A DNA stretch of 64,000 nucleotides from Mycoplana azooxidifex. GTDB lineage: Bacteria > Pseudomonadota > Alphaproteobacteria > Rhizobiales > Rhizobiaceae. The translations under genes and the position numbers were made by a program. Location of the stretch: assembly GCF_014196765.1 (NCBI RefSeq), contig NZ_JACIEE010000007.1, positions 1 through 64,000 of the forward strand, read 5' to 3'. The notes beneath the pieces are model-generated. The model was not told the origin of the DNA. It worked only from the letters and a program-made list of their open reading frames with translations, and did not search any database. Below are positions 1-64,000 of this stretch, in pieces; positions within the stretch are counted from its first letter, which is position 1; each line of letters begins with the position of its first letter.

Positions 1-182
1 AACCCCGACCAGCCGCATGCTCGGGCGCTGATCGGCAGAGCCAGTGTCGCGTTTCTAACTGGCTGGCGACGTCGCACTGCTAACCGGCTTTGACACGATA
101 TGTAGCCGGGTGGCTTCAAGCTTGAAGAGCGATTTGTGAACGTCGGTTCTTCACGGTCTCCGGTCGTCCGAACGGTCGCTCC

Positions 183-210
183 CGATCCGCGAGGCCTCCC
201 TCGCGGATCG
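183..210 (-). terminator. Hairpin downstream of minE
   Basis: Perfect 12-base inverted repeat: arms 183-194 (CGATCCGCGAGG) and 199-210, with a four-base loop. It begins 12 bases past the minE stop on the minus strand. No T run follows, so it could be a weak terminator or a 3' end stabiliser. Bases 1-182 hold no gene that I can support. Confidence 0.5.
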
Positions 211-222
211 CTGCACCGGCCT

Positions 223-486
223 TCAGGCGGCGCGCACGTTCACGGTGACCGGGATCTCGACGTCGACCTCGAGCGTGGTGACGTGCTCGCCGCGGTCCAT
301 CTTCACGCTCACGCGTTCGTCGTCGATCTCGACATGCTTTGCGATGACGGCGAGGATTTCCTCCCTGAGGATCGCCACCAGGTCCGGCTGTCCGACAGAC
401 GTCCGTTCGTGAGCCAGAAGCACCTGCAGGCGTTCCCGCGCCACCGGGGCGGAGGTCTGCTTGCGGAAAAGGCTGAAAATGCTCAT
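223..486 (-). CDS. minE: Cell division topological specificity factor MinE
   Basis: 87-residue MinE, the usual family length. It stimulates the MinD ATPase at the membrane and drives Min oscillation, which restricts FtsZ rings to mid-cell. The N-terminal MSIFSLF segment is the amphipathic membrane/MinD-contact region, followed by the anti-MinCD helix (roughly residues 10-30) and the C-terminal beta-rich dimerisation domain. It is the last gene of minCDE. Its ATG overlaps the minD stop by four bases (ATGA at 483-486), which indicates translational coupling. Identity rests on sequence and operon position together. Confidence 0.96.
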
Positions 487-1298
487 GCTGCCCTCCGTCC
501 GAAAATCTTGCCCAAAAAGCCGCGCTTCTCGCCCGGAATGGTCATGGGGACGGTCTCGCCGGCAAGTCGGCGGGCCGCGTCGAGATAGGCGAGCGCGGGT
601 GCGCTGCGGCTGTCGGCCAGCGTGACCGGCGCACCGATGTTGGAGGCCTTCAGCACGTCCATGCTTTCGGGAACGATGCCGAGCAAGGGGATCGACAGGA
701 TCTCCAGGACGTCATCGACCTTCAGCATGTCGCCGCGCTCGGCCCGCAGGGCATCGTAGCGGGTGAGCAGCAGGTGCTTCTCCATCCGCTCGCCGCGCTC
801 GGCCTTCTCCGTCTTGGCGTCGAGCAGGCCGATGATGCGGTCGGAATCGCGGACCGACGAGACTTCCGGATTGGTCACGACCACGGCGACGTCGGCGTGG
901 CGCATGGCCAGCGTCGCGCCTCGCTCGATCCCGGCCGGGCTGTCGCAGATGATCCAGTCAAACTGCTGCTTCAGCTCGTTAATGACCCGTTCGACGCCTT
1001 CCGGCGTCAGGCTGTCCTTGTCGCGGGTCTGCGAGGCGGGCAGCAGGAAGAGCGTGTCGAGACGCTTGTCGCGGATCACCGCCTGGGTGAGTTTCGCATC
1101 GCCCTGGATCACGTTGACGAGGTCGTAGACGACCCTGCGTTCGGCGCCCATGACGAGATCCAGGTTGCGCAGGCCGACGTCGAAATCCACGACGACGGTC
1201 TTCTCGTTGCGCTGGGCCAGCGCTGCCCCGAGCGCGGCGCTCGACGTGGTCTTGCCGACGCCGCCCTTGCCCGATGTTACCACGACTACTTTCGCCAT
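483..1298 (-). CDS. minD: Septum site-determining protein MinD
   Basis: 271-residue ParA/MinD-type ATPase that recruits MinC to the membrane and oscillates with MinE. The deviant Walker A motif GKGGVGKTT lies at residues 10-18, with the signature lysine at 11. The C-terminal end ([10 protein letters not shown]) is the amphipathic membrane-targeting helix. I placed the start at the ATG at 1298 (MAKVVVV), which puts the Walker motif at the family-typical position; the frame stays open to 1373 but the extra residues are not MinD-like. Middle gene of minCDE, 32 bases after minC. Confidence 0.96.
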
Positions 1299-1330
1299 CT
1301 TCCCGCTCCTGTTGCTGGCCGACAGCCGGC

Positions 1331-2056
1331 TCAGTTTAGTCTCTCCGCCATGATCGAATCGCCTTCCAGCCAAAGCTGCACCGCCTGGCCGCGAAGAGCA
1401 GGTGCCAAGTCCTCGGCGGTCTTGTAGACGCCGTCGATCGCCAGCAGCTCCGCCTCGAGGCGGCGGCAGAAGATCCGCGCCCCGGTATTGCCGACGGACC
1501 CCGCCAGTGCCCTGCCCCGCAGCGTGCCGTAGATATGCACCGACCCGCCGGCGATGACTTCCGCTCCGGAGGCGACGGATCCGATCACGGTGACATCGCC
1601 TTCCGGAAAGATCACCGACTGGCCGGAACGCACAGGCTCCCTGACGATCATCGATGCCGGCGCCCTTGCGATCTGCACGTCCTGGCGAACGTCGGCCGGC
1701 TTTGCGGTCTCGACTGTCGCCGGTTCGGCCGCCGGGACCTCGATGTCCGGGGCAGGCCGCCCGCCTCGCATCGCCGGGGGCATGCCGGGCTCGAACAGCG
1801 ACGGCCGCCCGCCCTCGATGCCCATGACGCGCACGTTGCGCCCGGCGAGTTCGTCCAGCAGTGCCTTCAACTGGTGCCGGTCGATGTCGAGATCGGCAAC
1901 GTCCAGAATGATCGGCCGCTCCAGGAAGAAGCCCGCCGAACGACCGGCGAGGTCATCGAGGCGTGCCAGCCATTCGGCGAGCGGCAGTTCCGGCGAAAGC
2001 ATGAGCGCCAGGAAGGACCGGCCCTTGATACGGATCGAGCGAGCGTCTGTTAACAC
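1331..2056 (-). CDS. minC: Septum site-determining protein MinC
   Basis: FtsZ polymerisation inhibitor. The N-terminal domain (about residues 1-105) carries the rhizobial-type opening LTDARSIRIKGRSF and a DVADLDID segment. A Pro/Ala-rich linker follows, then a C-terminal beta-helix domain with GDVTVIGSVASGAEVIAGG and IHIYGTLRG-like turns that binds MinD. No ATG lies near the conserved N-terminus, so I chose the GTG at 2056 (241 residues). The frame stays open to an ATG at 2203, but that extension runs through the CtrA-type box and looks non-coding. First gene of minCDE. Confidence 0.92.
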   Translation of the reverse strand: MLTDARSIRIKGRSFLALMLSPELPLAEWLARLDDLAGRSAGFFLERPIILDVADLDIDRHQLKALLDELAGRNVRVMGIEGGRPSLFEPGMPPAMRGGRPAPDIEVPAAEPATVETAKPADVRQDVQIARAPASMIVREPVRSGQSVIFPEGDVTVIGSVASGAEVIAGGSVHIYGTLRGRALAGSVGNTGARIFCRRLEAELLAIDGVYKTAEDLAPALRGQAVQLWLEGDSIMAERLN

Positions 2057-2107
2057 GTTGGAAATCTTCGTTAATTTTTCGTTCTCGATACCTACGCGAT
2101 TCACGGT

Positions 2108-2123
2108 TAACAAATGGTTAACG
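2108..2123. promoter_or_regulatory. CtrA-type binding box upstream of minCDE
   Basis: TTAA-N7-TTAAC: TTAA at 2108-2111 and TTAAC at 2119-2123, with exactly seven bases between. This is the full-length consensus for the alphaproteobacterial cell-cycle regulator CtrA, and it also reads as TTAA-N7-TTAAC on the other strand. It lies 52 bases upstream of the chosen minC start. CtrA control of minCD is known in Sinorhizobium; binding here is inferred. Confidence 0.75.
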
Positions 2124-2331
2124 CGCGCCTGTTCACCGGAGAACGCATTAGGAAAATTTGGCGGTTGAGGACCGTCCGGCCAGCGGTGGTTGCGCCTTCC
2201 CACCGCGTGCGACGGCGTCGCAACCGAAGGTATCGCCTGGCTGAACAGAGCGTTCTGTTTTCCAAGGCTGTCGCCATGCCCCGTCTTGTGCCATCAAGGG
2301 CGCAGACGAGGCAGCACCGGACGACAAGATC

Positions 2332-3354
2332 ATGAAGAAAATCGGTTTCCTTTCCTTCGGCCACTGGGCCCCCTCTCCCCAGTCACAGACCCGCTCGGCG
2401 GGCGATGCACTGCTGCAGTCCATCGATCTCGCGGTCGCCGCAGAGGAACTCGGCGCCGACGGCGCCTATTTCCGCGTCCACCATTTCGCCCGGCAGCTCG
2501 CCTCCCCCTTCCCGCTTCTTGCCGCCGTGGGCGCCAGGACGAAGACGATCGAGATCGGCACTGCGGTCATCGACATGCGCTACGAGAACCCGCTCTACAT
2601 GGCGGAGGACGCGGGTGCGGCGGACCTGATTGCCGGCGGGCGGCTGCAGCTCGGCATCAGCCGCGGCTCGCCCGAGCAGGTGATCGATGGCTGGAAATAC
2701 TTCGGCTATCAGCCGCAGGACGGCGCGACCGACGCCGACATGGGCCGCAATCATGCCGAGGTGCTGCTCGAAGCGCTGAAGGGCAACGGCTTCGCAAAGC
2801 CAAACCCGCGCCCGATGTTCCCCAACCCGCCGGGCCTTCTACGCCTGGAGCCCTATTCGGAAGGCCTGCGCGAGCGGATCTGGTGGGGTGCGGGCTCGAA
2901 CGCCACGGCCGTCTGGGCGGCCAAGCTCGGCATGAACCTGCAAAGCTCGACCTTGAAGGACGACGAGACGGGCGAGCCGTTCCACGTCCAGCAGGCTGCC
3001 CAGATCCGCGCCTATCGCGAGGCGTGGAAGGAGGCCGGCCATGCCCGCACGCCGCGCGTCTCGGTCAGCCGCAGCATCTTCGCCCTCGTCGACGATCGCG
3101 ACCGTGCCTATTTCGGGCAGAGCGGCAAGGAGCAGGATTCGATCGGCCACATCGACGAGAACACGCGAGCGATCTTCGGCCGCTCCTACGCCGCCGAGCC
3201 CGACCGGCTGGTGGAGCAGCTTGCCGCCGACGAAGCCGTGGCCGAAGCCGATACGCTGCTTCTGACCGTCCCCAACCAGCTGGGCGTCGACTACAATGCC
3301 CATGTCATCGAGGCGATCCTGAAGCATGTCGCGCCGGCGCTCGGCTGGCGGTAA
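2332..3354 (+). CDS. LLM-class flavin-dependent oxidoreductase (luciferase-like monooxygenase)
   Basis: 340-residue protein of the bacterial luciferase-like TIM-barrel family, which uses reduced FMN and oxygen. Typical features are the N-terminal strand KIGFLSFGHW, the helix DLAVAAEELGADGAYFRVHH, the barrel segment IEIGTAVIDMRYENP, and RLQLGISRGSPEQ. The substrate cannot be read from sequence. It is transcribed alone, divergently from minCDE, and converges on the polyol locus across a hairpin that starts ten bases after its stop. Confidence 0.85.
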   Translation: MKKIGFLSFGHWAPSPQSQTRSAGDALLQSIDLAVAAEELGADGAYFRVHHFARQLASPFPLLAAVGARTKTIEIGTAVIDMRYENPLYMAEDAGAADLIAGGRLQLGISRGSPEQVIDGWKYFGYQPQDGATDADMGRNHAEVLLEALKGNGFAKPNPRPMFPNPPGLLRLEPYSEGLRERIWWGAGSNATAVWAAKLGMNLQSSTLKDDETGEPFHVQQAAQIRAYREAWKEAGHARTPRVSVSRSIFALVDDRDRAYFGQSGKEQDSIGHIDENTRAIFGRSYAAEPDRLVEQLAADEAVAEADTLLLTVPNQLGVDYNAHVIEAILKHVAPALGWR

Positions 3355-3363
3355 CGTAAAGCG

Positions 3364-3403
3364 GGCCGCGGCGGGCGACGGTTCAGGCAGCCCCGCCGCG
3401 GCC
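3364..3403. terminator. Bidirectional terminator hairpin between convergent genes
   Basis: Perfect 12-base arms (GGCCGCGGCGGG at 3364-3375, complement at 3392-3403) around a 16-base loop. It lies just past the monooxygenase stop and overlaps the last codons of the convergent dehydrogenase gene, whose stop is in the loop. The GC-rich stem could stop transcription from both sides. There is no strong T run. Confidence 0.6.
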
Positions 3404-4489
3404 GACGATCGCCGCAAGCTTCGGGAAGTCGCCCTCGTAGCCGGCCGCGCGGGCAAGCTCGATGAAGGCGACGATCCGGCGCTGGACCTTCTGGGCGTGG
3501 CTCTGGGCGATGTCCGAGAGCTTGTGGTCGAGGAAGGGATTGGCAAACCGCTCCAGCGTGGTCGCAAGATAGGCCGCCGCCTCGTCGCCGCGACCAAGGG
3601 CGCCGAACGCCGGCAGCACCTCGCTGCGATAGATGTCACCAAGCTCGGCCTCGACCTCGGGCACGGCGATGAATTCGCGAACGATCGCCTGCGCAGGCGC
3701 GCCGCGCCGGGTCCACATGTCCACCAGCGCGGTATGGCCGAGATTGAGGATGTGCAGCTTCAGCGTCTCGATCTCCCGCAGATCGTCCACGAGCCGGATC
3801 GCGGGGTGCGCGCTCGGCACGACCAGTCCCGGCGTCCGCTCGATCGCCCACAGCGCATAGGGTTCGGCCACCGCACCCGCCGGCTCGATCGGCGCAGACA
3901 CTATGCGATCTACGAGGCTCGACGCCCAGGTCGTTTCCTCCCCGATATAGCGCACCAGGCCGGCGGGCGCGTTGTTGGCCGCGGCGATCGCCAGGACCAG
4001 CCCCCGCAGCACCTTGCCGTTGTCGGCAATCAGTTCCATCGGCAGGATGGTCAGGGGACGCCCGCCCCCGGCGTGGCGGGCAGCGAGGAGATGGTAAAGC
4101 TTGGCGGGAAAGCTCATCGCCGGCGAGAAGGCGGCAAGCTTGTCCTCCGGCTTGCTCTCGTATCCGGAGTCGCCGGTGTTGGAGAGGACGTAGTCCGCCT
4201 CCTCCACGAACACGCGCTGGACGTCCTCATACTGGTCGGTCATGGACAGGCAGCGCCTGACCGAGGTGACCCGGCGCTCTTCGTCGACCACGCGGCCGTC
4301 CTGACGCCCGCGGATCCGCACCGGATAACCCTCCGACGCAGCCAGGGCGGTAAGCCGCCCTGCCCTTGCCGGATCACCCGAAGTCTGCACGACCGTGATC
4401 GCGACAGCGGGCGTTCCCTCGGACAGAAACAGGTCCGCATGGGCCTGCAGGAACCGGCTGGTGCCGAACTGGATGACGGGGGTCTTCAT
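3383..4489 (-). CDS. Mannitol dehydrogenase family oxidoreductase (tagaturonate reductase-like)
   Basis: 368-residue NAD(P)-dependent polyol/hexuronate dehydrogenase of the mannitol dehydrogenase family. The catalytic pattern K-x4-N-x2-H is visible at Lys244, Asn249 and His252 (KLHILNLGH). The N-terminus (VIQFGTSRFLQAHADLF) resembles UxaB-type tagaturonate or mannonate reductases more than classical mannitol dehydrogenase. Start chosen at ATG 4489; the open frame upstream lacks family similarity. It is last in the catabolic run behind a CUT1 transporter, so it probably interconverts a keto sugar (acid) and a polyol. Substrate unknown. Confidence 0.85.
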   Translation of the reverse strand: MKTPVIQFGTSRFLQAHADLFLSEGTPAVAITVVQTSGDPARAGRLTALAASEGYPVRIRGRQDGRVVDEERRVTSVRRCLSMTDQYEDVQRVFVEEADYVLSNTGDSGYESKPEDKLAAFSPAMSFPAKLYHLLAARHAGGGRPLTILPMELIADNGKVLRGLVLAIAAANNAPAGLVRYIGEETTWASSLVDRIVSAPIEPAGAVAEPYALWAIERTPGLVVPSAHPAIRLVDDLREIETLKLHILNLGHTALVDMWTRRGAPAQAIVREFIAVPEVEAELGDIYRSEVLPAFGALGRGDEAAAYLATTLERFANPFLDHKLSDIAQSHAQKVQRRIVAFIELARAAGYEGDFPKLAAIVGRGGAA

Positions 4490-4511
4490 GCCCTGCCTTT
4501 TCTTGTTGCGC

Positions 4512-5507
4512 TCAGAGTGCCAGTTCGCGGCGAAGCGTTTCCAGCCGTTCCATCGCCACGACGCCGTCATGGATGGTGGGGGCCGCGGTCTCCGCGCCGC
4601 CGAGCGCGGGAACGACGTCGGCCAGCAGCGAGAAATAGCCTTTCGGGTCCTCGTTGGCAGCCGCCGTGAAGTTCGGCTTCCACGTCAGGCTGTCGACCGT
4701 GTCCGAAAGCGTCGCCAGCGGATCGTCCACCTTGAACGGCGGATTGCGGTTCCAGCGGACCTCGATGACGTTGTCGACCTCGATGCGCTGGTGATCGCCC
4801 ATGATCTCGACGCGCTCCACCGGCGCGCCGCGCGACTGGATCGTGCCCATGGCGATGGTGCCGATCGCGCCGCATTCGAAGTCGAAGTTGATATGGAACA
4901 GCACCTTGCCCGGATCCTTCTCCACCTTCCGCGCCGTCAGCTTCGTCACCGGGGAGACGAGGAAGGAGACGAGGTCCATGTAGTGGACGCAATGGTGCAG
5001 GAAGAAGCCGGTATAGTCCACGTTGCCTGCGAAATAGCCGGGCGCGGTCATGTAGTAGCCGGTCAGGCCCAGCACGTCGCCGAAGCGGCCCGACCGCAGG
5101 ATATTGGCTGCGATCTTGTTGCCGGCCGAATAGCGCTTCATGAAGCCCAAGAGCAGCGGCTTGCCGGACCTTTCCGAGGCCGCAAGCAGCTCGCGGGCAC
5201 CGGCAGCACTCCCCGACGGCGGCTTTTCCATGAACACCGGCAGCCCGCGCTCCAGCGCCATCTTGCCGAAGGCGAGATGCTGGTCGGGACCGACCGCCAT
5301 GCCGACCGCGTCGATGCCGCGGGTGCCGATCAGTTCCTCCGCATCGCTCGTCAGCTTCGAGACGCCGAACTGCCGGCCGGCGGACGCAAGGCGCTTGCCG
5401 TCGATGTCGCAGAGCGCCACCAGCTCGACGTCGTGGCGAACGAGCTGGGGCAAGAGCATCTGGGTAGCGTGGATGCCGCACCCGATCCAACCAATCTTCA
5501 GTGTCAT
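4512..5507 (-). CDS. Gfo/Idh/MocA family oxidoreductase
   Basis: 331-residue NAD(P)-dependent oxidoreductase. The Rossmann motif GWIGCGIHATQ starts at residue 6, and the family signature EKPP is at 94-97. The second domain contains FFLHHCVHYMDLV, which carries the usual catalytic His/Asp region. The ATG at 5507 overlaps the stop of the upstream epimerase-like gene by four bases, so the two are coupled. Such enzymes commonly oxidise a sugar or inositol at C2 or C3. With an epimerase-like neighbour, a 3-keto-sugar route is plausible but unproven. Confidence 0.88.
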   Translation of the reverse strand: MTLKIGWIGCGIHATQMLLPQLVRHDVELVALCDIDGKRLASAGRQFGVSKLTSDAEELIGTRGIDAVGMAVGPDQHLAFGKMALERGLPVFMEKPPSGSAAGARELLAASERSGKPLLLGFMKRYSAGNKIAANILRSGRFGDVLGLTGYYMTAPGYFAGNVDYTGFFLHHCVHYMDLVSFLVSPVTKLTARKVEKDPGKVLFHINFDFECGAIGTIAMGTIQSRGAPVERVEIMGDHQRIEVDNVIEVRWNRNPPFKVDDPLATLSDTVDSLTWKPNFTAAANEDPKGYFSLLADVVPALGGAETAAPTIHDGVVAMERLETLRRELAL

Positions 5508-6385
5508 CGGCGATATTCCGTCAAAAGGATGTGGGACTTGATGAATTCGGCAGAGGCCGAAAGCCGCGCGCTTTCGTCCTCGTGCGGCGGGCGCCACTGC
5601 GCGAAGGGAACGCCGAAACGGTCATCGTTGCGGCGGAAGGGCTCGAGCGAGACCGGACCCTCGTAGCCGATCTCGTGCAGCGCCCGGAACACCGCGACCC
5701 AGTCGGTCGCACCCGTGCCGGGGAAACCGCGATGGTTTTCGTTCGCCTGGAAATGGACGATGCGCTTGCCGCCGAGGCGGATCGCCTCGGCGATCGAGGC
5801 CTCCTCCATGTGCATGTGGAAGGTGTCGAGCATCAGCTGGACGGCGGGATGATCGACGGCATCCAGAAGCTCGATCGCCTGCTGCGTCGTGCAGAGCACG
5901 TCGCTCTCGAAGCGGTTCAGCGGCTCGACGGCAAGGATCACGCCGAGCTTGCCCGCATGGTCGCCCGCTTCCTTCAGGCCGGCGACGCAGCGCGCCTTGC
6001 GGGCAAGGCGTTCTTCTTCGGAAACCGGCTGCGGCGGCCGGCCGGCGAACACCAGCGGGTTGCCGGTGAGCGGACCGCCGACGATGGTGCAGCCAAGTGC
6101 GGCCGCGCAGTCCGCCGTATATTTCAGGTAGTCGATGCCGGCGCGGTGGGCAGTCGCATCGTCGGACGAGAGGTTGCGCTGCAGGTTGACGCGGGCGGCG
6201 AGCACGACGGAGAGACCGGCATCGTCGAGCGCCTTTTTCGTATCCTCAAGGTCCAGCTCGCCCGGCTCGGGCACCAGCAGTTCCACGAAGTCGTAGCCGA
6301 GCTCGCGCATCTGCGAAAACAGCGGGAAGTGCTCGGCCGTAAAAGGCCGCGCATATTGCATGGAGATCAACCCGACGGGGTTCAT
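5504..6385 (-). CDS. Sugar phosphate isomerase/epimerase (xylose-isomerase-like TIM barrel)
   Basis: 293-residue AP-endonuclease-2/xylose-isomerase-like TIM barrel of the hydroxypyruvate isomerase/ketose 3-epimerase type. Probable metal ligands are the Glu of AVEPLNRFE, the Asp of LMLDTFHMHMEE, a His in the segment HFQANENHRG, and the Glu of VSLEPF. The barrel opens with PVGLISMQYARPF. The frame is open far upstream, but ATG 6385 begins the recognisable domain. It lies between permease and Gfo/Idh genes, which points to a keto-sugar isomerisation in the same pathway. Confidence 0.85.
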   Translation of the reverse strand: MNPVGLISMQYARPFTAEHFPLFSQMRELGYDFVELLVPEPGELDLEDTKKALDDAGLSVVLAARVNLQRNLSSDDATAHRAGIDYLKYTADCAAALGCTIVGGPLTGNPLVFAGRPPQPVSEEERLARKARCVAGLKEAGDHAGKLGVILAVEPLNRFESDVLCTTQQAIELLDAVDHPAVQLMLDTFHMHMEEASIAEAIRLGGKRIVHFQANENHRGFPGTGATDWVAVFRALHEIGYEGPVSLEPFRRNDDRFGVPFAQWRPPHEDESARLSASAEFIKSHILLTEYRR

Positions 6386-6462
6386 GGTCAGTCCTCTTTC
6401 TAGAGCAGTGCCAGCAAAAGTGCGGTGCGGTTTTGCGTCCGGAACTGCGATCAACGGAAATG

Positions 6463-7296
6463 TCAGCCCTTCACCGCACCCTGCGTGAGCCCGCCGATCA
6501 GGCGGCGCTGGACGAGAAGGAAAAGGATGGTTGCGGGCATGGCGCCGACGACGGCGCCGGCAGCGAGAAGCCCCCACTCGATCTGGTATTCGCCGATCAG
6601 CGTCTGGATCGCGACGGTGACCGGGCGGACGTTGCGGCCGCCGAGCGTAAGCGCGTAGAGATATTCGTTCCAGGCGGTGATGAAGATGTAGATCCCGGTG
6701 GAGATGATGCCGGGCATCGTCAGCGGCAGCACCACCCGCCACAGCGCCTTCAGCCGCGAGCAACCGTCGATCATGGCCGCCTCGTCGAGGCTCTTCGGGA
6801 TGGCGCCGACATAGCTCGTCAGCATCCACACGGCGAAGGGGATCGCCACCGTGGCGTTGGCAAGGATCAGGCCGAAATGCGTATCCAGGATACCGACATT
6901 CTTCATCAGCACGAACAGCGGCAGGATCAAAAGCACGACCGGGAACATGTTGATCAGCAGGAATTGCAGCATCAAGAGCTTGCGGCCGGCAAACCGGAAG
7001 CGCGAGAAGGCGTAGGCCGCGGTCACTGCGACCACCAGCCCGAGGACGACCGTGCCGGCGGCGATGATCAGGCTGTCCATCATGTTGCCGAGGAAGGACG
7101 TCTGGCGCAGCAGGCGGACGTAGTTGTCGAGGCTCCAGCCGGCGGGCGAGAGCGATACGCCGGTCGCGTTCAGGGCCGCCGTCGGCGTCAGCGAGGTCAG
7201 GACCATCCAGGCAAACGGCGCCATGGCGAAGATCACGATGGCAAGAACGGGCAGATCCGTCGTCAGGATGCGGCGTGCGGTGCTTGGCTTGTTCAT
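6463..7296 (-). CDS. Carbohydrate ABC transporter permease (MalG-like, CUT1)
   Basis: 277-residue inner-membrane permease with about six hydrophobic segments, starting with LAIVIFAMAPFAWMVLTSL. The cytoplasmic EAA loop is visible as SLDEAAMIDGCSRLKALWRVVLPLTMPG. It pairs with the preceding MalF-like permease, whose stop it overlaps by four bases (ATGA at 7293-7296), and with the binding protein and ATPase of this locus. Substrate class: sugar, polyol or glycoside. Confidence 0.92.
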   Translation of the reverse strand: MNKPSTARRILTTDLPVLAIVIFAMAPFAWMVLTSLTPTAALNATGVSLSPAGWSLDNYVRLLRQTSFLGNMMDSLIIAAGTVVLGLVVAVTAAYAFSRFRFAGRKLLMLQFLLINMFPVVLLILPLFVLMKNVGILDTHFGLILANATVAIPFAVWMLTSYVGAIPKSLDEAAMIDGCSRLKALWRVVLPLTMPGIISTGIYIFITAWNEYLYALTLGGRNVRPVTVAIQTLIGEYQIEWGLLAAGAVVGAMPATILFLLVQRRLIGGLTQGAVKG

Positions 7297-8219
7297 CGCT
7301 CAACCTCGCGCATGGTGCGGGCCAGATAGACGGCGACGATCGCGCCAAGAAGGATGGTGAACGTCACGGCAATCGCGGTGCCGTAGCCGAAGTCGAGGTT
7401 CTGCCGCGCCCGGACGAACGCATAGAGCGGCAGCGTGTGGGTCGAGTATCCGGGGCCGCCGCCGGTCATGACGAAGATCACGTCCATGGAATTGGCGACC
7501 CAGATGACGCGCAGCAGCCCGGCCGTCGCGAGCACCGGCGCAATGCCGGGAAGCGTGATGTGCAGGAACTGCCGCCACGCGCTGGCGCCGTCGATCGAGG
7601 CGGCCTCATACTGGCTCCTCGGAATGCCCTGCAGGCCGGCGAGGATCATCACCGCGAAGAAGGGAAAGCCCTGCCATGTCAGCGTGGCGATGACGGCATA
7701 GAGGGCGAGGCTCGGATCGGCGAGCCAGGGAACGGCGCTCTGCACGATCGAGAGATAGATCAGGATGTCGTTGAGCACGCCCGTGTTCGGGTCGTAGATC
7801 CAGCGCCACATCAGCGCGATCACGACGCTCGGCAGCGCCCAGGGAATGATGATCAGCGCGCGTGCAAGGCCGCGCCAGGGAAATTCACGGTTCAGAAGCA
7901 GCGCGGTGATCAGGCCGAGCCCCATTTGCAGCGGCACCGTCAGGCCGATCCAGATCGCGGTGTTCCACAGCGACGTCCAGAAGACGGGATCGGCGAACAG
8001 CTTCACATAGTTGCCGAAGCCGACGAAGCGACTGGCGTTCGGCTTCCACAGGATGAGGTCGTAGAAACTGGTCACGACCGCCTGCACCATCGGCATGAAC
8101 ACAATGAACACCGTCACCAGCACCGCCGGCGCCAGTAGCATGTAGGGCATCAGCCGCGTGCTCCAGGGCGCGCGCGCGACCATGTCGGGAGATACGGGGG
8201 GCGAGGTGATCACGGTCAT
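7293..8219 (-). CDS. Carbohydrate ABC transporter permease (MalF-like, CUT1)
   Basis: 308-residue permease. The N-terminal hydrophobic segment (YMLLAPAVLVTVFIVFMPMV) is typical of the MalF/UgpA class, and the EAA loop reads YEAASIDGASAWRQFLHITLPGIAP. It forms a heterodimer with the following MalG-like protein. It is separated from the upstream binding-protein gene by a 35-base hairpin, so it is probably transcribed at a lower level than that gene. Confidence 0.92.
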   Translation of the reverse strand: MTVITSPPVSPDMVARAPWSTRLMPYMLLAPAVLVTVFIVFMPMVQAVVTSFYDLILWKPNASRFVGFGNYVKLFADPVFWTSLWNTAIWIGLTVPLQMGLGLITALLLNREFPWRGLARALIIIPWALPSVVIALMWRWIYDPNTGVLNDILIYLSIVQSAVPWLADPSLALYAVIATLTWQGFPFFAVMILAGLQGIPRSQYEAASIDGASAWRQFLHITLPGIAPVLATAGLLRVIWVANSMDVIFVMTGGGPGYSTHTLPLYAFVRARQNLDFGYGTAIAVTFTILLGAIVAVYLARTMREVER

Positions 8220-8255
8220 CGGATTTCAGTTCCTTGCCTTACGAGGCTGGCATCG

Positions 8256-8290
8256 ATCCCCCACCCGCCCTGACGCTGCGGGTGGGGGAT
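8256..8290 (-). terminator. Attenuator hairpin after the CUT1 binding-protein gene
   Basis: Perfect 13-base arms (ATCCCCCACCCGC at 8256-8268, complement at 8278-8290) with a nine-base loop, between the binding-protein stop (8311) and the permease start (8219). Without a T run it is more likely a 3' end stabiliser or partial terminator than a full stop. Confidence 0.65.
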
Positions 8291-8310
8291 GCGCTGGAGG
8301 CTGCGCCTTT

Positions 8311-9510
8311 TTACTGCGCAAAGAGCCCTTCCAGTTGCTCCATCATCTGCTGGGAGGTGATCTGCCCCGTCAGCGCCTGCTGCATGGCGACCTGCCATGC
8401 GGTGTTGACGAATTCCGACGTCGCCGGGGTCTGCGGCAGCACATGGGCAAACGGCAGCGACTGCACGGTGGCATCCACGAAGCGGCGCTCATGCAGGTTC
8501 CAGTTTTCCGAGCCGCTCTTGGTCACGGTCATCTGGCCCGTCGCCTTGTTGAAGGCGACGTTGTTCTCGCCTTCGGCCAGGAACGAGATCCACTTCCAGG
8601 CCGCATCCTTCACCTCGGAGGCGGAGAAGATCGCCAGCGACTCGTCGCCGTACGAAGTCCAGCGGTTGCCGCCGCACTCGGGGACCGGCACGGCCGAAAC
8701 CTTGTCGCCCAGCGCCTTGACCATGTCGTTCGACGAGCCGATGTGGTGGATGGTCATCGCCGTGGTGCCGGCCTTGAACGCGCCGGTGATTTCCTGGAAG
8801 CCATCGTTCGGGGCCGACGGCGGGATGACCTTGTCCTTCTGGAAGAGGTCGATCAGCCACTGGTTGGCCGCGACCGCCTTATCGTTGGTCAGGCCGCCGG
8901 GCTTCAGTTCGCCGCCTTGCGACAGCACGAATGCGCCCCACTGGTCCCATCCGCCCTTGCCGCCGCGCAGGCCGAAGCCGTAGGTCTCGGGCGCCTTGGT
9001 CAGCTTGATCGCAGCGTCGCGGAATTCCTCGCAGGTGGTCGGCGGCTTCAGGCCGGCCTGCTCGAACAGGTCGGTGCGGTAGTAGAGATAGAGCACCACA
9101 TACTGGATCGGCAGGTAGAACTGCTGGCCGTCCGGCCCCTTGTTGAGCTCCAGCAGGTTGTCGAGCAGGTCGGCCTTGCCGGGCCAGGCGTCGATCTTGT
9201 CGCCGAGCGGTTCCAGCGCACCCATCTCCGCCAGCCGCGGCTGGGCGAACAGCTTGACCATGGCCGCGTCCGGCGCATTGCCGCCGACAAGCGAGGTGTA
9301 GAGCGTGTCGTAGTAGCTGTTCCACGGCACGTTTTCCGCCTCGACCGTGATGCCCGGATTGGCCGCCTCGAACTTGGCGACGAGGTCCGCCATCGGATTT
9401 TCCGGGTTGTCGAAATGATACCAGAAGCGAACCGTTTCGGCGGACGCCGTGGACGCCAACAACGTTGCCGCGAGTGCAACGCCCATACTGAGTTTCTTGA
9501 AGTTCATCAT
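8311..9510 (-). CDS. CUT1 ABC transporter substrate-binding protein
   Basis: 399-residue periplasmic solute-binding protein (family 1, UgpB/MalE fold). It has a Sec signal: MNFKK, a hydrophobic core, and ALA/ASA-type cleavage before ETVRFWYHFDN. The mature N-terminus with NPENPMADLVAKFEAANPGI is typical of UgpB-like proteins. A GGAGGAGACG ribosome site precedes a double ATG at 9510/9507. First transport gene read from this side of the locus, followed by a strong hairpin. Substrate probably a sugar, polyol or glycerol-phosphodiester-like compound. Confidence 0.92.
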   Translation of the reverse strand: MMNFKKLSMGVALAATLLASTASAETVRFWYHFDNPENPMADLVAKFEAANPGITVEAENVPWNSYYDTLYTSLVGGNAPDAAMVKLFAQPRLAEMGALEPLGDKIDAWPGKADLLDNLLELNKGPDGQQFYLPIQYVVLYLYYRTDLFEQAGLKPPTTCEEFRDAAIKLTKAPETYGFGLRGGKGGWDQWGAFVLSQGGELKPGGLTNDKAVAANQWLIDLFQKDKVIPPSAPNDGFQEITGAFKAGTTAMTIHHIGSSNDMVKALGDKVSAVPVPECGGNRWTSYGDESLAIFSASEVKDAAWKWISFLAEGENNVAFNKATGQMTVTKSGSENWNLHERRFVDATVQSLPFAHVLPQTPATSEFVNTAWQVAMQQALTGQITSQQMMEQLEGLFAQ

Positions 9511-9537
9511 CGTCTCCTCCGTTGAATTTCCGGCCGG

Positions 9538-10527
9538 CTAGACCGTTGCGGCAGCCATCTTCCGTGCTGTGATCCCGGCAGCGGCAAGTGCCTCCCGCGC
9601 CGCTGCGAGATCGATCGTGTTCTGCAGGAATCCATGCACCACGCCCGGCACGACCGTGACGGTCTCCTTCCGTCCGAGCGCCTGCAGGCGCTGGTGCAGA
9701 TTCAGCGTGTCGGACAAGAGAGGGTCGACCCCTCCCGCCATCAGATGCAGCGGCGGCAGGGCCGCAAGCGCTTCGTCGCTCGCAGCGAGCGGACAGGCAA
9801 GCGGATCGCCGGAAATGTCGGCTCCGGCCGCCGCATACCAGGCCCAGTAGCGCTGCATCTTGGCGCGCGTCAGGCCCGGGCCGTTCTCGAACGCCGAGTA
9901 GGACGGCGACGCAAAGTCCATCGCGTAGTTGCCGTAGAAAAGCAGAGCGCCGGCAACCGGGGTTCGCCGGGCCTCGCGCTGTTCGTGGAGCAGGGCTGCA
10001 AGGGCGAGATTCGCCCCGGCGGAATCGCCAGCGACGATCAGCGGGCCCGGAACGACGCCGGCATCCTTCGTCGCCGTGAAGGCCGCGCGCAGGCAGGCCA
10101 CCACGTCCCGCAAACCGGACGGGTAGGGATTTTCCGGCGCAAGCCTGTAGTCGGGCAGAAGTACCGGCAGGCCCGCCTCGGCGGCGAGCAAGCGGGCACA
10201 GCGCTCGTGCGTCTCGGGGCTGCAGAAGGCGAAACCGCCGCCATGGACGTATAGGATCGCACCGGCAGCGCGCTCCTCAGGGACGAGCACGCGCATCCGG
10301 CAGCCGGGCGCCCCCAAGGCAGCGTCGGCCTCGACACGACAGTCCGTTGCAGAGGCCATTGCGGGCAGATCGCTGTTCCAGCGACGGTTGCCCTCCTCCG
10401 ACAGGGCGCGTCCCTCCGTCGGCGGCAGCAGCGTCGGATCCTGTTGGGGACCGGCAGCGGCCAGCCGCTCCATCAGGGCCGCCATTTCCGGCGAGAGCGT
10501 CGCGTCGAATGCGCCCTGGCCGATCAT
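9538..10527 (-). CDS. Alpha/beta hydrolase (hormone-sensitive-lipase type esterase)
   Basis: 329-residue esterase. The oxyanion-hole motif HGGGF is at residues 95-99 and the nucleophile motif GDSAG at 167-171 (Ser169). The acid residue probably lies in GGVDPLLSD and the His in VVHGF. No signal peptide, so it is cytoplasmic. It is coupled to the GntR gene by a four-base overlap (10524-10527). An esterase inside a sugar-uptake operon suggests the imported substrate is acylated, or that a lactone is opened; that is inference. Confidence 0.88.
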   Translation of the reverse strand: MIGQGAFDATLSPEMAALMERLAAAGPQQDPTLLPPTEGRALSEEGNRRWNSDLPAMASATDCRVEADAALGAPGCRMRVLVPEERAAGAILYVHGGGFAFCSPETHERCARLLAAEAGLPVLLPDYRLAPENPYPSGLRDVVACLRAAFTATKDAGVVPGPLIVAGDSAGANLALAALLHEQREARRTPVAGALLFYGNYAMDFASPSYSAFENGPGLTRAKMQRYWAWYAAAGADISGDPLACPLAASDEALAALPPLHLMAGGVDPLLSDTLNLHQRLQALGRKETVTVVPGVVHGFLQNTIDLAAAREALAAAGITARKMAAATV

Positions 10528-11213
10528 TGGACGAGATCCGGGAAGACGCTGGGGCCGAGATCGACGATGGTAGCGATATGGTGGCGCAGCGCCTCCTCGG
10601 CGCGCACCGGGTCCCGGCTCTCTATCGCCTCGATGATCACGGCATGGCGCTGGGCCGTCGCAACCAGGTCGCGCGGCAGCGTGCTACGGGAAATCTTGAA
10701 ACGGTGATTGTGGACGAGGCAGCGATGCAGGATCGGATCGAGTGCCGGCAGACGCGCATCCTGGAAAATCCGGCGATGGAAATCGCGGTCCGCGGAGGCA
10801 ACTTCAAGCTCGTCGTCGCGCCGTGCTGCGTCCAGCATCTCCGCGAACAACTCCTTGAGGTCGGCGATCAACGTGCGGCTTGGCGCCTGGACCACGCGCA
10901 GGACGCCGTTGCATTCGATCTGCCGGCGCACGCGGAACATCTCCACGGCCTCGTCTTCGGTGCATTCGGAGACCTGCGTGCCCTTGTGCCCCTGGCGCAG
11001 GACGAGCCCCTCCTCCTGCAACTGCAGCAGCGCCTCGCGAACGGTGCCCTGGCTGCAGCCGAAATGGGCAGCAAGCTCCAGCTCGGTGAGCGCGGCACCG
11101 GCCGGCAGCACGCCGAGCATGATGTCGCGCTTCAGCGCATTGAAGGCCGCCGCCGATTTGGCGGGCTTCGCAACGTTCATCCGGGCACTCGGCCTTATCG
11201 AAAAATAGGACAT
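10524..11213 (-). CDS. GntR family regulator (FCD domain)
   Basis: 229-residue regulator. The N-terminal winged helix (about residues 20-80) contains FGCSQGTVREALLQLQEEGLV, and the rest is an FCD ligand domain with DRDFHRRIF and a terminal EEALRHHIATIVDLG. I took the ATG at 11213, which has GGAAG seven bases upstream; ATGs at 11225 and 11180 are possible. It is first in the minus-strand operon and divergent from the transporter ATPase. The palindrome between the two genes is the likely operator. Confidence 0.85.
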   Translation of the reverse strand: MSYFSIRPSARMNVAKPAKSAAAFNALKRDIMLGVLPAGAALTELELAAHFGCSQGTVREALLQLQEEGLVLRQGHKGTQVSECTEDEAVEMFRVRRQIECNGVLRVVQAPSRTLIADLKELFAEMLDAARRDDELEVASADRDFHRRIFQDARLPALDPILHRCLVHNHRFKISRSTLPRDLVATAQRHAVIIEAIESRDPVRAEEALRHHIATIVDLGPSVFPDLVQ

Positions 11214-11250
11214 CGCAGCTTCCATGGAGTTGCCAACCGACGTTTGTATC

Positions 11251-11274
11251 ATTATTGATATTGATATCGATAAT
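11251..11274. promoter_or_regulatory. Palindromic operator candidate for the GntR regulator
   Basis: Near-perfect 24-base dyad: ATTATTGATAT at 11251-11261, two central bases, ATATCGATAAT at 11264-11274, with one mismatch. It sits between the divergent GntR and ATPase genes, 38 bases from the former and 40 from the latter. A second dyad, ATGTTGG-N7-CCAACAT, follows directly at 11273-11293. One or both are probably bound by the GntR protein. Confidence 0.6.
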
Positions 11275-11313
11275 GTTGGTCAAGGGCCAACATGTCTGCC
11301 GGAGGAGAAAACC

Positions 11314-12393
11314 GTGACCGCAATCGCCTTGAGAAAGATCCGCAAGACATATGGTTCGCTCGCCGTCATCCACGATATCGACATCGACATCGAGAGCGGC
11401 GAGTTCCTGGTTCTTGTCGGCCCTTCCGGCTGCGGAAAATCGACGCTGCTGCGCATGGTCGCCGGACTGGAGGAGATCTCCGGCGGCATTCTCGACATCG
11501 GGGGCAAGGTCGTGAACGCGCTGCCGCCCTCCGAGCGCGACATCGCCATGGTCTTCCAGGACTACGCGCTCTACCCGCACATGAGCGTGCGCGAGAACAT
11601 GGCCTTCGGTCTGAAGATGCGCGGCACCAGCGAGAAGGTTATCGACGAGCGGGTCTCGAAAGCAGCGGACATCCTCAAGATCACCCCTCTTCTCGACCGC
11701 AGGCCGGCCCAGCTTTCCGGCGGGCAGCGCCAGCGCGTGGCGATGGGACGCGCCATCGTCCGCGAACCCTCCGCCTTCCTCTTCGACGAACCGCTTTCCA
11801 ACCTCGATGCCGCCCTGCGCGTCGAGATGCGCCTCGAAATCGCCAAGCTCCACAATCGCATGAAGGCGACGACCGTCTACGTCACCCATGACCAAGTCGA
11901 GGCGATGACGCTTGCGGACCGGATCGTCGTCCTCAACGCGGGAAGGATCGAGCAGATCGGCAAGCCGCTGGAGCTCTATCATAGGCCGGCGAGCCTCTTC
12001 GTTGCGCGCTTCATCGGCAGCCCGACGATGAACACGCTGCCTGCGCAGGTCACAGGCACCGACGGCGGCGAGGCCAGGCTGACCGTGGCCGGCAGGCAGA
12101 TTGCCTTGCCGTCGCCCATTCAATCGGCGGTGGCATCATCCGACGTGACCCTCGGCATCCGGCCCGAGGACCTCGTTCGCTGTCCGCCGGAGGAAGCCTG
12201 GTTCACCGGCGATCTCGCCGTCGTCGAACGGCTGGGCAGCCAGACCTACGGCTATGTCGAGATCGGCGAAAGCCGGATGTTGACCGTGGAGTTTCCGCGG
12301 GAAGCCGAGATCAGGGTCGGAGAACGGATCCATGTCCGCGGCAACGCGGCCGGCACCCACCTCTTCGATGCCACAGGGTTGCGCATCAACTGA
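11314..12393 (+). CDS. CUT1 ABC transporter ATP-binding protein (UgpC/MalK type)
   Basis: 359-residue ATPase. Walker A GPSGCGKST is at residues 36-44, the Q-loop is in MVFQDYALYPHMSV, the signature is LSGGQRQRV, and Walker B is FLFDEPLSNLDAALR. A C-terminal MalK-like regulatory TOBE domain follows (GIRPEDLV). The start is the GTG at 11314, seven bases after GGAGGAG; the longer open frame overlaps the operator. It energises the MalF/MalG-like permeases encoded on the opposite strand. Divergent placement of the ATPase from the rest of the locus puts both arms under the same operator. Confidence 0.92.
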   Translation: MTAIALRKIRKTYGSLAVIHDIDIDIESGEFLVLVGPSGCGKSTLLRMVAGLEEISGGILDIGGKVVNALPPSERDIAMVFQDYALYPHMSVRENMAFGLKMRGTSEKVIDERVSKAADILKITPLLDRRPAQLSGGQRQRVAMGRAIVREPSAFLFDEPLSNLDAALRVEMRLEIAKLHNRMKATTVYVTHDQVEAMTLADRIVVLNAGRIEQIGKPLELYHRPASLFVARFIGSPTMNTLPAQVTGTDGGEARLTVAGRQIALPSPIQSAVASSDVTLGIRPEDLVRCPPEEAWFTGDLAVVERLGSQTYGYVEIGESRMLTVEFPREAEIRVGERIHVRGNAAGTHLFDATGLRIN

Positions 12394-12644
12394 GGACCGG
12401 ACCGATGGCCGCCCGGCGCTATCGCCAAGCGTCGCTCGCCCCTCCGCCGTCGCGCGTCCGCCCTGCTCGAGGCGGCCGACCCTTATGTCGCCGGTCGCCT
12501 AAGAAACAGGCACAACCGGCCCGACGCGTTGCATATTTTTCGAACTTACTGCCCAAATTGGATCAATTTTGCATGCCCACGGGAAAGGCAAATGCTATCT
12601 GATCGATCAAATCCCTGCCGCATGTGCATTTCCTGCGAGTATTC

Positions 12645-13850
12645 ATGTCCAAGGCCAGTGCTTTTCTGAAGCGCCTGATCCCCAATATTGCCCCGACCAG
12701 CCGGCACGAACGATTTCGATCGTCTGCGGGGGCGTTCGTGGGCGTTCTCCTGACGGGTCTCGTCAGCACGATGGCCGTGGGATCCGGCGACGTGAGCCTG
12801 CCCTTGCTGATCGCTCCCATGGGGGCGTCTGCGGTCCTGCTTTTCGCCGCACCCACGAGCCCGCTCGCACAGCCCTGGTCGATTATGGGCGGAAACATGA
12901 TCGCCGCCTTCATCGGCGTGAGCTGCGCACTGGCGATCGGTGACCCGGTCGTCGCCGCCGCGGTCGCGGTGGCGCTCGCCATTGCGACCATGATGATGAT
13001 GGGCTGCCTGCACCCGCCGAGCGGTGCCGTCGCATTGACGGCCGTTCTCGGCGGCCCGGCAGTTCACGAGGCCGGATACTGGTTCGTCCTGACACCCGTG
13101 GGCGTCAATTCCGCCCTGATCCTGCTCGTGGCCTTTGCCTTCAACAACGCGACCGGGCGGCGCTATCCGCATCTTGCACCCGTAGCCGCCACCAATCCGC
13201 ACCACACCGCCGATCCGCTTCCCACGCAGCGCCTGGGCGTCGTGCCGGAGGACCTCCAGGCCGTGCTCGCGCAGTATGACGAGGTGGTCAACATCAGTTC
13301 CGACGTGCTGGACGAGCTTCTGCACCAGGCGCAGATAAGGGCCTACCATCGCCGCTCGGGCGAGATCTCCTGCAGCGAGGTCATGTCCCGCGACGTGGCG
13401 ACGGTCTCGCCGCAGACCTCGCTGCGGGAGGCCTGGCGTCTTCTGCTCGAGCACCGGATCAAGGCGCTGCCGGTCGTGACGGAAGCGGATGGACTGGTCG
13501 GCATCGTCACCCAGACCGATTTCATGCACAATTCCGCGCTTGGACGAAACGGGCAGCTGCGGTTCGGATTCGGCGACAAGGTCCGCCTGGTCCTCGGAGG
13601 CCGTTCGAAGACGCCGCGCATCGTCGCCGACATCATGACGCGGCGGGTGCAGTCTGCGCTTCCCGAGACGATGATCGCCAAGCTGGTGCCGCCCATGGCC
13701 GACATGGGTCTCCATCACATGCCGATCGTAAACGAGCGCAACCGCGTTGTCGGCATCGTCACCCAGTCCGACCTGATCGCCGCCCTGTTCCAGCGCCACA
13801 CCGAGCAGGCGTCTGCGGAAGAAGAAAGCCCCCGGGCCAACGTCGCCTGA
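12645..13850 (+). CDS. HPP family membrane protein with two CBS domains
   Basis: 401-residue protein. The N-terminal half (about residues 30-165) is an HPP integral-membrane domain with the signature CLHPPSGAVAL. The C-terminal half carries paired CBS domains (EVMSRDVATVSPQ... and DIMTRRVQSALPE...), each ending in VGIVTQ(S/T)D. HPP proteins are poorly characterised; some plant and cyanobacterial members transport nitrite, and CBS pairs usually sense adenine nucleotides. The ATG at 12645 and a GTG at 12624 both lack a good ribosome site. The preceding 250 bases hold nothing else I can identify. Probably monocistronic. Confidence 0.85.
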   Translation: MSKASAFLKRLIPNIAPTSRHERFRSSAGAFVGVLLTGLVSTMAVGSGDVSLPLLIAPMGASAVLLFAAPTSPLAQPWSIMGGNMIAAFIGVSCALAIGDPVVAAAVAVALAIATMMMMGCLHPPSGAVALTAVLGGPAVHEAGYWFVLTPVGVNSALILLVAFAFNNATGRRYPHLAPVAATNPHHTADPLPTQRLGVVPEDLQAVLAQYDEVVNISSDVLDELLHQAQIRAYHRRSGEISCSEVMSRDVATVSPQTSLREAWRLLLEHRIKALPVVTEADGLVGIVTQTDFMHNSALGRNGQLRFGFGDKVRLVLGGRSKTPRIVADIMTRRVQSALPETMIAKLVPPMADMGLHHMPIVNERNRVVGIVTQSDLIAALFQRHTEQASAEEESPRANVA

Positions 13851-13898
13851 GCTGTCGCAGCAAGGGTGCTGCCGGATGTCCGATATTCCTTGAGGAAA

Positions 13899-13931
13899 CG
13901 GCGATGCCGGCGCGCAAGCGCGGCACCGCCG
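13899..13931. terminator. Imperfect hairpin between convergent genes
   Basis: CGGCG-A-TGCCG pairs with CGGCA-C-CGCCG (13899-13909 with 13921-13931), an 11-position stem with one A-C mismatch and a short GC-rich loop. It lies between the convergent HPP/CBS gene and eryI. Weak as an intrinsic terminator because there is no T run. Confidence 0.4.
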
Positions 13932-13940
13932 ATGGCCCGG

Positions 13941-14396
13941 TCAGCGGACGTTGTACTTCGCGTCGACCGCGTTGATGGCCTCGACGTTGCCGGCCGAGCG
14001 CCCCTTCTCGTCGAAGGTCTGGGCGAGGTAGGCATCCGCGATGGCCTTGGCCAGTTCCGGGCCGATCACCCTCGACCCCATGGTGATGATCTGGGCATTG
14101 TTGGAGAGTGCCGCCCGTTCCGCCGAATAGGTGTCATGGGTCAGGGCCGCACGAATGCCCGGAACCTTGTTGGCGGAAATGCAGACCCCGATTCCAGTGC
14201 CGCAGACGAGGATGGCCCTGTCATAGGTGCCGTCGATCACGCCCGAGGCAACGCGGTCGGAAAGGTTGGCATAGAAGGCGTCGGGACCGGCATCCGTGCG
14301 CGAGACTTCGTGCACATCGAAGCGCTCCTTCAGATGATCGGCAAGGACCTTGGCGAGGCCTTCGCCCGCACTGTCTCCGGCTACTGCAAGTTTCAT
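13941..14396 (-). CDS. eryI: D-erythrulose-4-phosphate isomerase EryI (RpiB family)
   Basis: 151-residue RpiB/LacAB-type isomerase. In the erythritol pathway of Brucella and Rhizobium this family member converts D-erythrulose 4-phosphate to D-erythrose 4-phosphate, the end product that enters the pentose phosphate pathway. RpiB-type landmarks are Cys65 in [15 protein letters not shown] and the [10 protein letters not shown] segment. The start ATG at 14396 overlaps the eryH stop by four bases. A generic ribose-5-phosphate isomerase B would look alike; the ery context decides the call. Confidence 0.88.
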
Positions 14397-15178
14397 GGTT
14401 TTTCTCCTTGGAGTTTGGCGGCGCACTTGCCGAGAATGTCGAGATAGCCTTCGACATTCCAGGCGGAGCGCCCGATGAATAGCCCGTCGATATGTGGGCA
14501 GGCGATCAGTTCTTCGCAATTGCCCGGGTTGACCGAACCGCCGTAGAGGCACGGGATCCTGCGGCCCAACACCTGCTCGGCAACGGCGATGATTTCGGCA
14601 TGGCGCGTGTCGGCATAGTCGGACGTCGCCGGAATGCCCTTTTCGCCGATGGCCCAGACGGGCTCGTAGGCGAGCAGGATTTCGGCCGCCTTCTGCGCCG
14701 GCGACAGCTTCGAAAGCGCGCCCCGCACCTGCCGCGCGAGAACCTCGGCGGCCCGGCCGCTCTCGCGCTCCTCCAGCGTCTCGCCGATACAGATCAGCGG
14801 AATGAGCCCGTGGCGGACGGCGGCCTCGGTCTTGAGCCCCACCGTCTCGTCGGTCTCGCCGAAATGTTCGCGGCGCTCGGAATGGCCGAGTTCGACGATA
14901 TCGAGATTGCAGTCCTTGAGCATCACCGGCGAGACCTCGCCGGTCCATGCCCCCTGGTCCGCCCAATGCATGTTCTGCGCACCGACCTTGACCGAGGTGT
15001 CGGCCAGCATCGCCTTGACTTCACGCACCGCGGTGAACGGGGGAATGACGAAACGCTGGATCCGCGGATCACGTGCCCCGTCGGCGGCGCGCAGGCCCTC
15101 TGCGAAGAGCCGCGCTTCGGCAAGCGTCTTGTTCATTTTCCAGCTGGTGCCGATCCAGAATTGCGGTGCAGTCGTCAT
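14393..15178 (-). CDS. eryH: Triosephosphate-isomerase-like tetrulose phosphate isomerase EryH
   Basis: 261-residue TIM-barrel isomerase of the TpiA2 type. Catalytic residues are in place: Lys14 (SWKMN), His99 (ELGHSERR) and Glu172 (AYEPVWAIG). In Brucella, EryH moves the keto group of L-erythrulose 1-phosphate (D-3-tetrulose 4-phosphate) to give D-erythrulose 4-phosphate. Between eryD and eryI, and coupled to eryI by a four-base overlap. It is not the housekeeping tpiA, judging by location and by the SWKMNKT and [11 protein letters not shown] variants. Confidence 0.9.
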
Positions 15179-15227
15179 GTTTCAAGTCCCATGTTGAGGC
15201 GGCGTCCGGCGCCGTCCGAAGTGCGGT

Positions 15228-16169
15228 TCATTCCGTTTCAAGAAGCGCGCGGGCAGTGCGCTCGTCCGTGATCAGGCCATGCAGGCGGCGGCTGTTGAGC
15301 ACTGCCCGGATCGCCTTGACCTTGACCAGCCCGCCGGCGAGCGCCACCAGCCGGTCCGTCTTCGATTGCGGGAAGGAGGCGGCGAGCGTGCGGGCGGTCA
15401 GCGTCGTGTCGAGGATACGCCCGCGCCCGTCGAAGAAGTAGCCGAGGATTTCGCCCACGCCGCCGGCAGCCGCGATCTCCTCGATCTCCCTGGCCTCGAT
15501 CATGCCCGACTGCACGAGTTGGGCCTCGGCATCGACCGTTCCCATGCCGACGAACTTCAGGTCGGTGTTGTTGGCCATCTCGAATACCTCGCGCACGCCG
15601 CGTTGCGCCAGCAGCACCTCGCGGTCGTCGGCGGTGTTGGCGAAGAACGGCACCGGCATGACATAGGCCTGCGTCCCGGTCTTCTCGGCGATGCGATGCA
15701 TCACGTCATAGGGATTGGCCGTGTAGTTTCGCGTCAGGCCGCCCAGCAGCGACACGAAATGCAGGCCCTTGGCATGAAGGCGTTGCATGTGATGCACCGC
15801 GGCCGACAGCGTGCGCCCGTGGCCGAGCCCGATCACCCTGTTTTCGCCCAGCTCGATCTCGCGCTTGAGGAATCCCGCGCCGGCCTGGCCGAGCGCCCTG
15901 AGCGGAATGCCCTCCTCGCCGAGATCGGGCGCCACTTCGCAATAGGCCAGCCCGAACCGTTCGGCGAGCTTCATCTCCAGGTCGACGCACTCGACGATGT
16001 CGCCGTCGATCGTCACCTTCACGACGCCGTCTGCCACGGCGCGCGCGATCATGCGATGCGTCTTGACCGACGGCAGCCCTAGCCGGCGTGCGACCTCGGC
16101 CTGGGTCATCCCGGCCACGTAGTGGAGCCAGGCCGCGCGCACGGCGAGTGATTCGTCTGCATCCGTCAT
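15228..16169 (-). CDS. eryD: Erythritol operon regulator EryD (SorC family)
   Basis: 313-residue SorC/DeoR-superfamily regulator. The N-terminal helix-turn-helix (about residues 18-45, YVAGMTQAEVARRLGLPSVK) is followed by a sugar-phosphate-isomerase-like effector domain with VIGLGHGRTLSAAVHHM and VSLLGGLTRNYTANPYDVMHRIAEKTG. In Brucella EryD represses the ery operon and erythritol relieves it. It lies inside the operon, between eryC and eryH. Its operators are probably in the 20451-21317 divergent region. Confidence 0.9.
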   Translation of the reverse strand: MTDADESLAVRAAWLHYVAGMTQAEVARRLGLPSVKTHRMIARAVADGVVKVTIDGDIVECVDLEMKLAERFGLAYCEVAPDLGEEGIPLRALGQAGAGFLKREIELGENRVIGLGHGRTLSAAVHHMQRLHAKGLHFVSLLGGLTRNYTANPYDVMHRIAEKTGTQAYVMPVPFFANTADDREVLLAQRGVREVFEMANNTDLKFVGMGTVDAEAQLVQSGMIEAREIEEIAAAGGVGEILGYFFDGRGRILDTTLTARTLAASFPQSKTDRLVALAGGLVKVKAIRAVLNSRRLHGLITDERTARALLETE

Positions 16170-16225
16170 TGGTCGCTACCGGCTTCCTTCTCCATGGCGT
16201 TCAGATCCATGCTCCTTCGTGCCCT

Positions 16226-16240
16226 CCGGGCTTCGCCCGG
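16226..16240 (-). terminator. Small hairpin between eryC and eryD
   Basis: CCGGGC-TTC-GCCCGG, six-base arms in the 185-base gap between eryC and eryD. The gap is the only long one inside the ery operon, so the hairpin may separate or attenuate the eryD-eryH-eryI transcript. Short, and without a T run. Confidence 0.3.
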
Positions 16241-16354
16241 CACCCCGCCTCCCGCTTCGTCGAAGCGGTTGATAGGACTGTTCGGCCCCGGACGTCGACT
16301 GAAAACGACGCTGCACCCGAAAATCGAGCAGCCGCTTTGGGCTCTGCGCGTCGT

Positions 16355-17287
16355 CTAGACCTTCAGGTCGGCTGCACCGGCATCGATGTGGGGCGCCCAG
16401 AACGCCACGCTCTCGGCGATCTGCTCCAAGACCTGCCGGTCGTTCGGCTCGCGCTCCTTGAACGACAGTTCCAGGCAGATCTCGTTGTCGGCGGCCCCGC
16501 CCTCGGCAAAGGCCGCGAGCAGCGGTTCCGGCTGGATGCGGCCCCTGGCATTGAATTCCGCCGTGAAGGGACGATGCCCGCCCTTGTCCATCAGGCTCTG
16601 CTTGATGTGGATGATCGGCGACACCTTCGGCACGGCGCGCGCCCAGGCATAGGGATCGAAGTCGTCCGGGTTGTCCGAGGTGACGTCGCCGTGGTCGATG
16701 TCGGCCATCATCCACATCGGGATCGCCATGTCCGCCGCTGTCAGTCTTTCCTGGAGGCCGAGGCAGGCGGAAATGGTCTCGCCGAACTCCCGCCCGATGC
16801 TCATCGGCTCCCAGAAGACATAGGAGAGCCCGGCAGCCTTGCCGTGCTCGGCCACTTCCGCCCAGCAGTCGATCGCGATCCTGGTCAGGTCCTCGCGGCG
16901 GGCGGGATCGTCGTAGTCCTTGTAGGTGAAGATCGCGAACTGCGTGCCGACCGAAGTCCCGCCGAGATCGGCGGTGATATCGGCGAAGGTCTTGAACCAG
17001 TCGACATAGTAGCGCCGCACGTCGCGGTCCGGGTGGCCGAAATGGTTCAGCCGGCCATAGGGCCCCGTCATGCCGGAGGTCACCCGCACGCCGGTGCGCT
17101 GCAGGGCCGCATCCATCTGTCGCGTCAGGCGGCGGATCACCGGCGCCGACCAACTCGGATTGATGAACTCATGGGTCAGTTGCAGGTCGCGGATCTTCAG
17201 GTCGCGCGCAACCGTGTCGATCAGGTCGTCGGGATCGGCAAACCTGTTCACCAGCGGGTTGGTATTGAGTGAAAGCGTCAAGGCCAT
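16355..17287 (-). CDS. eryC: Tetrulose phosphate racemase EryC
   Basis: 310-residue xylose-isomerase-superfamily TIM barrel. EryC, once annotated as a dehydrogenase, is established in Brucella as the racemase that converts D-erythrulose 1-phosphate (L-3-tetrulose 4-phosphate) to L-erythrulose 1-phosphate. Likely metal ligands are the Glu of VFWEPMSIGRE, the Asp/His of MMADIDHGDV, the His of IIHIKQS and the Glu of CLELSFKERE. Start ATG at 17287, 25 bases after the eryB stop. Third gene of the operon after eryA and eryB. Confidence 0.92.
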   Translation of the reverse strand: MALTLSLNTNPLVNRFADPDDLIDTVARDLKIRDLQLTHEFINPSWSAPVIRRLTRQMDAALQRTGVRVTSGMTGPYGRLNHFGHPDRDVRRYYVDWFKTFADITADLGGTSVGTQFAIFTYKDYDDPARREDLTRIAIDCWAEVAEHGKAAGLSYVFWEPMSIGREFGETISACLGLQERLTAADMAIPMWMMADIDHGDVTSDNPDDFDPYAWARAVPKVSPIIHIKQSLMDKGGHRPFTAEFNARGRIQPEPLLAAFAEGGAADNEICLELSFKEREPNDRQVLEQIAESVAFWAPHIDAGAADLKV

Positions 17288-17312
17288 GTCGTTCTCCTGT
17301 CGGTCCCGGGCG

Positions 17313-18824
17313 TCACGCGGCCTGCGCGATCTCGGTTTCGAACCAGGCCCTGAAATCAGCCTTCTGCTGCTCGCTCATGTGCAGGCCCTGCTTGGTGCGG
17401 CGGACCAGGATATCGTCTGCACGACGCGCCCATTCGTTCTCGACCAGGTAGCGCACCTCGGCCTCGTGGAGGGAGGCGCCGAAATGGCGGCCGAGGCCTG
17501 CGACCGACGTCGCACCGCCGACGACCTTTCCGGTGCGCGAACCGTAAAGCCGGCCGTAATGGTTGACGAGATCGCGCGGCATCCACGGATAGCGCTGGCG
17601 CAGCGTCTCGGCGAAGGCGATGTAGTCGGCGTTCGGGATCTCGCCGCCGGGAAGCGCGGCACCCGCCGTCCAGTCTCCGCCCATCTTCGGGAAGAACTTC
17701 GCCAGCCGCTGCAGGGCGTGCTCGGAAAGCTTGCGGAAGGTCGTGATCTTGCCGCCGAAGACGTTGAGCAGCGGCGCGCCGCCGGTCTCGTCGAGGTCGA
17801 AGACATAGTCGCGGGTGACGGCGGACGGGTTGCCCTTGCCGTCGTCGAAGAGCGGGCGAACGCCCGAAAAGCTTTCGATGACGTCGGAGCGGCGCAGCTT
17901 CTCCTTGAAGTAGCGGTTGACGGCGGCGAGCAGGTACTCGATCTCGCTCTCGCCCGCCTTCACCTCTTCCGGCTGGCCGTCATAGGGGATGTCGGTCGTG
18001 CCGATCAGCGCCTTGTCGCCCTCGTAGGGGTTGATGAAGATCACCCGCTTGTCGTGGTTCTGGACGAGATAGGCCTGCTGGCCGCTCCAGAACTTCGGCA
18101 CGATGATGTGGCTGCCCTTGACGAGGCGGACGTTGCGCCGGCTGTTGGAGCCGGCCACGCGCCCGACGATGTCGTTGACCCAGGGGCCGGCCGCATTGAT
18201 CACCGCCTTCGCCCGGACGGTTCGGACCTCGCCGGTCGTCTGGTCGCGCATCTGCACGATCCAGGTGCCCTGGTCGCGCTTGGCGCTGAAACAGGCCGTC
18301 CGCGTCAGGACGGTGGCGCCCTTCTCGGCGGCATCGAGGGCATTGAGCACCACCAGGCGCGCATCGTCCACCCAGCAATCCGAATATTCGAAGCCCCTGG
18401 TGTACTGGTCGAGGATCGGCGCGCCTTCCGGATCGCGCCTCAGGTCGAGCGTGCGCGTGCCGGGCAGGCGCTTGCGGCCGCCCAGGTGATCGTAGAGGAA
18501 CAGGCCGAGGCGAACCAGCCAGGCCGGGCGGTCGTTGGGACTGTGCGGCAGCACGAAACGCATCGGCCAGATGATGTGGCTGGCGGAATTCAGCAGCACC
18601 TCGCGCTCGATGAGGGCTTCGCGGACGAGACGGAACTCGTAGTATTCGAGATAGCGCAAGCCCCCATGGACCAGCTTGCCGGAGCGCGAAGACGTGCCCT
18701 CCGCCAGATCGTCCTTCTCGCAGAGGATGACCGACAGACCGCGACCGGCCGCGTCGCGGGCGATCCCGGCACCGTTGATGCCGCCGCCGATGACGACCAG
18801 GTCGTAGATGGTGTTCTCTGTCAT
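17313..18824 (-). CDS. eryB: Erythritol-phosphate dehydrogenase EryB (GlpD-like, FAD)
   Basis: 503-residue FAD-dependent dehydrogenase of the GlpD family, which oxidises L-erythritol 4-phosphate and passes electrons to the respiratory chain. The dinucleotide motif GGGINGAG is at residues 13-20. Next come GTSSRSGKLVHGGLRYLE, INAAGPWVND, the substrate segment LVKGSHIIVPK, and GGKITTFRKLSEHAL near the C-terminal domain. ATG 18824 puts the FAD motif at the usual distance from the start. Between eryA and eryC. Its adjacency to eryA distinguishes it from glycerol-3-phosphate dehydrogenase. Confidence 0.92.
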   Translation of the reverse strand: MTENTIYDLVVIGGGINGAGIARDAAGRGLSVILCEKDDLAEGTSSRSGKLVHGGLRYLEYYEFRLVREALIEREVLLNSASHIIWPMRFVLPHSPNDRPAWLVRLGLFLYDHLGGRKRLPGTRTLDLRRDPEGAPILDQYTRGFEYSDCWVDDARLVVLNALDAAEKGATVLTRTACFSAKRDQGTWIVQMRDQTTGEVRTVRAKAVINAAGPWVNDIVGRVAGSNSRRNVRLVKGSHIIVPKFWSGQQAYLVQNHDKRVIFINPYEGDKALIGTTDIPYDGQPEEVKAGESEIEYLLAAVNRYFKEKLRRSDVIESFSGVRPLFDDGKGNPSAVTRDYVFDLDETGGAPLLNVFGGKITTFRKLSEHALQRLAKFFPKMGGDWTAGAALPGGEIPNADYIAFAETLRQRYPWMPRDLVNHYGRLYGSRTGKVVGGATSVAGLGRHFGASLHEAEVRYLVENEWARRADDILVRRTKQGLHMSEQQKADFRAWFETEIAQAA

Positions 18825-18899
18825 TTCCTGCTCCTTCGGATGCGCGTCCGGCACCCCGTGTCGTTCCGTTCCGCCGCCCGCGACGGTTCGCAGATGCTG

Positions 18900-20450
18900 C
18901 TAGCGTCCGGCGAGCGTATCCCATACGGGCACAAGCCCCAGCCGTGCCTGCCGGTAGGCGCCGTAGAGGCGGTCCATGCGGTCTGCCTGCTCCGCGTCGG
19001 GCGGCTCGGGTCGGCCGAGAAGCGGCGTCACCCATTCGGCGATGCAGTCGTCCATCGAGGGGTAGGCCCCAATCGCGACGGCCGCCATCATCGCAACGCC
19101 AGCAGCCCCCGCCTCCTCGCGTTCGGAGACGCGCAGCGGCGCGTCGACCGCGGCTGAAAGTACGCCGCGCAAGGCCGACGAGCGCGCGGCGCCCCCGGTC
19201 AGGCGCAGTTCGCCCGGCGCATCGCCCATCGCCGCGTAGCAATCGCGCGTCGCAAGGCCGAGGCCCTCGACCACGGCGCGCACCAGGTCCGGGAACCGGT
19301 GCCGCGTTGACAGGCCGATGAATCCGGCCCGGGCATCGGCATTGACGAAGGGGCCGCGCTCCCCGGCTTCGGAGATATAGGGGTGATAGAGCACCGAACC
19401 CGGCGCGCTGGCCGCAAACCAGCCGTCGATGCGGGGAATGAGATCGGACAGGGTCGTCTCCCGGCCGCCCTCCGACATCAGGTCGGCAGCAAGCTGCAGC
19501 ACCCAGTCGATATTGATGGTTGCGCTCATGTTGGTCTGGACCTGCGTGACGATCCCCGGCAGCGGCAGTGCGATGACATAGCCGGTGCCTTCCGCATTGA
19601 GCTGGACGTCGGCGACCGCCTTGGCGCGCGTGTGGACCCCGGTCGAGCCGATCGTCGAACAGGCGGCGTTTTCGCCGCCGGAGCGGACGCCCGCGCCAAG
19701 CGCCGTCATCACCATGTCGACATAGCCGAGGCACACCGGCGTTCCGGCGAGCAGGCCCGATGCCGCAGCCGCGGCCGGCGTCAGGGGATGCGTGGTCTGC
19801 GTCCCCTCGACGATCTCCGGCAGGAGCGCGCGCCGGTGGGAAAGGCCGAGCGCCTCGATGACGGTGTCGTCATAGTGGCGGGTGCGGAAATTGCCGAAGG
19901 TGAAGCTCGCCTCGGAGGGATCGGTGGCGCGCACGCCGGTCAGGTTCAGATAGAGCCAGTCCTTGCAGTGCAGCGCGACCTCGGCTCGGCCAAGAAGATC
20001 GGGCGCATGCCGATCCATATGCGCCATCTGCGTTCCCTGCTGGCAGGTATTGAGGCCGGTTCCGGTGGCCTCGAAGCGCGCCCGGTTCATGGCGCCGGCG
20101 GCAAGCTGCCGAACCGTCGGCGCCGCGCGGGCATCCAGCCACAGCCAGGCATCGCCTACCGGCTCGTTGCCGGCGCCGACGAGCCAGGTACCGTCGCCCT
20201 GACCGGTCACCGCGATCGCCGCCGTTCGCCGGGCAAGGCCGGGAAGCTTTTCCGCAAGACCGCGAAGCGCCGTCAGGCAATCCTGCCAGGTCTGGGCCAG
20301 CGACTGCGTGGCCGCCCCGTCCTCTGCCATGACGTAGTTGTTGCGCGCGGACGCCCACGCCAGCTGCCGGCCGCCGATCTCGAACGCAACGGCCTTGACG
20401 ACCGATGTTCCCGCATCGATGCCGATGATCACCCGGCTGTCGTCAGCCAT
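18900..20450 (-). CDS. eryA: Erythritol kinase EryA (FGGY family)
   Basis: 516-residue FGGY carbohydrate kinase that phosphorylates erythritol to L-erythritol 4-phosphate with ATP. It opens with the phosphate-binding strand IIGIDAGTSVVKAVAFE, followed by GQGDGTWLV, DARAAPTVRQL and the C-terminal GELRLTGGAARSSALRGVLS nucleotide site. Start ATG 20450, with GGGAGGG nine bases upstream; the frame remains open upstream but lacks similarity. First gene of the minus-strand ery operon, divergent from DUF2291-eryEFG. Confidence 0.92.
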   Translation of the reverse strand: MADDSRVIIGIDAGTSVVKAVAFEIGGRQLAWASARNNYVMAEDGAATQSLAQTWQDCLTALRGLAEKLPGLARRTAAIAVTGQGDGTWLVGAGNEPVGDAWLWLDARAAPTVRQLAAGAMNRARFEATGTGLNTCQQGTQMAHMDRHAPDLLGRAEVALHCKDWLYLNLTGVRATDPSEASFTFGNFRTRHYDDTVIEALGLSHRRALLPEIVEGTQTTHPLTPAAAAASGLLAGTPVCLGYVDMVMTALGAGVRSGGENAACSTIGSTGVHTRAKAVADVQLNAEGTGYVIALPLPGIVTQVQTNMSATINIDWVLQLAADLMSEGGRETTLSDLIPRIDGWFAASAPGSVLYHPYISEAGERGPFVNADARAGFIGLSTRHRFPDLVRAVVEGLGLATRDCYAAMGDAPGELRLTGGAARSSALRGVLSAAVDAPLRVSEREEAGAAGVAMMAAVAIGAYPSMDDCIAEWVTPLLGRPEPPDAEQADRMDRLYGAYRQARLGLVPVWDTLAGR

Positions 20451-21024
20451 GGGCAGCCCTCCCGCCGTGCGGGACGGACGAGGGCATGAAGGCGCCCGCC
20501 AGATACATGTCAAATCCTCCCTGCCCGCTCATGCCCGCCAAACGGCAGGCACCAAGGCACGATCAGCTTCGATACGCCCTTCCCGCGCACCCTCCCCGGC
20601 AAGAGCGAGGGAGCCATACGAACAGACATTCGTCGTTGGGACTGTTTTATATCACAAACATATCATCATCAACGTAATATTTTGCTGGTATCGTAATTTT
20701 TTTCATATAAGATAGCCCACATCAAATGAGAGCCCCAGGCGACACAGCCCGGTTGGATTTCGGTTCGCCCGCCGGCAAGGCGGCGCCAATGGGAAGGGAG
20801 CGACGGACACTCAGGCGGAATATCTTCTCTGCTTTTCAATGCTTTATACATGCATCTGACACAGCGAGCCATTACTGGATCACCGGTTGCGGGGCGGCAT
20901 TGCAGCAAAAATCTTCGGTTGCGCAGCCATTCCATTGGGCGCTGCGGCAATACGGGGCACATGCGGAGGCAGACGCACGAGTGTTTGACCGGGGTAAAAA
21001 GCGCCCGGTAATTATAACATCATT

Positions 21025-21060
21025 GGCGACTTTGGTACCATTTTGATATCATAAGTCGCC
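21025..21060. promoter_or_regulatory. Inverted repeat in the ery divergent region
   Basis: Perfect eight-base arms, GGCGACTT at 21025-21032 and AAGTCGCC at 21053-21060, flank 20 AT-rich bases that contain GGTACC and GATATC. The size fits a multimeric SorC-type operator such as one for EryD, or a promoter clamped between two half sites. Assignment to EryD is inference. Confidence 0.45.
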
Positions 21061-21142
21061 GAAGTGGCGGGCAGAAATGCTCTTGGACAGACGGGCGAGT
21101 GGAGGACACAGCGCGCCCGAACCACAGGAGGAGGCAATCCCA

Positions 21143-21214
21143 ATGATCATCGCCGACGCACGGGCTCTCGCCCGCCGGGACACTCTACGTGCAGCAATCG
21201 GACGAACATCCTGA
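21143..21214 (+). CDS. Possible 23-residue leader ORF upstream of the ery transporter operon
   Basis: ATG at 21143 follows a very strong ribosome site (AGGAGGAG at 21127-21134), stronger than that of the next real gene. The frame encodes 23 residues (MIIADARALARRDTLRAAIG, then RTS) and stops at 21214, about 100 bases before the DUF2291 start. I recognise no similarity. It may be a translated leader that influences the operon, or simply a chance frame near a purine run. Confidence 0.35.
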   Translation: MIIADARALARRDTLRAAIGRTS

Positions 21215-21317
21215 CAGATTGAACGGCTTGGACGCCGATGGCGGCCGGTCTCTGCCGGGTCGGACATCGCCGACCGCGCGGCCGCTTCGTCAGCATTTCC
21301 AGTGAAGGTCGATTGAA

Positions 21318-21970
21318 ATGAGCACACCAACCGAAGTCACCATTCGCAAACCGACCCGGTTTTCGCCTGCGACGCTCGCTGGCCTTGCCGCAGCCGTCGT
21401 CGTCCTGGGCGCCATCGCCCTCGATACGACCGTGGTCCGGATCGGATCGGAAAACGATGTCCGGCAGCAGGGCTTTTCGGCCGAGACCTATGGCGCGGAC
21501 GAGTTTCCGAAGGTGAAGGCGAACATCGAGGAGCGCGCCGCCCCGGCCGTGGAAGTCGCGGCCGCGATCGCTGCCGACAAGAAGGCTGCCGGCGAAAAGT
21601 ACGGCGTGGCGACGAGCATCGGTCCCGTCATTCCCGTGACCTTCACCGCAACCGTCGGCGAGCGCAAGTCGAACTACCACACCGTCACCATCGACGGCCT
21701 GCCGGGCGAGGTGACCGTCCGCGTGCAGACCGGCCCGGCCGTCAACGGAACGGACCTGCGCGATGCGACCGGCACGATCGAATTCGGCCAGTTCAGGAAC
21801 CAGATCGAATACCAGGATGCCGGATCGGCGCTCAACAACGAGATGAAGAAGGCCGTCCTCTCGGGCGTCGACGTGGAAAGCCTCGCCGGCAAGACGGTCG
21901 ACATCACGGGCGTCTTCAAGCTCGTCAATCCGAAGAGCTGGCTGGTCACGCCGGTGAAGCTGGAAGTGAA

Positions 21971-21974
<4 letters not shown>
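21318..21974 (+). CDS. DUF2291 family periplasmic protein
   Basis: 218-residue protein of the DUF2291 family. One hydrophobic segment (about residues 18-36, LAGLAAAVVVLGAIALDTT) acts as an uncleaved anchor or signal. The rest is periplasmic and includes GEKYGVATSIGPVIPVTFTATVG and TGTIEFGQFRNQIEYQDAGSALN-like segments. The family travels with CUT2 sugar ABC transporters, and here it is coupled to eryE by a four-base overlap. Biochemical role unknown; an accessory to EryEFG uptake is the likeliest. Confidence 0.8.
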
Positions 21975-23521
<1,547 letters not shown>

Positions 23522-23544
23522 ACGGAAATCATGGAGCACTGATC

Positions 23545-24585
23545 ATGTCAGTCACAAGCACAACCGACAAGAAATCCGTCTCGAACGGCACCAAGCGCAA
23601 GACCAGCCTCGTCCAGATGCTCCTGGAAGGACGCGCCTTCTTCGCGCTGATTGCGATCATCGTCGTCTTCTCGATCCTTTCGCCCTACTACCTGACGGTC
23701 GAGAACTTCCTCATCATGTCCTCGCACGTGGCCATCTTCGGCCTGCTCGCGATCGGCATGCTGCTGGTCATCCTCAACGGCGGCATCGACCTGTCGGTCG
23801 GCTCGACGCTCGGGCTTTCCGGCGTGATCGCCGGCTTCCTGATGCAGGGCGTGCAACTGGAGCAACTCGGCGTCATCCTCTACCCGCCGGTCTGGGCCGT
23901 CGTCGTCCTGACATGCGCGCTCGGCGCCTTCGTCGGCGCCGTCAACGGCGTGCTGATCGCCTATCTCAGGGTCCCGGCCTTCGTCGCAACGCTCGGCGTC
24001 CTCTATTGCGCCCGTGGCGTGGCGCTGCTGATGACCAACGGCCTGACCTACAACAACCTCAGCGGCCGTCCCGAACTCGGCAACACCGGCTTCGACTGGC
24101 TGGGCTTCAACCGCCTGTTCGGCATTCCGATCGGCGTGCTGGTGCTGGCAGCGCTCGCGATCATCTGCGCGGTGGTGCTGAACCGCACCTCCTTCGGGCG
24201 CTGGCTCTATGCCTCGGGCGGCAACGAGCGGGCCGCCGAGCTGTCGGGCGTCCCCGTCAAGCGCGTGAAGATCACCGTCTACGTGCTCTCGGGCATCTGC
24301 GCCGCCATCGCCGGCCTCGTGCTGTCGTCGCAGCTGACCTCGGCCGGCCCGACCGCGGGCACCACCTACGAGCTGACGGCGATCGCAGCCGTCGTGATCG
24401 GCGGCGCGGCGCTCACCGGCGGCCGCGGCACGATCCAGGGCACCATGCTCGGCGCCTTCGTCATCGGCTTCCTTTCGGACGGCCTCGTCATCATCGGCGT
24501 GTCGTCCTACTGGCAGACCGTTTTCACCGGCGCAGTCATCGTGCTCGCCGTCCTCCTCAACAGCATCCAGTACAGCCGCCGCTAG
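23545..24585 (+). CDS. eryF: Erythritol ABC transporter permease EryF (CUT2)
   Basis: 346-residue RbsC-like permease with eight to ten hydrophobic segments. The CUT2 signature LNGGIDLSVGSTLGLSGVIA appears early, and GRWLYASGGNERAAELSGV later. A single permease implies a homodimer in the membrane. The ATG at 23545 starts a hydrophilic tail rich in Thr and Lys; the open frame extends far upstream but only as out-of-frame eryE. 23 bases separate it from eryE. Confidence 0.88.
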   Translation: MSVTSTTDKKSVSNGTKRKTSLVQMLLEGRAFFALIAIIVVFSILSPYYLTVENFLIMSSHVAIFGLLAIGMLLVILNGGIDLSVGSTLGLSGVIAGFLMQGVQLEQLGVILYPPVWAVVVLTCALGAFVGAVNGVLIAYLRVPAFVATLGVLYCARGVALLMTNGLTYNNLSGRPELGNTGFDWLGFNRLFGIPIGVLVLAALAIICAVVLNRTSFGRWLYASGGNERAAELSGVPVKRVKITVYVLSGICAAIAGLVLSSQLTSAGPTAGTTYELTAIAAVVIGGAALTGGRGTIQGTMLGAFVIGFLSDGLVIIGVSSYWQTVFTGAVIVLAVLLNSIQYSRR

Positions 24586-24713
24586 AGGCCGGCCGGAGGG
24601 ACGCAAACGAAACTTATCCACGACGGCCAATCCGGACCCTTAAGGGCCAGCCGATTGCGGAAAGCAACGCCGGGAGACCGGCACCCCCAACCTGATTGAA
24701 AAGGGAGAGAGAC

Positions 24714-25661
24714 ATGTTCAAGAAGGGTATGCGTATTCTGTTTGCGGCGGTCGCCGCGGTTCCGCTGCTGGCAAGCACCGCATGGGCGGAAGGCCTGATG
24801 ACGATCATCGTCAACGATCCGTCCAACCCCTACTGGTACACCGAAGGCGAAGTCGCCAAGGCAACTGCCGAGAAGATGGGCTATACGGCCACCGTCGGTG
24901 CGCACAAGGGTGATACCAACACCGAAAGCAACCTGATCGACACCGCGATCACCAACAAGTCGGTCGCGATCATCCTCGATCCGGCAAACGCCGACGGCTC
25001 CGTCGGCGCGGTGAAGAAGGCCGTTGCCGCCGGCATCCCGGTCTTCCTCGTCAATGCCGAGATCAACCAGGAAGGCCTTGCCAAGGCGCAGCTCGTTTCC
25101 AACAACGCCCAGGGTGCCGCACTCGGCGCCACGCAGTGGGTCGAGAGCGTCGGCCAGGAAGGCAACTATGTCGAGTTGTTCGGCGCGCCTTCGGACAACA
25201 ATGCCGCCACCCGCTCCAACGGCTACGAGACCGTGCTGACGCAGTATCCGGACCTCGTCAAGGCCGCCCGCGAAGTGGCCGACTGGGACCGCACCAAGGG
25301 CCACGCCAAGATGCAGTCCATGCTGCAGGCCAATCCGGACATCATCGGCGTCATCAGCGGCAACGACGAAATGGCGCTGGGCGCCATTGCAGCCTTGAAG
25401 GAAGCCGGCAAGCTGGCAGGCATCAAGGTCGGCGGTTTCGACGGCTCGCCCGATGCAGTCGCAGCGATCAAGGCCGGCGACCTGCAGTATACCGTGCTCC
25501 AGCCAGTTGCCATCTTCTCCGAGGAAGCCGTCAAGCAGGCCGACAGCTTCATCAAGACCGGCGCCACCGGCGCCAAGAGCGAGAAGCAGCTGTTCGATTG
25601 CCTCCTGATCACCAAGGACAACGTCGACAAGTACACCGCTCCGTTCGTCCTGTCGGAGTGA
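24714..25661 (+). CDS. eryG: Erythritol-binding periplasmic protein EryG (CUT2)
   Basis: 315-residue ribose-binding-type protein. The signal peptide (MFKKGMRILF..., cleavage after ASTAWA at residue 25) precedes a mature start with MTIIVNDPSNPYWYTEGEVAKATAEKMG. The SNGYETVLTQYPDL and ISGNDEMALGAIAALKEAG segments are typical. A good AAGGGAGAGA ribosome site precedes ATG 24714. It captures erythritol for EryE/EryF. A strong hairpin begins ten bases past the stop. Confidence 0.9.
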   Translation: MFKKGMRILFAAVAAVPLLASTAWAEGLMTIIVNDPSNPYWYTEGEVAKATAEKMGYTATVGAHKGDTNTESNLIDTAITNKSVAIILDPANADGSVGAVKKAVAAGIPVFLVNAEINQEGLAKAQLVSNNAQGAALGATQWVESVGQEGNYVELFGAPSDNNAATRSNGYETVLTQYPDLVKAAREVADWDRTKGHAKMQSMLQANPDIIGVISGNDEMALGAIAALKEAGKLAGIKVGGFDGSPDAVAAIKAGDLQYTVLQPVAIFSEEAVKQADSFIKTGATGAKSEKQLFDCLLITKDNVDKYTAPFVLSE

Positions 25662-25671
25662 CACCTGCGTG

Positions 25672-25695
25672 GAGGGGCGCCGCCCGGCGCCCCTC
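25672..25695 (+). terminator. Terminator after eryG
   Basis: Perfect ten-base arms (GAGGGGCGCC at 25672-25681, complement at 25686-25695) with a GCCC loop, followed by the pyrimidine run TTCCTCC. This probably ends the DUF2291-eryEFG transcript or lowers read-through into the DeoR gene. Confidence 0.7.
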
Positions 25696-25791
25696 TTCCT
25701 CCACCGGCGACATGGCCGGCGGCATGCAGAACTTCCAATCGAGCATCGTCTGGATGGCAATCTACAATCCCGGGCGAATGGCGGAACGAGC

Positions 25792-26634
25792 GTGACCAAG
25801 AAAGCGAATGTCGAGCAGCTTCTTTCGGAGCCGATGCCGAGCGACAGCAGGCACGCCCGCCAGCTGGTGCGCCGGCAATTGATCGCCGAGACGGTCATGG
25901 CCGAGGGATCGCTGCGCATCGAGGATCTCACCGAACGCTTCGGCATCAGCCTGATGACGGCGCACCGCGATGTCGACGAACTCGTCAGCCGCGGTATCTT
26001 CCGCAAGTCCCGCGGCATCGTCTCGGCGGCTCCCACCAGTCTGATCGAATCCAGCGACGTCTATCGCGCCAACCGCCAGGCGGCGCAGAAGAAGAACCTG
26101 GCCGAGGTGGCCATGCGCTTCGTGGAGCCCGGCCAGTCGATCTTCCTCGACGATTCCACGACCGTCCTGCAGATGACCGCCCACCTGCCGGCCAAGGTGC
26201 CGCTGACGGCAATCACCAACTCCCTCAATGTCATGAACGCGCTGAGGGGCGTGCGCGACCTGACGCTTCTGGGCCTCGGCGGGCAGTTCCACAACTGGTG
26301 CAACGCCTTCATGGGCCACATGACGACCCGCGAGATCCGGCGGCTGCGGGCAGACATTGCGTTCATGTCGATGTCGGCCATCACCGACGACATCGTGTTC
26401 CACCAGTCGGCGGAGATGGTGGAGACCAAGCGGGCTATGTTCGAATGTGCCGCCCGGCGGGTTCTGGTGGCCGACCACACCAAATTCGAACGGCGCGCCC
26501 TCCACAGTTTCGCGGCCCTTTCGGAGTTCGACGTCGTCATCGTCGACGAGGATACGCCGGTCGAGCATCTCGATCGGCTGCAGTCGAAGGGCATCAACGT
26601 GGTGGTTGCCGGATCCGGCGCGGTCCGCTCCTGA
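25792..26634 (+). CDS. DeoR family transcriptional regulator
   Basis: 280-residue regulator. The N-terminal DeoR helix-turn-helix (about residues 25-80, RIEDLTERFGISLMTAHRDVDELVSRG) is followed by a sugar-phosphate sensor domain with IFLDDSTTVLQMT, TAITNSLNVMN and ADHTKFERRALHSFA. The start is the GTG at 25792, or possibly the ATG at 25834. It lies upstream of and parallel to an FGGY kinase and a GlpD-like gene, so it probably controls them in response to a phosphorylated polyol. A DeoR gene (eryR) also accompanies the Brucella ery locus. Confidence 0.85.
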   Translation: MTKKANVEQLLSEPMPSDSRHARQLVRRQLIAETVMAEGSLRIEDLTERFGISLMTAHRDVDELVSRGIFRKSRGIVSAAPTSLIESSDVYRANRQAAQKKNLAEVAMRFVEPGQSIFLDDSTTVLQMTAHLPAKVPLTAITNSLNVMNALRGVRDLTLLGLGGQFHNWCNAFMGHMTTREIRRLRADIAFMSMSAITDDIVFHQSAEMVETKRAMFECAARRVLVADHTKFERRALHSFAALSEFDVVIVDEDTPVEHLDRLQSKGINVVVAGSGAVRS

Positions 26635-26749
26635 CGGGGCCGGGCTGCAGGACGGCGCCGCCATAAGTCAAACGGGTCCTCGTGTTCCAGACAGGGACCG
26701 CCACAGGACGAGATAGTACCGGACCCTTGCGTCCGCCTGGAGTTTACCC

Positions 26750-28285
26750 ATGCCAAGCATCCTCGGCATCGACAGCGGCCTGACCGTCACCAAGGCTGCC
26801 ATCTTCGACATCGACGGCACGCCGATCGCCGTCGCGCGCCGCCGGGTGTCGCAATCGATCCCCCTCCCCCGCCATGTCGAGCGCGACATGGACGAACTGT
26901 GGACCGCCACCGCCGAGGCCATCGCAGAGGCGATCCGTGCGAGCGGCCGGCCGGCATCGGACATCCAGGCGATTGCCGCCACCGCGCATGGCGACGGCGT
27001 TTACCTCCTCGACACGGATGCAAGACCGCTCGGCCCCGCGATGCTGTCGCTTGACAGCCGGGCGGGCGCGATCGTCGAACGCTGGCAGGAAGACGGCACC
27101 GCCCGGCAGGCGATCGCGCTGACTGGACAAGGGCCGCACGTCTCCGCTCCGGCGGCCCTACTTGCCTGGGTCCGCGACAACGAGCCGGCACGATTTGCGA
27201 AGATCGCCCATATCCTGAGCTGCAAGGACTGGCTGCGTTATTGCCTGACGGGCACGATCGGGGCAGACCGCACGGAGGCCAGCACCTCGTTTACCGACGT
27301 CCGCACACAGGAATATTCGCAGGACGCCCTTCGGCTCTTCGGGCTGGATGCGCTGCGAAACGCGCTGCCGCCTGCCGCCCGCTCCGACGAGGTGGTCGGT
27401 AGGGTGACGGCGGAGGTCGCGCGGCGCACCGGGCTTGCGGCGGGCACCCCTGTTGTCGCCGGGCTGCACGACGTCACGGCATCTGCGCTCGGGGTCGGCG
27501 GACACAAGCCCGGCATCGTCGCCGTGATCGCCGGAACCTATTCGATCAACGAGACGGTATCCTTCGAGCCGCGCGTCGACGGCCGGTGGTTCTGCCGCAA
27601 TGCGATCGTTCCGGGCCAGTGGCACAACATGTCGATCTCGCCGACCTCGACCGCCAACTACGACTGGTTCCTCGACCGGCTCTGCGCAGCCGAGTTCGCG
27701 CAGGCCGAGGCCTCCGGCCGCTCGGTCCATGCCCTGCTCGCGCCCGAGATCGAGGCGGCCTTCGCGCGTCCGTCGACGGCGCTGTTCCATCCCTATCTGT
27801 TCGGCTCGCCCTATGGCGCGGCCGCCAGCGCCGGCTTTACCGGCCTCGGCGGCTGGCATGGTCGCGGCGACATGCTGCGCGCGGTGCTCGAAGGCATCGC
27901 CATGAACCACCGCATCCACGTCGATGCCTTGCGCGACGGCTTTTCCTTCGAGGAGGCGCGCTTGACCGGCGGGATCTCCCGCAACCCGGCCATCGCCCAG
28001 ATGTTCGCAGACGTGCTGGGCATGCCCGTCACCGTCACCGGTACGGACGAATCTGCGGCCTGGGGTGCAGCCCTTTGCGCGGGCGCCGGCGTCGGCATCT
28101 TCCCCGACCATCAGAGCGATCCTCGCGATCTCGTAAGCCTGTCCCGGACCTGCCAACCCGATCCCGTCCGCAGCAGTCACTACGAAGAGCGCTACCGCCT
28201 GTTCTGCGACATCGCCTCCGCCATGACACCGCTCTGGCCGCGCATCTCGGCGCTCGCCGCCTCCGACGGCCCGCCGCGGGGATGA
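26750..28285 (+). CDS. FGGY family carbohydrate kinase (second polyol kinase)
   Basis: 511-residue sugar/polyol kinase. The N-terminal ILGIDSGLTVTKAAIFD phosphate loop, the catalytic-region segment DSRAGAIVERW, CKDWLRYCLTG and the C-terminal ARLTGGISRNPAIAQMFADVLGMPV nucleotide site are all intact. It differs clearly from EryA within the same window and looks closer to L-xylulose-kinase-like members. Substrate unknown. It precedes a GlpD-like dehydrogenase gene by 55 bases, repeating the EryA-EryB logic of phosphorylating first and oxidising second. Confidence 0.88.
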   Translation: MPSILGIDSGLTVTKAAIFDIDGTPIAVARRRVSQSIPLPRHVERDMDELWTATAEAIAEAIRASGRPASDIQAIAATAHGDGVYLLDTDARPLGPAMLSLDSRAGAIVERWQEDGTARQAIALTGQGPHVSAPAALLAWVRDNEPARFAKIAHILSCKDWLRYCLTGTIGADRTEASTSFTDVRTQEYSQDALRLFGLDALRNALPPAARSDEVVGRVTAEVARRTGLAAGTPVVAGLHDVTASALGVGGHKPGIVAVIAGTYSINETVSFEPRVDGRWFCRNAIVPGQWHNMSISPTSTANYDWFLDRLCAAEFAQAEASGRSVHALLAPEIEAAFARPSTALFHPYLFGSPYGAAASAGFTGLGGWHGRGDMLRAVLEGIAMNHRIHVDALRDGFSFEEARLTGGISRNPAIAQMFADVLGMPVTVTGTDESAAWGAALCAGAGVGIFPDHQSDPRDLVSLSRTCQPDPVRSSHYEERYRLFCDIASAMTPLWPRISALAASDGPPRG

Positions 28286-28340
28286 TTGCCCAGCACTTGT
28301 CCCTCCCCTTTCCCATGCCTGAAGACCTGGAATATCCGAA

Positions 28341-30059
28341 ATGACCGAGACCGCCGCCGACATGGACCTGCGCCTTTCGAAACTGGCAGAGGGTGGCGTC
28401 GACGTCGTCATCCTGGGGGCCGGCGTCAACGGCGCGGGGCTCTTCCGCGATCTGTGCCTGCAGGGTGTCACCTGCCTGATCGTCGACAAGGCCGACTTCG
28501 GCTCCGGCACGAGCGCCGCACCCTCGCGCCTCATCCATGGCGGCCTGAAGTATCTGGAGACCGGGGAGTTCGGGCTGGTCGCCCAGTCGACGCTGGAGCG
28601 CAACCTGCTCCTGAAGAACGCGCCGCACTGCGTCGAACCGCTGCCGACCTTCATTCCGGTCTTCTCCTGGACGCGCGGGATCTGGGCAGCCCTTCGCACG
28701 CTCTTTGGCTCGACCATCGCGCCGCGCAGCCGCGGGGCCGTGCTCATCAAGATCGGGCTGGCGCTCTATGATTTCTACGGCTCGCGCAACCAGGTGATGC
28801 CGCGCCACCGGCTCCTGCTGCGCAGGCGAGCGCTTGCCGAAATGCCGAAGGTAACACCCGATATCGTCGCCGGCGGCATCTACTACGACGCAAAGATCAG
28901 CCGGCCGGAACGCCTGGTGTTCGAGCTGGTCGCCGATGGGATTGCTGCGAATCCGAACACGGCTGCGCTGAATTTCACCTCGCTCCGCGCCGCCGAGGGC
29001 GGTAACCTGACCTTCCAGCGTCCCGATGGGAGCACGCTGTCCGTCAGCCCCAAGCTCGTCGTCAACGCCGCCGGCCCCTGGATCGACCGGGTGAACGAAA
29101 CGCTCGGCGCGCCCTCCCACCTGATCGGCGGAACAAAGGGGTCGCATATCCTGCTCGACCATCCGGAACTGGTGAAGAGCCTCAATGGCCACATGATCTA
29201 TTTCGAGGCCGACGACGGACGTATCTGCCTCGTCTACGACTATCTCGGCCTGGCGCTCGTCGGATCGACCGACATTCCCAGCGACGATCCCGACAATGTC
29301 CGCTGCGAGGAAACCGAGACGGCCTATTTCCTGGAAAGCCTCGCCTCGCTGCTGCCCGCCCTTTCCTTCAGCCGGAGCCAGGTTGTCTACAGCTACAGCG
29401 GCATAAGGCCCCTGCCGGCCTCCGACGCCTCCGCGCCCGGCCTCATCAGCCGGGATCATTCCGCACCGGTGCGGGAGCCCGAGACAGACCGCCCCTTCGC
29501 CATCATCTCGCTCGTCGGCGGCAAGTGGACGACGTTTCGCGGCTTTGCGGAGGAAGTCGCCGACACGATCCTCAAGCGGCTGCAGCGCCCGCGCGACAGG
29601 TCGACCCGCGACCTCGCCATCGGCGGCGGAAAGGACTTTCCCTCCGGACCGGCGGAGCGGGCCGAATGGGCAAGAGAGGTCGCGCTTCAGACGGGTCACC
29701 CTCAAGAGAGGGTAGAGGAACTGCTGTCCCGTTACGGAACCACCGCCCTTTCCATCCTGTCGCATCGATCGCCGCACTCGGATCAGGAGCGGCTGCCGGA
29801 TGCGACCGGCTACAGCCTTGCCGAGATCGACTGGATCGCGCGCAACGAGAGCGTCGTGCACCTGGGCGATATCGTGTTCCGGAGGACGACGCTGGCGATC
29901 CTGGGCGCACTTACGGCCGCCGATCTCGCAGCGATTGTCGCAGTCGCCGGGGCGGCACTCGGGTGGACCATGGAACGCAGGGCCGAAGAGCTCGAGGACG
30001 TTGTCCGGACGCTCGAGCGCTATCACGGGCTGAAGCTGAAGCTGGAGCCGGCGGCATGA
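28341..30059 (+). CDS. GlpD-like FAD-dependent polyol-phosphate dehydrogenase
   Basis: 572-residue member of the glycerol-3-phosphate dehydrogenase family, about 70 residues longer than EryB. FAD motif GAGVNGAG is at residues 26-33, followed by GTSAAPSRLIHGGLKYLE, VNAAGPWIDRV, GGTKGSHILLDHPEL, STDIPSDDPDNVRCEE and GGKWTTFRGFAEEVAD. It probably oxidises the product of the adjacent kinase at the membrane. It converges on dhaL, with a 69-base gap that holds only weak dyads. Glycerol-3-phosphate itself as substrate cannot be excluded. Confidence 0.88.
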   Translation: MTETAADMDLRLSKLAEGGVDVVILGAGVNGAGLFRDLCLQGVTCLIVDKADFGSGTSAAPSRLIHGGLKYLETGEFGLVAQSTLERNLLLKNAPHCVEPLPTFIPVFSWTRGIWAALRTLFGSTIAPRSRGAVLIKIGLALYDFYGSRNQVMPRHRLLLRRRALAEMPKVTPDIVAGGIYYDAKISRPERLVFELVADGIAANPNTAALNFTSLRAAEGGNLTFQRPDGSTLSVSPKLVVNAAGPWIDRVNETLGAPSHLIGGTKGSHILLDHPELVKSLNGHMIYFEADDGRICLVYDYLGLALVGSTDIPSDDPDNVRCEETETAYFLESLASLLPALSFSRSQVVYSYSGIRPLPASDASAPGLISRDHSAPVREPETDRPFAIISLVGGKWTTFRGFAEEVADTILKRLQRPRDRSTRDLAIGGGKDFPSGPAERAEWAREVALQTGHPQERVEELLSRYGTTALSILSHRSPHSDQERLPDATGYSLAEIDWIARNESVVHLGDIVFRRTTLAILGALTAADLAAIVAVAGAALGWTMERRAEELEDVVRTLERYHGLKLKLEPAA

Positions 30060-30128
30060 ACGTACACGGCGGTCTCCGGCAGCCTGCCTGTGCGGCCGCC
30101 GAAAGCACCGTATGCCGCTCGCGGGCCA

Positions 30129-30770
30129 CTACGCCTCGGCGACGAACTCCGCCATCCGCCTGATCAGGAAGTAGCCGACGGTCGCTCCCGCGTCCTGCAG
30201 GCCGATCGTCTTTTCCTGGAAGGCGGCGGCCTTGCCGTGTTGGGCGAGCATGGACTTCGTGGCCTCGAGCGCCTGTTCGGCCGCAGCCGAGGTCGCAGCC
30301 AGCGCCTGTGCCAGCGATGCGCCAACCGCGGCTTGCGCCTCGAGCGTCACGGCAATCGGATCGAGGACGTCGAGCAATGTCTTGTCGCCGACCTTGGCCT
30401 TGCCGCGCTCGGCGACGCCATCCCGGAATGCGCGCCAGAAGGCGGCGATATCGGCCGTCCCCAGCGCGTCCCTGCCCTCGACCGCCTTGCTCGCCCGCAG
30501 GAAGCCGGTGGCGGTCAGGGTGCCCATTGTCGACGGTGCGGTCCGGGCCATCGTCGCGCCCGCGGTCCGCAGGAGTTTGGAGATGCCTGCCGCCTCGCCT
30601 TCGACTTCCAACGCCTCGGCGGCGGCGGCGAAGGATTTGCTCATGGTGATGCCGAGGTCGCTGTCGCCGACCTTGCCGTCGAGCGAGATGAGGAATTCGC
30701 GCTGCTGGGCGAACAGCGCCTTCCACGCCTCGAACAGACGGATAATGTCGGAAGCCGTGATCCTATCCAT
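30129..30770 (-). CDS. dhaL: Dihydroxyacetone-kinase-type subunit L (DhaL-like)
   Basis: 213-residue all-helical ADP/ATP-binding subunit. The metal-binding Asp triad of DhaL is present as Asp31, Asp36 and Asp38 in LDGKVGDSDLG, but the His that normally follows (GDxDHG) is Leu39. STMGTLTATGFLRASKAV and GDKTLLDVLDPI are further DhaL landmarks. The frame is open far upstream, but ATG 30770 begins the domain. It follows dhaK by eight bases. No DhaM phosphodonor gene is in the window, so an ATP-dependent kinase acting on a triose or tetrulose is plausible. Confidence 0.88.
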   Translation of the reverse strand: MDRITASDIIRLFEAWKALFAQQREFLISLDGKVGDSDLGITMSKSFAAAAEALEVEGEAAGISKLLRTAGATMARTAPSTMGTLTATGFLRASKAVEGRDALGTADIAAFWRAFRDGVAERGKAKVGDKTLLDVLDPIAVTLEAQAAVGASLAQALAATSAAAEQALEATKSMLAQHGKAAAFQEKTIGLQDAGATVGYFLIRRMAEFVAEA

Positions 30771-30778
30771 GATCGGCC

Positions 30779-31780
30779 TCAACCTGCCAGGTGCTTGAAG
30801 AAGGGCGTATTCGCAGGCGCTGAGACCAGCCGGTCGAGCTCCTCGTCGAGATGCAGGATCGAGACGGAGGCGCCGGCCATTTCCATCGAGGTGGCGAACT
30901 CGCCGACCCAGACGTGCCTGGCGGTGACGCCGCGCTCCTCCAGCAGTTGCGAGACGCGACGGAAGAGAATGTAGAGCTCTTCCATCGGCGTGCCGCCGAG
31001 GCCGTTGACGAGGACGGCCACATCGTCGCCGCGCTTGTAGTCCTGCTCGGCGAAGATGCGCTCCATCATTTCGTCGATGACCTTGTCGGCCGGTGCGAGC
31101 TTCTTTCGACTGATGCCGGGTTCGCCATGGATGCCCATGCCGATCTCCATCTCGTCCTCGCCGATCGAAAAGGTGGCGTGACCGATTTCCGGCACCACGC
31201 AGCTGGACAGCGCCACGCCCATCGTGCGGGTCCTGAGACGCGCCTTGTCCGCCAGACGGGTCACCTCGTCCAGCGACAGGCCCTCGGCGGCAGCGGCGCC
31301 GGCCGCCTTGTAGACGAAAAAGATGCCGGCGACGCCGCGGCGCTTGTGCTCCTCGCCGACGACGGAGGAGGCGACGTCGTCGTTGCCGACGACCTGCCTG
31401 ACCTGGATGCCGTCGAGATCGGCCAGTTCGGCGGCCATGTCGAAATTGATGATGTCGCCGCTGTAGTTCCCGAAGATGTAGAGAACGCCGGCGCCCTGGT
31501 CGATGTGCCTGGTGACCTGATACATCTGCTCGGCGCTGGGCGACTGGAAGACACCCCCAACCGCAGCACCGTCCAGCATGCCGTCGCCGACATAGCCCAG
31601 GAACAGCGGCAGATGGCCCGAGCCGCCGCCGGTTGCGATCCCGACCTTGCCGGCCTTGACCTTGCTCGTGACGAGGCATCGCTTGTCGTCTGCCGCATAG
31701 GTGACGGCGGGATGGGCCTTGTAGATCCCCTCCAGCATCTCGTCGACGAAATTGTTCGGTTCGTTCAGAAACTTCTTCAT
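30779..31780 (-). CDS. dhaK: Dihydroxyacetone-kinase-type subunit K (DhaK-like)
   Basis: 333-residue substrate subunit. The residues that bind and activate the ketose lie at the same numbers as in E. coli DhaK: His56 (GGGSGH), Asp109 (GNYSGD) and His218 (MGIHGEPG), the last forming the covalent hemiaminal with the substrate. It acts on dihydroxyacetone in the classical enzyme, while relatives phosphorylate D- or L-erythrulose in tetritol catabolism. It sits directly downstream of a CUT2 transporter and less than 20 kb from eryH and eryI, which makes erythrulose an attractive substrate. Confidence 0.92.
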   Translation of the reverse strand: MKKFLNEPNNFVDEMLEGIYKAHPAVTYAADDKRCLVTSKVKAGKVGIATGGGSGHLPLFLGYVGDGMLDGAAVGGVFQSPSAEQMYQVTRHIDQGAGVLYIFGNYSGDIINFDMAAELADLDGIQVRQVVGNDDVASSVVGEEHKRRGVAGIFFVYKAAGAAAAEGLSLDEVTRLADKARLRTRTMGVALSSCVVPEIGHATFSIGEDEMEIGMGIHGEPGISRKKLAPADKVIDEMMERIFAEQDYKRGDDVAVLVNGLGGTPMEELYILFRRVSQLLEERGVTARHVWVGEFATSMEMAGASVSILHLDEELDRLVSAPANTPFFKHLAG

Positions 31781-31802
31781 GGGTTCCTCTTTGAAGTAAG
31801 GC

Positions 31803-32837
31803 TTATTTCTTGCGCTGGCGGGTGACGAAGAAGGCGGCGGCCAGCAGGATGAAGCTGCCCACGACGAGCCGCTGCCAGGTACTGGGAATACCCACCATCA
31901 CCAGCACGCTGTTGATCACGACGATCAGCAAAACGCCCAGGATGGTGCCGAGCACCGTGCCGGTGCCGCCCGTGATCCGCGCGCCGCCGAGCACGACGGC
32001 GGCGATCACGTTGATTTCCGTTCCGACCAGGTCGAAGGGATTGGCCTGCCGGTTGGCGCAGACGTGGATGATGCCCGCAAGCCCCGCAAGCGCGCCGGCA
32101 TAGCCGAACAGGAAGATGTGCACGGTGCGCAGGCTGTAGCCGAGGCGGCTTGCAATGTTGGCGTTGCCGCCGACGGCGAAGATCGCGCGCCCCATCAACG
32201 TGCGGTTCAGGATCCACCAGGTGACGAAGGCCGCGAGCGGAAGGAACAGGAAGTAGACCGGAAGGGTGACGATAGCGCCATTGGCGGATTCGAACTGGAA
32301 GAGCGGCATGCGGCCGAAGGCGCCCATCTGCGGCGGCAGCGACATGATCCACACCGTGCCGATGAAGGAGAGCAGGAACCCGCGGAACAGGTATTGCGTG
32401 CCGATGGTGACGATCAGCGAGGGAACGTTCAGGTGATGGACCAGCAGCCCGTTGATGATGCCGAGCAGCGCGCCGCCGCCGATCGCGACCAGCATGATGA
32501 CCGCCATCGGCATGCCGGGGAAATGGTTCAGCACCAGCACCGTCAGCGAGTACATGGTGAAGGCTGCGATCGCCGTGAAGGACACGTCGATGCCGCCGGC
32601 GGCGAGAATGATGAAGACGCCCAGCGCGAAGAGCCCCATCACCACGCTTGCGCGGCCGATGTCGATGAGCGTCGAGGGCTGCAGGAAGGCGGGGTTGATG
32701 ATCGCGACGATCACGCAGATCGCAACCAGCAGCATGAAGGTGATCGTTTCCGGCCTTCTGCGGACGAGTTCGCCCAGGCTGAAGGATCGGCCGGCGGAGG
32801 CGCTTTCGGAGAGCTCGTCGATCCGTGAAGTGCTCAT
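31803..32837 (-). CDS. CUT2 ABC transporter permease
   Basis: 344-residue RbsC/RhaQ-like permease with many hydrophobic segments. The family signatures ILAAGGIDVSFTAIAAFTMY and GRAIFAVGGNANIASRLGYS are present. The ATG at 32837 overlaps the ATPase stop by four bases (32834-32837). It is the second of two unequal permeases in this operon, so the channel is probably a heterodimer, as in rhamnose (RhaPQ) and Lsr transporters. Read on the minus strand with dhaK and dhaL downstream. Confidence 0.9.
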   Translation of the reverse strand: MSTSRIDELSESASAGRSFSLGELVRRRPETITFMLLVAICVIVAIINPAFLQPSTLIDIGRASVVMGLFALGVFIILAAGGIDVSFTAIAAFTMYSLTVLVLNHFPGMPMAVIMLVAIGGGALLGIINGLLVHHLNVPSLIVTIGTQYLFRGFLLSFIGTVWIMSLPPQMGAFGRMPLFQFESANGAIVTLPVYFLFLPLAAFVTWWILNRTLMGRAIFAVGGNANIASRLGYSLRTVHIFLFGYAGALAGLAGIIHVCANRQANPFDLVGTEINVIAAVVLGGARITGGTGTVLGTILGVLLIVVINSVLVMVGIPSTWQRLVVGSFILLAAAFFVTRQRKK

Positions 32838-34387
32838 TGAACGGCCTCCAATTTCGATGTCAGCATTGCCTTGTAAAGCTGGTCCTCGGTCGACTGCCCG
32901 GCGTCGACCTCGGCGACGACGCGACCGCTGTTCATGATCAGGATGCGGTCCGCGTTCTGCAGCAGTTCCGGCAGGTCGTCGCTGACGATCACAAGTCCCA
33001 TGCCGGCTTCGGCCAGGGACTGGATCGCGCGATAGATCGTGTCCTTCGAGCCCACGTCGACGCCCACAGTCGGGCCGTGCAGCACGAGCAGCTTCGGGGC
33101 GATGCTGAGCCAGCGGCCGATCAGGACGCGCTGCTGGTTGCCGCCGGAAAGGGCGCCCACCGGCAGGTCCAGGTTCTTCGTATTGAGGCGCATCTCTTCG
33201 GAAAGGCGTGCGGCGATCGTGCGGCCCTCGTTCCTGTCGATGACGCCGAAGGCATTGCTGAGCCTGCTCAGGATCAACGCGATCTCGTTCTCGAGGATCG
33301 ACTTGTCCAGGAAGAGTCCCTCGGCGAGGCGATCCTCGGGCACGTAGCCGATGCCATGGGCAATCGCGTCAGCCGGGCGGCGTATTGCAAGACTGCGTCC
33401 GTCGAGCGTCATCGCGCCGCTGCTCGCCGGTTCGACACCGGTGATGGCCATGGCAAGCTCGTTGCGTCCGGAATCGGCAAGGCCGGTGATCCCGAGGATC
33501 TCCCCCTTGCGAACATTGAAGCTGATGTCCTTTACACCGGGCGCGGAAAGCTTCGAGGCCTCGAAGAGGACAGTGTCGGAAGGCTTGCCGGTCCGGTAGC
33601 GCTCCGAACCGATGGAGCGGCCGGTCATCAGCTCGGCGAGCTGTTTCTTGGAATAGTCCTCGATCGGTCCCTGGGCGACGCACTGGCCGTCCCGGAAGAC
33701 GACAGCGTGACCACCGATGCGATAGCACTCGTCGAGCTTGTGGGTGACGAACAGGACGGCGACGTTCTCGGCGCGCAACCGCTCGACGACGCGGACAAGG
33801 TTATCCACCTCCCGCCGGGTGAGCGAGGTCGTCGGCTCGTCCATGATGACAAGCTTGGCGCGCGTGGCGATAGCGCGCGCGATGGCGACGAGCTGGCGGG
33901 CGGCCAGCGGCAGGTCGGAGACCGTGGTGCCGAGGAAGAAGCGATCCGTCGGCAGGCCGACGGCAGCGAGCGCCCTTTCGGCGGTCTGCCTGAGGCGTGC
34001 ACGGTCGAAGAGGCGGGCGAGGCGCCCGTTGGCGGCGACGAGTTGCTCGTTCAGCGCCACGTTCTCGGCGACCGTGAGGTTCGGAAGCAGGGACAGATCC
34101 TGGTAGACCGTCTCGATGCCGGCGGCCAGCGACTGGATCGGGGTGAGCGCGGAATACGTCTGGCCGTCCAGCACGATCTCGCCCGCGCTCGGCTCCAGCG
34201 CGCCGGACATGATCTTGATGACGGTGCTCTTGCCGCAGCCGTTCTCGCCAAGCAGGTGGTAGGCCTGGCCAAGTTCGAGCGTCAGCGAGATGCCGCGAAG
34301 GGCATGCACGCCGCCGAACCATTTCTGGATGTCCCTGAGCTCCAGGAACGGACCCGGGCCGTTCCCGCTGTTATCTTTCGCCGACAC
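32834..34387 (-). CDS. CUT2 ABC transporter ATP-binding protein (two NBDs)
   Basis: 517-residue RbsA/RhaT-like ATPase. NBD1 is intact, with Walker A GENGCGKST and Walker B VIMDEPTTSLT. In NBD2 the Walker A is degenerate (GLADSGRNE), LSGGNQQRV is present, but Walker B reads LLVLHGPTVGVDVG, with HG where the usual DE pair stands. This site is therefore unlikely to hydrolyse ATP. The start is the GTG at 34387, seven bases after GAGGG; there is no ATG near the domain. A hairpin separates it from the binding-protein gene upstream. Confidence 0.9.
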   Translation of the reverse strand: MSAKDNSGNGPGPFLELRDIQKWFGGVHALRGISLTLELGQAYHLLGENGCGKSTVIKIMSGALEPSAGEIVLDGQTYSALTPIQSLAAGIETVYQDLSLLPNLTVAENVALNEQLVAANGRLARLFDRARLRQTAERALAAVGLPTDRFFLGTTVSDLPLAARQLVAIARAIATRAKLVIMDEPTTSLTRREVDNLVRVVERLRAENVAVLFVTHKLDECYRIGGHAVVFRDGQCVAQGPIEDYSKKQLAELMTGRSIGSERYRTGKPSDTVLFEASKLSAPGVKDISFNVRKGEILGITGLADSGRNELAMAITGVEPASSGAMTLDGRSLAIRRPADAIAHGIGYVPEDRLAEGLFLDKSILENEIALILSRLSNAFGVIDRNEGRTIAARLSEEMRLNTKNLDLPVGALSGGNQQRVLIGRWLSIAPKLLVLHGPTVGVDVGSKDTIYRAIQSLAEAGMGLVIVSDDLPELLQNADRILIMNSGRVVAEVDAGQSTEDQLYKAMLTSKLEAVQ

Positions 34388-34438
34388 GTCGGTATCCCTC
34401 GTGAATTGACACTGGCCGCGCCGATGGCGCAGCACGCG

Positions 34439-34471
34439 CGGCCGGGGCGCTCGCGAAGAGCGCCCCGGCCG
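34439..34471 (-). terminator. Attenuator hairpin after the CUT2 binding-protein gene
   Basis: Perfect 14-base arms (CGGCCGGGGCGCTC at 34439-34452, complement at 34458-34471) around a five-base loop. The hairpin begins 15 bases past the binding-protein stop and ends 51 bases before the ATPase start. It probably protects or partly terminates the upstream transcript. Confidence 0.7.
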
Positions 34472-34486
34472 TCTAGTGGGGAGCGA

Positions 34487-35497
34487 CTAGAACAGGAAGT
34501 CCTTGTAGGTGGCCTTGTCGGCCAGGACCATGCCGTTGCCGATGACGAGCAGGCCTTCGCCGGCTCCCTTCTTGACGGCGACCTTGTTGTAGCCTTCGAC
34601 GCCGAGGTCCATGCCGTCGGTCACTTCCTTCTTCTCCAGCAGGAGCTTGGCGACGGCATTCATGGCCATGCCGGCCTTCTGCGGATCCCAGAAACCGATG
34701 GCGGTGATCGCGCCGGATTCCAGCAGATCGGCCGAGGGATTCGGCAATCCGGTGCCGACGAGGCATACTTTGCCTGTCAGGCCGGCTTCGTCGATCGCGC
34801 GGCCGACGCCGAGCACGTCGTTGCCGGCAGACGTCTGGAAGCCCTTGATGTCGGGATGCTTGCGCAGGATTTCCTTGGCCTTCTCATAGGTGCCGTTGGC
34901 ATCGTCGAAGGATTCGTTGTTCGGATCGACGAGCTGCATGCCGGAATACTTCTTGGCATTCTCCTCGCCGGCACCGACCCACTGCATGTGCGTCCGGCTG
35001 CCAAGCGAACCGACGAAGGTCGTCCACTTGCCTTCCTTGTTCATGCATTCGGCAAGGCGCTCGTTCAGTGCCGAGCCGTAGTCGGCGTTGTCGAACGCCT
35101 CCACGTCCGCCTGGGTGTTGACCTGGTTGTCGGCTTCATGGGTGACGACGACAATGCCGCGTTCCATGGCCCGCTTGAACGTGCCTTCGAGTACGGCAGG
35201 GTCCATCGGCACGACGGCGAGAGCATTGACGCCCTTGGCGACGAGATCCTGGATGATCTGCAGCTGCTGCGCGGAGTCGGCGGTGGCCGGGCCGCTCTGG
35301 CTTGCGTCCACGTCCGCATTTGCCTCGGCGAAGGCTTCGACGCCGGTATTCATGCGGTCGAACCACGGAATCCCGCTGATCTTCACCACGGTGGCGATGA
35401 CGGGCTTTTCCTGCGCCAGCAGCGTGCCGACCGATCCGGTAAGCAGCGCGGCCGCGACGGTAGTGCCGGCCAGAAACTTCTTGGAAAGTGTTTTCAT
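34487..35497 (-). CDS. CUT2 substrate-binding protein (RhaS/LsrB-like)
   Basis: 336-residue periplasmic binding protein. The signal peptide MKTLSKKFLAGTTVAAALL... precedes the mature EKPVIATVVKISGIPWFDRMNTGVEAF. The ligand cleft segments resemble rhamnose and AI-2 binders: QIIQDLVAKGVNALAVVPMD, THEADNQVN and VGTGLPNPSADLLESGAI. A GGAGGAGAAA ribosome site lies upstream of ATG 35497. The operon lacks rhamnose or LsrFG enzymes, so neither ligand is supported. A small polyhydroxy ketone or polyol delivered to DhaKL fits the context better. Confidence 0.88.
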   Translation of the reverse strand: MKTLSKKFLAGTTVAAALLTGSVGTLLAQEKPVIATVVKISGIPWFDRMNTGVEAFAEANADVDASQSGPATADSAQQLQIIQDLVAKGVNALAVVPMDPAVLEGTFKRAMERGIVVVTHEADNQVNTQADVEAFDNADYGSALNERLAECMNKEGKWTTFVGSLGSRTHMQWVGAGEENAKKYSGMQLVDPNNESFDDANGTYEKAKEILRKHPDIKGFQTSAGNDVLGVGRAIDEAGLTGKVCLVGTGLPNPSADLLESGAITAIGFWDPQKAGMAMNAVAKLLLEKKEVTDGMDLGVEGYNKVAVKKGAGEGLLVIGNGMVLADKATYKDFLF

Positions 35498-35521
35498 TTT
35501 CTCCTCCACATTAGATCTCCC

Positions 35522-36553
35522 TCAGTTGTCTTGCTTCGGCGCATGAGGGATCGGCACCGAAGGAATGGGCTGCCCCCTGGCGGGAAACAGGAAGCCGGTG
35601 AGGTCGTATCGACCGACCGCCAGGAAGGCGAGAAGCAGCAGGCCCCAGGCGAAATCGCGCACGAAATTGGAAAGGCCGCCGAAATTGAGCAGGCTGGACA
35701 TCAGCTGCAGCGCCACCGCGCTCAGCACCACGCAGACCACCCGCCCGTAGCCACCCTCCGGCTTCACCCCGGCCATGACGACGATCAGGATGGCGATCAG
35801 AAGGTAGGAGCTGCCGTAGTCGAACTTCACGTTGACGTTGCGCGCGGCGATGATCACGCCCGCCAGTCCCGAAAGCGTGCCGCTGATCGCATAGGTGGCG
35901 ACCAGAACGCCGGTCCTGGGAAAGCCCGCATAGACCGCGGCCTTCGGATTGGTGCCCATCAGCATCAGCCACAAGCCGTATGGAGTGAACTTCAGCGCCG
36001 CCGCGATCAGGCCGGCCGCGATGATGAAGATGAGAAAGCTGATCGGCACCGCCAGGAACATGTCGTTGCCGATGCTGGAGAGCAGCGCCGGGCTGCCGAC
36101 CATGACGGCCTTGCCGCCCGAAACGACGACGGCGAGCCCCATGAAAGCCATCTGCGTGCCGAGCGTGCACAAGATCGGCGTGATGTTCAGCTTCGAGATC
36201 AGCAGGCCGTTGATCACGCCGCCGGCACACCCGATCGACACCGCGGCGAAGATGAACGCCAGGCTGAAGACCGTCTCGCTTTCCGAAACAGAAAGGAAGG
36301 ACGACACGATCACGGCGGAAAGAACGCCGGAGAGGTTGGCAAGCGCGATGCCGGAAAGGTCTATCCCGCCATTGCCGGCGCACATGGCGAGCATGACGCC
36401 GATCGCAAGCAGGCCGATTTCAGGCAACTGGCTTGCCATGGACTGAAGATTGAAAAGCGAAAGAAAGGTGCCGCCGGAAATGATGGCGCCAAGAACCAGC
36501 AGCAGGCCATTGATCGCAACGAGCATGACCAGCTGCCCGCCGGTTTTCTGCAT
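35522..36553 (-). CDS. CUT2 ABC transporter permease (first of two)
   Basis: 343-residue RbsC-like permease with about nine hydrophobic segments. It opens with LVMLVAINGLLLVLGAIISGG and includes LAMCAGNGGIDLSGIALANLSG, the family ligand-channel signature. It pairs with the permease encoded at 31803-32837. First gene of the transporter-dhaKL operon, starting 17 bases from a TTTACTAAA repressor box and divergent from the LacI-type regulator. Confidence 0.9.
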   Translation of the reverse strand: MQKTGGQLVMLVAINGLLLVLGAIISGGTFLSLFNLQSMASQLPEIGLLAIGVMLAMCAGNGGIDLSGIALANLSGVLSAVIVSSFLSVSESETVFSLAFIFAAVSIGCAGGVINGLLISKLNITPILCTLGTQMAFMGLAVVVSGGKAVMVGSPALLSSIGNDMFLAVPISFLIFIIAAGLIAAALKFTPYGLWLMLMGTNPKAAVYAGFPRTGVLVATYAISGTLSGLAGVIIAARNVNVKFDYGSSYLLIAILIVVMAGVKPEGGYGRVVCVVLSAVALQLMSSLLNFGGLSNFVRDFAWGLLLLAFLAVGRYDLTGFLFPARGQPIPSVPIPHAPKQDN

Positions 36554-36569
36554 GGTCTCCTCCTCCCAT

Positions 36570-36599
36570 GTTTACTAAACAAGCGCGAGCTTTACTAAA
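36570..36599. promoter_or_regulatory. LacI-type operator boxes O1 and O2
   Basis: GTTTACTAAAC at 36570-36580, a perfect dyad about a central base, and a second copy of the core TTTACTAAA at 36591-36599, 21 bases (two helical turns) away. They lie 16 bases upstream of the permease start. The same 11-mer recurs at 36700 before the LacI gene. Confidence 0.7.
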
Positions 36600-36699
36600 G
36601 GATTAGCAAAGCAAATTCGGGAACGCAAGCCTGTTTTCGATGAATCCTGGTTGCGAAGTCGTCGGTTTTGGCCTAACTCTCGCCACATATTGCAGATGC

Positions 36700-36710
36700 G
36701 TTTACTAAAC
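36700..36710. promoter_or_regulatory. LacI-type operator box O3
   Basis: A second exact copy of GTTTACTAAAC, 43 bases upstream of the LacI-family gene and 130 bases from O1. Paired distant and adjacent copies suit repression by looping and autoregulation. Binding by the neighbouring LacI protein is inferred from position. Confidence 0.7.
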
Positions 36711-36753
36711 TTCTTCGCGTCTGCAGCAAAATCTGGGAGCCGTTCGGGGACGC

Positions 36754-37845
36754 ATGAAGAAACAGAAGGCATTGACGATCCGGGATATTGCGGGGGCGGC
36801 GGGCGTGTCGCCGGCCACCGTCTCGCTCGTCCTGAACGGCAAGGGCGAGATTTCCGGCGTGACCCGGGCGCGCGTGTTGGAAGCGGTCGCAAGCCTCAAC
36901 TACGTGCCCCGCGCCTCGAGAAGCAGTGCGGAGCCGAGCGAGACACTGCGCTTCCTGAAGATCGCCAAGCACGGCCACACCGTGAATCGCGACCACAGCG
37001 TTTTCATCTCCGATTACATCGACGGCATGTCGGCCGAGGCGACGCGGCGCAACTACACGCTCGAAGTGGTGAGCTTCGAGGGCCAGCCGATCAGCGCGGT
37101 GGCGGAATCGCTGGCCGGCGCCCCTATATCGGGCGTGATCGCGCTCGGCACGGAACTGACCGAAGCCGATATTCGCCTGATCCAGGGCCTCGGCCTGCCG
37201 ACAGTGTTCATCGACACCTTCTACCCGGTCCTCGATGCCAACTTCGTCGACATGAACAACGAGGATGCGGTGCACAAGGTGCTCGCGCGCTTCCACAAGC
37301 AGGGCTACGAGCGCGTCGGCTTCGTCGCCTCGCACGTCGACACCACCAATTTCCGGCTCCGCCGTGACGCCTTTTTCACCAACATGGCGCGGCTCGGGCT
37401 GAAGGTTCGCGAATCCGACATCCTCTCGGTCGAGTCGACCTATGACGGCGCCTATCTCGACACCCGGGCGCAGCTCGAAGGCGGGCTGGACCTCGCCGAA
37501 TGCTACTTCTGCACCAACGACATCATCGCCTACGGCTTCATCCGCGCGCTCAAGGAGCACGGCGTCTCGATCCCCGACGACGTTTCGGTCATCGGCTTCG
37601 ACAACCTGCCTCAGAGCGCCACCATGGAACCGGCGCTGACGACCATCGAGGTGTCGAAACGCAAGATCGGCTACCTGGCCGTCACCATGCTCGATGACCT
37701 GATCAACGCCGCCGAGCCGCAACCACCGGTGAAGATGCTGGTCGGCGCCGACCTGGTGCTGCGTGCAAGCCACGAGCGGGGCGCCGCCAGGGCCGCGAAC
37801 CGCCGCACGTCAGAAGCCCGGGCGACGAAGCTGCCCGCGGACTGA
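36754..37845 (+). CDS. LacI family transcriptional regulator
   Basis: 363-residue repressor. The LacI helix-turn-helix (LTIRDIAGAAGVSPATVSLVLNG, residues 8-30) with a hinge helix is followed by a periplasmic-binding-protein-like effector domain with SDYIDGMSAEATRR, TVFIDTFYPVLDANFVDMNNEDA and DDVSVIGFDNLPQSATMEPALTTIEV. A 25-residue Arg/Ala-rich tail extends beyond the usual end. Divergent from the CUT2-dhaKL operon, with three TTTACTAAA boxes between, so it almost certainly regulates that operon. The aldo/keto reductase gene follows in the same direction. Confidence 0.92.
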   Translation: MKKQKALTIRDIAGAAGVSPATVSLVLNGKGEISGVTRARVLEAVASLNYVPRASRSSAEPSETLRFLKIAKHGHTVNRDHSVFISDYIDGMSAEATRRNYTLEVVSFEGQPISAVAESLAGAPISGVIALGTELTEADIRLIQGLGLPTVFIDTFYPVLDANFVDMNNEDAVHKVLARFHKQGYERVGFVASHVDTTNFRLRRDAFFTNMARLGLKVRESDILSVESTYDGAYLDTRAQLEGGLDLAECYFCTNDIIAYGFIRALKEHGVSIPDDVSVIGFDNLPQSATMEPALTTIEVSKRKIGYLAVTMLDDLINAAEPQPPVKMLVGADLVLRASHERGAARAANRRTSEARATKLPAD

Positions 37846-37981
37846 CGCCGGGCGGAGGAACAGGGAGGATTTCACGGCCGCAGCCACCGTCCATCGGCGC
37901 CGCGGCCGGCATCACGGCAGACTGACGCCCGTCTGCAGCCTGACGAAACACGACACAGAACCATTCTCGGGAGTTGGAACC

Positions 37982-39043
37982 ATGGAATACAGGACGCTCG
38001 GCCGCTCCGGCCTCAAGGTCTCGGCCATCGCAATGGGCACGTTCTCGTTCGGCGGCGTGGGTGCCTTCGCCAAGGTGGCGAGCCAGGACGTGCGGGAGGC
38101 GCGAAGGCTGGTCGACGCCTGCATCGACGGCGGCGTCAACCTGTTCGATACCGCCAACATGTATTCGCTCGGCCGCTCGGAGGAGATCCTCGGCGAGGCG
38201 CTCGACGACAAGCGCGATCGCGTCCTGATCTCGTCCAAAGCCCGCATGCGTATCGGCGACGGGCCGAACGACGAGGGCGTCTCGCGCTATCATCTGATCC
38301 GCGAATGCGAGCTAAGCCTGAAGCGGCTCGGAACCGACCATATCGACATCTACTTCATGCACGAATGGGACGGGCAGACGCCGCTGGAGGAGATGCTGTC
38401 CGCGCTCGACACGCTCCGCCAACAGGGCAAGATCCGCTATATCGGCTGCTCGAACTATTCGGGCTGGCACATCATGAAGGCGCTCGGCGTCGCCGAGGCG
38501 AAGAACCTCCCGCGCTTCGTGACCCAGCAGATCCACTACACGCTCGAGGCGCGCGAAGCCGAATACGAACTCCTGCCGATCTCCGTCGACCAGGGCCTCG
38601 GCGTCATGGTCTGGAGCCCGCTGGCGGCCGGTTTGCTGTCTGGCGCCTTCGGTCGCAACAAGGCGCCGGCGCAGTCGCGACAGGCTGCCGGCTGGACGGA
38701 ACCTCCGATCCGCGACGAGGAGCGGTTGTGGAGGATCGTCGACGTTCTGGAGCAGATCGCCGCGGAGCGGGGCGCGACGGCTGCCCAGGTCTCCCTCGCC
38801 TGGACCTTGTCGCGACCGGCCATAGCAACGGCCGTGGTGGGCGGCCTGACAGAACAGCAGTTCATCGAGAACATCGCCGCCGCCGACCTGAAGCTCGACA
38901 CCGGCGAACTGGACCGGCTCAACAAGGCAAGCCGGCCGGCCTATATCTATCCCTATTGGCACCAGCACAATTTCGCCCGGGATCGGTTCAGCCCGGGCGA
39001 CTGGGCGCTGCACGAGGCCTACGAGGATCTGGGCATGATCTGA
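37982..39043 (+). CDS. Aldo/keto reductase
   Basis: 353-residue NADPH-type aldo/keto reductase with a TIM barrel. The tetrad is visible: Asp and Tyr in FDTANMYSLGRSEE, Lys in LISSKARM and His in IYFMHEWDG. The C-terminal nucleotide segment contains PAIATAVVGGLTEQQFIENI. It resembles the YghZ/YajO-like group acting on small aldehydes or sugars. It follows the LacI gene by 136 bases and may share its regulation, possibly converting a keto or aldo form of the substrate of the dhaKL operon. Confidence 0.88.
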   Translation: MEYRTLGRSGLKVSAIAMGTFSFGGVGAFAKVASQDVREARRLVDACIDGGVNLFDTANMYSLGRSEEILGEALDDKRDRVLISSKARMRIGDGPNDEGVSRYHLIRECELSLKRLGTDHIDIYFMHEWDGQTPLEEMLSALDTLRQQGKIRYIGCSNYSGWHIMKALGVAEAKNLPRFVTQQIHYTLEAREAEYELLPISVDQGLGVMVWSPLAAGLLSGAFGRNKAPAQSRQAAGWTEPPIRDEERLWRIVDVLEQIAAERGATAAQVSLAWTLSRPAIATAVVGGLTEQQFIENIAAADLKLDTGELDRLNKASRPAYIYPYWHQHNFARDRFSPGDWALHEAYEDLGMI

Positions 39044-39055
39044 AGACGGCGCCCC

Positions 39056-39079
39056 TCGAGGGAGGCCGGCCTCCCTCGA
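39056..39079. terminator. Perfect palindrome between convergent genes
   Basis: 24-base perfect palindrome with no spacer (TCGAGGGAGGCC at 39056-39067 and its complement at 39068-39079). It fills most of the 38-base gap between the convergent aldo/keto reductase and amidase genes. In RNA it would form a stem with a minimal loop from either direction. Confidence 0.6.
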
Positions 39080-39081
39080 TC

Positions 39082-40455
39082 CTATCGGGAGTGCCGGTCC
39101 CGGATCACCTCTTCCGCCGCCAGTGCTGCGGAGAGCAGGCTCAGGTCTTCATGCGGCAGTGCCGCGATCTGGAACCCGACCGGCATGCCGGCATCGCCCG
39201 TGCCGCACGGGATCGATACGGCGCACCAGTCGAGGAAGTTGCCGATCCACGGATTGCGCAAGGTCTGTCCGTTCGTCTTGAAGAACAGTGCGTCGTCTTC
39301 GATCAGCGGCGCGATCGGCGGGGCGACGTGCGGCACCGTCGGCGACACGATCAGTTCGCCGGCGCCGATGTCGGCTGCAAATTCGGCCATCAGCCGTTCC
39401 CGCGTCTGGAGGATCTCGATGTAGCCGGCCGCGGTGATCTTCTCGCCCAGCCTTGTGCGAACGACGACGCGCGGATCCATGCCTGCAGCCTCGGGTCCGG
39501 CAAGGCGCGCCGCATGCACTGCATAGGCTTCGGCGGTGACCAGGGCGCCGTTCTTTGCCGCCAGCTGGAAAATCTCCGGGAAGACGGGAAACGCCTGCCG
39601 GCGGATCTTCGCCCCCGCCTGCGCCAGCCGCTCCAGCGCCTGCTCGAACGCGGACGCGACCCCGTCCTCGATATCGTCGAACACCACGGTTTCCGGCACC
39701 ACCAGCGAGAGCCCGCGGACGGTCCCCCGCACCACCTCGGAAGCAGTCCGTCCCCGCATGGCCGCGTCGATCCAGACCGCATCCTGCACGGTCCGGCAGA
39801 GGGGGCCGAGCGAATCCAGGCTGCCGGCCAGCGGAAACACGCCCCTCATATCGTATCGCCCGCGCGTCGCCTTGTAACCGACGATGCCGTTGAAGGCGGC
39901 CGGGATGCGAACGGAGCCGCCGGTGTCCGTCCCGATCGAGACCGGAACGATGCCGGCCGCGACGGCGACGCCCGATCCGGACGAAGAGCCCCCGGGCAGG
40001 CGGGCGACATCCTTCGAGGCCGGATTATGCGGCGTGCCATAGTGCGGATTGATGCCGAGGCCCGAAAAGGCAAATTCGCTCATGTTGACGCGGCCGACCG
40101 CTGCCATGCCCGCGGCCTTCATCGCCTCGACCACGGCCGCGTCGCGGGTGGCGGGTGCGGCAGAAGCCAGCACCTTCGAGCCTGCAGTCGTCGCGAGACC
40201 TTCGAGGTCGAAGAGGTCTTTCCAGGCGACGGGTATGCCGTCGAGAATGCCGATCGAACGGCCGTCGCGAACACGCCGCGACGCCGCCTCGGCCTCCTCC
40301 AGCGCCCGCTCCCGTGTCAGCGCGACGAAGACCGATCCATCCTCGTAGCCGGCAATGGCATCGAGCGTTTCCTCGGCCAAGGCGACGGGATCCAGCGTCC
40401 CCGACTGGATGCGGGCCGAAAGGGTCGCGATCGACTGGCCGGTGTTCTTCGTCAT
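39082..40455 (-). CDS. Amidase (amidase signature family)
   Basis: 457-residue amidase-signature hydrolase with a Ser-cisSer-Lys triad: Lys in VAWKDLFDLEG, the glycine/serine-rich GGSSSGSGVAVAAG, and the nucleophile in GTDTGGSVRIPAAFNG. It cleaves a carboxamide or related bond; similar proteins include indoleacetamide, malonamide and aryl-acyl amidases. Start ATG 40455. It lies downstream of a tripartite tricarboxylate transporter but is separated by 238 bases with a strong hairpin, so it is either weakly co-transcribed or independent. The substrate may be an amide imported by that transporter. Confidence 0.88.
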   Translation of the reverse strand: MTKNTGQSIATLSARIQSGTLDPVALAEETLDAIAGYEDGSVFVALTRERALEEAEAASRRVRDGRSIGILDGIPVAWKDLFDLEGLATTAGSKVLASAAPATRDAAVVEAMKAAGMAAVGRVNMSEFAFSGLGINPHYGTPHNPASKDVARLPGGSSSGSGVAVAAGIVPVSIGTDTGGSVRIPAAFNGIVGYKATRGRYDMRGVFPLAGSLDSLGPLCRTVQDAVWIDAAMRGRTASEVVRGTVRGLSLVVPETVVFDDIEDGVASAFEQALERLAQAGAKIRRQAFPVFPEIFQLAAKNGALVTAEAYAVHAARLAGPEAAGMDPRVVVRTRLGEKITAAGYIEILQTRERLMAEFAADIGAGELIVSPTVPHVAPPIAPLIEDDALFFKTNGQTLRNPWIGNFLDWCAVSIPCGTGDAGMPVGFQIAALPHEDLSLLSAALAAEEVIRDRHSR

Positions 40456-40631
40456 TCCCCGTCCTCTCTTGACCGCCACCGGGCAATCGGCAGCGCAGAT
40501 GGCAATCGTGTTCGCCAGCGCTATTCCGTATGGCCCCGGATCGGCGTCGGCCCCGCGTTGCGAACACCCAAGCAGCGTTCAACAGCCTGCCGCCGGTTCC
40601 GTCAACAGCAAACACAGGGCACCCCTGAAAC

Positions 40632-40672
40632 GCAGCACGCCCCGGGCCTGCTCAGGGTCCGGGGCGTGCTGC
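40632..40672 (-). terminator. Hairpin after the first TctC-type gene
   Basis: Perfect 14-base arms (GCAGCACGCCCCGG at 40632-40645, complement at 40659-40672) with a 13-base loop, starting 21 bases past the binding-protein stop. It is followed on the minus strand by GTTTC. A good candidate for terminating or attenuating transcription ahead of the amidase gene. Confidence 0.7.
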
Positions 40673-40693
40673 ATGCGGCGCTGTTCGCGGAAA

Positions 40694-41683
40694 CTATTCG
40701 AGCTGGATCTTCGCGTCGCGCACGATCGGCGTCCACTTGGCGATTTCTGCATCGACATGGGCGCCGAGTTCTTCCGGCGTCGAGCCGACGATGGTGGCGC
40801 TGAACTCCTTCATGCGTTCGCCGACCGCCGGATCGGCGAGCGCCTTGTTGGCCGCGGCATTCAGGCGGGCGACCACGTCTGCCGGTGTTCCGGGCGGCGC
40901 GAAGAGTGCATTCCAGGTATAGGTCTCGTAGCCCGGGATGGTCTCCGCGATCGTCGGAACCTCGGGGAAGGACGGCGCGCGTTCCTTGGTCGTGACGGCA
41001 AGCGCCCGCAAGGTGCCGCTCTTGATGTGCCCGGACGACGACGGCAGGTTGTCGAACATGATCGAGACCTGGTTGCCGAGCAGGTCGTTCAGCGCGGGTC
41101 CGGAGCCCTTGTAGGGGATGTGCTCCATCTCCACCCCGGCCATCGACTTGAAGAGTTCGCCCGACAGGTGCAACGGGGTGCCGTTGCCGGACGAGGCGTA
41201 GCTGTACTTGCCCGGCTCGGCCTTGAGCAGCGCCAGAAGCTCGGCGACGTCCTTTGCCGGCAGCTCGGGGTTCACCACCAGAACGTTGGGCACCAGCACC
41301 AGCAGCGAGATCGGGGTGAAGTCCTTCTGCGGATCGTAGGGGGTCGATTTCAGGATCAGCGGGTTCAGCGCGTGCGTTGCGACCGTTCCCATCAGGATTG
41401 TGTAGCCGTCGGGATCCGCGCGCGCGACATTGTCGGCGCCGAGATTGCCGCCGGCGCCGGCGACGTTCTGCACGATCACCTGCTGGCCCAGATCGTCCGA
41501 CATTTTCTGCGCCAGGATACGGGATACCACGTCGGTCGATCCGCCGGCGGCGAAGGGGACGACGAGGGTGATCTGGCGGTCGGGAAAGTCCGCCGCCAGC
41601 GACGGCGAACCCGCCGCCAGCATCGTAGCGAGCGCGAAGCCCGCGGCAAGTGTGCCGCGGCGCGTCAGGTGGAGCTTGGTCAT
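40694..41683 (-). CDS. Tripartite tricarboxylate transporter substrate-binding protein (TctC/Bug family)
   Basis: 329-residue Bug-type periplasmic binder. The signal peptide is MTKLHLTRRGTLAAGFALATML... (a twin-arginine-like RRGTLA is visible). The mature protein begins ADFPDRQITLVVPFAAGGSTDVVSR, the family hallmark, followed by VENVAG-like QNVAGAGGNLGADNVARADPDGYTILMG. It delivers a carboxylate to the TctA/TctB channel. It is one of two such binders that bracket tctBA. Ligand unknown. Start ATG 41683, with a GGAGAAGA ribosome site. Confidence 0.9.
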   Translation of the reverse strand: MTKLHLTRRGTLAAGFALATMLAAGSPSLAADFPDRQITLVVPFAAGGSTDVVSRILAQKMSDDLGQQVIVQNVAGAGGNLGADNVARADPDGYTILMGTVATHALNPLILKSTPYDPQKDFTPISLLVLVPNVLVVNPELPAKDVAELLALLKAEPGKYSYASSGNGTPLHLSGELFKSMAGVEMEHIPYKGSGPALNDLLGNQVSIMFDNLPSSSGHIKSGTLRALAVTTKERAPSFPEVPTIAETIPGYETYTWNALFAPPGTPADVVARLNAAANKALADPAVGERMKEFSATIVGSTPEELGAHVDAEIAKWTPIVRDAKIQLE

Positions 41684-41749
41684 CTTCTCTTCTCCTCGTT
41701 GTAGCGGGTTCATGGAAGGTGCGGTCGTGGACCGGATGCGTCCCGGAGT

Positions 41750-43255
41750 TCAGTCCTCCTCCTGGAAGACCTCTTCGCGCTTGGCCTTCACCGAAGGCAG
41801 GAACACGACCACCAGCACCGCCAGCGCGATCAGAAGCAGGATGGCGCTGATCGGGCGGGTGACGAAGGTGGTCGGGTCGCCGCGCGACAGGATCATGGCG
41901 CGGCGCAGGTTCTCCTCCAGCAGCGGCCCGAGCACGAAGCCCAGCAGCAGCGGCGCCGGTTCGCAGCGCAGCTTGACCAGCACATAGCCGACGAAGCCGA
42001 AGAACGCGACGGCGTAGAGGTCGTAGACGTTGGAATTGACGCTGTAGACCCCGATCGAGCAGAAGGCCATGATGATCGGAAACAGCACGTAGTAGGGGAT
42101 GGTGAGCAGCTTCACCCAGAGGCCGATCAGCGGCAGGTTGAGGACGACGAGCATCAGGTTGCCGATCCACATCGAGGCGATGATGCCCCAGAACAGAGCG
42201 GGCTGCTCGGCGGCCACGTTCGGCCCCGGCACGATCCCCTGGATGATCATGGCGCCGACCATCAGCGCCATGACCGGGTTGGCCGGGATGCCCAGCGTCA
42301 GGAGCGGAATGAACGAGGTCTGCGCACCGGCATTGTTGGCCGATTCCGGCCCTGCCACGCCTGCGATCGCGCCCTGCCCGAATTCCTGTGGCTTGTCCGA
42401 AATGCGCTTTTCCACCGTGTAGGAGGCAAACGCCGCGAGAATGGCGCCGCCGCCCGGAAGGATGCCGAGCGCCGAGCCGATCACGGTGCCGCGCAGCACG
42501 GGACCGACCATGCGCTTGAAGTCCTCGCGCGTCGGCCACAGGCCGCTGACTTTCGACATCAGCACGGTGCGGGTCTTCTCGCCTTCCAGGTTGCGCAGGA
42601 TTTCCGCCACGCCGAAGACGCCGACGGCGACCGCGACGAAGTTCAGCCCGTCCGCATATTCGCGGATGCCGAGGGTGAAGCGCGGCGCGCCGGTATAGAT
42701 GTCGGTGCCGACGAGGCCCAGGAGCAGCCCGAGGACAACCATCGCCAGCGCCTTGACGATCGAGCCGTGCGCGAGCGCCACCGAGGACACGAGACCGACG
42801 ATCATCAGCGAAAAATACTCGGCCGCGCCGAATTTCAGCGCGATCACCGTCAGCGGGATGGCGAAGATCGCAACCAGGAAGGTCGAGACCGTGCCGGCGA
42901 AGAAGGAGCCGAGCGCCGCGATCGAAAGGGCGGCACCCGCCCTGCCCCTCCGGGCCATCTGGTAGCCGTCGATGGCGGTGACCGCCGAGGACGATTCGCC
43001 CGGCATGTTGATGAGGATCGCCGTGGTCGAGCCGCCATACTGCGCGCCGTAGTAGATACCGGCGAGCATGATCAGCGAGGATACGGGCTCGAGCTGGAAG
43101 GTGATCGGCAGCAGCATGGCGATCGTCGCGGTCGCACCGATCCCGGGCAAGACGCCGACCAGCGTTCCGAGCAACACGCCGACCAGGCAGAAGAAGAGGT
43201 TTTCAGGCGAGGCGGCCGTGTAGAAGCCCAGCGCGAGATTGCTGAAGAGATCCAT
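41750..43255 (-). CDS. tctA: Tripartite tricarboxylate transporter large permease TctA
   Basis: 501-residue integral membrane protein with about a dozen hydrophobic segments. TctA family landmarks include LVGVLPGIGATATIAMLLPITFQLEP near the N-terminus, YYGAQYGGSTTAILINMPGESSSAVTAIDGYQMARRG and IPANPVMALMVGAMIIQG. It catalyses ion-coupled uptake together with TctB and a TctC binder. Nine bases separate it from tctB. Confidence 0.93.
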   Translation of the reverse strand: MDLFSNLALGFYTAASPENLFFCLVGVLLGTLVGVLPGIGATATIAMLLPITFQLEPVSSLIMLAGIYYGAQYGGSTTAILINMPGESSSAVTAIDGYQMARRGRAGAALSIAALGSFFAGTVSTFLVAIFAIPLTVIALKFGAAEYFSLMIVGLVSSVALAHGSIVKALAMVVLGLLLGLVGTDIYTGAPRFTLGIREYADGLNFVAVAVGVFGVAEILRNLEGEKTRTVLMSKVSGLWPTREDFKRMVGPVLRGTVIGSALGILPGGGAILAAFASYTVEKRISDKPQEFGQGAIAGVAGPESANNAGAQTSFIPLLTLGIPANPVMALMVGAMIIQGIVPGPNVAAEQPALFWGIIASMWIGNLMLVVLNLPLIGLWVKLLTIPYYVLFPIIMAFCSIGVYSVNSNVYDLYAVAFFGFVGYVLVKLRCEPAPLLLGFVLGPLLEENLRRAMILSRGDPTTFVTRPISAILLLIALAVLVVVFLPSVKAKREEVFQEED

Positions 43256-43264
43256 GTGCGTCTC

Positions 43265-43726
43265 CTAGAACCGGACCCAGGGGCCGAAGCGCTGAAAGGG
43301 CAGGCCGAGCGCATAGCTGAAGACGACCACGGAGAAGAGGGTGATCGCGATCGCGATCACGACCGCCATCGGCGCTTTCATCCGCGCCGAGGCGAAGGCG
43401 GCGATCAGGGCGATGAGGAACAGGGAGGGGACGAAACCGAGCCCGCGCACCGTCAGCCCGAAGACGATGGGCGCGGGCAGGATGAACGCCATGCCGCGCA
43501 GCGCGATCGGCCCGAAGGGCTCACCCTCGACCCGTGTCGACTGCACGAGAATGACCACGCCGAGAAGAGCGAGGATGATGGCCAGCACCAGCGGGAAATA
43601 GCCGGGCCCCATCCGCAGCGCCGTGCCGATATCGAGGTTCAGGCTCTGATAGATGAAGAAGCCACCCAGGCCGATGAAGACCGCACCGCAGAGCGCGTTC
43701 GTGCTGTCGAATGTCAATGATCTCAT
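43265..43726 (-). CDS. tctB: Tripartite tricarboxylate transporter small permease TctB
   Basis: 153-residue membrane protein with four predicted hydrophobic segments. The family opening ALCGAVFIGLGGFFIYQSLNLDIGTALRMGPGYFP is present, as is a C-terminal FSYALGLPFQRFGPW. It forms the membrane complex with TctA. ATG 43726 chosen; an upstream ATG at 43741 would add five residues. It is preceded by a hairpin that separates it from the second binding-protein gene. Confidence 0.9.
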   Translation of the reverse strand: MRSLTFDSTNALCGAVFIGLGGFFIYQSLNLDIGTALRMGPGYFPLVLAIILALLGVVILVQSTRVEGEPFGPIALRGMAFILPAPIVFGLTVRGLGFVPSLFLIALIAAFASARMKAPMAVVIAIAITLFSVVVFSYALGLPFQRFGPWVRF

Positions 43727-43849
43727 GTTTCCCCCTGGCACGGCCGCGACCGCAAATGTGCCGCCGGTTCCGGACAGCTCCGACGCGGCGGCATGCAGAA
43801 TTCACCATCGGCACCCGCAGCCCCGCTGCAGGCCTCGGCGCCGGATGCG

Positions 43850-43884
43850 GCATGGCCGCCCGCAAACTCAGCGGGCGGCCATGC
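43850..43884 (-). terminator. Attenuator hairpin between the second TctC-type gene and tctB
   Basis: Perfect 14-base arms (GCATGGCCGCCCGC at 43850-43863, complement at 43871-43884) with loop AAACTCA, beginning 11 bases past the stop of the binding-protein gene. No T run. Likely gives the binding protein more transcript than tctB and tctA. Confidence 0.7.
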
Positions 43885-43895
43885 GAAGATCATCG

Positions 43896-44879
43896 TTAGT
43901 CGGCGTACTGGCCGGCCGCCTCGATCACCGGCTTCCAGCGGGCGATCTCGCCCTCGAGCTTGGCCTTGAGGGCTGCCGGCGTCGCATCGGCCTCCGGCGA
44001 GGGAACCGTGCCGAGTTCGCCGAAGCGGGCGACGACGTTCGGATCCTTGAGCGCGACCTGCAGCGACTTCGACAGGCGTTCGGTGACGTCTGCGGGCGTG
44101 CCCTTCGGAGCGTAGACGCCATGCCAGATGCCAACCTGGAAGTCTGCCAGGCCGCCTTCGACGGCGGTCGGCACATCCGGCAGCACCTGGAGGCGCTCCG
44201 GCGAGGTCACGGCGTAGGCCTTGATGGTGCCGCCCTGGATCTGCTTGGTCGTGTTGGTGGTCTGGTCGCACATGATGTCGACCTGGCCGCCGAGCAGGTC
44301 GGTCATGGCCGGGCCCGTGCCCTTGTAGGGAACGGTGGTGAGCGGCGTGTCGATTGCGCTCATCAGCAGCATCCCGCACAGGTGCGAGGCCGCGCCGATG
44401 CCGGCATTGGCGACGGTGACGGTATCCTTGTTGGCCTTGACGTATTCGACGAGACCCTTGAGGTCGGCCGGCTCGAAGTCCTTGCGGGCGACGATCGTCA
44501 TCGGCACGTCGGTGACGAGTCCGACATATTCGAAGGCGTTCAGCGTATCATAGGCGAGCTTGCGATAGAGCGTGGCGCTCGTCGCCATGCCGATATGGTG
44601 CAGCAGGATCGTATAGCCGTCCGGCTCGGCCTGCGCGACGCGGCCGGCTCCGAGCGTGCCGCCGGCACCGCCGACGTTCTCGACCAGGACCTGCTGGCCG
44701 AGGTCCTTGGACATGGATTCGGCGACGAGGCGCGCCACCGTGTCCGTCGGACCGCCGGCGGAGAAGGGAACGACCATGGTGATCGCCCGGTCTGGATAGC
44801 TCTGCGCGAACGCCGACGTGGACATGAGTGCGATGGCGGCAGCTGCCGTCATGCCGAATACGGTTTTCAGTACCTTCAT
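43896..44879 (-). CDS. Second tripartite tricarboxylate transporter substrate-binding protein (TctC/Bug family)
   Basis: 327-residue Bug-type binder, first gene of the operon. The signal peptide MKVLKTVFGMTAAAAIALMS... ends at AFA before QSYPDRAITMVVPFSAGGPTDTVAR. The hallmark VENVGGAGGTLGAGRVAQAEPDGYT matches the other binder of this operon in design but not in detail, so the ligands may differ. GGGAGGACCGCA precedes ATG 44879. It is probably driven by the sigma-54-like promoter at 44964-44979 under the DctBD-like pair encoded upstream. Confidence 0.9.
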   Translation of the reverse strand: MKVLKTVFGMTAAAAIALMSTSAFAQSYPDRAITMVVPFSAGGPTDTVARLVAESMSKDLGQQVLVENVGGAGGTLGAGRVAQAEPDGYTILLHHIGMATSATLYRKLAYDTLNAFEYVGLVTDVPMTIVARKDFEPADLKGLVEYVKANKDTVTVANAGIGAASHLCGMLLMSAIDTPLTTVPYKGTGPAMTDLLGGQVDIMCDQTTNTTKQIQGGTIKAYAVTSPERLQVLPDVPTAVEGGLADFQVGIWHGVYAPKGTPADVTERLSKSLQVALKDPNVVARFGELGTVPSPEADATPAALKAKLEGEIARWKPVIEAAGQYAD

Positions 44880-44963
44880 TGCGGTCCTCCCCAGTGTAAC
44901 CTGCCGGCGCGGCTCCCTCCGCCCCGATCATGGATGGGCAACTGTGGGACAGCTGCCGCTTGG

Positions 44964-44979
44964 AACAACCAACCAGCCA
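44964..44979 (-). promoter_or_regulatory. Possible sigma-54 promoter of the tct operon
   Basis: Minus-strand TGGCTGGTTGGTTGTT aligns to the sigma-54 consensus TGGCACG-N4-TTGCA at TGGC, the following G and TTG with correct spacing; the -12 GC is GT here. It lies about 85 bases upstream of the first tctC gene. The neighbouring response regulator is of the sigma-54-activating class, which supports the reading. Confidence 0.45.
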
Positions 44980-45048
44980 AGTCTTTCATGCGAATATTTG
45001 GCCGCGTGCGCCGCAGCATGTGTGAAATTGGGGACAAACAGAACTTGC

Positions 45049-45070
45049 GATGGGTGGATTTCCACCCATC
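45049..45070. promoter_or_regulatory. Palindrome, candidate activator site for the DctD-like regulator
   Basis: GATGGGTGGA-TT-TCCACCCATC, perfect ten-base arms. It lies 70 bases upstream of the sigma-54-like promoter, in the position of an NtrC/DctD enhancer site, and 20 bases past the stop of the regulator gene. A terminator role is also possible, but no T run follows on the minus strand. Confidence 0.5.
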
Positions 45071-45089
45071 TCTCAGTCCATGGTCACCC

Positions 45090-46436
45090 TCACGCATAGT
45101 CATCGCCATTGGCGCGGATCTTCTTGTCGAGGCCGTACTTCTGCATCTTCTCATAAAGGGTCTTGCGCGAGATCCCCAGCATCTCATAGACCGGGCGCAG
45201 GCTGCCGCCATGGGCCGAAAGCGCGCTGGCGATGAGGCTCCGTTCGTAGGCGGCGACCTTGTCCGATAGCCGCTGGCTCTGCTCCGGCCCGTCCTCCGGC
45301 TGCGGTTCGAGGCCGAGCACCAGCCGGTCGGCGGCGTTGCGCAGTTCGCGCACGTTGCCGGGCCAACTGCGTCCGGCGATCTCCGTCACCGTTTCCGGCG
45401 GCACCTCCATGTCGCTGCGGCCGTAGCGGGCCGCCGCCTCGCGGACGAGCTGGAGGAAGAGAAGCGGGACGTCCGCCCGGCGCTGGGCGAGTGAGGGAAC
45501 GTGCAGGGTCGCGACGTTGAGCCGGTAGAGGAGATCGGCGCGGAAGCGGGCCGCCGCTACCTCGCCTTCGAGGTTCACCTTGCTCGTCGCGATGAAGCGC
45601 ACGTCGAGCGGCACCGGATCGTTCGAGCCGAGTCGCGTGATCACGCGCTCCTGCAGCACCCGCAGGAACTTGGCCTGCAGCTCGATCGGCATCGAGCCGA
45701 TTTCGTCGAGCAGGATGGTCCCGCCGCGCCCGTGCTCGAACTTGCCGTATCGCGGACGGAGCGCACCCGGGAAGGCGCCGGCCTCATGGCCGAACAGCTC
45801 GCTCTCGATCAGGTTTTCCGGCAATGCCGCGCAGTTGATGGCGATCAGCGGCCTGTCGGCGCGGGCACTGATGTCGTGCAGCGCACGCGCCACGACCTCC
45901 TTGCCGACGCCGGTATCGCCGATGATCAGCGTGTCCGCATCGGTCGCACCGATCGCGCGGAGACGGTAGCGTAGGTCCACCATCACCTGGGTGCGCCCCG
46001 GCAGGCGCGCCTCGACGTCATCGCGCTTGCCGGCGACCGCGCGCAGGCGGCGGTTTTCCAGGACGAGGCTGCGCCTGTCCAGCGCGCGCCGGATGATGGC
46101 TGCGAGTTGCTGGGCGGTAAACGGCTTTTCGACGAAATCGTAGACGCCGGCGCGCATGGCGGTGACCGCGAGTTGCACGTCCGCATGCCCGCTGACGAGG
46201 ATCACGGGGAGTTCGGCATCCATCTCGCGGATACGCTGCAGCAGCGTCATGCCGTCCATTCCCGGCATGCGGATATCGCTGACCACCACGCCGTCGAATC
46301 CGTAGCCTACGCGCTCCAGCACCGGTTCCGCATTGGCGAAGGTGACGACGTCCAGCCCGTACAGGCCCAGCGCCTGCGCCGACGAACGGCGCATTTCCTC
46401 TTCGTCATCGATGAGGAGAATGCGGCTCGAGCTCAT
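45090..46436 (-). CDS. Sigma-54-dependent response regulator (DctD-like)
   Basis: 448-residue NtrC-class regulator: receiver domain (phosphoacceptor Asp54 in VVSDIRMPGMDG), AAA+ domain with Walker A GDTGVGKE (173-180), and a C-terminal Fis-type helix-turn-helix (YEMLGISRKTLYEKMQKYG). The sigma-54 contact loop reads GAFPGA (220-225) where most family members have GAFTGA. It is translationally coupled to the sensor kinase (overlap 46433-46436) and lies just upstream of the tct operon, which it most likely activates. Confidence 0.92.
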   Translation of the reverse strand: MSSSRILLIDDEEEMRRSSAQALGLYGLDVVTFANAEPVLERVGYGFDGVVVSDIRMPGMDGMTLLQRIREMDAELPVILVSGHADVQLAVTAMRAGVYDFVEKPFTAQQLAAIIRRALDRRSLVLENRRLRAVAGKRDDVEARLPGRTQVMVDLRYRLRAIGATDADTLIIGDTGVGKEVVARALHDISARADRPLIAINCAALPENLIESELFGHEAGAFPGALRPRYGKFEHGRGGTILLDEIGSMPIELQAKFLRVLQERVITRLGSNDPVPLDVRFIATSKVNLEGEVAAARFRADLLYRLNVATLHVPSLAQRRADVPLLFLQLVREAAARYGRSDMEVPPETVTEIAGRSWPGNVRELRNAADRLVLGLEPQPEDGPEQSQRLSDKVAAYERSLIASALSAHGGSLRPVYEMLGISRKTLYEKMQKYGLDKKIRANGDDYA

Positions 46437-48262
46437 TCGGCGGCCTCGCTGATGGCCGGTGCGGCGTCAAGCGCGATGCGGAATTCGGCGCCCCCGTCGG
46501 GCGGATTGGAAACCGAGAGGCTGCCGCCGAAATCCTTGACGATATTGTAGGAGATCGAAAGGCCGAGCCCGAGGCCGCGGCCGACGCCCTTCGTGCTGAA
46601 GAAGGGATCGAAGATGCGTTCTGCGATTGCCGCGGGCACGCCCGGCCCATGGTCGCGGATGGTAATCGCCACCCTGCCCTCGTCGCGCACGGCATCGATG
46701 TGGATGCGCCGGTCCGACAGCCCCTCGACCGCGTCGGCGGCATTGGTGATGATGTTGACGAGAACCTGCTGCAGCCGCACCGAGCCGGCATGGACCACCA
46801 CGGGGGTCTTTCCGAGATCGACCAGAAGCGTCGCATCGGCGGACTTCAGGCGGGCGGCGACGATCTCCAGCGTATCCGTCAGGACGGCCGAGAGGACGAC
46901 CGGGCCGAGCTTCTCGTTGGGCTTGCGGGCAAAGTTCCGCAGGTGCCGGCTGATCGATGCCATGCGGTCGATCAGCCCGGAGATGCGCCGGACGTTGTCG
47001 CGGGCTTCGTCGACACGGTCGCGGTCGATCAGCATCGCCGCGCTGTCGGCATAGGTCTTGGCGGCGGCGAGCGGCTGGTTCAGCTCGTGCGACAGCGCCG
47101 CCGACATCTGGCCGAGCCCGGCGAGCTTGCCCGCCTGGATGAGGTCTGCCTGGGTCTCGCGCAGCTTCTGCTCGGTCATCCGGCGCTCGGCGATCTCCAG
47201 TTCGATGCGCCGATTGACGCGCGCCAGATCGGCGGTACGCTGCTCGACCCGGTGCTCCAGCTCGTTGCGCGCCTCGATCTGCATGCGCATGCGCTCCTGC
47301 GCCCGGGCCCGCCACTGGATCACGATCGCGATCGCCAGCCCCGCCAAGCCTAGAAACAGCAGCACCGCAATCAGCATCGTGCGTGCCTGGGTGCGCACCG
47401 AGCTCGTGTCCATCAGGACGCTGACGGTCCAGTCGGCCTCAGGCATGTACTGGGAAAGCGTCAGGTATTCGCGCGTCGCGCCGCCGTCGGCAAGGGTGAT
47501 CAGCCGGTGTCCCGTCGTCTCGTCCGCGTGAAAGGGCAGCGGCTTCAGCACGGCCTCGGCGTAGCGACGCGACGCCTGGGTCCGCGCAAGCCGCTCCGGT
47601 GTCAGCGGCAGGATGGCCGAATAGCGCCATTCCGGGCTGCCGGTCATGAAGATGATGCCTTCCGGGTCGGAGACGAAGATCTTGTATTCGCCGCCCTGCC
47701 AGGAGCCCTCGATCGAATCGATATCGACCTTGAATACGATGACGCCGCGGATCTCCTCGTCCACGCGGATCGGCGAGGCGAAATAGTAGCCGCGCTTCAG
47801 CGACGTCGTGCCGAGCGCATAGAAGCGCGATTGACCGCCCTTGGCCGCGTCCTGGAAGTAGGGCCGGTAGCTGAAATTCTGCCCGACGAAGCTCGTCGGC
47901 CCGTCGTAGTTGCTGGCGGCGATCGTGTCGCCGTCCATCTTCATCACATAGATGTCGGAGGATTCCAGCAGGCCATTGATGTCTTTCAGATAGGCGTTCG
48001 CCGCCTCGCGCAGCGTCCGGTCGTCGGGGTCGCTGATCAGGTGCTTGATGTCGTCGTGATCGGCAATCAGCGCCGGCAGCGGCTCGTAGCGGCTGAGGTG
48101 CCCCTGCAGCGCCGAGACGGCGAGGCGAAGCGCCGAACCCGCCTGCAACGACGCTTCGTCCATGTAGCTGCGGGTCGCCAGTGCCCCACCCGGCACGATC
48201 ATCGCATAGAGGACGGCTGGCAGGAACACGAGCCAGACAAGGATACGAAAACGCTGTTTCAC
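46433..48262 (-). CDS. Sensor histidine kinase (DctB-like)
   Basis: 609-residue membrane kinase. TM1 is about residues 8-26, and a periplasmic dCache domain (about 30-290) contains DctB-like ligand segments (FSYRPYFQDA, GYYFASPIRVDEE). TM2 is about 295-316, followed by a coiled-coil linker, HisKA with phosphoacceptor His392 (ALSHELNQPLAA), and a HATPase with NIITNAADA and GLGLGLSISYNIV. The start is the GTG at 48262. It probably senses a small carboxylate and phosphorylates the DctD-like partner encoded four bases inside its end. Confidence 0.92.
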   Translation of the reverse strand: MKQRFRILVWLVFLPAVLYAMIVPGGALATRSYMDEASLQAGSALRLAVSALQGHLSRYEPLPALIADHDDIKHLISDPDDRTLREAANAYLKDINGLLESSDIYVMKMDGDTIAASNYDGPTSFVGQNFSYRPYFQDAAKGGQSRFYALGTTSLKRGYYFASPIRVDEEIRGVIVFKVDIDSIEGSWQGGEYKIFVSDPEGIIFMTGSPEWRYSAILPLTPERLARTQASRRYAEAVLKPLPFHADETTGHRLITLADGGATREYLTLSQYMPEADWTVSVLMDTSSVRTQARTMLIAVLLFLGLAGLAIAIVIQWRARAQERMRMQIEARNELEHRVEQRTADLARVNRRIELEIAERRMTEQKLRETQADLIQAGKLAGLGQMSAALSHELNQPLAAAKTYADSAAMLIDRDRVDEARDNVRRISGLIDRMASISRHLRNFARKPNEKLGPVVLSAVLTDTLEIVAARLKSADATLLVDLGKTPVVVHAGSVRLQQVLVNIITNAADAVEGLSDRRIHIDAVRDEGRVAITIRDHGPGVPAAIAERIFDPFFSTKGVGRGLGLGLSISYNIVKDFGGSLSVSNPPDGGAEFRIALDAAPAISEAAE

Positions 48263-48395
48263 GAAACGCGGGCTCCTCCCTCCCTCGCCGCGGCCTCCCG
48301 CCGCGGGCGAAGTCTAGAGAGCAATGCCGCAATTTCCAAGAGACGTCTGATGGCCTTCCAGTGCCGAGGCCTGTCGGCGGACGGGCAACGGCGCA

Positions 48396-48800
48396 TCAGA
48401 TCTTGAAGACGTCGTCCCCGGCGAAGACGATGACGTATCCGTGGTCGGCCTCTGCCTCCTTCGCCCATGTCTCGAGCCGGGAGTAGTAGGGTTCCCGCCT
48501 CCAGACTGCGGCATGGGCCGGATCGACGAGGACGGTGACTTGCGGCCCCTGCCGATAGATCATCATGTGGGAGCGTGCCGGTTCCCATTCCTGCCCGAGC
48601 GCGTCGTCGACCATCCACAGACAGAGAAAGTCGCGGCAGACCTGCGGCCGGTCCTGGTAGATCGTGCAGCCTCCTTCCGCGCGGCAATGCTGACACCACG
48701 CGTTGGCAGGCTTCGAAAGCGCATCGATATCGGGCAGCCGGCAGCAGAGCGTGCACGTCCCGCAGGAACGGCCGGGGGAGGAGGGAGCCTGGATGTCCAT
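48396..48800 (-). CDS. YkgJ-type cysteine-cluster protein
   Basis: 134-residue protein with the zinc/iron-chelating cysteine cluster of the YkgJ/Fli-B-like family: CGTCTLCC (residues 13-20), then CQHC, GCTIYQDRPQVCRDFLC. The C-terminal half has no recognisable motif. Such proteins bind a metal cluster; their function is mostly unknown. ATG 48800 chosen because it places the cluster near the N-terminus as in relatives. It lies alone between the sensor kinase and a GntR gene, all on the minus strand. Confidence 0.75.
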   Translation of the reverse strand: MDIQAPSSPGRSCGTCTLCCRLPDIDALSKPANAWCQHCRAEGGCTIYQDRPQVCRDFLCLWMVDDALGQEWEPARSHMMIYRQGPQVTVLVDPAHAAVWRREPYYSRLETWAKEAEADHGYVIVFAGDDVFKI

Positions 48801-48883
48801 GCGTGACGCATAGCAGCAAGGCGCCCGCCCCGGTACCCCTGCCCGGTTACGTTCGGGAATTCCGGGCGATGAATGATCGACCG

Positions 48884-49558
48884 TCAGAGACGATCGCGCA
48901 TGTGGCTCTCGACGCTGCGCAGGTGCCGGCGCATGGCATCGGCGGCGCCGGCGCCGTCGCGATCGGCGATCGCGGCCACGATGCGGGTGTGCTCCTCGAA
49001 GCTGTGGTGGTCGCCCGGCGGGCGCAACGGCGTGTCGCGCAGCCTCCCCCAGGTCACGGCCCTGCGGACGGCGTTCAGCGTATCGAGCAGGCCCAGCAGC
49101 AGCGAATTCTGCGACGCCTCGCCGATCGTCCGGTGCAGCTTGTTGTCCCATTGCTCGTACTGCCGCCAGGTCGGCGCCTGCTGTGCTTTCAGCATGCAGC
49201 TTCGCATCTCCGCGACCTGGCCCGCCGTCGCATACAGCGCGGCGCAACGGGCCACCTCCGGCTCGAAGGCGATGCGCGCGCTCATGACCTCGAGCGGATT
49301 GGTCCGCTGGACCATGGCGTTGATGTCGGCGACCGTGTCGATCGGTCGCTCACCCGTGAACGTGCCCTTGCCCACGTGCCGCCAGACGACGCCCTCGGAC
49401 TGGAGGGTCGCCAGCGCTTTTCGCAAGGCACCCCGCCCGACCTCGAGCGACTGCGCCAGCTCCCGCTCGGGCGGAAGCCGTCCGTCGTCGGGCAATGCCG
49501 CCGTGGCCAGGAAATCGCGCACCCTCGTCAGAACTGCCGCATCGGTGATTTCGATCAT
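48884..49558 (-). CDS. FadR-subfamily GntR regulator (FCD domain)
   Basis: 224-residue regulator. The winged helix (about residues 10-70) contains LPPERELAQSLEVGRGALRKALATLQSEGVV, and the FCD domain ends with DAMRRHLRSVESHM. The Asp and His residues in DNKLHRTIGE and HTRIVAAIADRD are the usual metal-binding set. ATG 49558 chosen; a TTG six bases upstream is less likely. Divergent from the NMT1-type ABC operon, with a perfect palindrome 10 bases upstream. Probably a repressor whose ligand is the transported acid. Confidence 0.88.
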   Translation of the reverse strand: MIEITDAAVLTRVRDFLATAALPDDGRLPPERELAQSLEVGRGALRKALATLQSEGVVWRHVGKGTFTGERPIDTVADINAMVQRTNPLEVMSARIAFEPEVARCAALYATAGQVAEMRSCMLKAQQAPTWRQYEQWDNKLHRTIGEASQNSLLLGLLDTLNAVRRAVTWGRLRDTPLRPPGDHHSFEEHTRIVAAIADRDGAGAADAMRRHLRSVESHMRDRL

Positions 49559-49568
49559 GTTCAATCAG

Positions 49569-49587
49569 AACCAATTTTGAATTGGTT
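49569..49587. promoter_or_regulatory. Operator palindrome of the GntR regulator
   Basis: AACCAATT-TTG-AATTGGTT, perfect eight-base arms, 10 bases upstream of the GntR start. A second half site AATTGGTT lies at 49758-49765, inside the promoter of the divergent ABC operon. The shared half site suggests one regulator for both directions. Confidence 0.7.
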
Positions 49588-49732
49588 TTGGTTATATGAG
49601 ACATATTCCTCCCTGTCAACGCGATCGGTAGCCTTGAATCTGAATTTTATTATCGTAATTATATTCAATAACTTATGCACTGTAAGAGGCTTCTGCCGCC
49701 CCTCGATGCTGCCATGCAACAACACTTACCCG

Positions 49733-49760
49733 TTGACACAATATCAGATTAATGAAGAAT
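49733..49760 (+). promoter_or_regulatory. Probable sigma-70 promoter of the NMT1-type ABC operon
   Basis: TTGACA at 49733-49738 and AAGAAT at 49755-49760 with a 16-base spacer, about 45 bases upstream of the binding-protein start. The -10 region overlaps the operator half site AATTGGTT (49758-49765), so repressor binding would block polymerase. The 49600-49690 stretch is AT-rich and otherwise empty. Confidence 0.45.
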
Positions 49761-49806
49761 TGGTTCCAGATTGGGTCGAGGAGCCCGATTTCTGGGAGGA
49801 ACGAAA

Positions 49807-50796
49807 ATGAACATGTTTGCCAGACGAATGAGGGCGTCGGCGGCTGCCGCCGCCTTCTGCATTGCCACCGCAATACCGGGATGGGCATTCGCCGATCCCA
49901 TGCGCGTCGCCTTCGGCGATATCGCCACCGTCGAATCCCTGCACCTTCTGGCCGCGCTCGAGCGGGCGAAGGAAAAGGGCGTCGACGTCCAGGTCACCTT
50001 CCTGAAGAGCGAGGACATCGCCGCCCAGGCCGTGGTCAGCGGCCAGGCCGACATCGGCGTCGGCGGCCCCTATGCGCTGCTGCAGAAGGTCAAGGCGCCG
50101 ATCCGCATCTTCATGCAGCTCTCCAAGCTGCAGTTCTACCCGGTCGTCAATTCCGAGGCTTACAAGGAGTGGAAGGACCTGGACGGCCAGGAGATCGCCG
50201 TTCACTCCCGCGGGTCGGGCACGGAAGCCATCATGAAACTGATGGCCGACAAGAACGGCATCGCCTATTCTAACATCTCCTACGTGCCGGGCGCGGAAGT
50301 CCGGACCGGGGCGCTGCTGCAGGGCAACGTCAAGGCAACGATCGTGGACTCGTCCGGCAAGCGCATCCTGGAAAAGGAAGCTCCCGGCAAGTTCATCTTC
50401 CTGCCACTGGGAGAGGTCAGCGCAACGGACGAGGCGCTCTTTGCCAATACCGATTACCTGGCGAAGAACCAGAAGGACATCGAGATCCTCGTCGAGAGCA
50501 TCATCACCACCTGGCGCGAGGTCGCGGCGGATCCCAAGGCGGCCATCGCGCTCCGTGAGAAGTACAAACTGCTGCCCGATGCCACGCCGGAAATGATAGC
50601 CGACATCGAGCCCTACTTCACGGAAGCCGTCGCGACGCTTCCGCTGAATGGCGGCGGCGCCGACGCAGCGCGCGACGACTTCGACTTCTACACCATCTCG
50701 GGTGCGCTCGAGGGCAAGGCCGAGGAACTGAAGGTCGAGGACTTCTGGGACCTCACCGCGCTGAACGCGGTGCTCGCAAAGACCGGAACCAAGTAG
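49807..50796 (+). CDS. ABC transporter substrate-binding protein (NMT1/SsuA-like)
   Basis: 329-residue periplasmic binder. The signal peptide is MNMFARRMRASAAAAAFCIATA..., with cleavage near AFA before DPMRVAFGDIATVESLHLLAALE. NMT1/SsuA-type features are VSGQADIGVGGPYALLQ and VHSRGSGTEAIMKLM. GGAGGAACGAAA precedes ATG 49807. First gene of a five-gene operon. The family binds thiamine precursors, sulfonates, nitrate or aromatic acids; the downstream FAH-family hydrolase favours an organic acid. Confidence 0.88.
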   Translation: MNMFARRMRASAAAAAFCIATAIPGWAFADPMRVAFGDIATVESLHLLAALERAKEKGVDVQVTFLKSEDIAAQAVVSGQADIGVGGPYALLQKVKAPIRIFMQLSKLQFYPVVNSEAYKEWKDLDGQEIAVHSRGSGTEAIMKLMADKNGIAYSNISYVPGAEVRTGALLQGNVKATIVDSSGKRILEKEAPGKFIFLPLGEVSATDEALFANTDYLAKNQKDIEILVESIITTWREVAADPKAAIALREKYKLLPDATPEMIADIEPYFTEAVATLPLNGGGADAARDDFDFYTISGALEGKAEELKVEDFWDLTALNAVLAKTGTK

Positions 50797-51639
50797 ATGC
50801 ACATGGCTGCTTCACCGCAAAAGGTGGGCGCGACTGGAGGAGCCGGCAGCGGCTCCTCCAGCATCGTCGAAACGCTCGCCGACTTCGCCCGGCGCCGGAA
50901 ATCCTTCTGGGTCGCCGTGTCGCTCGCAATCCTGTTCACAGCGTGGGAGATCGCAGGCCGCGTTCCGATCAGCTTCGCTTTTCCGACATTCCTGGAAACG
51001 CTCTCTGCCCTGATCGAGATGGCGCTCGACGGCACGCTGCTGCCCGCCTACTTCATCACCTTTCAGCCGCTCCTTCTCGGCGTCGCCGTCTCGGCCGTCC
51101 TCGGCATCGGCCTCGGCATCGCCATGGGGCTCTCCGACAAGGCCGAATGGCTGCTCGCGCCCGTCTTCATCGTGCTCCAGGCGGCCCCCATGGCCGCGCT
51201 CGTGCCGCTGGTCACCTTCGTCTACGGCATCGGCCTCGTCGCCAAGACGCTTGCCGTGATCATGCTGGCGCTGCCGGTGATCGTGCTCAATTCGTACAAG
51301 GCCGTGCGCCACGTCAATCCGTCGCTGGTCGACATGTGCCGCTCCTTCCAGGGCACGCGCATGCAGCAGATCTTCAAGATCGTCATTCCCGATGCGACGC
51401 CGGTGCTGTTCGCCGGCCTTCGGCTCGGCATCGCCGCCGGCTTCATCGGCGTCATGCTCGCCGAACTCCTGATCACCCCCACCGGCATCGGCGACCTCAT
51501 CACCTATCACCGCTCGGTCGCCAATTACGCCCACATGTATGCGGCCGTGGCATCCATCATCGCCGTGTCGACGCTGACGCTCGCAGCCCTGCAGTATGTC
51601 GAGTTGCGCTTCCTGCGTCCCGAAAAGAGGAGAAAGTGA
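50797..51639 (+). CDS. ABC transporter permease (SsuC/TauC-like)
   Basis: 280-residue permease with six hydrophobic segments, beginning near residue 37 after a hydrophilic Ser/Gly tail. The coupling loop (CRSFQGTRMQQIFKIVIPDATPVLFAGLRLG) is the EAA motif of the nitrate/sulfonate class. Its ATG directly follows the binding-protein stop. A second, different permease lies downstream of the ATPase, so the transporter is probably a heterodimer. Confidence 0.9.
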   Translation: MHMAASPQKVGATGGAGSGSSSIVETLADFARRRKSFWVAVSLAILFTAWEIAGRVPISFAFPTFLETLSALIEMALDGTLLPAYFITFQPLLLGVAVSAVLGIGLGIAMGLSDKAEWLLAPVFIVLQAAPMAALVPLVTFVYGIGLVAKTLAVIMLALPVIVLNSYKAVRHVNPSLVDMCRSFQGTRMQQIFKIVIPDATPVLFAGLRLGIAAGFIGVMLAELLITPTGIGDLITYHRSVANYAHMYAAVASIIAVSTLTLAALQYVELRFLRPEKRRK

Positions 51640-51640
51640 C

Positions 51641-52438
51641 ATGGCCAACCCCATCCCCCTGCGGACGGCCGACAACGCCACGCCGGACGCCGTCGTCGAA
51701 GTGCGCGACATCTGCAAGCGCTACGGCGATGTCGAGGCCCTTCGCGGCATCAACCTCCAATTCGAGCGCGGCAAGCTGACGACCCTGCTCGGCCCGTCGG
51801 GCTGCGGCAAGACCACCCTTCTCAAGATCATCGCCGGTCTCGTTCCCGCAACCTCCGGCCAGGTCATCGTCAACGGCAGGCAGGTGACGGGGCCAGGGCC
51901 CGAGCGCGCCTTCGTCTTCCAGGACTTCGCGCTGATGCCCTGGGCGACCGTGCTGCGCAACGTCGCCTTCGGCCTCGAGCTCAAGGGCATGCCACAGGCC
52001 GAGCGCCACAGGATCGCAAGGCACTACATCAACGAGGTCGGCCTGTCCGGCTTCGAGGAGAAGTATCCGCACGAACTGTCCGGCGGCATGCGCCAGCGCG
52101 TCGGCATCGCCCGCGCGTTCTCGGTCAACGCCGACGTGCTGCTGCTGGACGAGCCGTTCTCCGCCGTCGACGAGCAGAACCGGCGCAAGTTCCAGGAAGA
52201 CCTGCTCCGCCTCGTCGACAAGGAGCGCAAGACCTTCCTGTTCGTCACCCATTCCATCGAGGAAGCCGTCTATGTCTCCGACCGGATCGTGCTCCTATCG
52301 CCGCGTCCCGGCCGTGTCTCCCAGATCATCGAGCCCGCCATCGACCGCTCCGCCGCACCGGATGTGATCCGGCGCGACAAGGGCTATCTCGATGTGGTCG
52401 AGGAGATCTGGCAGGGGCTCAGGCAATATGCGGAGTGA
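51641..52438 (+). CDS. ABC transporter ATP-binding protein (SsuB/TauB-like)
   Basis: 265-residue ATPase of the nitrate/sulfonate/taurine class. Walker A GPSGCGKTT, Q-loop FVFQDFALMPWATVLRN, signature LSGGMRQRVGIARAF and Walker B LLLDEPFSAVDEQNRR are intact. The start ATG at 51641 lies one base past the permease stop, with AGAGGAGAA upstream. It energises both flanking permeases. Confidence 0.92.
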   Translation: MANPIPLRTADNATPDAVVEVRDICKRYGDVEALRGINLQFERGKLTTLLGPSGCGKTTLLKIIAGLVPATSGQVIVNGRQVTGPGPERAFVFQDFALMPWATVLRNVAFGLELKGMPQAERHRIARHYINEVGLSGFEEKYPHELSGGMRQRVGIARAFSVNADVLLLDEPFSAVDEQNRRKFQEDLLRLVDKERKTFLFVTHSIEEAVYVSDRIVLLSPRPGRVSQIIEPAIDRSAAPDVIRRDKGYLDVVEEIWQGLRQYAE

Positions 52439-52444
52439 GGCGCC

Positions 52445-53197
52445 ATGAAACTCTTCGGCATTAAAATTCCGATGATGACCTCGCTGATCTTCTGGGCGCT
52501 GGTCTGGGAGATCGTCGGCAGGATGGACGTCATCTTCCTGATCCCCCCCATGTCCTCGATAATCGCAGCCGGCTTCGGGCTGGTGCAGACCGGGTCGTGG
52601 CAGAACGCCACGCTGATCACGCTGCGCACCTTCGTCCTCGGCATGGCGATGGCGATTGCGGTCGGCGTGCCGCTCGGGGTGGCCATGGGACGGTTCAAGA
52701 TCGTCGACAACATCTTCGGCCTGTGGGTGAACATGTTCGTCAGCGCGCCGCTGTCGGCCCTGGTTCCGGTCCTGATGATCCTGTTCGGGCTCGGCGAGAC
52801 GACGGTCTTCGTCACCGTCTTCCTCTTCGCCGTCTGGATCATCGTGCTCGACGCCCGCGCCGGCGTCATGCAGGTGCCGCCCTCGCTGATCGAGATGGGG
52901 CGCTGCTACGGCGCCTCGCGCTTCACGATCTTCACCAAGATCATTCTTCTCTCCGCCCTTCCCGAGATCCTTGCGGGCATCCGCATCGGGCTGATCCGCG
53001 GGGTGAAGGGCGTGGTGATCGGCCAGATCCTCGTCTCGATCATCGGCTACGGCGAACTCTTCGAGCTCTATTCCCGCAGCTTCGACATGGAGCGGTTCTG
53101 GGCTCTGACAATCATCCTCTTCGCGGCAGCCATGGTTCTGTCCGCGGTCGTGGAACACTTCGAAAAACGCATCGAGTATTACGCAGGAGCGCGATAA
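52445..53197 (+). CDS. ABC transporter permease (SsuC/TauC-like), second of two
   Basis: 250-residue permease with six hydrophobic segments. The EAA-type loop reads EMGRCYGASRFTIFTKIILLSALPEILAGIRIG. It is shorter than, and clearly distinct from, the first permease of the operon. Its TAA stop shares a base with the ATG of the hydrolase gene (TAATG at 53195-53199). Confidence 0.9.
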   Translation: MKLFGIKIPMMTSLIFWALVWEIVGRMDVIFLIPPMSSIIAAGFGLVQTGSWQNATLITLRTFVLGMAMAIAVGVPLGVAMGRFKIVDNIFGLWVNMFVSAPLSALVPVLMILFGLGETTVFVTVFLFAVWIIVLDARAGVMQVPPSLIEMGRCYGASRFTIFTKIILLSALPEILAGIRIGLIRGVKGVVIGQILVSIIGYGELFELYSRSFDMERFWALTIILFAAAMVLSAVVEHFEKRIEYYAGAR

Positions 53198-53907
53198 TGA
53201 ACGACATGACTTCCATCAACGCCGCTTACGTCTTCAAGCCGGCGCCCGTTCCGACCCTGCCGGTCTCAGGCAGCCAGGCGCTCTTTCCGGTGCACCGCAT
53301 CTACTGCGTCGGCCGGAACTTCGCCGACCACGCCATCGAGATGGGCCACGACCCGAACAAGGAGCCGCCGTTCTTCTTCCAGAAGAACCCGGACACCCTG
53401 GTCCTGCCCGGCCACGACTTCCCCTACCCGTCGGAGAGCAACGACGTCCACCACGAGGCCGAACTCGTCGTGGCGCTGAAGAGCGGCGGCGACAACATCC
53501 CGCTCGATAAGGCGCTCGACTGCGTCTACGGCTATGCCGTCGGCCTCGACATGACCCGGCGCGACCTGCAGGGCGAAGCCAAGAAGCTCGGCCGCCCGTG
53601 GGAAACCGGCAAGGCCTTCGAAAGCTCGGCCCCTTGCGGCCCGCTGCACCCGGTCGAAAAGATCGGCCATCCGACCCAGGGCGCGCTCTGGTGCAAGGTC
53701 AACGGCGAGCTTCGCCAGAGCGGCGACCTCAACCAGATGATCTGGAAAGTGCCGGAGATGATTTCCTACCTGTCGAAGCTGTTCACCCTCCAGGCCGGCG
53801 ACCTGATCTTCGCGGGCACGCCCGCCGGCGTCGGCGGGATCGTCAAGGGCGACGTGATGGTCGCCCATGTGGAAGGCGTCGACGAGATCACCTTCAAGGT
53901 TGCCTGA
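53197..53907 (+). CDS. Fumarylacetoacetate hydrolase family protein
   Basis: 236-residue FAH-fold hydrolase or decarboxylase. The metal site is visible as Glu-x-Glu in HHEAELVVAL and Asp in GLDMTRRDLQ, with GRNFADHAIEMGHDPNKEPPFFFQKNPDT in front and GDLIFAGTPAGVGGI near the C-terminus. The size and N-terminus resemble fumarylpyruvate/acylpyruvate hydrolases. As the last gene of an ABC uptake operon it suggests the imported compound is, or becomes, a diketo acid. Substrate not proven. A terminator hairpin follows six bases past the stop. Confidence 0.9.
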   Translation: MNDMTSINAAYVFKPAPVPTLPVSGSQALFPVHRIYCVGRNFADHAIEMGHDPNKEPPFFFQKNPDTLVLPGHDFPYPSESNDVHHEAELVVALKSGGDNIPLDKALDCVYGYAVGLDMTRRDLQGEAKKLGRPWETGKAFESSAPCGPLHPVEKIGHPTQGALWCKVNGELRQSGDLNQMIWKVPEMISYLSKLFTLQAGDLIFAGTPAGVGGIVKGDVMVAHVEGVDEITFKVA

Positions 53908-53913
53908 GTGCTT

Positions 53914-53935
53914 CGGGCGCGCTCCGGCGCGCCCG
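53914..53935 (+). terminator. Terminator after the FAH-family gene
   Basis: Perfect nine-base arms (CGGGCGCGC at 53914-53922, complement at 53927-53935) with loop TCCG, six bases past the stop of the ABC-FAH operon. No strong T run follows. Confidence 0.6.
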
Positions 53936-53973
53936 TCCACCACCAGCCCTGGTTCAGTCGGCCGCAAAATTTC

Positions 53974-54031
53974 CCGATATATCTTTTTTCTAGATATATC
54001 TTGATTTCCGATATATCGCGTTCTATATCGG
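53974..54031. promoter_or_regulatory. Phased PadR-type operator array
   Basis: Three exact GATATATC palindromes at 53976-53983, 53993-54000 and 54010-54017, each 17 bases apart, plus a degenerate TATATC at 54024-54029. The array opens with CCCGATATA and closes with TATATCGGG, and 54008-54031 is itself a dyad with eight-base arms. It ends five bases before the PadR start codon, so it probably mediates autorepression. Confidence 0.75.
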
Positions 54032-54036
54032 GATCC

Positions 54037-54597
54037 ATGAGACATCATGGACACTTTGGCTTCGGCCGCACCTTTTCGCCGTCCGACGACCGATCGGGCC
54101 ACCACAACCATCATGACCACCATGGGCGCGGCAGACGCGGCAGGCTCTTCGACTACGGGGACCTGCGCCTTTTGATGCTCGCCATGATCGCCGAGGCGCC
54201 GAGCCACGGCTACGAGCTGATCAAGTCGATCGAGGAGCGGTTCGGCGGCGCCTACTCGCCAAGCCCGGGCGTGATCTATCCGACCCTCTCATGGCTGGAC
54301 GACATGGGCTATGCGCTGGTCGAACCCATCGAGGGCGGGCGCAAGCGCTACCGGATCACCGCGGAAGGAAAGGCGTTCCTGGCGGCAAACCGCCAGCTTC
54401 TCGACGATCTGCTTGCCCGCGGCCGCGCCATGGAGCCCGGCGGCAGGAAGGACCTGCCGCTGCAGGTGCTGCGGGCCATGGAGAACCTCAAGCTCGCCAT
54501 GCGCCTGCGGCTCAAGAGCCGTCCGCTCGACGAGGCGGCCATCCAGGCGATCGCCGCAGCGCTGGACGAGGCCGCACAGACAGTGGAGCGCAGCTGA
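54037..54597 (+). CDS. PadR family regulator with His-rich N-terminus (NfeR/YqjI-like)
   Basis: 186-residue regulator. Nine His fall in the first 29 residues (HH at 3-4, His6, HHNHHDHH at 22-29), followed by a PadR winged helix (LFDYGDLRLLMLAMIAEAPSHGYELIKSIEERFGG) and a C-terminal dimerisation helix. E. coli YqjI (NfeR) has the same design; its His-rich extension binds nickel and it represses a ferric reductase gene. ATG 54037 lies just after the GATATATC array. Coupled to a DUF2218 gene. Metal sensing is inferred. Confidence 0.85.
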   Translation: MRHHGHFGFGRTFSPSDDRSGHHNHHDHHGRGRRGRLFDYGDLRLLMLAMIAEAPSHGYELIKSIEERFGGAYSPSPGVIYPTLSWLDDMGYALVEPIEGGRKRYRITAEGKAFLAANRQLLDDLLARGRAMEPGGRKDLPLQVLRAMENLKLAMRLRLKSRPLDEAAIQAIAAALDEAAQTVERS

Positions 54598-54935
54598 TGA
54601 ACACCACACCGTCGATCCCCCATCCGGTCACGAGCACGACTGCCATCCCCACCGAACAGGCCAGCCGGTATCTGCAACAGCTCTGCAAGCATTTTGCCCA
54701 TAAGCGCCCGGTCGAATTCGACGCGACGTCGGGGCAGATCTCGTTTGCGATCGGCGAATGCCGCCTCGCCGCGGATGCCACGGCGCTGCGGATCTCGCTC
54801 GGCGCCGGCGATCCGCAACAGATGGCCGAACTGAAGGACGTAGTCATCCGGCACCTCGTCCGCTTCGCCTTCCGCGAGGAACTGAGCGTTGAATGGCAAA
54901 CGGACCCTTCGGTCGAAGAGCAGAAGCCGAAATAG
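54597..54935 (+). CDS. DUF2218 family protein
   Basis: 112-residue protein whose start overlaps the PadR stop (TGATG, 54595-54599). It shows the DUF2218 pattern: YLQQLCKHFAHKRPVEFD, ISFAIGECRLAADATALRISL, then a C-terminal helix-strand with LKDVVIRHLVRFAFREEL. In other genomes DUF2218 stands next to, or is fused with, siderophore-interacting ferric reductases. That fits the NfeR-like regulator, although no reductase is in this window. Function unknown. Confidence 0.8.
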   Translation: MNTTPSIPHPVTSTTAIPTEQASRYLQQLCKHFAHKRPVEFDATSGQISFAIGECRLAADATALRISLGAGDPQQMAELKDVVIRHLVRFAFREELSVEWQTDPSVEEQKPK

Positions 54936-54991
54936 TCGGCCCTTCGCGACCGGTCACACCCGCTCAACACGGGACATGGAGCGATCATCGC

Positions 54992-55402
54992 TTACGGATC
55001 TGTATATCCCACCGCGCCGATGCGAACAGTTCTACCGGCAGGATCGTGCCGGAAGATGACGCCGCCGGTCGCTTTCGACTGCATGGGCACGTAGTCCAGC
55101 GTCGTCTCGACCGTTTCGACGACGGCATCGCCGTCGAGGAGTTCGCCGCGCACCAGCACCTGGGAGGCGGTCGCGCTGGCAGCGTTGCTGACTTCGAACT
55201 CGACCTGATAGCCCCCGCTCCGAGCCTCCTGGCGCACAACGCGGACCGAGAGATCGGGCGCATCGTCGCGCTGGCGGATCGCCTGGACGCCGATCCAGCC
55301 GATCATGGCAAGGACGCAGGCGGCGGAGACCATTCCTGTCAGCCATTCCAGCACGTGCGGATCGCGGCTCTCTGTGTGTCCGGATACGGAACTCTTCGTC
55401 AT
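54992..55402 (-). CDS. TIGR02588 family protein
   Basis: 136-residue protein with one N-terminal membrane helix (about residues 17-42, LEWLTGMVSAACVLAMIGWIG) and a periplasmic beta-rich domain containing GGYQVEFEVSNAASATASQVLVRGEL and LDYVPMQSKATGGVIF. The family is a conserved partner of TIGR02587 membrane proteins, as here: the gene lies 36 bases after its neighbour. No biochemical function is known. ATG 55402 chosen because it begins the conserved part. Confidence 0.75.
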   Translation of the reverse strand: MTKSSVSGHTESRDPHVLEWLTGMVSAACVLAMIGWIGVQAIRQRDDAPDLSVRVVRQEARSGGYQVEFEVSNAASATASQVLVRGELLDGDAVVETVETTLDYVPMQSKATGGVIFRHDPAGRTVRIGAVGYTDP

Positions 55403-55437
55403 GACGTCTCCTTGCTTCGCAAACCGGGAGGATAATC

Positions 55438-56301
55438 CTAGAGAATAAGACGCGCCGCGGCAGCACCGATGGCGCCGGGCAGGCTCAGGACGACGACCGT
55501 CACCATCGCCTGCGTCGTCGCCACATCGTCCAGGCGGTGAAACGTCCAGAGGCAATAGAGGCTGATGGCCAGCGCGACGAGGTAGCCGGGAAGGGTGAAG
55601 CGGACGAGCGCGTGCCAACCGGGCGTACCGGCCTCGAGGTCATGTCCACCCATGAAGGAGAGCGCATAGACGAAGCCGTGCATCAGCGCGATCGACGCGA
55701 GGATGACGGCGATCGCGTGCCACGGTGTCATCTTGAAGGAGAGCAGGATCATTTCTTCCGTGGGCGCCACGTTCAGGCACAGGAAGAGCGCGCCCACCGC
55801 CATCATGAACAGTTCGCCCGCATAGCTCGTCTCGACCCCGCCGTCGTCCCTGCCACTGTCGTCCTCGCGCTCTTCGTCGCCCACCTCCGGCCCGCCCAGC
55901 TGGCTCCGCCCGAGCAGCGCGCCGATGCTGGCCGGGACCGACTGTATGGCGATCGTCCCGACGATCTCGCCGGGCGACTGGTCCCACCGCAGCACCCCGA
56001 TCGCCCAGAGGATGAGGCCGCTGGAGATCATGCCGAGGAAATAGGCGATGCTGGCATCGCGGATCGCCTCCCGCAGCGTCGTCGTCCGCTCGAAGCCGAT
56101 GCGGCGGGCCAAAAGGACGAGCAGGGGGATATTGACGAGAAGCAGCAGGAAGAGGCGGGACCTGTCGATGTAGAAGCCCAGATCCCACATCTCCATGGTG
56201 AGGAACATCGGCAAGGCGAACAGCAGGGCGCCGGCGAGCCCCCGCGCCAGACCGGTGAGGAAACGGCGGTGGTCGAAGCCGTCTTTGATCGAGGCTTCCA
56301 T
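55438..56301 (-). CDS. TIGR02587 family integral membrane protein
   Basis: 287-residue protein with about seven hydrophobic segments (for example GALLFALPMFLTMEMWDLGFYID, LFLLLLVNIPLLVLLA, AVILASIALMHGFVYALSF) and one acidic cytoplasmic or periplasmic stretch around residue 155 (GDEEREDDSGRDDGG). It matches the TIGR02587 pattern, including NVAPTEEMILLS. It is always seen with TIGR02588 partners, one of which follows directly. Role unknown. Confidence 0.75.
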   Translation of the reverse strand: MEASIKDGFDHRRFLTGLARGLAGALLFALPMFLTMEMWDLGFYIDRSRLFLLLLVNIPLLVLLARRIGFERTTTLREAIRDASIAYFLGMISSGLILWAIGVLRWDQSPGEIVGTIAIQSVPASIGALLGRSQLGGPEVGDEEREDDSGRDDGGVETSYAGELFMMAVGALFLCLNVAPTEEMILLSFKMTPWHAIAVILASIALMHGFVYALSFMGGHDLEAGTPGWHALVRFTLPGYLVALAISLYCLWTFHRLDDVATTQAMVTVVVLSLPGAIGAAAARLIL

Positions 56302-56316
56302 GGCTGCCCCCTCCCG

Positions 56317-57537
56317 CTAGCGAAACGAAAACAGGGTTGCGTCGGGGTCGTCATGGCCGAGGATGCCGGCCGAGAGGATCTCCGCCGCGATCTGGCTGAA
56401 GGTGATGCCGTTGCCCCCGTAGCCCATGGCCGCATGGACGTTGCGGAACCCGGGAACGCGGCCGATCATCGGCAGTCCGTCCGACGTCACGCCGAAGGCG
56501 GCCGACCAGAGGTAGTCCGGCTCCTCGATCTCGAAGCCGATCAGCGCCTTCAGTTTCTTTCGCAACCGTTCGGACTTCGCCGAACGCTTGGCCTCGTCGC
56601 GGAACGCGGTGTCGCTGGCCTCGTCCTCGCCGCCGACGATGATGCGGCCGTCCGGCGTGGAACGGAAATAGAGATAGGGGTCCGCACCCTCCCAGACGAG
56701 ATAATCCTTCAACCATCCCGGCCGGGGATGATGCGGGCGGGTGGCGAGTGCCCAGGTCGAGACGATCGCGTGGCTCTTGTGGGCGACGGCCTCGAGGAAC
56801 TCGTAGCCGGTGCAGAAGACCACGTGCCGCGCCTGGACGAGTTCGCCCCGCGAGGTCGCGACGACGCAACCCTCGCCCAGGGAGCGGATGTCGGTTATCT
56901 CGACGCCCTCGACGATGGAGACGCCCTTCGAGCGGGCCATGCGCAGCAGTCCTGCCGTCAGCTGCGCCGGGTTTGCCGATGCGGAGACATCGGATACGAT
57001 TGCCGCCGTGCGGTCGATGCCGAACTCCTGCCTGAGGGCCGCGCCGCTCTTCAGATCGGCAGACAGCCCGGCCTTGGCCCGCGCCTCCGCCTCGCTTCGG
57101 ATGGCCCGCGCGCCGTAGGCGTCGCCGGCGAGATAGAGGGTCTTCCGCCGCTGCATCTGGCAATCTATCCCGAGCGATCCGACAAGCGTCGTCAGGCTCT
57201 CGACCGCGCGCGCCGAACGTTGCCAGATGCGCCTGGCCTCGGCCACGCCGCGCTGCGCCGCCAGACGGTGCAGGGGCACGTCGATCTCATGCTGGATCAT
57301 GGCGGTACTGGCCATGCTGCTGCCATGGACGGGCTTGCGACGGTCGACGAGGACGATGTCCAGCCCGCGGTCAAGCAGCGCGGTCGCCATCAGCGCGCCG
57401 CCGATACCGGCCCCGACGATCAGGACGTCCACGTCCCGGTCGGACAGGGCGCCTTCCGTCGCCACCCCGATGCCGCGCGTGTGAGACCACAGCGGATCGG
57501 AGGACCGAAGCTTCCTCTTGCGGGTGATGGCCTGCAC
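56317..57537 (-). CDS. FAD-dependent oxidoreductase (DAO family)
   Basis: 406-residue flavoprotein of the D-amino-acid/glycine oxidase superfamily. The FAD motif VLIVGAGIGGALMATALLDRG follows a basic N-terminal tail of some 35 residues. SMASTAMIQHEIDVPLHRLA and the C-terminal GGNGITFSQIAAEIL, which contacts FAD, are typical of YurR/OrdL-like oxidoreductases. The start is the GTG at 57537, six bases after an excellent AGGGGAGG; a TTG at 57555 is the alternative. It is 15 bases upstream of the TIGR02587/TIGR02588 pair and may be co-transcribed. Substrate unknown. Confidence 0.85.
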   Translation of the reverse strand: MQAITRKRKLRSSDPLWSHTRGIGVATEGALSDRDVDVLIVGAGIGGALMATALLDRGLDIVLVDRRKPVHGSSMASTAMIQHEIDVPLHRLAAQRGVAEARRIWQRSARAVESLTTLVGSLGIDCQMQRRKTLYLAGDAYGARAIRSEAEARAKAGLSADLKSGAALRQEFGIDRTAAIVSDVSASANPAQLTAGLLRMARSKGVSIVEGVEITDIRSLGEGCVVATSRGELVQARHVVFCTGYEFLEAVAHKSHAIVSTWALATRPHHPRPGWLKDYLVWEGADPYLYFRSTPDGRIIVGGEDEASDTAFRDEAKRSAKSERLRKKLKALIGFEIEEPDYLWSAAFGVTSDGLPMIGRVPGFRNVHAAMGYGGNGITFSQIAAEILSAGILGHDDPDATLFSFR

Positions 57538-57677
57538 TCGATACCTCCCCTTCAAGGCTTCCTGCCGCCGGATTTTCCCGGAACTCCCCCGCGAACGTCA
57601 CCATGCGCGGAAATCGCAGCGTACTCAACTTGCCGGCCCCGCTTCGCGGACTATCTGCTTGCGGACGGGAGGACATA

Positions 57678-59612
57678 ATGGCCAAGCGAAGCGATGAGTT
57701 CCAAGACCTTGATGTGCCGTCGCTCCAGGGCGCCCGGCCCAACATGCCCACCCTGCTGACCTTCGTCGGCGCGGTCGCGATGCTCTATCTGGCGCGGGAC
57801 GTCTTCCTGCCGATCGCGATCGCGCTTCTCCTCACCTTCGCGCTCGCGCCGGTCGTGACCATGCTGCGCAGGGTCGGCTTCTCGCGGATACTGGCCGTCA
57901 TCTCGACGGCCTTGTTCGCCTTTTCCCTGATCGCCGTCGTCAGCCTCGTCATCGCGCTGCAGGTGACAAACCTGGCCCGCAGCATCCCGACCTACCAGGC
58001 AAACGTCGTCAGCAAGATCGAGGCCATGCGCGAGGCCGGCTCCGGAACCGGCATTTTCAGCCAGATCTCCTCCGTGTTTGAGCGCATCAGCCGGGAGATC
58101 AGCGAGACATCGAACGAGGAAGCCGCCCCCGCCAAGCCCGTCCTGGTCGAGATCTATGCGCCGGATCATCCGATCCAGGTGCTGACCAACCTGATCGTGC
58201 CGCTGCTGGCGCCGGTGGCGATGGCGGGCCTCGTGATCGTCGTCGTCATCTTCATGCTGCTGGAGCGGGAGGACCTGCGCGACCGCTTCATCAGGCTCGT
58301 CGGATACGGCGACCTGCATCGCACCACCGAGGCGCTGGAGGACGCCGGAACCCGCGTCGGGCACTACCTCCTGATGCAGCTCGTGGTGAACATTCTCTAC
58401 GGCCTGCCGGTTGCCGCCGGGTTGTGGCTGATCGGGATCCCCAACGCGATCCTGTGGGGGCTGCTCGCGATCGTCTTCCGCTTCGTGCCCTATATCGGCC
58501 CGATCATCGCGATGATCCTGCCGTTGTTCCTGGCCGTGGCCGTCGCACCCGGATGGACGATGCTGATCTGGACGGCGACGCTCTTCATCGTCATGGAGCT
58601 CGTGATCAACAACGTGGTGGAACCGACGCTCTATGGCTCCAAGACCGGTCTGTCGCCGCTTGCGATCATCGTATCGGCGATCTTCTGGGCCTGGATCTGG
58701 GGGCCGGTGGGGCTGGTCCTGTCGACGCCGCTGACGGTGTGTCTGGTGGTGCTGGGCAAGCATGTCCCGCAGTTCGGCTTCCTCCAGGTCCTCTTCGGCA
58801 GCGATCCCGTGCTGGCGCCGCATGCCAGGCTCTACCAGCGCCTCCTGGCCGGCGACCCGGACGAGGCCACGGACCAGGCCGAGGAGCGGCTGGAGGAGGA
58901 CTATCTGGTCGACTACTACGCGACCGTGGCGATCCCGGCGCTGGCCTTGGCCGAACACGATCGCGCCCGCGGGGTGATGAGTGAGACGCAGCGGCTGAGG
59001 GTGGCCGAAAGCGGCATGACGCTGGTCGCCAACATGGACGACATCGCCCTCGAAGAGGCGCAGGAAGATGACGGCGAAGACGCGCTGGTCGAGCCGGACG
59101 TGACGAAGGAGGCCGTGACGGAGACCGGCGAAGGCCAGCGCATCCTCTGTCTCGGCGGTCGCGGCGAGCTGGACGATGTGACTGCGGCGATGCTGGCGCA
59201 GGTTCTTCGCGTAGAGGGCGCGCATGCGACCGCAGAGAACCACCGCCTGATGGAACCGGCCCGCATCCGCCAGATCCCGGTAGGCGACTTCGATACGATC
59301 GTCATCTGCTATCTCAACCAGGATTCGCTCAAGCACGCGCGCTTCGCCGTCCGGCGGCTGAAGCGGATCAACGCGGCGCTGCGGGTGGGCGTGGCGCTGT
59401 GGAAGCCGGGTGAGGAAGAAGAGGAGCCCGATCTCAAGGCCGCGGTCGAAGCCGGCGCGGCACTGAACGCCGACTTCCTGTGCACCGACATGACCACCGC
59501 CGCCATCGCGACGCTGACGACGGCGCCGGTGGTGCCGCTCGCCGTGCCGGGCAAGGTTCGGGCCAGGCGCCGTCTCGTCCCCGACCGGCCAAAGGTCGTC
59601 AACCTGCGCTGA
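57678..59612 (+). CDS. AI-2E family transporter with a long C-terminal soluble domain
   Basis: 644-residue protein. Residues about 20-380 form the eight-helix AI-2E/PerM domain (YLARDVFLPIAIALLLTFALAPV, FRFVPYIGPIIAMILPLF, NNVVEPTLYGSKTGLSPLAIIVSAIFW). About 260 further residues are hydrophilic: an acidic stretch near 455-475, then a Rossmann-like segment (RILCLGGRGELDDVTAAMLA, about residue 488 on). PerM proteins without the tail are near 350 residues. Some family members are sodium/proton antiporters; AI-2 export is not assured. Probably monocistronic. Confidence 0.85.
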   Translation: MAKRSDEFQDLDVPSLQGARPNMPTLLTFVGAVAMLYLARDVFLPIAIALLLTFALAPVVTMLRRVGFSRILAVISTALFAFSLIAVVSLVIALQVTNLARSIPTYQANVVSKIEAMREAGSGTGIFSQISSVFERISREISETSNEEAAPAKPVLVEIYAPDHPIQVLTNLIVPLLAPVAMAGLVIVVVIFMLLEREDLRDRFIRLVGYGDLHRTTEALEDAGTRVGHYLLMQLVVNILYGLPVAAGLWLIGIPNAILWGLLAIVFRFVPYIGPIIAMILPLFLAVAVAPGWTMLIWTATLFIVMELVINNVVEPTLYGSKTGLSPLAIIVSAIFWAWIWGPVGLVLSTPLTVCLVVLGKHVPQFGFLQVLFGSDPVLAPHARLYQRLLAGDPDEATDQAEERLEEDYLVDYYATVAIPALALAEHDRARGVMSETQRLRVAESGMTLVANMDDIALEEAQEDDGEDALVEPDVTKEAVTETGEGQRILCLGGRGELDDVTAAMLAQVLRVEGAHATAENHRLMEPARIRQIPVGDFDTIVICYLNQDSLKHARFAVRRLKRINAALRVGVALWKPGEEEEEPDLKAAVEAGAALNADFLCTDMTTAAIATLTTAPVVPLAVPGKVRARRRLVPDRPKVVNLR

Positions 59613-59655
59613 CGGCGGCCGGAACGCGCCGCGCGGGCCATGGCAAAACAACGCC

Positions 59656-59686
59656 TTGACCTTGACATGATGGGAAGGTGCATGAT
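59656..59686 (+). promoter_or_regulatory. CueR/HmrR-type copper promoter of copA
   Basis: -35 TTGACC at 59656-59661 and -10 CATGAT at 59681-59686 with a 19-base spacer, the over-long spacing typical of MerR-family promoters. Inside lies the dyad ACCTT...GGAAGGT (59660-59679), which matches the CueR box ACCTTCC-N7-GGAAGGT with the left arm partly degenerate. The regulator gene follows the ATPase. Confidence 0.75.
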
Positions 59687-59712
59687 GCTTCCAGAATAAA
59701 GGAACCTGCATC

Positions 59713-62232
59713 ATGCTTACAGTCAAGGAACCCCTGCCCGCAGATCCCCTGCCCGCGCAGACGGTCAAGCTCGCCATCGAGGACATGACCTGCGCCTCCT
59801 GCGTGCGCCGTGTGGAGAAGGCGATCTCTGCCGTTCCGGGTGTCGCAAGCGCCCGGGTCAATCTCGCCACCGCGCGGGCGGACATCAGCTTTGACGGCAA
59901 GGTCGATATCGCCGGCGTCGCGCAGGCGGTCCGGGCAGCCGGCTATGGCGTCGACGAGGAGACGCTCGAATTCCCTGTCGAGGGCATGACCTGCGCTTCC
60001 TGCATCGCGCGGGTCGAAAAGGCCCTGAAGGCAGTGCCCGGCGTCCTGGACGCCACCGCCAATCTCGCCAATGAACACGCCCGCGTCCGCTTCCTGCGCG
60101 GCACCGTCGATTTCGACGATCTTGCCGCCGCCGTCGAAAGGACCGGCTATCATGCCCTGCGCGCATCCACTGTCGATGCGCCGTCGGACGAGGACAGGCG
60201 CGCAGCCGAGGTCGCAGGTCTCCGCCGTTCGCTCATCCTCGCAGCCTTGCTGACTGCCCCCCTCTTCGTCATGGAGATGGGTTCGCATGCCGTGCCGGCG
60301 TTCGGGCACTACATTCACGAGACCATCGGCATGCAGGCGAGCCGTGTCATCCAGTTCGTGCTGGCGACGATCGTGCTTGCCGGACCCGGCGCGCGCTTCT
60401 TCCGCAAGGGCGTCCCGAGCCTGCTGCGCGGGGCGCCGGACATGAACGCGCTGGTCGTGATCGGCACGGCCGCCGCCTGGGGCTTCTCCACCGTCGCGAC
60501 CTTCGCGCCGGGACTGCTTCCGGGCGGCACAGCCAACGTCTACTTCGAGGCCGCCGCCGTCATCGTCACGCTGATCCTCGCCGGCCGCTTTCTCGAAGCC
60601 CGCGCCAAGGGTCGCACCGGCGAAGCGATCCGGCACCTGGCCGGATTGCGGGCAACGTCGGCTCGCGTCCTGAAGGACGGCCAGCCGGTCGATGTCGCGC
60701 TCGAGGCGGTCATGCCGGGCAACATCGTGCTTGTGCGGCCCGGCGAGAAGATCCCGGTGGACGGCGACGTCACCGAGGGGCGTTCCTTCGTCGACGAATC
60801 CATGATCACCGGCGAGCCGATGCCGGTCGAGCGCAAGACCGGCGATCCCGTCACCGGTGGCACGCTGAACACGACCGGCTCGTTTTCCTTCCGCGCCACC
60901 CGCGTCGGCGCAGATACGGTGCTGTCGCAGATCATCCGCATGGTCGTGGATGCGCAGTCCGCCAAACTGCCGATCCAGGCGCTGGTCGACCGCGTGACCC
61001 AGTGGTTCGTGCCGGCGATCATCGCCACAGCGCTTGTCACCTTTGGCCTCTGGTACGTACTCGGCCCCGAACCGGCGCTGGCGCATGCGCTGGTGGCGGC
61101 CGTCGCCGTCCTCATCATCGCCTGCCCCTGCGCCATGGGCCTTGCCACGCCCACCTCGATCATCACCGGCACCGGGCGGGCGGCGGAGCTCGGCGTGCTG
61201 TTCAGGCAGGGCACCGCGCTGCAGACGCTCGAGACGACCGACATCGTCGCCGTCGACAAGACCGGCACGCTGACGCTCGGTCGGCCGACGCTGACGGAGA
61301 TCGTCCCGGCCGAAGGTTTCGAACGGCAGGAGGTTCTGGCGCTGGTGGCTGCGGCCGAGGTGCGCTCGGAGCATCCGATCGCCCTCGCCATCCACGAGGC
61401 GGCAAAGGCGGAAGGACTGGAACTTCCGCTCGCCGACGCCTTCGAGGCGACATCCGGCCGCGGTATTTCGGCGACAGTCGCCGGGCGCCGGGTCGAGATC
61501 GGCTCGATCGGCCACATGAGCGCGCTCGGCCTCGATACCACACCGTTTGCCGAGGTTGCGCAACGGCTGTCAGGCCAGGGCGCCTCGCCCCTCTATGCCG
61601 CAATCGACGGCCGGCTCGCCGCCCTCTTCGCGGTGACTGATCCGGTGAAGCCCACCACCAGGGAAGCGATCGCGCAGTTGAAGGCGCTCGGCATCGGGGT
61701 CGCCATGATCACCGGCGACAACCGGGGCACCGCGAACGCCGTGGCGGCGGACCTCGGCATCGACCAAGTGATGGCCGAGGTCCTGCCGGACGGCAAGGTC
61801 GCCGCCGTGAAGGCGCTGTCGCAAGAGGGCAGCAGGAAGGTGGCCTTCGTCGGCGACGGCATCAACGACGCCCCTGCCCTTGCCGCCGCAGACACCGGCA
61901 TTGCGATCGGCACGGGGACCGATGTCGCCATCGAGAGCGCCGATATCGTGCTGATGGCCGGAGACCTGCGCGGCGTCGCGACCGGGATTGCGCTCTCCCG
62001 GGCGACCATGCGCAACATCCGCCAGAACCTGTTCTGGGCCTTCGGCTACAATGTGGCGCTGATCCCGGTTGCCGCAGGCGCGCTCTACCCGGCCTTCGGC
62101 CTGCTGCTGTCGCCGGCGATCGCGGCGGGCGCGATGGCGCTTTCCAGCGTCTTCGTCGTCAGCAACGCCCTCAGGCTGAAGCGGTTCCGGCCCGCCGGCG
62201 CGGGCCATGGAAGCAAGGAGGACAGGACATGA
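59713..62232 (+). CDS. copA: Copper-translocating P-type ATPase (CopA, two HMA domains)
   Basis: 839-residue P1B-type ATPase that exports Cu(I). Two N-terminal metal-binding domains carry MTCASC (Cys27/30 and Cys94/97). The transmembrane ion site is CPC in [13 protein letters not shown]. The actuator GEPM, phosphorylation motif DKTGTLT, the HP of SEHPIALAI and the hinge [10 protein letters not shown] are all present. Start ATG 59713. Downstream, a CueR-type gene overlaps it by four bases. Copper-induced from the 19-base-spaced promoter. Confidence 0.96.
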
Positions 62233-62669
62233 ACATCGGCGAGGCGGCGGCGGCCAGCGGCGTCACCGCAAAAATGATCCGCCACTACGAATCGATCGGC
62301 CTGATCCAGGAGGCCGGCCGCACCGGGGCCGGCTATCGTACCTACGGGCCGAAGGATCTGGCCACCCTCTCCTTCATCCGCCGCTCGCGCGATCTCGGCT
62401 TTTCCATCGCCCAGATCCGCGATCTCCTCGCGCTCTGGCAGGACCGCAGCCGCGCCTCCGCAGACGTCAAGCGCATCGCCGGCGGGCACATCGAGGAACT
62501 GACGGCAAAGATGCAGCAGTTGCAGGAAATGGTAATGACCCTGCAGCATCTCTCGTCCCACTGCCACGGCGACGACCGGCCGGACTGCCCCATCCTCGAG
62601 CGGCTGGCGACGGGGGTGGGCGACGAGGATTGCTGCGAGCCCGCTGCCGCGATGAAAGGCCGGTCGTAG
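62229..62669 (+). CDS. cueR: Copper-responsive MerR family regulator (CueR/HmrR)
   Basis: 146-residue MerR-family activator. The N-terminal winged helix ([25 protein letters not shown]) is followed by the dimerisation coiled coil. The Cu(I) loop has Cys-x7-Cys in [12 protein letters not shown], the CueR pattern. A Cys pair near the C-terminus (DCCEP) resembles rhizobial HmrR. The ATG overlaps the copA stop (ATGA, 62229-62232). It most likely activates the promoter at 59656-59686 by untwisting its spacer when copper binds. Confidence 0.93.
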
Positions 62670-62780
62670 TGCACCACCGCGTCCGGCTGCCGCGATCGGT
62701 CGCGATCAAATTCTGTTGAGTTCCTGCCGCTCCCGCCTGCCCGTAGAGTGCAGGCCGGGTTTTGGCACGGGAGGAACACG

Positions 62781-64000
62781 TTGCGTCTACACCTGCTTTT
62801 AGTCGTCCTTGTTGCCGCCTTCGCGGCCATGCCGGTGCAATTGCGCGCGCAAGCGACACCGCCGGCGGCAGAGAGCCGGGCCTCGGGACTGCTGGATCTC
62901 CTGCCGGCGGATGCCGTCACCCGGCATGTCCTCAAGCGTCCCGCCGGCGATCTCCCCTACACTGCGACGGCCGGGACGATCGATCTGCGCGGGCAGGACG
63001 GAAAGATCAACGCGAGGCTGTTCTACACCGCCTACGTCGCCGATGACCGCGGTCCCGACCGGCCCGTCACCTTTGCCTTCAACGGCGGACCGGGTGCGGC
63101 CTCCGCCTACCTGCATCTCGGGCTCGTCGGTCCGCGGATCCTCGAATTTCAGGGCGCCAACAGGGATGGAACGCGGCCGGCCCTTTCCGACAATCCGCAC
63201 AGCTGGCTCGACTTCACCGACCTCGTCCTGATCGATCCGCCGGGGACCGGCTGGAGCCGGGTGGCCGACAAGGGGTCGGAGTCCGCGTTCTACGGCGTGC
63301 GAAGCGATGCGGAGAGCATCGCAAAGTTCATCACCCTCTATGCCCAGAAGAACGGACGCGTCGCCTCGCCGAAGTATCTGCTGGGCGAGAGTTACGGGGG
63401 CTTGCGCGCCGCCAAGGTCGCAAGCGCGCTGAAGGACAGCCAGGGCATCCTCGTCTCGGGGATCGTGATGGTATCGCCCCTGATCGAGGGCAGCTTCGTC
63501 TTTCGCTCCAGCGACGATCCGCTCGGAGCAGCCCTCCAGCTACCGTCGCTCGCGGCAGCCGAACTGGAGCGCAAGGGCAGCTTCACCGAGGAACAGGTGG
63601 CATCAGTCGAGCGATGGGCCATGCGCGACTACCTGGTTTCGCAGGCCGGCCCCGCACCCACCGGCGAGGAGGCCGAACGGCTCTACGGACGCATTGCCGA
63701 GATGACCGGCATTGCCAGGGAGGACGTCGCCCGCGCCCGCGGCTTCGTCGGCGACCTCTACCGGAAGAACCCCGGCGGCGCGGCCGGCAAGGTCGCCAGC
63801 CCCTATGACGCGGCGTTCCTGTCGGACGACCCCTACCCCGAAACGCGTGCCGGCCGCGGCGACGATGCCATCCTCGACGGATTTACACGGGCCTACGGCG
63901 CAGCCTTCGCCGCCTATGCGCGCGACAAGCTGGGCTACGTCACCGAGATGACCTATCGCCTGCTCGACACGGACGTGAACCGCCAGTGGGACTGGGACGG
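62781..64000 (+). CDS. Serine carboxypeptidase, peptidase S10 family (cut by window end)
   Basis: First 406 residues of an S10-type peptidase; the 3' end lies beyond the window. The start is a TTG at 62781, seven bases after GGAGG, giving a signal peptide (MRLHLLLVVLVAAFAAM...) with cleavage near LRAQA. S10 landmarks are FAFNGGPGAASAYLH (oxyanion site), LIDPPGTGWS and the nucleophile GESYGG with Ser204. Secreted to the periplasm, it would release C-terminal residues from peptides. A shorter start at the ATG 48 bases downstream would lose the signal. Catalytic Asp and His are not yet reached. Confidence 0.88.
   Translation, partial: MRLHLLLVVLVAAFAAMPVQLRAQATPPAAESRASGLLDLLPADAVTRHVLKRPAGDLPYTATAGTIDLRGQDGKINARLFYTAYVADDRGPDRPVTFAFNGGPGAASAYLHLGLVGPRILEFQGANRDGTRPALSDNPHSWLDFTDLVLIDPPGTGWSRVADKGSESAFYGVRSDAESIAKFITLYAQKNGRVASPKYLLGESYGGLRAAKVASALKDSQGILVSGIVMVSPLIEGSFVFRSSDDPLGAALQLPSLAAAELERKGSFTEEQVASVERWAMRDYLVSQAGPAPTGEEAERLYGRIAEMTGIAREDVARARGFVGDLYRKNPGGAAGKVASPYDAAFLSDDPYPETRAGRGDDAILDGFTRAYGAAFAAYARDKLGYVTEMTYRLLDTDVNRQWDWD

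Follow-up and report, generated by a model that had tools for sequence, protein, structure and literature searches.

A conserved FGGY kinase and GlpD-like dehydrogenase pair and an adjoining DhaKL operon beside the erythritol genes of Mycoplana azooxidifex, probably two separate units

The stretch of DNA analysed here (the window) comprises 64,000 nucleotides of Mycoplana azooxidifex and carries the erythritol (ery) genes in two runs. The first, on the minus strand (13941-20450), includes rpiB, encoding EryI, of the D-erythrulose-4-phosphate isomerase family (13941-14396; NF051858, 256.2 bits against a cut-off of 240 for the frame 13941-14966), tpiB, encoding the TIM-family isomerase EryH (14393-15178; NF000722, 445 bits, cut-off 293), the SorC/DeoR-type regulator gene eryD (15228-16169), assigned by synteny and below the cut-off of the DeoR/LsrR models, eryC for a TIM-barrel isomerase/epimerase (16355-17287; PF01261), eryB for a GlpD-family dehydrogenase that passes two GlpD cut-offs (17313-18824) and eryA for the FGGY erythritol kinase (18900-20450). 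EryA shows the motif GQGDGTW, falls below the known equivalog cut-offs of its family and is 73-77% identical to its relatives in ery loci. The second run, on the plus strand (21318-25661), is headed by a gene for a DUF2291 lipoprotein (21318-21974; PF10054), followed by the eryEFG CUT2 importer (21971-25661: ATPase 21971-23521, permease 23545-24585, binding protein 24714-25661), whose proteins are 84-88% identical to those of Rhizobium leguminosarum WSM1325. Comparison of the gene order with WSM1325 and R. johnstonii 3841 shows that eryABCD, tpiB, rpiB and eryEFG all occur together in the window, which thus contains a locus of the R. leguminosarum type. The DeoR-type gene eryR is absent between eryD and tpiB, where the gap (15178 to 15228) is only 49 bases; the DeoR gene of the window sits after eryG. 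An Rfam scan gave no match at gathering scores.

Three further genes follow on the plus strand, encoding a DeoR regulator (25792-26634; PF00455, PF08220), a second FGGY kinase (FGGY2, 26750-28285; PF00370, PF02782), proposed here as a tetritol kinase, and a GlpD-like FAD dehydrogenase (GlpD2, 28341-30059; PF01266, PF16901), the proposed tetritol-phosphate dehydrogenase. An earlier note on this DNA had described such a pair under a DeoR regulator beside the ery genes, and all three are indeed in place. Both FGGY2 and GlpD2 score well below all the equivalog cut-offs listed; GlpD2 stays below the GlpD cut-offs, whereas EryB is above them. FGGY2 is 28% identical to EryA and lies outside the 15-row clade (support 100/100) that unites the EryA rows in the FGGY tree, and thus it is not an ortholog of EryA. 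The two kinases have in common the motifs G-D-G and CKDW, found in no other of the 13 FGGY kinases of this genome; this comparison was made apart from the tree, in which six rows of the same genome are in wrong reading frames. The closest paralog of FGGY2 in the genome (39%, contig C5) has GNG in place of GDG and belongs to an FGGY-GlpD pair accompanied by an aldolase and another CUT2 importer, without ery linkage. The motif NQRE, which we take to be that of glycerol kinases, is present in two other FGGY kinases of the genome and is replaced by AHGDG in FGGY2. Furthermore, FGGY2 reaches 131.4 bits with the curated GlpK model, far from its cut-off of 590.35 and hence outside that family. Glycerol was ruled out as the likely substrate of FGGY2 by this score and by the lack of NQRE.

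The association of this unit with the ery genes is widely conserved. Among the best 80 of 342 FGGY2 orthologs (70-94% identity) all 80 adjoin ery genes, a count that partly reflects common descent, and all 80 have glpD2 next to FGGY2. In the same 80 loci a DeoR like that of the window (at least 50%) is found in 79, EryA, EryB and EryC are each shown in 75 to 79, and the exact order eryCBA, then DUF2291-eryEFG-deoR-FGGY2-glpD2, is kept in 71. WSM1325 and R. johnstonii 3841 have the same deoR-FGGY-glpD run downstream of eryG, the FGGY-glpD pair of 3841 occupying positions 203836-207154 of pRL12. The copy of one genome (G221) has an internal stop, and a class-wide FGGY2 search at E 1e-120 matched one of 385 genomes, namely that of M. 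azooxidifex itself. Linkage was also assessed in another sample, made up of 249 genomes from the same order, of which 21 have an eryC relative, with 6 or 8 candidates scored per genome. Among the matches listed, eryC is no more than 12 kb away from 13 of the 15 FGGY2 homologs with 45% identity or more and from none of the 19 with 36-41%; the linkage exceeds chance. A nearby FGGY2 of at least 45% is missing, among the matches listed, in eight of the 21 eryC genomes, and an ery locus can thus dispense with this kinase arm. In the order sample the FGGY2-glpD2 pair is variously placed round the ery genes, after eryG, rpiB, eryD or dhaK, and the linkage therefore outlasts rearrangement. Among the order-sample loci only L108-L110 and L128 have a DeoR of the window type (65-70%) next to the pair; the others have one of 36-42% or none. 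The text of PMC3522698, as far as it was available, reports that a DeoR gene downstream of the erythritol transporter genes of Brucella abortus is 2.3-fold up on erythritol.

The conserved ery linkage of this unit and the substrate-site motif common to FGGY2 and EryA bear on its function. Most likely, as we infer from these features, FGGY2 is a second tetritol kinase and GlpD2 a tetritol-phosphate dehydrogenase feeding EryC, EryH and EryI. FGGY2 would phosphorylate the second tetritol, GlpD2 would oxidize the tetritol phosphate to erythrulose-1-phosphate using FAD and passing electrons to quinone, and EryC, EryH and EryI would convert this product into D-erythrose-4-phosphate, with the DeoR regulator presumably responding to an intermediate of the arm. 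The likeliest substrate and product would be L-threitol and L-erythrulose-1-phosphate. L-Threitol is favoured because of one genome (G282, locus L117) in which FGGY2, deoR and GlpD2, together with ABC genes for an importer of their own, adjoin an EryH-type TIM (67-68%); eryC was not detected in it at E 1e-90, its sole RpiB is distant (45%) and on another contig, and the search for eryA and eryB covered its 20-kb stretch. On this tentative reading FGGY2 would phosphorylate L-threitol and GlpD2 would oxidize L-threitol-1-phosphate, the two forming a kinase-first route that meets erythritol degradation at EryH and that has gone unnoticed in the standard Rhizobium locus. The gene content of G282 would also suit a second route for erythritol itself, in which this meso compound is phosphorylated at its opposite end and L-erythrulose-1-phosphate arises directly, bypassing EryC: by reasoning, its stereochemical outcome is identical to that of the L-threitol route, and the GDG motif is that of EryA. 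Such a route is nevertheless improbable, since it would be redundant with EryABC, which are present gene by gene in nearly all of the best 80 loci. A further possibility, to be held as tentatively as L-threitol, is that the pair acts on another polyol, such as glycerol, a pentitol or a methylated tetritol, and simply accompanies the ery genes. The C5 pair with its aldolase and importer indicates that the architecture is not bound to ery, but the linkage of FGGY2 is specific to ery and the presumed glycerol-kinase motif is confined to other kinases of the genome. No assigned role for the second kinase-dehydrogenase pair was found in the texts, figures apart, of the literature searched, and this literature, which most subscription papers fall outside, contained no mention of a threitol kinase or of any of six SMb2031x locus tags.

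Convergent with glpD2 is a minus-strand operon with dhaL (30129-30770; TIGR02365, 117.8 bits, below the cut-off of 138.3), dhaK (30779-31780; TIGR02363, 390.1 bits, below the cut-off of 406.25) and a CUT2 importer (31803-36553: permease 31803-32837, ATPase 32834-34387, binding protein 34487-35509, permease 35522-36553). Divergent from it, on the plus strand, are a LacI regulator gene (36754-37845) and a gene for an aldo/keto reductase (about 37982-39043; PF00248, NCBIfam matches below cut-off), whose start is approximate, the profile match opening at residue 74 of the 37763 frame. These genes had been listed in the earlier note and are all present, with the correction that the importer has two permeases. 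Because it converges on glpD2, the DhaKL operon does not share a transcript with FGGY2 and glpD2; a terminator and promoter scan of 29900-30350 found neither. DhaK keeps the equivalents of His56, Asp109 and His218, which we take to be the catalytic residues of Escherichia coli DhaK, and has Gly (FGNYSGD, GNY versus KNY) in place of Lys104, presumably a dihydroxyacetone contact in the E. coli enzyme, as well as GHLP in place of GHEP. The GNY change is common to the DhaKs beside DthD-type dehydrogenases, and KNY appears in two of 77 DhaK rows, both from contig C10 of the same genome, in a set gathered by similarity to the window DhaK and thus undersampling KNY types. The DerK-like DhaKs beside DthD-family dehydrogenases form a 10-row clade (100/100) with the window DhaK outside it. 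The operon has no DhaM gene, and the best solved-structure matches of the binding protein (5bra, 9i1m and 3d02, then LsrB and others) bear names that give no ligand.

The distribution of this second unit is different. In Rhizobium sp. GN54 (L138) the alignment runs to window position 30067 and restarts at 39099, so that the segment 30068-39098 is missing at this junction; this relative also lacks window 40616-41749, and the junction is not its sole difference. The same segment is missing in AFS054471 (L139), with 476 other bases at the junction. Comparison of short stretches at the two borders found no common 8-base word, direct or inverted. Moreover, a dhaK of at least 40% follows glpD2 in three of the best 80 of 342 FGGY2 loci, all of a 41-42% type. 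In the stretches around 21 other loci of the window DhaK clade (the 26 other GHLP-clade rows minus five loci of about 4 kb, L010, L012, L014, L022 and L023; L129 belongs to another clade) none of eryA, eryB, eryC, tpiB, rpiB or DthD was found. Three genomes (G003, G033 and G112) carry the operon without an EryH-type TIM (E 1e-40), a member of the RpiB family (E 0.001) or, at the thresholds used, an EryI-type isomerase, and the unit is therefore independent of the ery trunk. The absence of the block from two relatives, and of ery genes from the stretches around the 21 clade loci, led us to reject the idea that DhaKL is conserved within the ery locus. In the best explanation of these patterns, DhaKL, the CUT2 importer, LacI and the reductase are a self-contained uptake-and-phosphorylation operon that would work without the ery trunk, may have been inserted between glpD2 and the amidase gene as a block of 9 kb and would act on a small carbonyl sugar.

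The earlier note had joined everything into one integrated C4-polyol island. With respect to DeoR-FGGY2-GlpD2 this agrees with the conserved linkage described above, but for DhaKL it does not hold. For other DhaK lineages the broader notion of DhaK-type kinases associated with ery loci is correct: a DhaK lies within 20 kb of eryC in 5 of 20 other eryC genomes (order sample, among the matches listed), none of them of the window's clade. It is rather doubtful that this DhaKL phosphorylates imported D- or L-erythrulose for EryC, EryH and EryI. The non-canonical GNY, the two KNY-type DhaKs on C10 and the relatives of the binding protein (51-57%) that occur with such DhaKs and rpiB in L099, L101, L103 and L226 speak for it; against it stand the 9-kb block missing from two relatives, the clade loci free of ery genes, tpiB, rpiB and DthD in the stretches around them, the three carriers lacking EryH-type TIM and RpiB, and a separate D-threitol-type locus (DthD-family dehydrogenase, DhaK, DhaL, CUT2) elsewhere in the genome (contig C16). 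A triose operon, turning dihydroxyacetone or glyceraldehyde into triose phosphate with no special isomerase needed, is a more plausible candidate, though still short of an even chance. It would account for the operon in genomes without RpiB, and enterobacterial plasmid relatives in the clade lie with a class II aldolase and a PTS (L135) or with an aldolase of the DapA family (L134), from which a small aldehyde might be set free. Its reductase evidence is divided, since an aldo/keto reductase of at least 60% accompanies the operon in 10 of the 21 loci and none does in the other 11. The loss of the Lys104 equivalent and the two KNY-type copies elsewhere in the genome are points against it. The literature searched, again with most subscription papers outside it, gave no text joining Lys104 with dihydroxyacetone kinase, or any two of the terms apulose, apiose and dihydroxyacetone kinase. 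Overall, gene content and distribution make it fairly probable that the region holds two side-by-side units, an ery-locus arm for a second tetritol and a self-contained inserted operon.

Compared with known systems, the window resembles the R. leguminosarum erythritol locus in having eryABCD, tpiB, rpiB and DUF2291-eryEFG and differs from it in lacking eryR between eryD and tpiB (Geddes 2013, PMC3599248, in the portion of the text available). The genes named in that portion, figures apart, extend to eryG and eryR, with no mention of a second kinase-dehydrogenase pair (PMC3599248). Although this locus is well studied in rhizobia and in bacteria of the Brucella group, the pair that belongs to it in scores of species has apparently gone unstudied, and the neighbouring DhaKL operon, a tempting candidate, is set aside. 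FGGY2/GlpD2 and EryA/EryB are the same family pair, with GDG and CKDW in both kinases, but the kinases are only distantly alike and EryB alone passes GlpD cut-offs. With respect to E. coli DhaKL, the window DhaK retains the three presumed catalytic residues and differs in the Gly for Lys104, the GHLP for GHEP and an operon without DhaM. LerK of Mycobacterium smegmatis presumably belongs to the DhaK family. In the tetritol pathways of that organism LerK is an erythrulose kinase (PMC10733421 and PMC12780249, in the parts available, citing Huang 2015), and which kinases and transporters serve tetroses was posed as an open question in 2025 (PMC12780249, same part), a question on which the FGGY2-GlpD2 unit bears. 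According to the same partial sources, those pathways feed the same erythrulose-phosphate isomerases as the arm proposed here, but they place the dehydrogenase first and the kinase second, whereas the arm of the window would begin with the kinase.

The window lies on contig 7 of a 5.88-Mb genome and contains an erythritol locus of the R. leguminosarum type. Its minus-strand genes are rpiB, tpiB, eryD, eryC, eryB and eryA (13941-20450); DUF2291-eryEFG runs on the plus strand (21318-25661) and leads on to a DeoR gene, an FGGY kinase (FGGY2) and a GlpD-like dehydrogenase (GlpD2). Beyond GlpD2, on the opposite strand to FGGY2 and GlpD2, come DhaL, DhaK and the genes of a CUT2 importer, two permease genes among them, then a divergent LacI gene and an aldo/keto reductase (AKR). 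Every gene named in the earlier note is real and was found in the window; its interpretation, an integrated C4-polyol island in which both units feed EryC, EryH (tpiB) and EryI (rpiB), is half right, holding for the FGGY2-GlpD2 unit and failing for the DhaKL unit. FGGY2 and GlpD2 score well under all equivalog cut-offs listed, and therefore annotation gives no substrate for either. Elsewhere on the same contig (230001-250000), a second rpiB (66-68%) adjoins paralogous eryG, DUF2291, eryE and eryF (33-50%).

The DeoR-FGGY2-GlpD2 unit is part of the ery locus. Two peptides conserved in an alignment of eight FGGY2 rows served as patterns for scanning 84,980 species, one genome each. This gave 342 FGGY2 relatives, and the loci of the best 80 of these were compared with the proteins of the window by tblastn. 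FGGY2, glpD2, eryF and eryG were present in 80/80 of them, eryA, eryE, DUF2291 and deoR in 79 each, eryB in 78 and eryC in 75; in 71 the order was exactly eryC-eryB-eryA divergent from DUF2291-eryE-eryF-eryG-deoR-FGGY2-glpD2. Among the remaining nine, three have an extra dhaK behind glpD2, five lack eryC, and partly more, in the stretch compared, and one has eryD, with deoR not found at the thresholds used. The same run, generically annotated, is present in Rhizobium leguminosarum WSM1325 and R. johnstonii 3841 (pRL12). Separately, 249 genomes of the order were sampled (E 1e-90): FGGY2 homologs of at least 45% identity occur in 15 of them, 13 having the homolog no more than 12 kb from eryC and two having it next to tpiB (G282) or rpiB (G085). 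None of 19 further homologs of 36-41% lies near eryC. The claimed tie of this unit to the ery locus is thus upheld by both comparisons. Moreover, the place of the pair varies (after eryG, rpiB, eryD or dhaK), which argues for a functional tie and not a frozen order. The adjoining DeoR is of another type (36-42%) in several loci, and 8/21 eryC genomes of the order sample have no such pair nearby.

Among the 13 FGGY kinases of the genome, the N-terminal substrate motif reads G-D-G only in FGGY2 (AHGDGVY) and EryA (GQGDGTW), and only these two have CKDW further on. Two of the others carry NQRE and three GQMHG, which we take to mark glycerol kinases and xylulokinases; in an alignment to the solved XylB, the Asp of GDG falls opposite the His of QMHG. 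The shared motifs make a tetritol-like polyol the first guess for the FGGY2 substrate, and GlpD2 would oxidize the phosphorylated product, as EryB does. We assume LerI to be EryH, and equate DerI with EryI from its NCBIfam name. According to PMC10733421, EryC interconverts D- and L-erythrulose-1-phosphate, LerI converts L-erythrulose-1-phosphate to D-erythrulose-4-phosphate, and DerI yields erythrose-4-phosphate. In G282, FGGY2-deoR-GlpD2 and ABC genes adjoin an EryH-type TIM (67-68%); no eryC was found there at E 1e-90, and eryA and eryB were sought within its 20-kb stretch. If the pathway of this one genome runs through its TIM, the GlpD2 product should be L-erythrulose-1-phosphate, whose source would be L-threitol or erythritol phosphorylated at the other end. 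PMC3522698 reports for Brucella abortus a 2.3-fold rise on erythritol of a DeoR gene that occupies this position, behind the transporter genes. The window's genome also has a paralogous FGGY (39%) and GlpD (44%) on contig 5 (370001-390000), with a DhnA-type aldolase between them and with aldo/keto reductases, a GMC oxidoreductase and a CUT2 importer, a set that looks like another polyol pathway.

The DhaKL unit appears to have a different history. In Rhizobium sp. GN54 (L138), the alignment with the window (91%) breaks off at 30067 and picks up again at 39099, 37 bases separating the two parts; AFS054471 (L139) is collinear to 30059, picks up likewise at 39099 and has 476 other bases in the gap. 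Copies elsewhere match 30139-39043 as one unit, some without the AKR part, and in G002 the copy sits on a contig other than its ery contig. Of the 80 named ery loci (those of the best 80 of the 342 FGGY2 relatives), none has a dhaK of at least 40% after glpD2, except three of a 41-42% type. Because the junctions lack the block, the copies travel as a unit and the ery loci have no such dhaK, we infer an insertion rather than a loss in relatives; no 8-base word common to both borders was seen in the short border stretches compared. The otherwise collinear GN54 also lacks window 40616-41749, with the TctC gene at 40694.

A tree built from 77 DhaK rows places the window's DhaK in a 27-row clade marked GHLP (98/91); the DhaKs that neighbour DthD-family dehydrogenases (10 rows, 100/100) lie outside it, as do those of ery loci. 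For 21 of the 26 other clade members, the stretch compared spans some 19 kb or more and is not always centred (L092 starts about 1 kb from DhaK at a contig end); in none of these 21 were eryA (45%), eryB (55%), eryC (50%), tpiB (50%), rpiB (55%), FGGY2 or glpD2 (44%) or DthD (50%) found at the identity thresholds in brackets. DhaKL and the CUT2 binding protein recur at 77% or more in eight other genomes (G002, G003, G015, G033, G112, G119, G154, G232). In three of these genomes, G003, G033 and G112 (99-100% complete), searches found neither an EryH-type TIM (E 1e-40) nor an EryI-type match (E 1e-25) nor any RpiB family member (E 0.001); the G003 copy is close to the window's (DhaK 86%, binding protein 87-88%, AKR 81%, DhaL 71%). 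In these three genomes the operon therefore operates without the ery trunk. The empty junctions, the 21 clade stretches and the three carriers in which these isomerases were not found leave the membership of DhaKL in the island unsupported.

As for its substrate, the catalytic His and Asp residues are conserved in the window's DhaK, but the position of Lys104 of E. coli DhaK, which we take to be a dihydroxyacetone contact, is Gly. Among the 77 rows, picked by likeness to the window protein, 75 have GNY and only the two contig 10 copies of the same genome KNY. These features favour a substrate that is not dihydroxyacetone, yet the isomerases not found in three operon-carrying genomes argue against a tetrulose. 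Clade members on two enterobacterial plasmids adjoin aldolases, as would suit a small aldehyde in free form, for instance glyceraldehyde; a triose comes first among the candidate substrates. On the E. coli IncN plasmid NZ_CP027125.1 (about 3800-11000), a DhaK of this clade (57%) lies with DAK2, HPr, PTS and class II aldolase genes; the same 57.3% match occurs in many other enterobacterial records.

The general idea that DhaK joins ery loci does hold in other lineages. A DhaK (E 1e-85) lies within 20 kb of eryC in 6/21 eryC genomes (G000, G244, G120, G243, G103 and G183, with G243 and G103 of the same genus), and behind glpD2 in three of the 80 named loci (L145, L180, L214); apart from the window's, no ery-linked DhaK is in the window's clade. 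In G120 (contig 2, 136001-156000) the run eryA-eryB-eryC-eryD-tpiB-rpiB-dhaK-dhaL-FGGY2-deoR-glpD2 is collinear, so that the fully integrated arrangement exists, but with a DhaK of a different lineage. A GHYP-type DhaK on contig 3 of the window's genome (8537-10240 of the stretch 518001-538000) groups (100/100) with the L145, L180 and L214 proteins, and may serve this genome as an ery-type tetrulose kinase encoded outside the locus. For D-threitol, a stretch of contig 16 (40001-60000) is the better candidate, with a GolD/DthD-family dehydrogenase (411 bits against a cut-off of 286), DhaK, two DhaL, a CUT2 importer and a regulator-DhaK fusion. This fusion (8211-10328 of that stretch), a 705-residue protein beside the dehydrogenase, consists of a SorC/DeoR-type regulator linked with a DhaK domain, which may be a tetrulose sensor; a long DhaK with an eryD-like part on an S. 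meliloti plasmid (L136, 4629-6716) is likewise fused.

In published accounts, the ery locus is described up to eryG or the DeoR gene after it (PMC3599248, Geddes 2013; PMC3522698; PMC10190533; PMC2364660; PMC5758756). In the text passages compared from these five papers, figures apart, no second kinase-dehydrogenase pair was seen, and the word FGGY is absent from PMC3599248, PMC10190533, PMC5758756 and PMC2364660. Set against these descriptions, the FGGY2-GlpD2 pair seems to be a new and testable point: a classic catabolic locus would have a conserved kinase arm that has apparently been overlooked.
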